This document shows positions 1 to 33,157 of a stretch of 33,157 nt of DNA, piece by piece. Every line of letters begins with the position of its first letter. Within the stretch, counting starts at the first letter, position 1. Under the pieces are notes generated by a model that was not told where the DNA came from, searched no databases, and saw only the letters and a list, made by a program, of their open reading frames with translations. Position numbers and translations under genes: made by a program. Origin of the DNA: Pirellulales bacterium (GTDB lineage: Bacteria > Planctomycetota > Planctomycetia > Pirellulales > JADZDJ01); assembly GCA_035499655.1 (NCBI GenBank), contig DATJYL010000180.1:1-33157 (forward strand), written 5' to 3'.

Positions 1-572
1 TCGTATTCACCCCCTTCGCAATCGCACTTCAAATAATTGACGCGGTCGACGCCGTTTTCATCCAGAATTTTCTTCAGCGATTTCACTGGAGCCCGCTCGG
101 TTACCGGCGCGGATTGATACTTGCGATACAGCAGCCAGATGAAAAACTTGGTCCACATTTTGGGCTGCCAGCCCGCGTGATGATTGACGATGTTGAAGCC
201 TGGGTAGGTGACAATTTCGAAGGTGGCGCCATCGTTTCCGGCGGCGACTGGCACGGGCACGACGTTGGTGAGGCTGTTGCGATCGACATTCATCCGCAGC
301 ACGTCCATGGCGCTGGTGGGCTCGATGGCGATGACTTTGCCTTGCGTGGCTTGTTTTGCGGCCCAGAGCACAAACACGCCCATGTTGGCGCCGATGTCGA
401 CGATGGTGTCGGTGGGGTGAATTTGAAAGCCAGGATAATCGTAGCGGCGTTTTTTGAAGATTTCGTTCACGACGTATCCGGCGGCGGCCTTTTGCTGGGG
501 CGTGGCCAACCATAGGGACAGCCCGTCGGGCAGGTCGATTTTGAACGGCGTTTGGGCGGCGACGGTAGACAT
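1..572 (-). CDS. FkbM-family SAM-dependent methyltransferase, N-terminal 190 residues (partial)
   Basis: The reverse strand is open from an ATG at 572 to the window edge, so the C-terminus is missing. The product has a class I methyltransferase glycine loop (VDIGANMGVF, residues 58-67), an acidic strand-2 end (AIEP) about 20 residues on, and near the cut edge the segment YLKCDCEGGEY, matching the FkbM signature with an acidic residue followed by EG(A/G)E. The family transfers methyl groups from S-adenosylmethionine, often to sugar hydroxyls of secreted polysaccharides or natural products; the substrate cannot be told here. The gene diverges from the acyltransferase at 778 with about 205 bp between them. 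Family call is firm; specific function is unknown. Confidence 0.88.
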   Translation of the reverse strand, partial: MSTVAAQTPFKIDLPDGLSLWLATPQQKAAAGYVVNEIFKKRRYDYPGFQIHPTDTIVDIGANMGVFVLWAAKQATQGKVIAIEPTSAMDVLRMNVDRNSLTNVVPVPVAAGNDGATFEIVTYPGFNIVNHHAGWQPKMWTKFFIWLLYRKYQSAPVTERAPVKSLKKILDENGVDRVNYLKCDCEGGEY

Positions 573-777
573 TGTGTGGGATGCAATTTCAGCGATTCGA
601 AGAAGATCGAGACCAGAAAATCGCGTTCCGATATTATCGCTTGCCAGGGCCGCGGTGATAGGGGGAAAAGCGGGCTGCGCGGTGGTTTTGTTCGGCCTTG
701 ACCGCACTTTCGACTGCTGCCATAGTGCAACGTTTTGCAGCGGATGGGTTTCCCTTTTTGTGTCGGCGGCTTATCCT

Positions 778-1932
778 ATGGCGGATGCAAACATCGTTGT
801 GCGGCCTGTGCACTCGCGGGCCGATCGGCGCGCGTTTATGCGCTTCGCCTGGGATTTGTATCGTAACGATCCGTATTGGGTTCCGCCGCTGCGGGGCGAG
901 TTCAAACGGCTGGTGGGTTGGAAATACCATCCGTTCCAGGAAATTGGCGAAGTGGGAACTTTTTTGGCCTACCGGAACGGGCAGGTGGTGGGGCGGATTG
1001 CCGGCATTGTCAATCACGAACACAATCGGCACTTCAAGGAGCGGCGTGGTTTTTTCGGCTTCTTCGAGTGCATTGACGATCAAGCCGTGGCCGGTGCGCT
1101 GTTCGACGCGGTGCGTTCCTGGCTGGCGGAGCGCAATCTGCAAGCGCTGCGTGGGCCGGTCAATCCTTCGTTCAATTATGAAATTGGATTGTTGACGGAA
1201 GGATTCGACGATTCACCGACCTTCATGATGACGTACAATCCGCCGTATTACGCCCGGCTGATCGAATCGTACGGCTTTGCCAAAGCACACGAATTATACG
1301 CCTATCTGGGCGTGAAGAAGGACCTCGATTACCAAATTCCGCGCATTGGTACGCTGGTGGAGCGTGTCAACGAAATGTTTCAGGTGAAAACCCGGCCGAT
1401 GGATAAGCGCCGTTTTCAGGCCGATCTGGAAACGTTCCTTAAGGTTTACAACGATTCCTGCCAGCACATTTGGGGCTTTGTGCCGATCACCCGCAAGGAA
1501 ATTGAGTGGATGGCCGGCGACCTTAAGCATTTGATCATTCCAGAACTGACCTGCGTGGCCGAAGTGGACGGAAAGGCAATTGGCGCGGTCTTCGGCCTGC
1601 CCGACTACAATCCGCGGATCAAAGCCATAGATGGCCGACTGTTTCCGTTCGGCTTTCTCAAGTTACTTAGTAAAAAGCACAATCTCAAGCGAGTGCGGTT
1701 AATTAGCACCAATGTGGTGCCCGAATATCAAAAGTGGGGGATCGGCATCGTGTTGTTGGTCAGTCTGATTCCCAAAGGCCTGGCCCTGGGGATGGAAGAA
1801 GCAGAGTTCTCCTGGGTATCGGAGGCCAATACGCTGGCCGTGGGCAGCCTGGAAAAAGGTGGCGCCAGGCTTTACAAAAAATACCGGCTGTACGATCTTG
1901 CCGCCACCGAACACATGGCGAAAGTTGAATGA
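778..1932 (+). CDS. GNAT-like N-acyltransferase family protein, 384 aa
   Basis: The reading frame is open further upstream, but the ATG at 778 (MADANIVVRPV) starts where the recognisable fold begins, so I chose it. The N-terminal part contains an RRAFMRFAWDLYRNDPYWVPPL segment typical of a conserved bacterial family annotated as GNAT or YghO-like. Near the C-terminus, NVVPEYQKWGIG (QKWGIG at residues 318-323) looks like the acetyl-CoA pyrophosphate-binding loop of GNAT enzymes, and a SWVSEANTLAVGSLEKGGARLYKKYRLY segment resembles the GNAT C-terminal strand. An acyl-CoA-dependent transferase is likely; the acceptor is unknown. It stands alone on the plus strand, followed by a palindromic intergenic element and then a ketoacyl synthase gene, so a role in lipid chemistry is possible but not shown. 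Confidence 0.8.
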   Translation: MADANIVVRPVHSRADRRAFMRFAWDLYRNDPYWVPPLRGEFKRLVGWKYHPFQEIGEVGTFLAYRNGQVVGRIAGIVNHEHNRHFKERRGFFGFFECIDDQAVAGALFDAVRSWLAERNLQALRGPVNPSFNYEIGLLTEGFDDSPTFMMTYNPPYYARLIESYGFAKAHELYAYLGVKKDLDYQIPRIGTLVERVNEMFQVKTRPMDKRRFQADLETFLKVYNDSCQHIWGFVPITRKEIEWMAGDLKHLIIPELTCVAEVDGKAIGAVFGLPDYNPRIKAIDGRLFPFGFLKLLSKKHNLKRVRLISTNVVPEYQKWGIGIVLLVSLIPKGLALGMEEAEFSWVSEANTLAVGSLEKGGARLYKKYRLYDLAATEHMAKVE

Positions 1933-1934
1933 CG

Positions 1935-2057
1935 AATGACGAATGTCTAATGTCTATAGCAGTGCGAATGACGAAGCTTTTCACACGGTACGCTCTCCAA
2001 AACGATCTGCGGCGGTTCATCATTTGAACATTGGTCATTCTTTCGACATTCGTCATT
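1935..2057. repeat. Palindromic intergenic element built of AATGACGAATGTC units
   Basis: AATGACGAATGTC at 1935-1947 is repeated exactly in inverted orientation at 2045-2057. Inside it a second, looser pair occurs: GAATGACGAAG at 1966-1976 and GAACATTGGTCATTC at 2026-2040. ATGACGAA units are also repeated directly at 1929-1942. The whole stretch can fold into a long cruciform or hairpin and fills the space between two co-directional genes. It could be a REP- or MITE-like repeat or a bidirectional terminator; there is no clear U-tract. Confidence 0.55.
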
Positions 2058-2086
2058 AGGTTTTCGTCATTTTCTCTTGGGTTGCC

Positions 2087-3433
2087 ATGAGCCTCGCCGG
2101 TTATCAGCGCGAAGTTGTCATCACCGGCCTGGGAGTGGTCAGTCCCATCGGCATCGGCCGCGAGGCCTTTTGGTCGTCGCTGCAATGCGGCCAGAGCGGA
2201 GTGCGGCCCATCACGCGCTTCGATGCCAGCAGGTTTCCCGTGCAAATCGGCGCCGAAGTTGTCGATTTCGACCCCAAGGCCTACGTCCGACCACGGAAAA
2301 GCCTCAAAGTCATGTCTCGCGAAATCCAGTACGGCTTTGCCGCGGCCGATATGGCAATGGCCGACGCGAACATGGTTCCGCTCACGGTCGCACCCGACCG
2401 CATAGGCGTGGTGTTTGCCGGGGACATGATCTATTGCGGTCTCGACGAGTTGGAAAGTTTATATCGCCAATGCTTGGCGGGCGGCGAGTTCGATTTCCGC
2501 CGCTGGGCGCCGGTCGCCATGAGCGAAGTTTTTCCGCTGTTTTTGCTCCGCAATTTGCCCAATATGATCGCCTGCCATGTTGCCATTGCTCACGATGCTC
2601 GCGGGCCGTGCAACACCATTGGCCACAGCGATGTCGGCAGCCTCGCCGCCCTGGCCGAAGGCGTGCGCGTCATCCAGCGCGACGCTGCCGACGTGATGGT
2701 TGTCGGCGGCGTCGGGGCCCGCATCAATCCCACGGCATACGTCTATCGCGGGGCCGCCGATCTTTCGCACCTCAATGCGGATCCATCGCGCGCCAGTCGC
2801 CCGTTCGATGCCCAGCGTGACGGCTTGGTCAACGGCGAGGGAGCCGCCGCCTTCGTCCTGGAGAGCCTCCAACATGCGCAGCGCCGCGGCGCGCAAATTC
2901 TGGCCCGCGTGTTAAGTCATGCCAGCGCTCACGAGCCGCTGCGCGGCAACCAGGCCGTGGGCGCTCGACCCTTGACGGGCTTCGCCGTGAAGCGTGTGCT
3001 TGCCGAATCGCTCCGTCGCGCCCAATTGGAACCGGCCGATATCGGCCACGTGAATGCGCACGGTTTGAGCACCATCGCCGACGATCGCTACGAAGCGCAA
3101 GCCATTCGTGCCGTTTTGGGCGATGTCCCGGTGACGGCGCCGAAAAGCTTCTTCGGCCATCTCGGCGGGGGCGGCGGCGCTGTGGAACTGGCGGCCTCCA
3201 TCCTGGGGCTGAACGCTGGCGAAATACCCGTCACGTTGAATTACGAACACCCCGACCCGGAGTGCCCGGTGAATGTGATTCACGGCGCGCCGCTGCCGGT
3301 TGCCACATCCGCCGCAGGCCCGCGAATTATGTCGAGCGAAACCACGTCGGCGGCAGCCGTGGGTCGCACGGCGCTGAAACTAAGCACTTCGCGCCTGGGC
3401 CATGCCGCAGCATTGATCATTGCGGCTGATTAA
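2087..3433 (+). CDS. Beta-ketoacyl synthase-like protein lacking the catalytic Cys, 448 aa
   Basis: The start MSLAGYQREVVITGLGVVSPIG is the classic N-terminus of FabF/KAS II condensing enzymes and the length is normal. The two catalytic histidines are present: NAHGLST (His325) and KSFFGH (Lys353, His358). The nucleophile region, normally TACxTG or ACASS, reads NTIGHSDVGS, so the Cys position is Asp182. Enzymes of this fold without the Cys cannot form the acyl-thioester. Known examples are chain-length factors, which pair with an active KAS, and decarboxylating variants. A second KAS with an intact Cys lies at 10689, but not in the same operon. The gene is preceded by the palindromic element and followed by a convergent SDR gene. 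I infer an accessory or decarboxylase-type role; the fold is certain. Confidence 0.87.
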   Translation: MSLAGYQREVVITGLGVVSPIGIGREAFWSSLQCGQSGVRPITRFDASRFPVQIGAEVVDFDPKAYVRPRKSLKVMSREIQYGFAAADMAMADANMVPLTVAPDRIGVVFAGDMIYCGLDELESLYRQCLAGGEFDFRRWAPVAMSEVFPLFLLRNLPNMIACHVAIAHDARGPCNTIGHSDVGSLAALAEGVRVIQRDAADVMVVGGVGARINPTAYVYRGAADLSHLNADPSRASRPFDAQRDGLVNGEGAAAFVLESLQHAQRRGAQILARVLSHASAHEPLRGNQAVGARPLTGFAVKRVLAESLRRAQLEPADIGHVNAHGLSTIADDRYEAQAIRAVLGDVPVTAPKSFFGHLGGGGGAVELAASILGLNAGEIPVTLNYEHPDPECPVNVIHGAPLPVATSAAGPRIMSSETTSAAAVGRTALKLSTSRLGHAAALIIAAD

Positions 3434-3509
3434 ACGCCATGTGAGACGTCATTTTGCTGGTAGGCCACGCTTTGGGACAGGAGGCTGTGAGCATCGGGTT
3501 GTTGGGTTT

Positions 3510-4490
3510 TCATTTCTTCACATACCCGTACTGCTTCAGCCACGCCCAAGCGTCGGCGGCGGATTGGGCGACATCGCGAGTGTGGTAACCCAACTCGGCG
3601 GCGGCCTTGGCGCTGGAATAATTTTTCGGCAGCATCGACATGGCCGTCGCGGCAGAATTCACGTCGCTTTCATGGCCGGTGAGCCAAGTTAATACGTCTC
3701 CCACGCGGCCGATGATTTTGACCGTCGGCCGAATGGCCGTTCGAAACGGCGGCCTTGCTCCGATAATCGGGGCCATAATCCGCAGCGCTTCTCGATAGGT
3801 TAGCGTTTGGCCGGCCAGAATGTATCGTTGGCCGGTGTGGCCGCGATCCAGCGCCGTCAAAATGGCCGCCGCCACGTCGCGCACGTCGCAGTATGAGTTG
3901 GTTCCCGGCGGGGCCAGCAGCGCCCAACCGGTGGCTATTTTCAACAGCATTTTTCCCGACGATGGCTTCCAGTCCCACGGACCCAGCATGAAGCCCGGGT
4001 TCACAATCACGGCATTCAGGCCTTGCCCCACGCGCTCTATTACCACGCTTTCCGCTTCGCGCTTGGTGACCACGTAGGGACAAGCCACTTTTCCATTGGG
4101 AGCTGTGTTTTCGTCGGACGGCTGATCTAACGACCGCACGCCTAAGGCGTCGATGCTGGAAACGTGAACCATTCGGGCACCCTGCCGCAAGGCTGCGTCG
4201 GCGACGTTTCGGGTTCCTTCCACGTTCACGGCCCGTTGCTCGCTCAATCCACTCCAGCCAATGTGCACCCGGGCCGCGCAGTGAATCACCCGGTCGGCGC
4301 CGACAATGGCCCGATCCACAGAGGCCGCATCGCACACGTCTCCCTGCGCTGTTTCGATGGTCAGGCCTTGGAATGGCCGCAGATCTGCCGGGTTGCGCAC
4401 CAGCACGCGCACCGTTTCGCCTCGCTCGACCAACAGCCGGACGATATTGTTCCCCAGCAAGCCAGTTGCGCCCGTGACGAAGGTCGTCAT
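3510..4490 (-). CDS. NAD(P)-dependent epimerase/dehydratase, extended SDR, 326 aa
   Basis: From the ATG at 4490 the protein begins MTTFVTGATGLLGNNIV, with the TGxxGxxG dinucleotide-binding loop at residues 6-13. A VSS segment (Ser111/112) supplies the likely catalytic Ser, and the YxxxK pair is Tyr139 and Lys143 (PYVVTKREAE). These are hallmarks of extended short-chain dehydrogenases acting on sugar nucleotides, dihydroflavonols or sterol/hopanoid-type substrates. An upstream in-frame start would add ten residues before the Rossmann strand, so I rejected it. It is convergent with the ketoacyl synthase (about 75 bp apart) and divergent from the PadR gene. The substrate cannot be read from the sequence. 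Confidence 0.9.
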   Translation of the reverse strand: MTTFVTGATGLLGNNIVRLLVERGETVRVLVRNPADLRPFQGLTIETAQGDVCDAASVDRAIVGADRVIHCAARVHIGWSGLSEQRAVNVEGTRNVADAALRQGARMVHVSSIDALGVRSLDQPSDENTAPNGKVACPYVVTKREAESVVIERVGQGLNAVIVNPGFMLGPWDWKPSSGKMLLKIATGWALLAPPGTNSYCDVRDVAAAILTALDRGHTGQRYILAGQTLTYREALRIMAPIIGARPPFRTAIRPTVKIIGRVGDVLTWLTGHESDVNSAATAMSMLPKNYSSAKAAAELGYHTRDVAQSAADAWAWLKQYGYVKK

Positions 4491-4644
4491 GTTGCCTATT
4501 CCGGTGGAAAATTGCCACAATCCAACTCAGCCGACCGCCTTCATTGGTTATCGCGCACAATCGCAAATCGTACAAGACCGATGGAATTTCGCTCTCCCTA
4601 AAAAACTTCACGCCCCCACGCAGATCCAGCCGATTGCTCTTGTA

Positions 4645-4665
4645 ATACATCAAACCTTGAGGTAT
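4645..4665. promoter_or_regulatory. Candidate PadR operator overlapping its own promoter
   Basis: A dyad of the form ATAC-n-TCAA-nnn-TTGA-n-GTAT ends about 10 bp before the PadR start at 4675. The right half contains a TATAAG box that could serve as a -10. PadR repressors usually bind such dyads in their own promoters, so autoregulation is likely. The symmetry is directly visible; binding is inferred. Confidence 0.55.
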
Positions 4666-4674
4666 AAGACCGCC

Positions 4675-5079
4675 ATGCTGAAACCAGAAGTGAAAAACGT
4701 CCGCAAAAACATGGCAAAAAACACCAACCCCGATTTTCTCAACGGCGTGCCGGAATTGGTCGTGCTGGGGTTGTTGGCCCGCCGACCGATGTACGGGTAC
4801 GAATTGGTGCGGGCCATCGAACAATCGACCGGCCAGGTGTTGGAATTCGGCGAAGGCTGCATTTATCCCGTGCTACATCGGCTGGAAAAGGATGAAGTTT
4901 TAACCAGCCGCCGCGAACTTGTCGGCGGCCGCAACCGGGTGGTGTATCGGCTGACCGCCGCCGGTCGCAAACGGTTGGCCGGCAGCACCGCCGCGTGGCG
5001 CAGCATTGTGGGCGCGGTGAACCAAATTTTGTTGGCCCAAATCACGGAAGAAAAAAATGGAAAACCAGCCGGCGCGTGA
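4675..5079 (+). CDS. PadR-family transcriptional regulator, 134 aa
   Basis: The core, PELVVLGLLARRPMYGYELVRAIEQ followed by EGCIYPVLHRLEKDEVL and VYRLTAAGRKRL, is the PadR winged helix: recognition helix, the wing, and the start of the dimerising helix. ATG 4675 and ATG 4711 are both possible starts. The first is preferred because it sits just after the dyad-containing promoter; the second would give 122 residues, closer to typical short PadR proteins. Its 3' end overlaps the next gene by 23 bp, so the two are probably translated together. In many bacteria PadR genes pair with membrane proteins of this type, and the regulator responds to small molecules or envelope stress. The ligand is unknown. 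Confidence 0.92.
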   Translation: MLKPEVKNVRKNMAKNTNPDFLNGVPELVVLGLLARRPMYGYELVRAIEQSTGQVLEFGEGCIYPVLHRLEKDEVLTSRRELVGGRNRVVYRLTAAGRKRLAGSTAAWRSIVGAVNQILLAQITEEKNGKPAGA

Positions 5080-5941
5080 CAAATCGCTAAACGATTTAGC
5101 GGGCGCTGTCCCTAACGCCTCTGCAGCGGCTGGGGACAGCCGCCGCTACATTGCGGGGAAAGAAGAATTATTGACGGAACTGCGCAAGCAGGGACTGCCG
5201 CAGGCCTACATCCAGCGCTTGCTGGACGAGTGGGACGATCATCTAGCAGACCTTCAGGATGAAAGGAGCATGGACATGGATACGTCCGAAAACGAACCCG
5301 CAGCCGATCACACCAACTTATTAAAATTGCACGACCGCCTGGGCGACCCCGCCCAACTCGCCGCCTTCGCCGCCAAAGAATATCACAACCGCAGCTTCTT
5401 GGGCCGCCATCCCATATTCACGTTTATTATCGCGCCCATTCCGCTGGTATTACTCAGTTGGATTGGAATTACGACCGGCGCGGTTGCTTTCGGAATGTTG
5501 CTCAGTCATTTTTTTGGATCCGATATGGGCGATCCGTGGAGCGCTCCGTTTGCATTCACCATCGTCAACGCATGTTGGGGTTGGCTGCTGAGCACGCTGA
5601 TTCCCATCGTCGATGTTCTAATTCTTTGTCGTGTGGCCCGCCGCAATGCACTACCGTGGAAATGGGCAAAAACGGCCATTGTTTTAATTGCGATGTTGTG
5701 CGCGTGTTTTTGGATGAAATTCATTCAACCCACGAATTCTCATTATGTGCCCGATTCCGTCGGCAACGGCGGTTCCATCGTGGGTTTGGGCATCATCACA
5801 TCCGGGGCGGAAGCGATGTTGTGGCTTGTGAAGTTTGCGATCGCCCTAAGTCTGGGCCTGTTGCTCATCAAGCGCGCCCAGCGGTTGCAAAAAATCGATG
5901 AACGCCGCGCCGATGTGGTTGTTTTTCGTCAGGCAGCGTGA
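5057..5941 (+). CDS. PadR-partner integral membrane protein, 294 aa
   Basis: The soluble N-terminal part (to about residue 112) includes KEELLTELRKQGLPQAYIQR and a DRLGDPAQLA segment, resembling the helical prefix found on permease-type and DUF1700-like proteins controlled by PadR regulators. Four hydrophobic stretches follow at roughly residues 120-150, 163-191, 204-222 and 250-271, then a basic tail. It overlaps the padR gene and must share its transcript. No catalytic motif is visible. It may be a regulatory membrane protein or transporter subunit; the function is unknown. Confidence 0.8.
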   Translation: MENQPARDKSLNDLAGAVPNASAAAGDSRRYIAGKEELLTELRKQGLPQAYIQRLLDEWDDHLADLQDERSMDMDTSENEPAADHTNLLKLHDRLGDPAQLAAFAAKEYHNRSFLGRHPIFTFIIAPIPLVLLSWIGITTGAVAFGMLLSHFFGSDMGDPWSAPFAFTIVNACWGWLLSTLIPIVDVLILCRVARRNALPWKWAKTAIVLIAMLCACFWMKFIQPTNSHYVPDSVGNGGSIVGLGIITSGAEAMLWLVKFAIALSLGLLLIKRAQRLQKIDERRADVVVFRQAA

Positions 5942-6010
5942 TCGCAGCGTCGGTTAAAACCGCGTTGAGAATCTGTCGATGCAACGCATTGCTATTTCTC
6001 ATCTTGCGAT

Positions 6011-6096
6011 GAACCAAATACCGCTTAGGCCAATTGTGAAGTGCAGCCAAACCGGGTATATTTTTGGTTCACGCAACTGCTGCATTTCACAAAAGG
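6011..6096 (+). promoter_or_regulatory. gyrA promoter region with two interlocked inverted repeats
   Basis: A good sigma-70-like promoter is present: TTGTGA at 6034-6039, a 17-bp spacer, and TATATT at 6057-6062. Around it lie two dyads in A-B-A'-B' order. A is GAACCAAATACC at 6011-6022, answered at 6055-6070. B is GTGAAGTGCAGC at 6036-6047, answered by GCTGCATTTCAC at 6079-6090 with one mismatch. The ribosome-binding sequence AAAAGGA follows at once (6091-6097). The arrangement suggests operator sites or a structured leader controlling gyrA. Confidence 0.5.
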
Positions 6097-6104
6097 ATTG
6101 ACCC

Positions 6105-8885
6105 TTGGCGACAGACGGAAACGAACCCGACGGAGCGGATGATTTTGTGCCCCCTGGCGACAATGGCGGCGCGGGCAGCGCTGCCGCCGGCGGTATGCCA
6201 AACCAGGGCAAAATTATCGAATTGGCGATCGAGCAGGAGCTGAAGGAAAGTTACCTGACGTACGCCATGAGCGTCATCGTCAGCCGGGCGTTGCCCGACG
6301 TGCGCGATGGGCTTAAGCCCTCGCAGCGGCGCATTCTGGTGGCGATGAATGATTTGAATCTGACGCCCGGCGCCAGCCGTGTAAAGTGCGCCAAAATTTC
6401 CGGCGACACCAGCGGCAATTATCATCCTCACGGCGAAAGCGTCATTTATCCCACGCTGGTCCGCATGGCCCAGGAATGGAACATGCGCTATGTGCTGGTC
6501 GACAAGCAAGGCAACTTCGGCTCCATTGCCGGGTTGCCCGCCGCCGCCATGCGGTACACCGAAGCCCGTATGTCGCAGCACGCGGCGTTGCTGTTGGACG
6601 ATTTGAAGCTCGACACGGTTGACTATATTCCCACGTACGACGAGCGGCACACCGAGCCGACGGTTTTGCCGTCGAAGTTGCCGAATTTGTTGGTCAACGG
6701 TTCCGGCGGCATTGCGGTGGGCATGGCCACGAGCATTCCGCCGCATAACCTGAGCGAAATTTGCGATTGCCTGGTCCGCGTAATCGACGAGCCCGAGGTT
6801 TCCATCGACCAACTGTTGGAAATTTGCCCCGGCCCCGATTTTCCCACCGGCGGCACCGTGATGGGCCGTAGCGGCATTCGCCGGGCGTATCATTCCGGGC
6901 GCGGCACGATCACGCTGCGGGCCCGCACGCGGATCGAAGAATTCGGCAAGGGCCGGTTCCGGATTATTGTGAATGAAATTCCGTTTCAGCAGAATCGTGA
7001 CGCGGTGGAAGAAAAAATCGCCGAGTTGATTGCGGAAGATAAAATCGTCGGCATTTCGGCCGGCCGCAACGAAAGCGATTTGAAAGAGCCGGTCCGCCTG
7101 GTGTACGAACTGAAGCGCGACGCCGACCCGGAGATCGTGCTCAACCAGTTGTATCAATTCTCGCCGCTGCAAGACACGTTTTCGATCATCTTCTTGGCGC
7201 TGGTCGACGGCAAGCCGCGGGTGTTGTCGTTCAAGGGCTTGCTGGAAGAATTCATTCGCCATCGGGCCGCTGTCATTCGCCGCCGCACGCAGTTTTTGTT
7301 GACCAAAGCGCGGCAGCGCAAGCATACGGTCGAAGGGCTGCTGCTGGCGTATGCCAACATCGACGAGATTATTCGCATCATTCGCTCGTCGAAAACGCAG
7401 CCGGAAGCCAAGGCGCGGTTGATGGGCGTGGAAGCGCCCGCCGCCATGATGCAACGAGCCTTGGGGGACACCGGCTTTACACTGTTCCAGGAGGAGCGCG
7501 GCGTGCGCGAAACGTACACGTTAACCGCCGTGCAGGCCGACGCCATTTTGAAAATGACGCTGGGCCAGTTGGTCAACCTGGAACAGGAAAAGTTGAGCGG
7601 CGAGCACAAGCAACTCCTGGAAGAAATTACCGAGCATCAGCGAATCCTTTCGGACGAGAAGAACATTTTGGCCATTGTCCGCAGCGATTGCTTGGAACTG
7701 AAGCGCAAATACGGCGACAAGCGGCGCACGGAAATCAGCGGCGAGGAAATCGGCCAGATGAACCTGGACGAGCTGATTACTGAGGAAACGATGGTCGTTT
7801 CCATCAGTCACAACGGCTACATCAAGCGCACGCCATCCAGCACGTATCGGGCCCAACGACGGGGCGGAAAGGGAATTATCGGCTCGCGAACCGAGGAAGA
7901 AGATCCGATCCAGCATCTGTTCGTCGTCAGCACGCACGATTACTTGCTGTTTTTCACGAATTACGGCAAAGTCTATTGGCAAAAGGTGTACGACCTGCCG
8001 CAACTCAGCCGCGAAAGCCGGGGTCGGGCCGTGGTGAATTTGCTCAACCTGGCGGAAGGGGAAAAAATTGCCAGTTGTTTGAATATTCGCGATTTTTCGC
8101 TCCCCGATCATTATTTGGCCATGGTTACGCGCAACGGCCTAGTGAAAAAGACGGCCCTGGAAGCGTACAGCCGTCCCAAACGGGTTGGAATTATTGCCAT
8201 CAATTTGCGCGACAACGACGAATTAGTCGACGTGGTGCTGACCAAGCCCGGTGACGAGCTGGTGGTTTCGTCCGCGCGCGGGCAGGCGATTCGGTTTCGG
8301 CAATCGAACGTTCGGCCGATGGGGCGCAATTCCACCGGCGTGCGCGGCATTCGCTTGCGCGGCGACGACCGAGTCGTGGGCATGGTTGTGGCCGATCCCG
8401 CGGCCGCCCTGCTTACAGCCTGCGAGTTGGGCCAAGGCAAGCGCACCGCGTTTGGACCGAACAGCCCGACTGAAGAGCCCTTAGCCCCAGGCACTGCCGG
8501 AGGGCAACCTTCCGATTTGGCGGAAGAACCCGATACGGAATCAGAATTGCCAGAAACCGAGAGCGCCGAAATCGAATCCGCCGAAGGGGACGAAACCGAA
8601 TCCTCCTCCGCTCGTTATCCCACCAAAAATCGCGGCGGCATGGGGGTCCGGGACATTCGCACCGATCGGAATGGCCCGGTGGTTGGAATTTTATGCGTCT
8701 ACGAAGACGACGAAGTGCTGATGATGACAGCTCGGGGAAAAATTCAGCGGATTGCGGTGCGGGAAATTCGCCTTACCGGTCGGAACACTCACGGCGTGCG
8801 GATTATGAGCTTGGAAGAAGGCGATACGTTGGCGGCCATTGCCCGGGTGCCCCCCGATGAGCGGGAAGAATCGGAACCACAATAA
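6105..8885 (+). CDS. gyrA: DNA gyrase subunit A, 926 aa
   Basis: GyrA forms the breakage-reunion subunit that, with GyrB, introduces negative supercoils. The start is TTG 6105, preceded by AAAAGGA. After a variable N-terminal stretch of about 33 residues, the winged-helix/tower core follows with the catalytic Tyr151 in [12 protein letters not shown]. The GyrA box QRRGGKG at about residues 584-590 separates it from ParC. The C-terminal beta-pinwheel is interrupted at about residues 778-842 by an acidic, Glu/Ser/Pro-rich low-complexity insert. In the quinolone-contact loop the Escherichia coli Ser83 position is Ser112, but the Asp87 position is Pro116. It appears to be monocistronic, with gyrB elsewhere. 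Confidence 0.96.
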
Positions 8886-9078
8886 CTTCGGCGAGATTGG
8901 CTGTAGCACGCATTTTTAGGCACGGGGTGTTTAAAACGCCTGGCGGAAGCATCACTCTTGGGTGGCGGGATAATTTGAGATTTCGAGAGCCACTTTTTCA
9001 GACTGACACAGTCGGACTATGTCCAAATTGTCCCACTACCAACTCTTGGGCGATCGAAAATGGCAAGCTAAACTGGAA

Positions 9079-9084
9079 TATAAT
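9079..9084 (+). promoter_or_regulatory. Possible -10 box (TATAAT) upstream of the UDP-glucose dehydrogenase gene
   Basis: A perfect TATAAT lies about 77 bp before the start at 9161 in the 275-bp gap after gyrA. No convincing -35 sequence sits 16-18 bp upstream, so this is a weak call. Nothing else is recognised in the gap. Confidence 0.25.
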
Positions 9085-9160
9085 CGCTTCCTGTGGGGCG
9101 GCGATCGGCGTTGACTTCCGGCTGGCGGCTCCATTTTTTTGAAGATTTGGAATCCAACTC

Positions 9161-10477
9161 ATGCGCATTGCGGTCATCGGCACCGGTTATGTCGGCCTGG
9201 TTACGGGCACCTGCTTTTCCGAAAGCGGCAATGAAGTGACTTGCGTCGACATCGATCGGCAAAAAGTCGAACGGCTTTCCCGGGGGGACGTGCCGATTTA
9301 CGAACCCGGTTTGGCTGAATTGGTGACAGAGAACTTGGAAGCCAAGCGCCTGCACTTCACCACCGAGTTGGCGACCGCGGTGAAGGGGGCGCAACTGGTT
9401 TTTTTGGCCGTGGGCACGCCACCGTCCGACGACGGCTCGGCCGACTTGTCCGCGTTGTGGAAAGTGGTTGATTCGATAGCGCCGCATTTGCGACCGGACT
9501 CGATCGTGGTTACCAAAAGCACGGTTCCCGTCGGCACGGCCGCTAAAATTGCGGCTCGGCTCAAGGAACTCACGGGTCGTGACTGCGATGTGGCCAGTAA
9601 TCCCGAGTTTTTAAAAGAGGGGGCGGCACTGGACGATTTTCAAAAGCCCGATCGGGTAGTGGTTGGCGTGCGCCGGCCCGAAGTGGCCGAGGTGTTGCGG
9701 ACCTTGTACGCTCCATTTTTGCGGACCGAAAAGCCGTTTTTGGTGATGTCGCCCGAAAGTTCGGAAATGACCAAGTACGTGGCCAACGCGCTATTGGCGA
9801 CCAAGATCAGCTTTATCAATGAAATGGCCAACCTGTGCGAGCGGATGCAGGCCGACATTGACGACGTGCGCCGCGGCATAGGGCACGATCAGCGGATTGG
9901 GTTCGCGTTTTTGTTTCCCGGCGTGGGCTATGGCGGCAGTTGCTTTCCGAAAGACGTGCTGGCGCTGTCGTCCATGGCGCGGCAACACGAACTTCGGCCG
10001 CAAATTTTGGATGCCGTGCACGCGGTCAACAACCGGCAGAAAACCGTGCTGGGGGAAAAAATCGAAGAGTATTTTGCTGGTCAACTGAAAGGCAAAACCA
10101 TTGCCATTTGGGGCTTGGCGTTCAAGCCCCGGACCGATGACATTCGCGATGCCCCGGCGCTCGTGCTGATTAACCGCTTGCTGGAACTCGGCGCGCAGGT
10201 GAAAGTATACGATCCGGAAGCGATGCCCAATGTGCGGGCCATTTACGGGGAGCGTTTGGCTTACGCTTCATTGCCGTTGCCGGCCCTGGACGGCGCCGAC
10301 TGCTTGGCCATCGTCACCGAATGGGGTGAATTTCGAAATCCGGATTTTGAAGACATTCGTCGACGATTAAAGCAGCCGGTCATTTTTGACGGCCGCAATC
10401 TTTACAATCCGCGGCAGATGCAATCGCTTGGATTCACCTACCATTGCATTGGCAAGGCGCCGGTTGAGCGAAGTTGA
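9161..10477 (+). CDS. ugd: UDP-glucose 6-dehydrogenase, 438 aa
   Basis: The enzyme oxidises UDP-glucose twice with NAD+ to UDP-glucuronate for exopolysaccharides and envelope sugars. The N-terminus [16 protein letters not shown] carries the GxGxxG NAD loop. [11 protein letters not shown] and the catalytic Cys261 in [16 protein letters not shown] are diagnostic. The C-terminal UDP-binding domain includes [17 protein letters not shown]. The length is normal for the family. It is preceded by a 275-bp gap and followed by about 210 bp of non-coding sequence, so it probably has its own promoter. A related dehydrogenase such as a GDP-mannose enzyme is possible but less likely given the Lys-rich FLKEG and DDIRD motifs. 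Confidence 0.95.
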
Positions 10478-10688
10478 CGCTGCGGATTTAAGCGTTAGCC
10501 GCGGGTGCTAGCATTTTTTGCGAATCCAGCGCTGCGGAGTGTTTGAATCGACCTTTTTCGTTCGCTTGCCGTCGAATATCATTCCACAGCTTTTGCCCAT
10601 CTTCGCGCCGACGACTGGGGCCGTTGCGTCGTCGGGAAGACTGCGAACCGGGGCCAATGCGACAGCGGAATTGGATCAGGCAAAAACC

Positions 10689-12026
10689 ATGCGCAATCGT
10701 GTAGTCATTACCGGCGTCGGTTGCGTTACGCCGTTGGGCTCTGATGTGCGCGAGGTATGGAATCGGCTCACGGCGGGCCGCTCCGGCGTGGGCCGGCTAA
10801 CGCTGTTTGATGCCAGCCGGTTTCCGGTGCAAATTGCCGCCGAGGTGAAAGATTGGAGCATCGCCGAAGTTGGTGAAGATCCGCTGCGTTGGCAGCATCA
10901 TCCGCGGCAAACGCTGTTCGCGATGGCCTCTGGAATTAAGGCCGCTCGTAGTGCTGGATTAGATGCCAATGGAAATGGCGGGCCACATGTCAAAATTAAT
11001 CCGCTTCGATTCGGCGTGTACCTGGGGTGTGGGGAAACCTATCAAAATTGGGATCAGTTCTCTCAGATGATGGCAGCCTCGATGGAGGGCGAGGAGTTTC
11101 ATCCGGAAAGATTCACCGAACAAGCGTTACGGTTGTGGCGGCCCGACGACGAGCTAGAATTGGAATTAAACATGCCCGCCGCACATCTGGCGACCATGTT
11201 CGACGCGCAGGGTCCCAACGCCAACTGCATTGCGGCGTGTGCTTCCAGCAGCCAGGCCATCGGCGAAGCAACCGACATGATCCGCAATGGTGAAGTAGAT
11301 ATTATGTTGGCCGGCGGGGCCCATAGCATGATCCATCCGTTTGGCATTAGCGGTTTTCATCGGCTGAGCGCTTTGTCGCAACGCAATGAAGATCCGTCCC
11401 ATGCGGTGCGGCCGTTTGATCGCGATCGCGATGGTTTTGTGGTGGGCGAGGGAGCGGCGCTGGTGGTGCTGGAATCGTTGGAGCATGCACAGCGGCGCGG
11501 CGCGGAGATTTTGGCCGAACTTACCGGTTACGGTTCCGCTCAAGACGCGTTCCGCATTACCGATGTACATCCCGAGGGACGCGGAGCCGCGGCGTGCATG
11601 AGCCTGGCGTTAAAAGACGCCGATTTGCAGCCTCAGCAAATCAGTTACGTCAACGCCCACGGCACCGGCACGGTGCTGAATGACAAAATGGAAACCTTGG
11701 CGATCAAGCGCGTGTTCGGCGATGACGCTTATCGTGTGCCCATTTCCAGCACCAAAAGCATGATGGGCCATTTCACCACGGCCGGCGGCGCCATCGAGCT
11801 GGTGGTGAGCATTATGGCCACGCGCCACGGCGTGCTGCCGCCGACCATCAATTACGAAACCTCTGACCCGGACTGTGATTTGGATTACGTGCCGAATGTG
11901 GCCCGAGAAACGACTTGCCGTCATGTGCTGAGCAACAGCTTTGGCTTTGGGGGGCAGAATGCGGCGCTGATTGTTTCGCAATTTGACGAACATCGCCGCA
12001 ACATGGTGGCCAAACGTGCCGCTTAG
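10689..12026 (+). CDS. Beta-ketoacyl-ACP synthase, FabF/KAS II-like, 445 aa
   Basis: The ATG at 10689 (MRNRVVITGVGCVTPLG) gives the standard N-terminus, so an in-frame upstream extension was discarded. The catalytic Cys184 lies in NCIAACASSSQAIG, and both histidine motifs, NAHGTGT and KSMMGH, are present, so the Cys-His-His triad is complete. The enzyme condenses malonyl-ACP with a growing acyl chain in fatty-acid or polyketide synthesis. It shares the FDASRFPVQI segment with the Cys-less homologue at 2087, suggesting a common ancestor. Its stop codon overlaps the convergent murD stop by 4 bp. Since planctomycetes carry several KAS copies, I do not assign it as the housekeeping fabF. Confidence 0.92.
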   Translation: MRNRVVITGVGCVTPLGSDVREVWNRLTAGRSGVGRLTLFDASRFPVQIAAEVKDWSIAEVGEDPLRWQHHPRQTLFAMASGIKAARSAGLDANGNGGPHVKINPLRFGVYLGCGETYQNWDQFSQMMAASMEGEEFHPERFTEQALRLWRPDDELELELNMPAAHLATMFDAQGPNANCIAACASSSQAIGEATDMIRNGEVDIMLAGGAHSMIHPFGISGFHRLSALSQRNEDPSHAVRPFDRDRDGFVVGEGAALVVLESLEHAQRRGAEILAELTGYGSAQDAFRITDVHPEGRGAAACMSLALKDADLQPQQISYVNAHGTGTVLNDKMETLAIKRVFGDDAYRVPISSTKSMMGHFTTAGGAIELVVSIMATRHGVLPPTINYETSDPDCDLDYVPNVARETTCRHVLSNSFGFGGQNAALIVSQFDEHRRNMVAKRAA

Positions 12027-13363
12027 TGCTTCGCCAAGCTGCGACCGGCGGCGATTGCGGTTTCAAGTCCGAGCGCATCCACCAGGCGTTCAAACTCTTC
12101 TCCGCGGTGGGCAAAATCCCGGAATTGATCGGTGCTGGCACAGCCGGGCGAAAGCAAGATCGCTTCGTCGGGATTCGATTGCCGCCAAGACCAGTTCAGG
12201 GCTTCATGTAAAGTTTCAGCCCGAAAGCACGGGAAGTTATGGTTGGCTTGGTGAATGATTTTTTGCAGTTGCTCCGCCACCGATCCGAACACGGCGACGC
12301 CCTTGGCTTGTCGAGTCACCGCACTAGCGAGCGCGGCAAAGTCGATGCACTTATCAGCGCCTCCGAGCAACAGCCAGGTGGGTTGCTGCATGGCGTTCAA
12401 AGCCGCCAGGGTGGCGGCGGGCGTGGTTGACTTGGAATCGTTGTAGAACCGTCGGCCGCCGATTTCGGCCGCCAAATGCAAACGATGGGGAAGACCTGCA
12501 AATTCGGCCAGCGCGCGAGAAATGCTTCGTTCATTCACGCCCAGTTGTTTTGCCGCCGCCGCCGCACAGGCTGCATTGATATGAGCATGTGAACCAAACA
12601 CGCGCAGCGGCGGCAATAAGTCGGGATGTGGAGGAAATAAAACCTTGCCACGGCATAGTGGCTGCCAGCCGGCTATTTCACGGTCCTGACTGTTTAGCAC
12701 GGCAAATCCGTCGCTTGGTAAATGCGAAAGCAAGCGCTGCTTTGCGGCCACGTAATTGTTCCACGTGCCGTGCCAATCTAAATGGTTGGGCGAACAATTG
12801 GTGATAATTGCGGCCGCGGGCCAGCGGGTCGCAGGGCTTAGCCAGTGGAGTTGAAAGCTGCTCATTTCCAGCACGACCATGTCGGCGGATTTCATGTGTG
12901 GCACATCGGCGAGCAAACTGTTTCCGATATTTCCCCCCAGCCAGCAGTGCCGTCCGGCCGATTTCAAAATGGCTCCCAGCATGGCAGAGGTTGTCGATTT
13001 GCCCACGGTGCCGGTTACTCCGATCACGGTTGCCGGACAGGCATTGAGAAATAGCTCGGTTTCCGACGTAATGGTTGCACCGGCTTGCCGCGCCAATTCA
13101 ACGTGCGGATTTTTCGGCTTCACTGCCGGATTCACGACGACGACGTCAGCCGTGCAAAAATCGACGGCCTGATGTTGACCCAAAGTAAATTTTGCAACGG
13201 GCACATCGCTTAGGGTTGCCAATGATTCGGTCAATGCGGCTTCGTCGGCCAAATCGGTTACGGTAACCGTGGCTCCGGATTGCGCGCAAAAGCGTGTTGC
13301 CGCCACGCCGCCTCCGTGGCAACCCAATCCCATCACCGTTACTTTGCGACCGCGAATATTCAT
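12023..13363 (-). CDS. murD: UDP-N-acetylmuramoylalanine--D-glutamate ligase, 446 aa
   Basis: MurD adds D-glutamate to UDP-MurNAc-L-Ala in the cytoplasmic stage of peptidoglycan synthesis, using ATP. The ATG at 13363 begins MNIRGRKVTVMGLGCHGGG, a Rossmann-like UMAG-binding domain. The ATP P-loop is GTVGKST at residues 118-124; the central domain has TNCSPNHLDWHG, and the C-terminal domain YNDSKSTTPAATLAAL and LSPGCASTDQFRDFAHRGEEF, all typical of MurD. A TTG at 13378 could extend it by five residues. The gene is not in a mur operon here; it diverges from uvrA and converges with the KAS gene. It is relevant because planctomycete peptidoglycan was long disputed. Confidence 0.95.
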   Translation of the reverse strand: MNIRGRKVTVMGLGCHGGGVAATRFCAQSGATVTVTDLADEAALTESLATLSDVPVAKFTLGQHQAVDFCTADVVVVNPAVKPKNPHVELARQAGATITSETELFLNACPATVIGVTGTVGKSTTSAMLGAILKSAGRHCWLGGNIGNSLLADVPHMKSADMVVLEMSSFQLHWLSPATRWPAAAIITNCSPNHLDWHGTWNNYVAAKQRLLSHLPSDGFAVLNSQDREIAGWQPLCRGKVLFPPHPDLLPPLRVFGSHAHINAACAAAAAKQLGVNERSISRALAEFAGLPHRLHLAAEIGGRRFYNDSKSTTPAATLAALNAMQQPTWLLLGGADKCIDFAALASAVTRQAKGVAVFGSVAEQLQKIIHQANHNFPCFRAETLHEALNWSWRQSNPDEAILLSPGCASTDQFRDFAHRGEEFERLVDALGLETAIAAGRSLAKH

Positions 13364-13440
13364 TGCTGGTCCTGCCAATGCGTGTGGGTTATGATAACAG
13401 TTTTGCCGATTGTGTCTGGAGCAATCTGGGGACCACGGCG

Positions 13441-16275
13441 GTGAACAAAGGCTTTATTTCGCTTCGCGGCATTGAGGTGCATAATCTTAAAGGGGTTGAT
13501 CTGGACATCCCGCACCGCAAACTCGTGGTATTTTGCGGTCTGAGCGGCAGCGGTAAAACCAGCTTGGCGCTAGATACTCTGTACGCCGAAGGACAGCGGC
13601 GGTACATCGAAACTTTTTCGGCCTATACCCGACAGTTTTTGCAGCGATTGGAACGACCGGTGGCGGAGCAAATTACCGGCATTCCCCCGGCAGTGGCCGT
13701 GACCCATAAATCGTCCAACCGATCCAACCGCAGCACGGTGGGCACGGCCACCGAAACCAACGACTACTTGCGGTTGTTATTCGCTAAAATCGGCTGCGTC
13801 GTTTGCCAAACCTGCGGGCACGAAGTTCGCCGCGAATCGCCGCAATCGGCTGCGGAAAGTTTGGCTAAATTGCCGGCCGGCGCACGATTGTTGCTGGCTT
13901 TCGAACAGGCATCGATAAACACATCAGCGTTGAAGGCGCTCGGTTTTTTGCGTGTTGTTGTCGGCGATCGGCAAATGAATCTTGCAGATTCCACGACGAA
14001 CATTGAAGCACCGCCGCCGAGCGAACCGATGTACATCGTCGTCGACCGGCTCACGACCGATACCCCAGCGCAACGAATCCGCGAATCGTTGGAAGCGGCG
14101 TTTGGACATGGAAACGGCCGGGCCACCGTGTTTGTCGATTTGCCGGAGCCCCCGCAGATTGGCGAACAGCGATATGGCCGCCCCTATTCATTAGATGGCC
14201 GCACTTGGCAGCGGTTAAACTTCAGCGATCAAATGACGTGCGACGAATGTGGTCGTGTTTATCCATTGCCCGAGCCGCGGCTATACAGCTTTAACAGTCC
14301 GTTGGGCGCGTGTCCGGAATGCGAAGGCTTTGGCAACGTGATCGACATTGATTTGGATTTGATTGTGCCCGATCCGCGGAAATCGCTGCGCGAGGGGGCC
14401 ATTGCGCCGTGGAACACGCCCGCTTATGCACACGAACTGGAAGAGTTAATTGCCTTGGCCGACGATTATCAAATTCCGCTCGATGTGCCTTTCAAGAAGC
14501 TCACCGAGGAACATCTAAACCTGATTCGCGAAGGCGTGCCGGAACGCAATTTTGGCGGGCTGCGCGGATTTTTTCAGTGGCTGGAAAAGCGAAAATATAA
14601 AATGCACCTACGGGTATTTCTGAACCGCTGGCGCAGCTACCGGGTATGCCCAAGTTGCAATGGAACTCGTTTACGGCCAGAAGGGCTGGCCACGCAGATT
14701 GCCGGGCGGAATATCTCTGAAATTTGCGCCCTTAAAATTCGCGATTGCCTGGCACTGTTTCGCGAATTGGCGCTTCCCCAGCTTCAGGCCACAATTGGTC
14801 GCAGTATGTTGGAGCAGGTGCAAGCCCGGCTGGGCTACTTGGATTCCGTGGGATTGGGATATCTCACGCTGGACCGTTCTTTGCGCACGCTGAGTGGCGG
14901 CGAAGCACAACGAGTTTCGTTAACGACTGCGTTGGGCTCCAGCCTGGTAAACATGCTGTACGTGCTCGACGAACCTTCGATCGGCTTGCACCCGGCGGAT
15001 GTCGATCGCCTGGTGAAAGCCGTGCTTTCGCTGCGCGACCGTGGCAACAGCGTGTGCGTTGTGGAGCACGAAGAATCGCTGATTCGCGCCGCCGATGAGG
15101 TCATCGAAATTGGTCCCGGGGCCGGCGAACGGGGCGGCCTGGTGGTTTTTCAAGGTGCGCCTCAGGAAATGGAACAATGCTCCAGAAGCCTGACGGGCGA
15201 TTATTTGGCCGGCCGGCGTGGTCGCAGCGTGCCCGCGAAGCGCCGCCGCACGGATCACGGCTGGATTCGCCTGACCGGCGCGCGCGGCAACAATTTAAAA
15301 GACATTACCGTGGAATTTCCCTTGGGCGTGTTGTGCCTGGTGACCGGCATCAGTGGATCAGGCAAAAGCACGTTGGTGGAAGACACGCTATACCCGGCCC
15401 TGCGGCGGCGGATGCGGTTAGAATCGCCACGGCCCGCACAGCACGACGACGTGTACGGGGATGGACAGGTGAATGAAGTCATTCTGGTCGATCAAAGCCC
15501 CATTGGCCGTTCGCCGCGCTCCAATCCGGTCACGTATATCAAGGCGTTCGACGAAATCCGCAATGTGTTTGCCGACACGGTGGAGGCCCGCATGCGCAAT
15601 TACACGGCCAGCCAGTTTAGCTTTAACATTGATGGCGGACGCTGTCCGGCGTGCCACGGCGATGGTTACATCGAAATCGACATGCAATTTCTGGCTGACG
15701 TATTCATGAAGTGCAGCCAGTGCAATGGCACGCGTTATCGGCCGGAGATATTAAAGATCAAATATCGTGGCCGGCACATTGCCGAGGTGTTGGAGCTGAC
15801 GGTTCGCGAGGCATTTACTTTTTTCAGGGGCTGCCCCAAAGTGCAAGCCAAGCTGAAGCTGCTGATCGACGTGGGCTTGGACTATTTACGGCTCGGCCAG
15901 CCGGCCAACACGCTTTCCGGAGGCGAGGCCCAGCGTTTAAAATTGGCGGGGTACATGTCGGCCGCCAAGCGAAATCGAACACTGTTCATTTTAGATGAGC
16001 CAACGACCGGTTTGCATTTTGCCGACGTCGTGCAATTGCTGGATTGCTTTGATGCTTTGCTGGCCGTGGGACACTCGTTAATAGTGGTCGAGCACAATTT
16101 GCAAATGATGAAAGCCGCCGATTGGATTATCGATTTGGGTCCTGGAGCAGCCGACGAAGGAGGGCAAATCGTGGTGCAAGGGACGCCGGAATTGGTTTCC
16201 CGGTCGAAAAGTTCCGTCACCGGTCGGTTTCTGGCCGCTGCGCTCGCCCAGCAGGCGGAGGAAGCTACGGCATAA
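13441..16275 (+). CDS. uvrA: Excinuclease ABC subunit A (UvrA family), 944 aa
   Basis: UvrA is the damage-sensing ATPase of nucleotide excision repair. Both ABC halves are present: Walker A GLSGSGKTS at residues 33-41 and GISGSGKST at 636-644; signature motifs TLSGGEAQRVSL and TLSGGEAQRLKL; Walker B LDEPSIGLHP and LDEPTTGLHF. CxxC zinc ligands occur as CQTC, CDEC with CPEC, CPSC, and CPAC with CSQC. The start GTG 13441 places the first strand a few residues in, as in other UvrA proteins; an ATG at 13378 would add 21 residues and overlap the murD leader. Length is normal. Planctomycetes can carry more than one UvrA, so whether this is the main copy is open. Confidence 0.94.
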   Translation: MNKGFISLRGIEVHNLKGVDLDIPHRKLVVFCGLSGSGKTSLALDTLYAEGQRRYIETFSAYTRQFLQRLERPVAEQITGIPPAVAVTHKSSNRSNRSTVGTATETNDYLRLLFAKIGCVVCQTCGHEVRRESPQSAAESLAKLPAGARLLLAFEQASINTSALKALGFLRVVVGDRQMNLADSTTNIEAPPPSEPMYIVVDRLTTDTPAQRIRESLEAAFGHGNGRATVFVDLPEPPQIGEQRYGRPYSLDGRTWQRLNFSDQMTCDECGRVYPLPEPRLYSFNSPLGACPECEGFGNVIDIDLDLIVPDPRKSLREGAIAPWNTPAYAHELEELIALADDYQIPLDVPFKKLTEEHLNLIREGVPERNFGGLRGFFQWLEKRKYKMHLRVFLNRWRSYRVCPSCNGTRLRPEGLATQIAGRNISEICALKIRDCLALFRELALPQLQATIGRSMLEQVQARLGYLDSVGLGYLTLDRSLRTLSGGEAQRVSLTTALGSSLVNMLYVLDEPSIGLHPADVDRLVKAVLSLRDRGNSVCVVEHEESLIRAADEVIEIGPGAGERGGLVVFQGAPQEMEQCSRSLTGDYLAGRRGRSVPAKRRRTDHGWIRLTGARGNNLKDITVEFPLGVLCLVTGISGSGKSTLVEDTLYPALRRRMRLESPRPAQHDDVYGDGQVNEVILVDQSPIGRSPRSNPVTYIKAFDEIRNVFADTVEARMRNYTASQFSFNIDGGRCPACHGDGYIEIDMQFLADVFMKCSQCNGTRYRPEILKIKYRGRHIAEVLELTVREAFTFFRGCPKVQAKLKLLIDVGLDYLRLGQPANTLSGGEAQRLKLAGYMSAAKRNRTLFILDEPTTGLHFADVVQLLDCFDALLAVGHSLIVVEHNLQMMKAADWIIDLGPGAADEGGQIVVQGTPELVSRSKSSVTGRFLAAALAQQAEEATA

Positions 16276-16311
16276 ATTCTTATCCAAGTCATCAGCGATT
16301 TACTGCGACAA

Positions 16312-17271
16312 GTGACGCACGATTCCATTATTCGACGTGTTGAGCTTTTTTCCGGTTTCGTCAGCCCCGCCGAAGCGCGGGTCTATGCCCGGTTCACGCT
16401 GGCCGCAGGGCATCAACATGAACTAAAACAACTCAAATTGAGCGGCCATTTGATTGGACCGGAGTGCGAATTTGCGCAAACGCTTCCGGCCCGTGTGCCA
16501 TTCATCGATCGGGGTTCCGGCGAAACCGTGTTGGCCGAGGCTGTTGTGCCTGATCCTTGTTTCTGGACGCCGGAATTACCATTTCTGTATCGTGCTAAAC
16601 TGCAGCTCCACAGCAGAGAATCGGTCATTGAGCAGTATGACAGCGTTTTGGGAATTCGCAGGCTGGGAGTGCGTGGCCGCGAACTGTACTTCGAAGGAAA
16701 ACGATTCGTGCTTCGCGGCGTCCGTTTCGACAAAGCTGATGTGCTTCCACCTTCCCTTGGTTTCGGTTTACACTTCGAAGACACCGCAAACTATCTGAGG
16801 GATACTTGGACGGCTATTGTCACAAGTTCACCAACGGAGCAACTCTGTCAATTTGCCAGTCGCCGGGGAATATTGCTGGTGGCTGATGTGGCTGGTTCAG
16901 AGGCCGAACATTGTGAGGATGTCATCGTGGAAGAATTGCGGCGGTTGGCACAATGGCCCGCAGTGGGAATTGTGGTGTTGGCGCCTGGCGTCAAGTTACC
17001 TGACAGTATTAGGAGTTGCGTACCGAATTTGTTACTATCGCAGTGGGTATGGGACAAACAGCCGCTTGAGTTTGCGCCGTGGGCACAGCTGATTTTTGCC
17101 GAAGTGAACCATCCGACGGAATTCGCAGGCAGAACCGCCGGTTGTTCGATTCCGGTCGTGGCAGTACGTCGCCTGTCGGAGCGGGTTGAAATTGAGCAAG
17201 GCCGCCTAGAATGCGATGCGTTGCAGCGTGATTTGGCCTCCTACGGCGACTTTGCCGGTTATGTTGTGTAA
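16312..17271 (+). CDS. Glycoside-hydrolase-family-2-like protein without an evident catalytic site, 319 aa
   Basis: Residues 80-137 read like the junction of the immunoglobulin-like and barrel domains of GH2 enzymes: DPCFWTPELPFLYRAKL, then YDSVLGIRRLGVRGRELYF and GKRFVLRGVR. After that, residues resembling the first barrel strands follow (DTWTAIVTSSPTEQLCQFASRRGILLVADV), but the Asn-Glu pair of the acid/base region and a nucleophile Glu are not seen and the protein ends at 319 residues, well short of a full GH2. It starts at a GTG 36 bp after uvrA and ends 23 bp before the ThiF-like gene, so it may share their transcript. It is either a degenerate or a repurposed GH2 fold. Function unknown. 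Confidence 0.65.
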   Translation: MTHDSIIRRVELFSGFVSPAEARVYARFTLAAGHQHELKQLKLSGHLIGPECEFAQTLPARVPFIDRGSGETVLAEAVVPDPCFWTPELPFLYRAKLQLHSRESVIEQYDSVLGIRRLGVRGRELYFEGKRFVLRGVRFDKADVLPPSLGFGLHFEDTANYLRDTWTAIVTSSPTEQLCQFASRRGILLVADVAGSEAEHCEDVIVEELRRLAQWPAVGIVVLAPGVKLPDSIRSCVPNLLLSQWVWDKQPLEFAPWAQLIFAEVNHPTEFAGRTAGCSIPVVAVRRLSERVEIEQGRLECDALQRDLASYGDFAGYVV

Positions 17272-17294
17272 TTCATCGTGTGTTGTATTCAGAA

Positions 17295-18365
17295 ATGAGC
17301 GATGCAACAAAACATTCATTGGATCGTTATGCCCGGCAAATGCGCTATGCGCCCCTTGGAGAGGAGGGCCAGCGGCGGCTGTTGGCCAGCCGCGTGCTGA
17401 TTTGCGGTTGCGGCGCTTTAGGGAGTGTGATTGCCAACACGTTGGCCCGGGCCGGGGTGGGCCAGCTGCGAATTGTGGACCGCGATTTTTTAGAATTGAA
17501 TAATCTGCAGCGGCAGGTGCTATTCGACGAGGCGGACGTGGCGGCGGCGCTGCCTAAAGCCGTGGCGGCTGGGGAAAAACTGCGGCGCATCAACAGCCAG
17601 ATTGAAGTGGAACCGATCGTGGCCGATATTTCTGCGGATAACATTTTGGCGCTGTGCCAAGGTTGCGACATCATTCTCGATGGGACCGATAATTTCGAAA
17701 CTCGTTTCCTGATCAACGAAGCGGCGGTGAAATTGTGCATTCCCTGGATTTACGGAGGTTGCATTGGCGCTGAAGGACAATCACTGAGCGTTTTACCGGG
17801 CCAGCCTCCGTGTTTTCGCTGTGTGATGAGCGAGCCGCCGCCGGCGGGCACGTCTCCTACGTGCGACACGGCCGGCATTTTGTCGCCGGTGGTCAATGTC
17901 GTGGCGTCGATCCAAGCTTGCGAAGCCATCAAAATTTTGTCGGGTTGCACCGAGGCAGTGAATCGAACGTTGACGATGGTCGATTTGTGGGAAAACCAAG
18001 TGCGACAGCTTAATCTGGATCGGCTGCGCGCCGCCGGCGGTTGCCCTACGTGCCGCAGCGATTCGGACACGAAAGAGAAGTTTCCTTGGTTAACGGGCCA
18101 GCGCGGCGGTCGCACGGCCGTGTTGTGCGGGCGCAATTCCGTCCAATTGAGCTCTTCGGCGAACTCCGCATTTTCGCCGGCGACAATGGATTTGCTCGAA
18201 CAAAAACTTCGTGCGGTCGGTCAAGTCACTCGCAACCAATATCTATTGCGATGTGCGGTCGGGCAGTACGTCATCACGCTGTTTCCCGATGGCCGCGCTA
18301 TCATTGGCGGCACCGCCGACGTGGCCGAGGCTCGCAGTGTGTACGCCAAGTACGTCGGCAACTGA
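17295..18365 (+). CDS. ThiF/MoeB/HesA-family E1-like adenylyltransferase, 356 aa
   Basis: The family activates the C-terminal Gly-Gly of a ubiquitin-like sulfur carrier (ThiS, MoaD) by adenylation. Visible are RYARQM, the nucleotide loop GCGALG (residues 38-43), DRDFLELNNLQRQ (62-74), the DGTDNFETRFLINE stretch, and a likely zinc site formed by Cys173/Cys176 and Cys250/Cys253. Cys190 in SPTCDTAGI matches the catalytic Cys region. ATG 17295 is preferred over GTG/TTG codons just upstream. The C-terminal 100 residues are not a rhodanese domain; they end in a compact segment (YVITLFPDGRAIIGGTAD) typical of stand-alone MoeB/ThiF forms. Which carrier it serves is not decidable here. Confidence 0.9.
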   Translation: MSDATKHSLDRYARQMRYAPLGEEGQRRLLASRVLICGCGALGSVIANTLARAGVGQLRIVDRDFLELNNLQRQVLFDEADVAAALPKAVAAGEKLRRINSQIEVEPIVADISADNILALCQGCDIILDGTDNFETRFLINEAAVKLCIPWIYGGCIGAEGQSLSVLPGQPPCFRCVMSEPPPAGTSPTCDTAGILSPVVNVVASIQACEAIKILSGCTEAVNRTLTMVDLWENQVRQLNLDRLRAAGGCPTCRSDSDTKEKFPWLTGQRGGRTAVLCGRNSVQLSSSANSAFSPATMDLLEQKLRAVGQVTRNQYLLRCAVGQYVITLFPDGRAIIGGTADVAEARSVYAKYVGN

Positions 18366-18423
18366 ACCGCTGAGAACCTTATTTTGTCTGTACTACGCCG
18401 GACCAGCGAGCTGACTTTTCCAA

Positions 18424-18452
18424 TTGCTGCTGCCCGGCACGGCCGATATAAT
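18424..18452 (+). promoter_or_regulatory. Native tRNA-His promoter, now in front of a truncated tRNA
   Basis: TTGCTG at 18424-18429, a 17-bp spacer and a perfect TATAAT at 18447-18452 lie 17 bp before the tRNA 5' end copy. Because everything left of 18469 is chromosomal, this is most likely the original promoter of the tRNA-His gene, separated from the full tRNA by the inserted element. Confidence 0.7.
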
Positions 18453-18468
18453 TCGAGGTTCAGTCAAC

Positions 18469-18508
18469 GGTGGCTATAGCTCAGTTGGTTAGAGCACCAG
18501 ATTGTGGA
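18469..18508 (+). pseudogene. Truncated tRNA-His 5' half; left attachment site (attL)
   Basis: These 40 bp are identical to 32890-32929: the G at -1, acceptor strand, D-arm, 5' anticodon stem and the anticodon loop with GTG. Identity ends right after the loop, and the following bases do not continue a tRNA. It marks the left end of the inserted element, and the crossover must lie within the 40 bp. Confidence 0.92.
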
Positions 18509-18534
18509 GCGGCCAAAGCGTCTAGCGACACGTC

Positions 18535-18637
18535 GCAAATGCTAGAGAGTTATGCAATTAACTCACACTAATTTCCGCACAACTTGCCGTCAATGCCCGG
18601 TTTTGCACGCTTTCCGCTGCATTTTTACTGCACGATT
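18535..18637. promoter_or_regulatory. Left-end candidate integrase arm sites
   Basis: GCAAATG (18535-18541), CTGCATTT (18617-18624) and CTGCACGATT (18628-18637) recur at the right end as 32791-32797, 32828-32835 and 32816-32825. A small hairpin GAGTTATGCAATTAACTC lies at 18547-18564. These are likely recombinase or accessory-factor sites. The rest of 18509-18792 holds no gene, only these motifs and the hairpins at 18681-18767. Confidence 0.45.
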
Positions 18638-18680
18638 TAGAGCACCCAAGTTTGTTCTTATTGCTCTACGGTGCTGGAAT

Positions 18681-18767
18681 CGGCAATCGGTTTTGCTAGA
18701 CTGATTGCCGTTCGCCTTGGCGAACAATCTAGCCCGTGGACTACCTGCCCCAGTTCACGGGCTTTTT
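18681..18767 (+). terminator. Three abutting hairpins ending in a rho-independent terminator
   Basis: Stem 1 is CGGCAATC / GATTGCCG (18681-18710), stem 2 TTCGCC-TT-GGCGAA (18711-18724), and stem 3 AGCCCGTGGAC / GTTCACGGGCT (18731-18763), the last followed by a T run. It lies between the truncated tRNA and the first element gene. It probably stops transcription from the native tRNA promoter, and could equally be a structured small RNA or leader. Confidence 0.6.
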
Positions 18768-18792
18768 CACGTAGCTTGGGGAAGCTCTGCAA

Positions 18793-19734
18793 ATGGAATT
18801 CTTTACTTACCCAACAGCGTTTGAGGCTAACCACAAACGTAGTGGGCCGTTTACGCACGCCGAATTCATGGCGGAAGCCCGACGGAAAGTTGCAGCAACG
18901 GATTTCAGCGACCATCAACAGAAAGTTGAAATTGATCGGTATCAAGCTGAAATTCACTGGCTAGAACTGGGCAAACCCTATTTCAACATCTGGCCTAGCA
19001 TCATCCCGATGCTTACTGACGTTCAATTGGATGTTCCCGCCGACACGCTCAAACTTCCATACCCCGTATTTGTTTTACGTCTGCCCCCGCAGGACAATCC
19101 GCTAACGGTCTGTGAGGGCCATATTGTTCAATCAATTCTTGTGCTGCGGGGCGTCAAGACTAAAGATAATCAGCACTGTGTTGTGTTGTGGATCGACATT
19201 GGCGAAAGAGTAGGTCCGCTCAATATGCCCTCAATTCACTGGGGCAGGTTGGATATGGACCCCGATAAAACGATTGATGCGGCATTCGGCGGGATACCGG
19301 ATAACAACCTGCCCGGAATCAACATTTCCGATGAGTTGCGGCGTAAATGCTTGCGACTGGCTGTGTCGATTTGTTTTCTCTCTACGGGCATGGATAAGCT
19401 TGTTGAACCCGACATTCTCAGCAAGGACATAGCCGCATACGCCGAAGCCCACCGCAAAAATGACACGCCCAGAATCAAAACAATTGAGGAAAGAGCGGTA
19501 CGCCGGGGCAAACTTGGATTTAACGTCGGCAAGAGTGAGCACTTACGGCCGCTAATCAATCCACCAAATAACGCGGATGCAACGGGAACACGCGGGGAGC
19601 TAACGCATTCGCACTTACGCAAAGCACACTTCCGAAAAATCGCAACTCAAGCAGTTCCCGTGTTTGTCAGGCCGGCAGTTGTGCGGCCCGATTTACCGCC
19701 GGCCGAACATTCACCCGGTTACGCCGTGCGATAA
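18793..19734 (+). CDS. Unknown protein, weakly AcrVA2-like C-terminal tail, 313 aa
   Basis: ATG 18793 is preceded by GGGGAAG at a good distance. Residues 56-90 (WLELGKPYFNIWPSIIPML, then a hydrophobic stretch PYPVFVLRLP) look like a family seen in planctomycete elements. The middle has ELRRKCLRLAVSICFLSTG and DILSKDIAAYAEAHRKN, then a RRGKLGFNVGK segment. The tail, HSHLRKAHFR at 272-281 followed by VPVFVRPAVVRP, resembles the HIRRGHWHGYW ... WQPAVFVN ending of the Moraxella anti-CRISPR AcrVA2, as I remember it. AcrVA2 acts on Cas12a synthesis. The similarity is short and by eye; the protein may simply share a fold. It is the only gene between the terminator and the convergent minus-strand cluster. 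Confidence 0.6.
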   Translation: MEFFTYPTAFEANHKRSGPFTHAEFMAEARRKVAATDFSDHQQKVEIDRYQAEIHWLELGKPYFNIWPSIIPMLTDVQLDVPADTLKLPYPVFVLRLPPQDNPLTVCEGHIVQSILVLRGVKTKDNQHCVVLWIDIGERVGPLNMPSIHWGRLDMDPDKTIDAAFGGIPDNNLPGINISDELRRKCLRLAVSICFLSTGMDKLVEPDILSKDIAAYAEAHRKNDTPRIKTIEERAVRRGKLGFNVGKSEHLRPLINPPNNADATGTRGELTHSHLRKAHFRKIATQAVPVFVRPAVVRPDLPPAEHSPGYAVR

Positions 19735-19740
19735 TCAGGC

Positions 19741-19944
19741 TTAGCCGATTGCCGCTTTCACTGTCGCAACGTCACTTCGAGTTATCTGCAATTTGTGACC
19801 ACCTAGCAGCAAAATCCAGCAAGCAAAATCGGTGGTCTCTGTAATGCCGACGATGGAAGAAACCAGCACGGTGTTTACCGGCTGTTCGGTCCTGCCATAA
19901 TCGCCTTGCATTTCCGGGCTTTTGAATGAGATTGTTTTCGCCAT
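19741..19944 (-). CDS. Small protein of unknown function, 67 aa
   Basis: The start is backed by a strong Shine-Dalgarno (GGAGGG about 8 bp before the ATG at 19944). The product (MAKTISFKSPEM... to SDVATVKAAIG) has a polar N-terminus and a hydrophobic middle (ETTDFACWILLLGGHKLQI) that looks like beta strands more than a membrane helix. No family is recognised. It ends 6 bp from the convergent gene stop at 19734 and is the last gene of the minus-strand cluster. Confidence 0.65.
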   Translation of the reverse strand: MAKTISFKSPEMQGDYGRTEQPVNTVLVSSIVGITETTDFACWILLLGGHKLQITRSDVATVKAAIG

Positions 19945-20052
19945 GATCTACCCTCCGTGGTAAATGCTGTTTTCGTACCGACACAAACGGACAGTAGAAA
20001 CAATGGAACGAAAAGTCAATTGCTAGCATTCATTCAACGAAAAGCCCGCGAT

Positions 20053-20991
20053 TTATTTCCGATCCGGCCACAATTGCAATAATTTATGCACTAGGCCCGT
20101 ATCACGTATTAGACGTGAGCGTTTGACCTGAATAAATTTTCGGCCGCCACTGCCTAGACGTTCGCTCACAATTTTTCGGCTCTTTGATCTAAGCCCCTTC
20201 CGCATTTCAAGAAAACACATGAAGCCATTGGAATTGCGGTAACGCTGCAAATGAATGATTCGGCGGGGCGGAAAAATACGAATGTTTCGTGCCGATTGCT
20301 CTACCTTCTCAATTACTAGATCGTTTCGTTTTGCCGTTTTCGCAAAAGCACTACCAAGCCAAGAAAAGTTATAAACATCGTAGTAGCGACTTGATCGCAA
20401 CTGCTTTCGAGCTTTCGGCGTGCCGATTTGTTCCGCCTCTTGCTCCTCCTCATTCCAGTTTCCAAACCTTGTTACCACGGTCCACAGCGGCGAATGTTGC
20501 GGAGTTAGTTTGCCATTTCGTTTTTTCCGGCGATTGAATCCACGGGGCGGAACATAAAGTTTTTGAAGTCGTATCGCTTGCCGTAATGTCACTCTATCGC
20601 CGGTTAGGCTATTAACCCATTCACGATATGCCTTGACGGTCTTACGGTCATTCGTTTCAATCGCGGCCTCAATCAGATAGTTTGCAGACGTGGCAGAGAC
20701 ATTAGCCGAACCAATGATGGCACGGCTACCAATCACAAATACTTTCGCGTGCAAATTTTCGACCGAATGAACATTCACGCCTTTGCGAAGCATCGCAACT
20801 ACGGCTGTCGGATTTGTCTGCCCGGCACGAACCGCCCGTTCGCTCATATCAATAACAAGTGTGCTGCCACTGTTCAGCGGTAATAGTTGTGCTGAACTGA
20901 AATAGGCAACAGCGACGGTAGACCGTCGTTTCGTCTGCTTGGCACGAGCCGTAATTTCTTTCCACACTCGCCCGGTTATGAGTTTTTGCAT
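20053..20991 (-). CDS. PLD-family nuclease-like protein with one HKD-type motif, 312 aa
   Basis: HAKVFVIG at residues 81-88 followed by GSAN at 94-97 is the phospholipase D superfamily half-site. The usual Asp eight residues into HxKxxxxD is Gly88 here. Single-motif members work as dimers and include nucleases such as Nuc and BfiI-type restriction enzymes. The C-terminal two thirds is strongly basic (RGFNRRKKRNGK, KGLRSKSRK), as expected for nucleic-acid binding. ATG 20991 was chosen over an upstream extension that would run through the terminator of the gene above. It may be a defence or processing nuclease; I cannot tell. The Asp change makes activity uncertain. Confidence 0.75.
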   Translation of the reverse strand: MQKLITGRVWKEITARAKQTKRRSTVAVAYFSSAQLLPLNSGSTLVIDMSERAVRAGQTNPTAVVAMLRKGVNVHSVENLHAKVFVIGSRAIIGSANVSATSANYLIEAAIETNDRKTVKAYREWVNSLTGDRVTLRQAIRLQKLYVPPRGFNRRKKRNGKLTPQHSPLWTVVTRFGNWNEEEQEAEQIGTPKARKQLRSSRYYDVYNFSWLGSAFAKTAKRNDLVIEKVEQSARNIRIFPPRRIIHLQRYRNSNGFMCFLEMRKGLRSKSRKIVSERLGSGGRKFIQVKRSRLIRDTGLVHKLLQLWPDRK

Positions 20992-21028
20992 CGGTGTATT
21001 ATGATCCACCCTTTCGGGCCAAACAAAC

Positions 21029-21056
21029 AAAAAAACCCCGGCGAAATGCCGGGGTT
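21029..21056 (-). terminator. Rho-independent terminator, minus strand
   Basis: Stem AACCCCGGC (21034-21042), loop GAAAT, and GCCGGGGTT (21048-21056). On the minus strand it is followed by a run of seven T. It ends the transcript of the gene at 21087-21371 and separates it from the PLD-like gene. Confidence 0.85.
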
Positions 21057-21086
21057 GTGAAGGGTTCAGAATCGAATTCGCCAAGT

Positions 21087-21371
21087 TTAGACAGACAGAC
21101 TAACACCGCTTCGCTTACCGTGAACGAACGCCAGATATTCGCCCGCCTTCCGTTTCGGCAACCTATCGACCGTCCCCAATTGGAACCGCTGCACTAATCG
21201 CAGCACGTCGGCGTCGGTAAGCCGAATACAGTTCCGATAAAGCACGGTTTCCCTACGCATACCGTCATGCTCTTTGAAAATGATCGGCTCACCCGCTTTG
21301 CTTAGCCGCCGATTGATTTTGTCGATCAAGTTGTACGTGATTTCGACCGGATTTTTCGTAGCAACTGCCAT
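21087..21371 (-). CDS. Small protein of unknown function, 94 aa
   Basis: ATG 21371 has AAGGGG about 7 bp upstream on the minus strand, which decides this start over an earlier in-frame one. The protein (MAVATKNPVEITYNLIDK... ending GKRSGVSLSV) is mixed-charge and likely soluble, with a helical ADVLRLVQRFQLG stretch. No family recognised. It lies between a strong terminator and the next small gene, in the same minus-strand transcript. Confidence 0.65.
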   Translation of the reverse strand: MAVATKNPVEITYNLIDKINRRLSKAGEPIIFKEHDGMRRETVLYRNCIRLTDADVLRLVQRFQLGTVDRLPKRKAGEYLAFVHGKRSGVSLSV

Positions 21372-21421
21372 GATTTGCCCCTTAAAAATGGGAACGGAAA
21401 ACGACACTAAAACTTAGCTTG

Positions 21422-21715
21422 TTATCCGGCTGCCCGCTCAAACGTCCGCCGATAGCTCTTGCGTTGTGGCTCTACGGCCCGTGCGGACGTAGTAGCGAAC
21501 GCGGGCGGCAGAAAATTGCAATCGCGGATTTCGCAATATGCACTCTCGCCGTTCGATTTGTAGTAGCCCCGGCCGCCGCAAACGATAGTGCGGCCGGATT
21601 GCAGCACTTCCGTAATTTGCGTTACGCTGTACCCCGTGCCGTCCGCCATATCGAAAACGTGGTATTCCAGCGAATCAATCGAGCGGCGTTCCTGTGTTGC
21701 GACGAGAATTTTCAT
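21422..21715 (-). CDS. Small protein of unknown function, 97 aa
   Basis: The ATG at 21715 follows GAGGG at a suitable distance. MKILVATQERRSIDSLEYHVFD opens with a beta strand; CGGRGYYKSNGESAYCEIRDC carries three Cys spaced over about 20 residues, but not in a recognised zinc-finger pattern. The basic C-terminus suggests nucleic-acid contact, though this is weak. Its start lies 13 bp from the micro membrane gene upstream in the minus-strand transcript. Function unknown. Confidence 0.6.
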   Translation of the reverse strand: MKILVATQERRSIDSLEYHVFDMADGTGYSVTQITEVLQSGRTIVCGGRGYYKSNGESAYCEIRDCNFLPPAFATTSARAVEPQRKSYRRTFERAAG

Positions 21716-21728
21716 CGGTGTTGCCCTC

Positions 21729-21827
21729 TTAAAGTGAAAGAATCAAGGCGACTAAAAAGAACACAATCGCGGCCACCACTAACAAGCCAAGCCAATCCGA
21801 TAAACGTGGTTTGCGACCGTAAAACAT
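21729..21827 (-). CDS. Micro membrane protein 2, 32 aa
   Basis: The product starts MFYGRKPRLSDWLG and the rest is one membrane helix (LLVVAAIVFFLVALILSL). It aligns over its whole length with the peptide encoded just upstream at 21832-21924 (M-aromatic, basic residues, SD-aromatic, GLL, hydrophobic helix, ILA/ILS). No clear Shine-Dalgarno; the start is 4 bp after the previous stop, so translational coupling is likely. Confidence 0.55.
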   Translation of the reverse strand: MFYGRKPRLSDWLGLLVVAAIVFFLVALILSL

Positions 21828-21831
21828 TGTG

Positions 21832-21924
21832 TTAAGCCAGAATGAAAGCGAATGCCAAAAAGCCGAATACGACAACCGCAAGTAGGCCGAAATAATCCGA
21901 TTGCTTTGGTGCTCTGCTATACAT
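21832..21924 (-). CDS. Micro membrane protein 1, 30 aa
   Basis: ATG 21924 follows TAGGAG at about 10 bp, a good ribosome site. The peptide starts MYSRAPKQSDYFGLL and continues as a single hydrophobic helix ending FAFILA. It is a clear homologue of the 32-residue peptide downstream, so this is a small tandem duplication. Single-helix micro proteins of this size include type I toxin-like peptides and membrane regulators; no more can be said. Confidence 0.6.
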   Translation of the reverse strand: MYSRAPKQSDYFGLLAVVVFGFLAFAFILA

Positions 21925-21962
21925 GGTTGATTGCTCCTATACTTGTTATTTAGCACGTACAG

Positions 21963-22052
21963 GCTAACTAGCAAGCGTTCTTTAGCAATTACTGGCGAAT
22001 TCGCAAGTATTTTCGGATTACCGGCCGTTACAATCGCTACTTGCTAACTAAC
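21963..22052. promoter_or_regulatory. Divergent control region with inverted CTTGCTARYTARC boxes
   Basis: GCTAACTAGCAAG at 21963-21975 and CTTGCTAACTAAC at 22040-22052 are inverted copies matching at 11 of 13 positions. They lie between the minus-strand cluster (first start 21924) and the small HTH gene (22074), and are the obvious candidate operators for that regulator. Confidence 0.5.
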
Positions 22053-22073
22053 AACTACGGGGTATAGTTGGGT

Positions 22074-22277
22074 ATGAGCGTAAGCGACGATTTGCGAACG
22101 ATTGCCAACAAAGCCCTACAGCGGGGCGATTACACGGTTTATTCACTGGCGAAAGCCAGCGAAGTAGAGCAATCGGTTTTGCACCGCTGGATAGCGGGAA
22201 CCGATCTAGCCGTTAAGACACTTCACAAGGTTGCGAAGCCGTTGGGCTATGATGTTATTTTGCGAAAGCAATCCTAA
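22074..22277 (+). CDS. Small helix-turn-helix protein, 67 aa
   Basis: ATG 22074 was chosen over a TTG two codons earlier. YTVYSLAKASEVEQSVLHRWIAG is a recognisable helix-turn-helix of the XRE/Cro type: scaffold helix, short turn, then the recognition helix with SVLHRW. TDLAVKTLHKVAKPLGYDV is the usual following helix of small phage-type repressors. It is divergent from the minus-strand cluster with inverted boxes between them, so it probably represses that side, itself, or both. Its stop overlaps the next start (TAATG), meaning the membrane protein downstream is co-translated. Confidence 0.8.
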   Translation: MSVSDDLRTIANKALQRGDYTVYSLAKASEVEQSVLHRWIAGTDLAVKTLHKVAKPLGYDVILRKQS

Positions 22278-22432
22278 TGAGCGACGATTTAGAAGATGAT
22301 GTCATAACTAACATCATCGTAAACACGCCGGAAGATGATGCCGCCTACGCTGGCCCCGGCAAATGGTTGCTAGTTTCTGGCGTTGTGGTCGCTGTTGCCG
22401 TGGCTTTGTTCGCCATTCTGAAAGCCCGATAG
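22277..22432 (+). CDS. Single-helix acidic membrane protein, 51 aa
   Basis: The ATG shares its A with the stop of the HTH gene, which argues for real coupling. The N-terminal 28 residues are acidic (MSDDLEDDVITN and TPEDDAAY), then a transmembrane helix (WLLVSGVVVAVAVALFAIL) ends in KAR, predicting the acidic part outside or inside by the positive-inside rule with the C-terminus cytoplasmic. No family is recognised. A repressor coupled to a membrane peptide suggests a membrane-linked regulator or an immunity-type function; that is inference. Confidence 0.6.
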   Translation: MSDDLEDDVITNIIVNTPEDDAAYAGPGKWLLVSGVVVAVAVALFAILKAR

Positions 22433-22473
22433 CAGTTGAACGCATCTAAGCGGCGGCCAACAGAGAATAATTT

Positions 22474-22518
22474 GCCCGCAAATTTTTTCAGAATCTTGCT
22501 TGCTTGTTGCGGGCTTTC
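22474..22518 (+). terminator. Hairpin terminator after the HTH/membrane pair
   Basis: GCCCGCAA (22474-22481) and TTGCGGGC (22507-22514) form an 8-bp stem with a 25-nt loop and TTTC after it. The remaining part of 22433-22736 shows no gene and no further signal I can support. Confidence 0.45.
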
Positions 22519-22736
22519 ATGCGGCGGGCTTCAATTGACCGGACCCGGTGCCGAGTCAACCTAGATGGAAAATTGCATTTCAGGCCGAACAAAGAGCCGG
22601 GCCACCTGCGGATAAAAACGATTGTGTTGCCGAGTTTGAAATAACCCTATCCCCTAGTTATCGCCGCTGGTTGCTTGCCAGTTGCACGTTAAGAGCTAAC
22701 GTACTGAACATCGCAGAGATTGATTGCGTGCAATCG

Positions 22737-23333
22737 TCAGCTAGACAGAATGTCATACACTGTCGGCCGACTTACTTGGCAAGTGCGGGCGATTGCTGCG
22801 ATGGATTCGCCCGCGTGATGTAGCTTGCGGATGGCTCTTGCTTTGGCCAGCACAGACTTATTACGATGGCCAGCTTTGCGACCGCCCCAAGATTTGCCGG
22901 CTGCTAATGCAGCAGAAATACCAGCGGTTTGCCGCTCGCGTCTAACCTCAGTTTCGTATGCAGCTACGCCCGTTAAGATGGTAGCGGTCAATCGTCCCTC
23001 TTTAGTCAACAAATCGAACGATTCTTTAATGCTTGTCAGCGTTACCTTGCGACGGATCAACTCATCATACAATTGAGCAAGCCCGCTAACAGTTCTGCCA
23101 AGGCGGTCTACCCGCCAAACAATAATCCGATCAATCTTGCCGGCCAACACGTCGGCCCATAGTCGATTCCATTCGGGCCGATCCATGTTAGTGCCAGTTG
23201 CCTTATCGACATACCAAACAGCATCAACGTCGTAAGCATCGACGTACCGCCTCAAATCAGCATCTTGGCTACGGGTGTTTTGGCTATGGCTGGACACCCG
23301 GACGTACACGGCGGTTTTCTTGTCGGTTTGCAT
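22737..23333 (-). CDS. Small serine recombinase (resolvase/invertase family), 198 aa
   Basis: YVRVSS with the nucleophile Ser14 opens the catalytic domain; IIVWRVDRLGRTVSG (residues 70-84) is the second signature with catalytic arginines. The acidic helix E region ends in RRERQTAGISAALAAGK, and the C-terminal segment (ESIAAIARTCQVSRPTVYDIL) is the DNA-binding helix-turn-helix. The length matches resolvases and invertases, not large integrases. AGGAG precedes the ATG at 23333. It may resolve replicating multimers of the element, or invert a segment; no duplicated recombination sites were recognised with confidence. Confidence 0.93.
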   Translation of the reverse strand: MQTDKKTAVYVRVSSHSQNTRSQDADLRRYVDAYDVDAVWYVDKATGTNMDRPEWNRLWADVLAGKIDRIIVWRVDRLGRTVSGLAQLYDELIRRKVTLTSIKESFDLLTKEGRLTATILTGVAAYETEVRRERQTAGISAALAAGKSWGGRKAGHRNKSVLAKARAIRKLHHAGESIAAIARTCQVSRPTVYDILSS

Positions 23334-23494
23334 GATTGATTCTCCTATCTCAATAATGCTTCACAGCGTCAGAATGTCAAATTTAGAGTAGACAATTGAT
23401 TAGACTATCTTTTGCAGTAAAACACTGGCAAAAGTGCCACGATTTACAACCGAAACGGCCGGGAACACCAAATTTTACACAATCGAGTTTCACC

Positions 23495-23869
23495 ATGAAT
23501 CAATACGAACCCGGCCAACGATGTTTCGAGCTACAAGGGGCCGATGGCCGGCGGTTTGTCGGCTATGGGCCGGCGGGTGACAGTCTGCCGTGGCAGCGGT
23601 TGCTGTATCACCCGAACCATACCCGCATCGGACGGTCACTACGGCTATGGTTTGCGACAGCGAAGCCCGTGGCATTGACGGGTACGATGCCATCAATCGC
23701 CGTAACCACGTCGGAAGCCACGGCGGTGGTTCGCATCCGACAGCGGATGTTGACAGCAGCGGGTATCGAGCTTCTACAGCCTGATAAGCACAGATACCCC
23801 GCACGCAATCCTAATCAGGCACGCGGTAAGAACGGCCGTTACATTCGTCGTTTGCCAGACGGCAGCTAA
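23495..23869 (+). CDS. Unknown protein, 124 aa
   Basis: The frame is open from 23396, but the ATG at 23495 (MNQYEPGQRCFELQGADGRR) is the first plausible start. The protein has a GRRFVGYGPAGD loop, a basic middle and a basic C-terminus (ARGKNGRYIRRLPDGS), so nucleic-acid binding is conceivable. It is divergent from the serine recombinase (about 160 bp between) and just upstream of the origin-like region. No family recognised. Confidence 0.5.
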   Translation: MNQYEPGQRCFELQGADGRRFVGYGPAGDSLPWQRLLYHPNHTRIGRSLRLWFATAKPVALTGTMPSIAVTTSEATAVVRIRQRMLTAAGIELLQPDKHRYPARNPNQARGKNGRYIRRLPDGS

Positions 23870-24023
23870 TGCAAGCTGTGGGCATTTTACGACACACAAC
23901 CGTGACCGATGGTCAAGCAACCGCGAGGTTGCGTTTCTCCGCGATTGAACACTATCGAAATCGCCGAGTCAGCAAGCCTGATAACCGAAATTTCTTCAGC
24001 CGGGCGGCCGGCCGGTTCAGGGG

Positions 24024-24139
24024 TGTCACGACTTGTCACGGCTTATAAACAACTTTTCTCTATACCTAAAATATCTCCCCTAGGGGAGAACTTTTTTTCT
24101 CTTAGAAAAGTCTATTGGAAGCCGTGACAAGTCGTGACA
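24024..24139. other. Candidate replication origin: 21-bp inverted repeat of TGTCACG iterons around an AT-rich core
   Basis: A perfect 21-bp repeat occupies 24024-24044 and, inverted, 24119-24139. Each arm consists of two direct units, TGTCACGACT and TGTCACGGCT, so four iterons face each other. The 74-bp core is AT-rich and contains the palindrome CTCCCCTAGGGGAG and a T run. A P4-type helicase gene starts 0.8 kb downstream. Iteron pairs plus an unwinding region next to a helicase gene are typical of origins; a large operator is the alternative. Confidence 0.6.
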
Positions 24140-24185
24140 GCAACCCCAGCCTACCCTCTGCACCGGCCGGCGGGAAAAAATTTGT

Positions 24186-24212
24186 AAGCCTGTTGGACCA
24201 TGCAACAGGCTT
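24186..24212. terminator. 10-bp perfect hairpin in the origin region
   Basis: AAGCCTGTTG, a 7-nt loop, and CAACAGGCTT. On the minus strand a T run follows some bases later, so it may be a terminator for that strand, or part of the origin structure. The rest of 23870-24286 holds no gene I can support. Confidence 0.35.
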
Positions 24213-24286
24213 CCCTGAGCTTTCTCCTTTTTATGCAAAAACGCCTTTGCAGCCGGCAAAACAGCCCCATGTTTTTTGCGTGAAGT

Positions 24287-24305
24287 CTATTACCATCGGT
24301 AATAG
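24287..24305. promoter_or_regulatory. Perfect 8-bp dyad CTATTACC-ATC-GGTAATAG, candidate operator
   Basis: It is the first symmetrical site upstream of the replication operon, about 250 bp before the start at 24551, and resembles a repressor operator. The regulator is not identified. Confidence 0.4.
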
Positions 24306-24346
24306 AATCGGTGCAAACTCGAAAAAATAATTTGAAAATCGTTCGA

Positions 24347-24483
24347 GAATTCCTGATAAAAACGCTCGATTTGGACCCATCTACTGTTGTACCGAGAAAG
24401 GGTTCACACTCACAAAATAAATCCACAACTTTCCACGATTTCCTGAAAAAAAGTCCGTTTTTGGACCGTTCTACTCTTGTACC
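24347..24483 (+). repeat. Two direct 47-bp repeats with a 90-bp period
   Basis: 24347-24393 and 24437-24483 match at about 36 of 47 positions with no gap (shared: TTCCTGA, TTGGAC, TCTACT, TTGTACC). The frame through both is open, and the period is a multiple of three, so they could encode a repeated peptide (EFL...LDPSTVVP and DFL...LDRSTLVP) if translation began at GTG 24311. They may instead be protein-binding or leader elements. Confidence 0.5.
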
Positions 24484-24550
24484 CGAGAAGTGTCATCCGT
24501 CAGTCCATCGTGCTCCGCATTCGCGGTCGCACTCCGTAATGAGGTTCGCC

Positions 24551-24838
24551 ATGCTAGTTCAATTCCTGAATGAAAAGTTTGTTGTCGCCGATGGCCAGAG
24601 TACGCCGTACCGCGAATTTGTCGAAGCCTTCCATCGCTACTTATTCGACAACGGCGTATGCCCGACCGAATGGCCCGAAAAGAAAATCAAGGCGGCACTT
24701 CAAGCCGAAAAGTTTGTTATCGGAACTGGTCCCGAAGGATTGCTCATTGTTGGCAATCTTCTCAATCCCCGAACCAGCAAAAAGCGTTGGGTCAAACATC
24801 CGAGCGATAAGTACCGACTAACGCTTGATCGAAAATAA
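24551..24838 (+). CDS. Winged-helix-like small protein of the replication operon, 95 aa
   Basis: ATG 24551 has GAGG six bases upstream, deciding this start over ATG 24539 and over GTG 24311, which would add an N-terminal repeat region. MLVQFLNEKFVVADGQSTPYREFVEAFHRYL ... EKKIKAALQAEKFVIGTG looks like a winged helix of the kind found at the C-terminus of D5/P4 primase-helicases, here as a free protein. It precedes the helicase gene by 93 bp. A DNA-binding or helicase-loading role is plausible but unproven. Confidence 0.65.
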   Translation: MLVQFLNEKFVVADGQSTPYREFVEAFHRYLFDNGVCPTEWPEKKIKAALQAEKFVIGTGPEGLLIVGNLLNPRTSKKRWVKHPSDKYRLTLDRK

Positions 24839-24864
24839 CCGGTTGCGGCCCGGTGGGGTGTTTT

Positions 24865-24926
24865 CACCTGCACTCCATCGGGCATTTCTTTCTCAGGTGG
24901 AATCGAAAGCAGGTGATATTCAGGTG
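24865..24926. promoter_or_regulatory. Cluster of four CAGGTG boxes before the helicase gene
   Basis: CAGGTG occurs at 24894, 24910 and 24921 on the plus strand and inverted (CACCTG) at 24865-24870, giving an 8-bp pair TCACCTGC/GCAGGTGA. The last box doubles as the ribosome site AGGTG before ATG 24932. This suggests autoregulation of the helicase by a protein that covers its ribosome site. Confidence 0.4.
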
Positions 24927-24931
24927 AACGA

Positions 24932-26653
24932 ATGATCGAAAATTTTTGTAGGGAATTAGAAATCGAATTCTCTGGCAAGCGTGCTTGTGTATCGTGGGCG
25001 AAAGCCCAACAGCTTGCGAAGAAATTGAATCAGGATAACCGTGAACTACCCGGTGAGGCCATCTTCAATAATGAGCCTGTCATATTGGAGAAATTGTCGG
25101 CGGATGGCAAACAGGGCATACGCTTTCGCATTGATGGCCGATTTTGGCAGGACGGTAAACCAAGGGCCATCGACGGTTGGGTTCCGCATGATAAATATCG
25201 AAGTATTGATCTGTGGGTGCCTGCTCCTGAGACCACCACCCTGGAGGCAATCAATAATCCGACCTTCCTGGCTCGCAGTGCCATCAACAAAGTATTTAGC
25301 CGTCCCTTGATAATTGAAGGCGTGGCCGATAAATCAATCTGCACGCTGCTATTTGCTCAAGAGACATTCTACCGGCACGATGGCCGTTGCTGGGTGCCAA
25401 CACCGGACCATGAAATGTTCCAGACGCTCTGGGAACATGTTGAACTAGCGTTTCTCGAATATAAGAAGAAACACAACTGTGGTGATTCTCCGCTGACACG
25501 GATTAGTACCGGCCTTGTAAACGACGCAATGCACAGTTTGCGTGTTGCGGTTAAGACAAAAAAGAAACCCGGTCAATGGCTTGATAATAGAAAGGATGAT
25601 CCCAGCCATTATCTCGTCTGCGAAAATGGCATAATCGACTTGTCCAAAGATGAATCTAGGTTCTACCCGCACGATATAAATTTCTTTGCAACATCCATGT
25701 TGCCGTGGAGCTTTGACCCGAATGCTCCTAAGCCTGCCCGCTGGTTGCAATGTTTAGATGAGTGGTGGCCCAACAATCCTGAGTGCCACAAACTCTTGCA
25801 AGAGTTTCTTGGATATAGCCTCACGACACCGTGGCTACACGTGTTCTTTGTACTCTGCGGTGCCAAACGTGGCGGCAAAGGCGTCATTGCCCGCGTACTT
25901 CAAGATATTATTGGACCTGGCAACTATGCCGCTTTAACGCTGCATCGACTGGGCGATAAAAATGCGTTGGAATCGGGCATCAATAAGCGGTTGCTCTTTT
26001 TCCCTGAAACGAATTGGGGCCAGTTTGGTCCCGAAGCCCGCGAAATCCTAGCGGCAATTTCTGGACGTGATGCCGTGGAAGTAACCGCAAAATATAAAAC
26101 GGCACTTACGACTGATAATTGGGGCGTGTGCGTAATAACCTCCAATTCAATTCCGCATTTTCAAGATGTCAGCGGCAAATTGGAATCGCGGATGATCTTG
26201 TTGCGGTTCATCGAATCGTTTGCCGAGAAACCCGACCCACACTTAAACGAAACACTCAAGAAAGAACTACCTGGAATCATTCGGTGGGCCATCGACGGTT
26301 GGAAGCGTGTGCAACAGACAGCAAAGTTCACGCGGCCCGATTTGTGTCAAGAAATTGTGCAATTGGTGGTTGACGATAGTAATCCAATTCAAGAGTGGGC
26401 CGCTGAGAATTGTACTGTTGCCCCGAATGCTAAAGGCGACAAAGCGGAATTGTACGATAGCTACCGACGATGGTGCGAAGTACGGTCGTTAGACGTTCCC
26501 CGTCGTCAAACATTCTGCACGGAGTTGCTCGACGCTTTTCCAAAATTGCGGCCGGGCCAAATGCGAATTCCCAACGAGAAAGTAATGCGAATCTTCAAGG
26601 GCATCGCTCTTAAATCTGAATCGCCCATAACTAAGGAACAATCCCATGCTTGA
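24932..26653 (+). CDS. D5/P4-type superfamily 3 replicative helicase, 573 aa
   Basis: The family unwinds DNA at element or phage origins and often includes a primase domain. Walker A is GAKRGGKG (residues 310-317), Walker B LLFFPET (354-360), and motif C VCVITSN (399-405); a D5_N-like region precedes them (HYLVCENGIIDL, EFLGYSLTT). The tail contains a winged-helix segment (ELYDSYRRWCEVRSLDVPRRQTFCTELL). I do not see a primase active site in the N-terminal 200 residues, so it may be helicase-only, with priming from the host. It overlaps the next gene by 8 bp. It is the main evidence for autonomous replication of the element. Confidence 0.9.
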   Translation: MIENFCRELEIEFSGKRACVSWAKAQQLAKKLNQDNRELPGEAIFNNEPVILEKLSADGKQGIRFRIDGRFWQDGKPRAIDGWVPHDKYRSIDLWVPAPETTTLEAINNPTFLARSAINKVFSRPLIIEGVADKSICTLLFAQETFYRHDGRCWVPTPDHEMFQTLWEHVELAFLEYKKKHNCGDSPLTRISTGLVNDAMHSLRVAVKTKKKPGQWLDNRKDDPSHYLVCENGIIDLSKDESRFYPHDINFFATSMLPWSFDPNAPKPARWLQCLDEWWPNNPECHKLLQEFLGYSLTTPWLHVFFVLCGAKRGGKGVIARVLQDIIGPGNYAALTLHRLGDKNALESGINKRLLFFPETNWGQFGPEAREILAAISGRDAVEVTAKYKTALTTDNWGVCVITSNSIPHFQDVSGKLESRMILLRFIESFAEKPDPHLNETLKKELPGIIRWAIDGWKRVQQTAKFTRPDLCQEIVQLVVDDSNPIQEWAAENCTVAPNAKGDKAELYDSYRRWCEVRSLDVPRRQTFCTELLDAFPKLRPGQMRIPNEKVMRIFKGIALKSESPITKEQSHA

Positions 26654-27296
26654 CTATCATGCTGAAGTAAAACAAATATCTGAGCGGGTATTGCCGCACG
26701 CCCGTAAACTGGTCGGTCGTGGATATGCCATACGGCATCAAGATGGTAACTGGACAGGGCGGTATGCAAAATCCTTTACAAAATCCTATCTTCAAAACCA
26801 TTGCGGTATAACGGGCCAATGGGAATTGATGGTTGCGTTCAGTGAAATGAATGAATGCCCGCAAACACTCTGGCTTCTGAATGCTGCAAAACGTCCATTG
26901 GTTCTACCGACCGAAAATGACGTTGCGAAGATTAAAGCAGAGCATTCGCCGTGGCTGAATGATGCGTGGTTCCACGAAGTCGTGGAATGTTGCGAGTACC
27001 TACATCATTGCGAACAAACGTCACGGTGCAACGCGGGTAGTTATGGCCTAAAGCACTGTGTTGAAGAACGTGCCTATGCACTGGGCATTTGGCCGGGTTA
27101 TGTCGGTTCAGATTCGTTCACAATAGCGGCCATGTTTTGCGGTTTCGATTGGAAACGGAATGGGTCGGATTCATGGGTATCGGTCAGGGGAAAAACCTTG
27201 CCCGATTTGAATTGCCCCCGACACCCGGACCTTATCACAAAGGAAACGAATAAACCCATTTCAATTTATGGAGTGCCACAATGTTTACAGGACTAA
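26646..27296 (+). CDS. Cys-rich protein of unknown function, 216 aa
   Basis: It starts inside the helicase gene and overlaps the ATPase gene, so it belongs to the replication operon. Cys and His are unusually frequent: VECCEYLHHCEQTSRCNAG, SYGLKHCVEE, MFCGFDW, LNCPRHPD. Metal binding is possible. The SYGLKHCVEE ... GSDSFTIAAMFCGFDWKR pattern resembles a domain of conserved unknowns that I associate with planctomycete mobile elements, without a known activity. Confidence 0.65.
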   Translation: MLDYHAEVKQISERVLPHARKLVGRGYAIRHQDGNWTGRYAKSFTKSYLQNHCGITGQWELMVAFSEMNECPQTLWLLNAAKRPLVLPTENDVAKIKAEHSPWLNDAWFHEVVECCEYLHHCEQTSRCNAGSYGLKHCVEERAYALGIWPGYVGSDSFTIAAMFCGFDWKRNGSDSWVSVRGKTLPDLNCPRHPDLITKETNKPISIYGVPQCLQD

Positions 27297-27811
27297 AACG
27301 TCAATTCGCTATTGGGTTAGGCAGGGGTATGGCAAATGCGGTCAGTCCGCCCCCAACTCTTACTGCCGTAATTGGAAACCCCGGCTCTGGCAAATCGTGT
27401 TACGCCCTGAATTTGAACGGACAAACCCGCCATTCGCTTTTAATAGACACGCACAATGCCAAGGATACTTTGGTTGAACGGCTTCAACAAATAAAATCCC
27501 GCTTCAACAGTGAAATTTGGTGGCGGCGGGGCGAAGATTGTTCGCTACGATCTGTTTTTGAGTATCTCGAAAACCATTGCATGGCCAATCATGTAATCTT
27601 GGATGCACTGTGGAGTTTTGGTGCCGGCGAACGAATTCCTTCATTGCTCCGCCGACTAAAAGCGTTCGGTGAAAAGGTGGGCGTCTCGTTTGTAGTTGTC
27701 CATGATCGGGATTCTAAGGCCATTCGCCGCTACTGTGATACTGTGGTTGATCTTCGCAAGCATTCATTCAATTTTCCAAAATGGACCATGAAAAATGAAC
27801 AGCATACCTGA
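27281..27811 (+). CDS. Small P-loop ATPase, 176 aa
   Basis: GNPGSGKS at residues 32-39 is a clean Walker A, and HVILDALWSF a likely Walker B-like strand (Asp without the following Glu). VSFVVVHDRDSKAIRRYCDTVVDLRK forms the later strands with a sensor-like residue. At 176 residues it is a minimal ATPase, similar in size to helicase loaders or RecA-like fragments. It lies in the replication operon between overlapping neighbours, so helping the helicase or segregation is inferred. Confidence 0.72.
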   Translation: MFTGLKRQFAIGLGRGMANAVSPPPTLTAVIGNPGSGKSCYALNLNGQTRHSLLIDTHNAKDTLVERLQQIKSRFNSEIWWRRGEDCSLRSVFEYLENHCMANHVILDALWSFGAGERIPSLLRRLKAFGEKVGVSFVVVHDRDSKAIRRYCDTVVDLRKHSFNFPKWTMKNEQHT

Positions 27812-28067
27812 CAACGGACCCCAGCAAGCGACACCATACCAAATTTGGGAAGTGCTTTCGCTTGTGTTGTCCCCGGAACGTGCCGGGGAATGCCTTGACT
27901 ACGCCATCGCTGAAAAATCCAAAACAGATTTGGAACGTGACTTTATTGCAGAGCTACGCGGACTGGCAGCGTGGTTAGAAACCGAAAGTTATTACCTTGA
28001 ACCGTCGTTGAAGTACCCGAGCCAAGCGGCGGCCCAACTTATTCAAGCAACGGTGCCGAAAAACTAA
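27795..28067 (+). CDS. Small helical protein, 90 aa
   Basis: Overlaps the ATPase gene by 17 bp and is the last gene of the replication operon, before a terminator. It is predicted helical (QIWEVLSLVLSPERAGECLDYAIAEK, DFIAELRGLAAWLETE). No family recognised. It may be an adaptor for the ATPase. Confidence 0.6.
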   Translation: MNSIPDNGPQQATPYQIWEVLSLVLSPERAGECLDYAIAEKSKTDLERDFIAELRGLAAWLETESYYLEPSLKYPSQAAAQLIQATVPKN

Positions 28068-28114
28068 ACCATACCTTGTTGGCAGTTTCGTACTTGTTCC
28101 TGCCAACACTCCGG

Positions 28115-28152
28115 CGGCGGCCTGCGATTTCCTCTCGCCCGGCCGCCGTTTT
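28115..28152 (+). terminator. Rho-independent terminator after the replication operon
   Basis: CGGCGGCC (28115-28122) and GGCCGCCG (28141-28148) form the stem with an 18-nt loop, then TTTT. A second 9-bp hairpin, TGTTGGCAG / CTGCCAACA, lies just upstream (28077-28108). The stem core GGCGGC recurs in two later hairpins. Confidence 0.7.
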
Positions 28153-28245
28153 CAAAATCATCCTGCCGGCAACTTATGCCCTGCCGGCCGGCGGCCCTTG
28201 TGTCCGGTTCCGCAAGGGTCGCCATTAAATCAACTGAGGTTCCCC

Positions 28246-28437
28246 ATGCGTCCATTCAGAATCTTCAAACTCGCCCGCGATGCCTGCGGTTATAACTTGC
28301 AAGTCCACCTTCCATCCGCACGTTTGCAATGCCAGTTCTTGTACGAAAATTTTATTTCCGGCTGCGGATGGTCACTGGCACTTGCACCGATGGCCGCAAC
28401 CTTGCTTGGCATCCTCAAAGCATTCCATCTTTTTTAA
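28246..28437 (+). CDS. Small protein with a hydrophobic C-terminus, 63 aa
   Basis: ATG 28246 follows GAGG at about 8 bp. The first half is basic and mixed (MRPFRIFKLARDACGYNL), and the second is hydrophobic (GWSLALAPMAATLLGILKAF), probably a membrane helix. It sits between two terminator-like hairpins, so it is expressed separately or by read-through. Function unknown. Confidence 0.5.
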   Translation: MRPFRIFKLARDACGYNLQVHLPSARLQCQFLYENFISGCGWSLALAPMAATLLGILKAFHLF

Positions 28438-28448
28438 TCTTCCTTGTT

Positions 28449-28503
28449 TGCTGGCGGCCGGCATTAACCTTTTGTCCGGGGCCAACCAGCCGCCAGCATT
28501 TTT
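28449..28503 (+). terminator. Long-loop hairpin terminator (10-bp stem, T run)
   Basis: TGCTGGCGGC (28449-28458) and GCCGCCAGCA (28489-28498) pair perfectly, followed by five T. The 30-nt loop is GC-rich in its second half. It separates two small genes. Confidence 0.75.
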
Positions 28504-28517
28504 CCAACGGTGACAAC

Positions 28518-28796
28518 GTGACACTACTTCAAGAATTTATCGCCGCGAATCCCGGCCTTGATCCGGTTACAAATTTTTCATTGTTCCATGATAAGTATTG
28601 TCAACTATGTCGGCGACGTGCGGCCCCTCAACCTACGCCCGCCGATCTCAAACTCGAATTGAGTTTCACGCCGGGAAGTAATTGCACGTTAGACGATAAC
28701 GCCCGATTGCCGTGGCTCTTTGATCGTACTGGCGACAGCCGTAAAGATGTTGACCGAGACGGCAAGCTCATCATCGGCGAACCCAAGAATTCCTAA
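28518..28796 (+). CDS. Small protein of unknown function, 92 aa
   Basis: The frame is open earlier, but that would run through the terminator; GTG 28518 with GGTGA just before it gives VTLLQEFIAANPGLD. It has one CxxC (YCQLCRRR) and a polar, Asp-rich C-terminus (FDRTGDSRKDVDRDGK). The start codon is uncertain. A hairpin AAGCAGC / GCTGCTT follows (28795-28822). No family recognised. Confidence 0.45.
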   Translation: MTLLQEFIAANPGLDPVTNFSLFHDKYCQLCRRRAAPQPTPADLKLELSFTPGSNCTLDDNARLPWLFDRTGDSRKDVDRDGKLIIGEPKNS

Positions 28797-28861
28797 GCAG
28801 CACAATTGATCGGTAGCTGCTTCCAATACCGGTCATCCATTTCAGTAGAGGTTTAATTCCA

Positions 28862-29140
28862 ATGAGTAATTCTGTTGCCGTCGATAAACTGTTGACGGTT
28901 TTTCCCGAACACCCCGAACAATTGCAAGGCGACAATGCCACGTGGTACCTGATTTTGCAGTTGCTCAATTCTGACCAAACCGGTTCGGATGGCAGTACCA
29001 ATGTTTTTGAGGAAATTTTCAATCGTCTTGCTACGGTTGCTCCCCGCAATCATTACGTGGTCCGGCAGTTCGCCGAATTCTGTTCACAATACGAAAAGAA
29101 ATTCTCGTCTCACGTTCCGTCCGCAAACTTTTCATCCTGA
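28862..29140 (+). CDS. Small protein of unknown function, 92 aa
   Basis: ATG 28862 has AGAGG upstream. MSNSVAVDKLLTVFPEHPEQLQ starts a mostly helical protein (FEEIFNRLATVAPRNHYVVRQFAEFCSQYEKK). No motif recognised. Part of the co-directional small-gene series. Confidence 0.55.
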   Translation: MSNSVAVDKLLTVFPEHPEQLQGDNATWYLILQLLNSDQTGSDGSTNVFEEIFNRLATVAPRNHYVVRQFAEFCSQYEKKFSSHVPSANFSS

Positions 29141-29187
29141 GTCAGCTTGGCGGGGGAGAATCAATCTAACCAATAGGAAACCATACC

Positions 29188-29472
29188 ATGCCCGATGACA
29201 AACCAGTATTCACACCGTTTGAGCTTCAAGAAAAATTGAACGCTCAAGCGGAGAAGCACGCGGCCGATGTTGCCGCAATGAAAGATCGACAAGCCCAAGA
29301 GTTAGCCGCCGCCCAGGATAAAATTGATGAATTGAGTCAGATTGCTAATTCCGTGCGATTGGCGAACGGCAAGGTGGACTACAAAAAACTCTTGGAGCGG
29401 CCAGAAGATTACATGGCACTCAGGTCAAGCCGAGCGGGCCGCCGGTTACTTAACTTGAAGCCAAATAACTGA
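29188..29472 (+). CDS. Coiled-coil small protein, 94 aa
   Basis: ATG 29188 follows AGGAAA. Residues 10-50 are Ala/Glu/Gln/Lys-rich helix (EKLNAQAEKHAADVAAMKDR and onwards) with heptad-like spacing; the rest is short and basic (RAGRRLLNLKPNN). It stands 11 bp before the scaffold-like gene, so the two may work together. Confidence 0.6.
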   Translation: MPDDKPVFTPFELQEKLNAQAEKHAADVAAMKDRQAQELAAAQDKIDELSQIANSVRLANGKVDYKKLLERPEDYMALRSSRAGRRLLNLKPNN

Positions 29473-29483
29473 GGTAAATAAAT

Positions 29484-30221
29484 ATGGAAACGGAAACAGA
29501 AAAGAAAAGTCTGCCCGAAATTCTCGGCCACGAAATTGACGATGCCACGCAAAAAAATTTGAACTCCTACTTTGCCGAGGTTAGGCGTAGAGAGGAATCG
29601 AAAGCCAAGCGTTTGGCGGAACAAGAATTCGCTGAGCGTTCTGTTAAGGCGAATGAAGCTCTTGCGAATGCAGAGAAACTAGCCCAAGAACGGGAAGCCC
29701 TCGCCAACGAAAAAGATTCGTTGACCAAATTGGTTGCCGAATTAGAGGGAAAGCATTCTGAGGCCAACAAGGAAATTGAAACCTTACGCAAGACGGTTAA
29801 AGACGAAAGAACGGCCTTGCAACGCTTCGTAGATTCGTCACGCATTCAAAATGAAGCAGCTAACGCAGCCGAGTGGAGCAACCCAGCGGCGGCAGAATGG
29901 TTTCAGTCCAAGTGTTCGATTGACGGTGAAAATGTTGTCGTGACATTGGGCGACGAAAGCCTACCCGTCGATACAGCGGTTGCTAAGTTGCGTGCTGACC
30001 AACAATTTTGGCCGCTATTTAAGGCCGACAAAAATGGTGGTACTGGCAGCCACAACGGTTTCGACGGTCAAAGTACAGGCGGTTTGATCGGCCGCAATCA
30101 CAAGATCGACCCACGCCAAGCAATCGCGTCTAAAGAGGCGACTGAAACTTGGATGAACGAGAGAAAAAAAGCCCGGGCGGGTGATAAATTGGCTGCTGCT
30201 CGCATTGGTTACAACAAATAA
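29484..30221 (+). CDS. Coiled-coil protein resembling a phage scaffold, 245 aa
   Basis: Residues 30-118 are a long charged coiled coil rich in Glu, Lys and Ala (KRLAEQEFAERSVKANEALA and onwards). It is followed by a compact domain (EWSNPAAAEWFQ ... NVVVTLGDESLPVDTAVAKL) and a tail FKADKNGGTGS. This order, a helical rod, a short alpha/beta domain, and a GGTGS-type tail, is that of gp20/DUF4355-type capsid scaffolds and minor structural proteins. No capsid gene is nearby, so a scaffold of a helper phage, or a satellite decoy, is possible. Start ATG has GAGG upstream. Confidence in the fold is moderate, in function low. Confidence 0.6.
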   Translation: METETEKKSLPEILGHEIDDATQKNLNSYFAEVRRREESKAKRLAEQEFAERSVKANEALANAEKLAQEREALANEKDSLTKLVAELEGKHSEANKEIETLRKTVKDERTALQRFVDSSRIQNEAANAAEWSNPAAAEWFQSKCSIDGENVVVTLGDESLPVDTAVAKLRADQQFWPLFKADKNGGTGSHNGFDGQSTGGLIGRNHKIDPRQAIASKEATETWMNERKKARAGDKLAAARIGYNK

Positions 30222-30331
30222 TGTCGGCTATTGATACTCAACGCCGACACTTTTCAGCCGGTGACGGTGCCGGTCGGCTGAGGCGGTGTGCGATGCCGCT
30301 CGTCGGACACCATTTTCAAACCATGTTCTGC

Positions 30332-30389
30332 GTCTGGCGGCGGTTTACAACAACCAATGTCTCGGTATCGGCCGTCGCCAGACGTTTTT
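30332..30389 (+). terminator. Long-loop hairpin (12-bp stem with one G-U) and T run
   Basis: GTCTGGCGGCGG (30332-30343) pairs with CCGTCGCCAGAC (30372-30383), followed by GTTTTT. It lies 17 bp before the start at 30406 and shares the GGCGGC stem with the hairpins at 28115 and 28449. The small open frame here (30221-30403) is considered doubtful. Confidence 0.6.
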
Positions 30390-30405
30390 CTAACGGTGAA
30401 TGATT

Positions 30406-30840
30406 ATGCAGTACAAGAGTAATGACGAAGCAACGCAAAACGCATTGATCGAATTGGCATCGAACGCCGATGACCCGGCGGCCATCGGCCATGAATTGAA
30501 TGTTGCCAGAGCACTTCTCAATCAGTGCCTTGCTGAGGGTCGCACTGGGCGGCCCGATGCGATTGCATTGCTGAGTGTGCTAACTCGAATGGCGAAAGAG
30601 TTTGATAGGCAAGCTCTAAGAGCACAGTATCTCTTACCCATTCCCGCTGTTGAAAGATTATTTCGTGAAGTGGAAGAATGTTTGGTACTTCAATTTCAAG
30701 ACGTTCCCGGTTGGCAGGAGCGGAGCCTAAAAGCATATCACTTATTTCAGCAACGTCTTGCTGAGGGAATTAGTAATCCCGCCGAAATGAAGCAGGCTAA
30801 ACGCCTGTGCGATTTAAGAAATAATGGCGGTTCAAAATGA
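30406..30840 (+). CDS. Helical protein of unknown function, 144 aa
   Basis: ATG 30406 has GGTGA seven bases upstream; ATG 30400 is the alternative. It is nearly all helix (ALIELASNADDPAAIGHELN and then ALRAQYLLPIPAVERLFREVEECLV). The pattern of an early regularly spaced helix pair, then a YLLPIPAVE segment, recalls small packaging or DNA-binding proteins of phage type, without a firm match. It overlaps the next gene by 4 bp. Confidence 0.55.
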   Translation: MQYKSNDEATQNALIELASNADDPAAIGHELNVARALLNQCLAEGRTGRPDAIALLSVLTRMAKEFDRQALRAQYLLPIPAVERLFREVEECLVLQFQDVPGWQERSLKAYHLFQQRLAEGISNPAEMKQAKRLCDLRNNGGSK

Positions 30841-31061
30841 CCTACACAACAGAACAGCTATCGCAGATTCGACAACTACAGAACGCCATCAATACGTTTG
30901 AACGTGCGAAATTAGAAATCCACCCCGACAATCGCAGTGAATATGACCGGCTACTGGCCAATCTGAGGCGGCAGTTGAAGGAACTGCAAACCGGTATGAG
31001 CATTATTTACGAAGGGGGCGGTGCGGAGAGTTTTAGAATTACTTTGTCGCCCCAGGGCTGA
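30837..31061 (+). CDS. Short coiled-coil protein, 74 aa
   Basis: It starts inside the previous stop (ATGA overlap). A helical hairpin (QLSQIRQLQNAINTFERAK and DRLLANLRRQLKELQTG) is followed by a Gly-rich tail. Coupled expression with the gene upstream suggests a joint function. Unknown family. Confidence 0.55.
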   Translation: MTYTTEQLSQIRQLQNAINTFERAKLEIHPDNRSEYDRLLANLRRQLKELQTGMSIIYEGGGAESFRITLSPQG

Positions 31062-31077
31062 TTTATGAGGAGCTATC

Positions 31078-31308
31078 ATGTACCAAACAATAAAACATGA
31101 GCCATACACGGCAGCACAGTCGGCCCGCGTGTGTCAACTCATCCGCTATGAGAAAATTAAAGAGCGGAAAAGACTTATCCGTATCGCACGGGCAGTGTTT
31201 AGCAACTCTCCCCGGTTACAAGAGTTCATAAAACGGATGGCCGACAACAGCGTTGAAGCCGGTGGGCTGCCCCAGCAATCTCCCGATACGCAACTGCCCC
31301 AGCAGTAA
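31078..31308 (+). CDS. Basic small protein of unknown function, 76 aa
   Basis: The ATG follows GAGGAG, a good ribosome site. The middle is strongly basic and helical (RYEKIKERKRLIRIARAVF), the tail Gln/Pro-rich. DNA or RNA binding is plausible. Confidence 0.6.
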   Translation: MYQTIKHEPYTAAQSARVCQLIRYEKIKERKRLIRIARAVFSNSPRLQEFIKRMADNSVEAGGLPQQSPDTQLPQQ

Positions 31309-31323
31309 GCTAGACTTTTCATC

Positions 31324-31800
31324 ATGGGGGATTTCCGCCACTATCTGAAATCGCAAATTGCCAAGCTCGCGGCGTTGGAAAACCGTGGCCGTGGTTTGAC
31401 TGACAATGACGTGATATTGCCGCTGCTGGCAAAAACCTTCAATGAGCAAACCAAGATTTTCAATCAGATACGGGCTAGAGCGTTGACGGATGGCTATCCG
31501 CAGATTGCGAGAATGATCGACGCAATACCTGAAACGGAACCAATCAAACGGCAACACGAAGCGGTTTCAGGGTGCTTGGCATTGGTTACACCGCCTAGTG
31601 AATCTGAAGCCAGTACGCCGTTGACCGTGGCACAGGCCGCCAAGCAAATGAACATTTCTCAACGCAAGGTGTACGATTTGTGCAAAAAGGGTTTGTTGCG
31701 TCATACAACAAACCCTATTCGCATTCGACCGGCCGATATTGAAGCCTTCCAAGCTAGGCAGCGTGACCCTTCTCCGGTGGCTTTGCGTCATTTGCGTTGA
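31324..31800 (+). CDS. Excisionase-like DNA-binding protein, 158 aa
   Basis: Residues 99-145 (LTVAQAAKQMNISQRKVYDL ... IRIRPADIEAFQ) form the winged helix-turn-helix of the HTH_17/excisionase family, as in AlpA- and Xis-type proteins. The N-terminal 95 residues are helical and unusual for excisionases, which are often below 100 residues. The gene converges with the integrase and overlaps it by 47 bp, the classical int/xis arrangement. It probably directs the integrase to excision. No clear Shine-Dalgarno before the ATG at 31324. Confidence 0.72.
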   Translation: MGDFRHYLKSQIAKLAALENRGRGLTDNDVILPLLAKTFNEQTKIFNQIRARALTDGYPQIARMIDAIPETEPIKRQHEAVSGCLALVTPPSESEASTPLTVAQAAKQMNISQRKVYDLCKKGLLRHTTNPIRIRPADIEAFQARQRDPSPVALRHLR

Positions 31801-32776
31801 CAAACTTTTCAAGTTGTTCCCGCAACTCGTCACGCTTCAAGTTAAGGTGACTATAAACGTCCATAATCATTTTTAGCGAACGGTGGCCCATAACTTCAGC
31901 AAGCTTAATCGGGTCCATTCCGGCCAGTAGCATATCGGTGCAAAACGTGTGGCGGATGGCGTAAGGGTACAATGGCACTTTCAGTTTCTTGGCAAATTTT
32001 CGGCAAGCGTGGCCCATAGCGGGGTGCGTCCACGGCCTGCCCTTTTGGTTTCGGAATATCGTCCCCGTAGGATGCTCTGCCGCTAGCCGCTGAACAATTT
32101 CAAAGGCTTTGGCCGTCAACGGTATCACGCGGCGATATCGTTTCCCTTTGCTTTTCTTGGCAGCGAATACGATATGCTTGCCGTCGATGTTCGATGCTTC
32201 AATCTGTCGCAATTCAAACGGCCGGCAGCCGGTTTGACGTAGGAAAAGAATCGCGTCCTGAAACGGACCCGGTTTCATGCTTTCGATGATCGTCTGCCAT
32301 TGTTCCGGTGTTATGTATACTTCGCGGGGCTGGGGCCGTGGTTGCTTGCATTTCGCTACAGGCGAATAGGGTATGTAGCCCTCATCAACAGCGTGCTTGA
32401 ACGCTCTTTTCACCGATCCGACAGCACCATACTTGAACGTATCCCCGCCCTTTACTGTCGATAGCCATTGGGTTACGTGGTAAGGCCGCAAATCGGCAAC
32501 GCGAATTTGCTTGCCAATGAAATCGACAAACGATTGAAGGTGTTCTTTGTAAAACTTGTACGTCCGGGGTGCTCGATTTGCTTTACACCATTCAAGGAAT
32601 TGGTCGATTACGGCAGCGGCCGTGCCTTCCGGTGTCGGCTCTTGATGCCCGGCCAGCAATTCGTGATACTTTGCAAGGGCGGCGGCCTTGTTCCTGCCCA
32701 GGTTTATCTGCTTACCTTTGAATTGCAGATAGTACGACTGTGTTTGGGTGCGAAAAAATGGTTTCGGAATTCTCAT
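31754..32776 (-). CDS. int: Tyrosine recombinase (integrase), 340 aa
   Basis: It inserts and, with an excisionase, removes the element at tRNA-His. Catalytic residues: Arg185 in TGCRPFELRQIE, the Lys-rich beta turn near 207-212, Tyr272-x-x-Arg275 in PYAIRHTFC (Tyr in place of the first His, as in many integrases), His298-Arg299 in VMGHRSLK, and the nucleophile Tyr308 in DVYSHL. A SAM-like N-terminal core-binding domain (FLEWCKANRAPRTYKFYKEH) follows an arm-binding start. ATG 32776 has AGGGG upstream; an extension to 32833 would run into the arm sites. It is divergent from the tRNA. Confidence 0.95.
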   Translation of the reverse strand: MRIPKPFFRTQTQSYYLQFKGKQINLGRNKAAALAKYHELLAGHQEPTPEGTAAAVIDQFLEWCKANRAPRTYKFYKEHLQSFVDFIGKQIRVADLRPYHVTQWLSTVKGGDTFKYGAVGSVKRAFKHAVDEGYIPYSPVAKCKQPRPQPREVYITPEQWQTIIESMKPGPFQDAILFLRQTGCRPFELRQIEASNIDGKHIVFAAKKSKGKRYRRVIPLTAKAFEIVQRLAAEHPTGTIFRNQKGRPWTHPAMGHACRKFAKKLKVPLYPYAIRHTFCTDMLLAGMDPIKLAEVMGHRSLKMIMDVYSHLNLKRDELREQLEKFVNANDAKPPEKGHAA

Positions 32777-32790
32777 TGCGTTTCCCCTGT

Positions 32791-32837
32791 GCAAATGTAG
32801 ATCGTGCTCGAAACTCTGCACGAATCTCTGCATTTGC
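32791..32837. promoter_or_regulatory. Right-end candidate integrase arm sites with a 12-bp tandem repeat
   Basis: CGAAACTCTGCA (32809-32820) and CGAATCTCTGCA (32821-32832) are direct neighbours differing at one base. GCAAATG (32791-32797) and CATTTGC (32831-32837) form an inverted pair around them. They lie between the integrase start and the tRNA promoter, and share motifs with the left end at 18535-18637. Confidence 0.5.
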
Positions 32838-32850
32838 GAGGAAATCGCCC

Positions 32851-32879
32851 GTGACGCTTCCGACGTAAACCCTTATACT
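32851..32879 (+). promoter_or_regulatory. Element-borne promoter of the reconstituted tRNA-His
   Basis: GTGACG at 32851-32856, 17-bp spacer, TATACT at 32874-32879, about 11 bp before the tRNA. The sequence differs from the native promoter at 18424-18452 but keeps the spacing. Because it is inside the element, the tRNA is now expressed from foreign DNA. Confidence 0.55.
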
Positions 32880-32889
32880 GTCGGTATAT

Positions 32890-32964
32890 GGTGGCTATAG
32901 CTCAGTTGGTTAGAGCACCAGATTGTGGATCTGGGGGTCACGGGTTCGAGTCCCGTTAGCCACC
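32890..32964 (+). tRNA. tRNA-His (anticodon GTG), intact; right attachment site
   Basis: GTGGCTA pairs with TAGCCAC; the D-arm, CCAGA/TCTGG anticodon stem, loop TTGTGGA with anticodon GTG, and a T-arm with GTTCGAG follow. The G at 32890 is the encoded -1 base and faces the C at 32964, both tRNA-His identity elements. The first 40 bases belong to the repeat shared with the left end. Confidence 0.97.
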
Positions 32965-33002
32965 CTGTACATAACATTTAGCCGAAACGCAACTTACGTT
33001 AC

Positions 33003-33065
33003 CTGTCGATGTTCGACAGTGCGGCCCGAAACGATCCGAGAAGCCGGTAGACTACCGGAATCGGA
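33003..33065. promoter_or_regulatory. Two inverted repeats between tRNA-His and the second integrase
   Basis: CTGTCGA-TGT-TCGACAG at 33003-33019, and CCGGTAG-A-CTACCGG at 33044-33058 nested inside TCCGA...TCGGA (33035-33065). The second lies 20 bp before the start at 33086 and is a candidate operator or terminator hairpin. Confidence 0.4.
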
Positions 33066-33085
33066 CCCCTTGGGAGAACCGCACC

Positions 33086-33157
33086 ATGTCGAAGCCCGCC
33101 CCAGTACGCATTCCTTCGTATCGTCGCCACAAACCCACTGAGCAAGCCGTCGTCACT
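33086..33157 (+). CDS. Second integrase, N-terminal 24 residues (partial)
   Basis: The sequence runs off the right edge without a stop. MSKPAPVRIPSYRRHKPTEQ and the following AVVT match the characteristic N-terminus of a planctomycete group of tyrosine recombinases (SYRxHKPxxQAVVT). GGGAG lies upstream at a suitable distance. It is unrelated at its start to the integrase at 31754, so a second element or remnant probably begins here. Confidence 0.6.
   Translation, partial: MSKPAPVRIPSYRRHKPTEQAVVT

Follow-up and report, generated by a model that had tools for sequence, protein, structure and literature searches.

The window analysed here comprises the whole of contig C180 (33,157 nt) from a 4.54-Mb genome assembled in 244 contigs. 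It contains a single tRNA gene: ARAGORN made one call, an intact tRNA-His(GTG) at 32891-32965 on the + strand that scores 72.9 bits against Rfam, and found no second tRNA in the 33,157 nt. The 5' half of this gene is present twice, at 18469-18508 and at 32890-32929, both on the + strand and identical at 40 of 40 positions (BLAST E=1e-15). The repeat starts at the base before the tRNA, the G-1 of tRNA-His, and stops at the last base of the anticodon loop, TTGTGGA, which occupies 32923-32929 in the intact gene and 18502-18508 in the truncated copy. Each copy lies behind a promoter-like sequence of its own. The truncated copy follows TTGCTG-17-TATAAT (18424-18452, +), a site expected 0 times in shuffled sequence, while the intact gene follows GTGACG-17-TATACT (32851-32879, +), the sole promoter-like site within 32700-33100, where 0.2 are expected.

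The DNA between the two copies is designated element A (18509-32889, about 14.4 kb, without assigned strand) and has a G+C content of 0.497 versus 0.571 in the flank. Its genes include a D5-type phage primase-helicase with a D5_N domain (24932-26653, +; PF08706, phrog_6088), an excisionase-like HTH_17 protein (31324-31800, +; PF12728, phrog_66 and phrog_2907) and a tyrosine integrase, integrase A, which is divergent from the tRNA (31754-32833, −; PF00589, phrog_1). The integrase frame is unbroken over its whole length and starts 58 bp from the 5' end of the tRNA; its true start probably lies near 32776, where homologues begin. Element A also encodes a serine recombinase and gives a weak scaffold-like match, and no clear capsid or terminase was present among the frames tested. 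The element is best labelled integrative or satellite-like, with phage-like genes. A PLD-domain protein (20053-21084) and the serine recombinase (22737-23333) occur in the same element as the tyrosine integrase. Searches of GTDB and viral contigs with back-translated peptides recovered no relatives of integrase A, and the 40-bp block was absent from the viral contigs searched.

Comparison with relatives indicates which promoter is native. Upstream of the left-hand promoter lies a chromosomal ThiF-family gene (17280-18365, +; PF00899), and contig C137 of the same-genus genome G001 has the same order: the ThiF gene, then the TTGCTG-17-TATAAT block, conserved over 47 bp, and then one uninterrupted tRNA-His. 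No tRNA-His fragments were found elsewhere in G001, and its C137 locus represents an empty site for the 5' side of the integration. Because G001 carries the left promoter behind ThiF, the left promoter is the native one and the right one arrived with the element. The ThiF-tRNA-His order was seen in G000 and G001 only, so "native" here means native to this genus. The locus combines an adjoining tyrosine integrase, an intact tRNA at one end with a same-orientation fragment at the other and an empty site in a relative, as in tRNA-targeting islands, and the displaced 5' end (18469-18508) lies upstream of 32891 on the same strand, as in islands of the 5'-fragment kind. Two claims of the sequence-only reading are borne out here: that the intact tRNA-His has its promoter and 5' half on the element side, and that the chromosomal promoter was left with the truncated copy.

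As for the origin of the element-borne promoter, the right-hand promoter region resembles the sequence upstream of tRNA-His in the same-family genome G002, where the gene lies beside tyrS; the score is 27, whereas none of 28 other relatives scored above 19 and none of 3000 random 90-mers above 26. This likeness suggests that the promoter and 5' half of element A may have been captured from a related host. We also considered whether the G002 gene had itself been taken over by a 5'-type element and rejected this, given that G002 has no tRNA-His fragment and no integrase evident upstream among the listed frames.

The 3' side of the gene carries a second integrase. Integrase B starts at 33086 (+), is broken by the contig end at 33157 and goes on in frame at the edge of contig C34, where the junction has an 8-bp overlap and gives a single open frame of 409 aa (PF00589). 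The same genome has paralogues of it that start immediately 3' of tRNA-Lys and tRNA-Asn. The genome holds exactly one displaced tRNA-His 3' half (C23:6437-6484), which begins at the anticodon loop. Its T-loop reads TTCAAG, as in the nearest relatives, versus TTCGAG in the intact gene; the C23 base is that of G001, G002 and five other MAG genes, from which the intact gene differs. Since integrase B stands on the 3' side and the C23 half has the relatives' T-loop base, the 3' half of the intact gene (32923-32966, +) probably belongs to element B, a point overlooked when the locus was first read as a takeover of promoter and 5' half. This assignment draws on one base plus the layout, and the link between element B and C23 on the displaced fragment, without continuous sequence in this 244-contig assembly. 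A match between the far flank of element B and the downstream flank in G001 did not materialize: the right flank of C23 is unlike the DNA 3' of the G001 tRNA-His. The cargo of the contig assigned to element B (C34:3-4447, L217) is unusual, with GTPase-associated GAP1-N2 and GYF-domain proteins.

We propose, with a probability of about 0.87, that tRNA-His is a chimera joined at the anticodon loop and produced by a reversed element A and a conventional element B. Element A would have entered the anticodon loop by recombination the reverse way round, through an attachment site that consists of a promoter and the tRNA 5' half in place of the usual 3' half. Its integration would leave the native promoter and truncated tRNA at the far end of the element (18424-18508) and place the rebuilt gene behind the promoter of A, with the integrase gene divergent. 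Element B, whose integrase is unrelated to that of A, would be a conventional 3'-restoring element on the 3' side of the tRNA, and the native 3' half would be the displaced copy on C23. The intact gene would then join the promoter and 5' half of A to the 3' half of B. The A block ends and the B block begins in the anticodon loop (32923-32929, +), which makes it the putative 7-bp crossover region common to both integrations. The 40-bp repeat, both integrases, both displaced halves and the unoccupied 5' site in G001 are read directly from the sequence; from these we predict that strands are exchanged within the 7-nt loop, that the element promoter is active, that C23 is linked to element B and that excision can reverse the process. 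The arrangement most likely allows an element that has captured the 5' half of a tRNA to integrate without lethal effect on its host; such an element must bring a promoter.

Integrase A homologues (E<=1e-40) occur in 61 of 397 genomes of the order. In a tree of 54 homologues, 40 could be scored, having a tRNA no more than 600 bp from where the integrase starts; the integrase faces the tRNA 3' end in 35 of these and the 5' end in five. The 5' cases are scattered on the integrase tree, where a minimum of three to four changes is required to explain them. This genome has displaced 5' halves of Leu-UAA (C1/C112) and Leu-CAA (C154), and relatives have those of Arg-CCU (G055) and Pro-GGG (G166 and G178). 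Counting tRNA-His, this amounts to six 5'-type cases, three of them in this genome, and in every one the block reaches the first base of the tRNA and ends 0-4 nt past the anticodon loop. Both tRNA-Pro cases are sandwiches with displaced 3' halves as well. Their 5'-side integrases are close relatives, whereas those on the 3' side fall in different clades; the two sides are therefore separate elements. Single-sided 5' cases also exist, namely Arg-CCU in G055 and Leu-CAA. The latter (C154:8834-11751, L219) is decayed, with 2.8 kb and a C-terminal integrase fragment left, and its duplicated promoter retains the -35 and -10 in both copies, the spacer having diverged. In G166, a single-contig genome, the displaced tRNA-Pro halves (5' at C1:10806-10847, 3' at 3732287-3732334) lie megabases and 143 kb, respectively, from the intact gene, which suggests either that the elements are very large or that integration was followed by a large rearrangement. 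At another locus (L142; G101:C38:21091-21405), two divergent integrases surround a 314-bp gap that appears to contain the 3' portion of a tRNA gene, but no 5' half to match.

A broader reading, which we regard as doubtful, is that tRNA-His has become wholly mobile DNA through two unrelated integrases acting on one loop in opposite orientations, that such sandwiches recur in the order, and that the elements may trade promoters. In such a trade, the element would give the tRNA a promoter and may receive a host tRNA promoter that reads into its far arm. Downstream of the truncated tRNA, none of the six cases showed a simple terminator. In the Pro and Leu-CAA cases, the frames that come first in the far arm point the wrong way for such a trade.

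Among the alternatives, it is conceivable, although unlikely, that element A alone replaced part of the gene, that the host's own 3' half is still in place at 32923-32966 and that the C23 fragment is an unrelated relic or lies on a foreign contig. C23 lacks a physical link to C34, its flank is unlike the 3' flank of G001, and the two 3' halves differ at one base only. However, integrase B occupies the position of a 3'-type integrase, as its paralogues do, and the displaced 3' half to be expected from such an insertion exists exactly once, begins at the anticodon loop and carries the relatives' T-loop base. A single composite element, with the whole tRNA-His between two integrases as in tRNA-dependent lysogeny, would account for an intact gene that appears wholly element-derived with both native halves displaced, and divergent integrase pairs do surround tRNA-Pro in two other genomes. 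In those sandwiches, however, kindred 5'-side integrases are paired with 3'-side integrases of different clades, which indicates that the sides move independently; together with the single-sided 5' cases and the different families of integrases A and B, this makes a composite quite improbable.

Two further possibilities carry still less weight. The right-hand promoter could be chromosomal and the left one brought by the element, as the likeness to the G002 promoter might suggest, but in G001, of the same genus, it is the left promoter that follows this ThiF gene; moreover, the right promoter lies directly next to the integrase, and the G002 likeness is better read as capture from a related host. 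We consider this highly improbable, and the reservation attached to the sequence-only reading, that the right-hand upstream sequence might prove chromosomal, fails on the evidence of G001. Plain duplication and truncation of the tRNA gene without site-specific integration would explain two partial copies of one tRNA, yet an integrase, an excisionase-like gene and the repeat mark the element ends, the repeat stops at the anticodon loop, and five other tRNA sites show the same layout, leaving this explanation barely credible. The reading we prefer remains that of a reversed element A and a conventional element B meeting in the anticodon loop.

Whether the host depends on the element must be considered in light of a second, divergent tRNA-His(GTG), which lies in an array of tRNA genes on contig C240, retains G-1 and C73 and scores 54 bits; because of it, the window copy is only putatively essential. 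This genome has two such arrays, C240:736-3688 (L041 and L063) with 30 genes and C185:62648-64129 (L042) with seven; each is confined to a single strand, adjoins an HNH endonuclease gene and lies near ordinary metabolic genes, and together they span most isotypes, the divergent tRNA-His among them. The suggestion that the supply of host histidine tRNA depends on element DNA holds for expression during integration, as far as the predicted promoter goes, and is weakened by the C240 copy, which partly bears out the proviso that a second intact tRNA-His might exist elsewhere. Similarly, the idea that the arrangement binds host and element together is only partly supported. Integrase-mediated excision through the anticodon loop is predicted to reunite the native promoter and 5' half with the 3' half, and for this reason the dependence would not be addiction in the strict sense. 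As exact excision should rebuild the native gene, the tie between host and element is weaker than first proposed, and only inexact loss, in which the promoter would go, would be harmful.

Several known systems share parts of this organization. In Islander, 159 of 3919 islands have 5' tDNA fragments (PMC4383910); as in those, a tyrosine integrase is present and the tRNA is rebuilt on one side with a 5' fragment on the other. Unlike those islands, a second element here also takes the 3' half, three 5'-type events occur in one genome, and loss of the native promoter is traced with an empty-site relative. A review of archaeal elements notes that rebuilt tRNAs keep their original promoter with very few exceptions, that pTN3-like integrases use the tRNA 5' half and that such use is rare in bacteria (PMC8371274); integration of pTN3 leaves the tRNA detached from its promoter (PMC5495485). 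Element A resembles the pTN3 type in that attB is the tRNA 5' half to the anticodon region and the original promoter is lost (PMC5495485, PMC8371274). It differs in that pTN3-type integrase genes are split on integration, while integrase A is intact, divergent and bacterial, with a separate predicted promoter. In the tRNA-dependent lysogeny of actinobacteriophages, an essential host tRNA gene is likewise interrupted at the anticodon region, after which its function relies on element DNA (PMC10865867). Those phages have a short core and carry a whole cognate tRNA, and the host gene is not rebuilt (PMC10865867), whereas here the gene is rebuilt at the junction via a 40-bp block and no other tRNA lies in the window. 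Insertion at the 5' end of a gene is also known from dusA-targeting integrases and islands, which differ in having a protein-coding target and another integrase family (PMC4482086). We found no published description of two-sided tRNA replacement in the openly accessible literature, which does not prove its absence. Overall, 5'-type tRNA islands are a known minority, and the proposed two-sided replacement, with its recurrence, represents a new form of them.

The rebuilding of tRNA genes after integration is usually called harmless, because the native promoter is kept. At tRNA-His the promoter has been swapped, and one integrase family gives both layouts, with the reversed cases scattered on its tree. 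This makes it testable whether a switch in orientation needs just the capture of the other tRNA half together with a promoter, and how the expression of an essential gene evolves once mobile DNA owns the gene. Such takeovers may become permanent, as the decay of the Leu-CAA element suggests.
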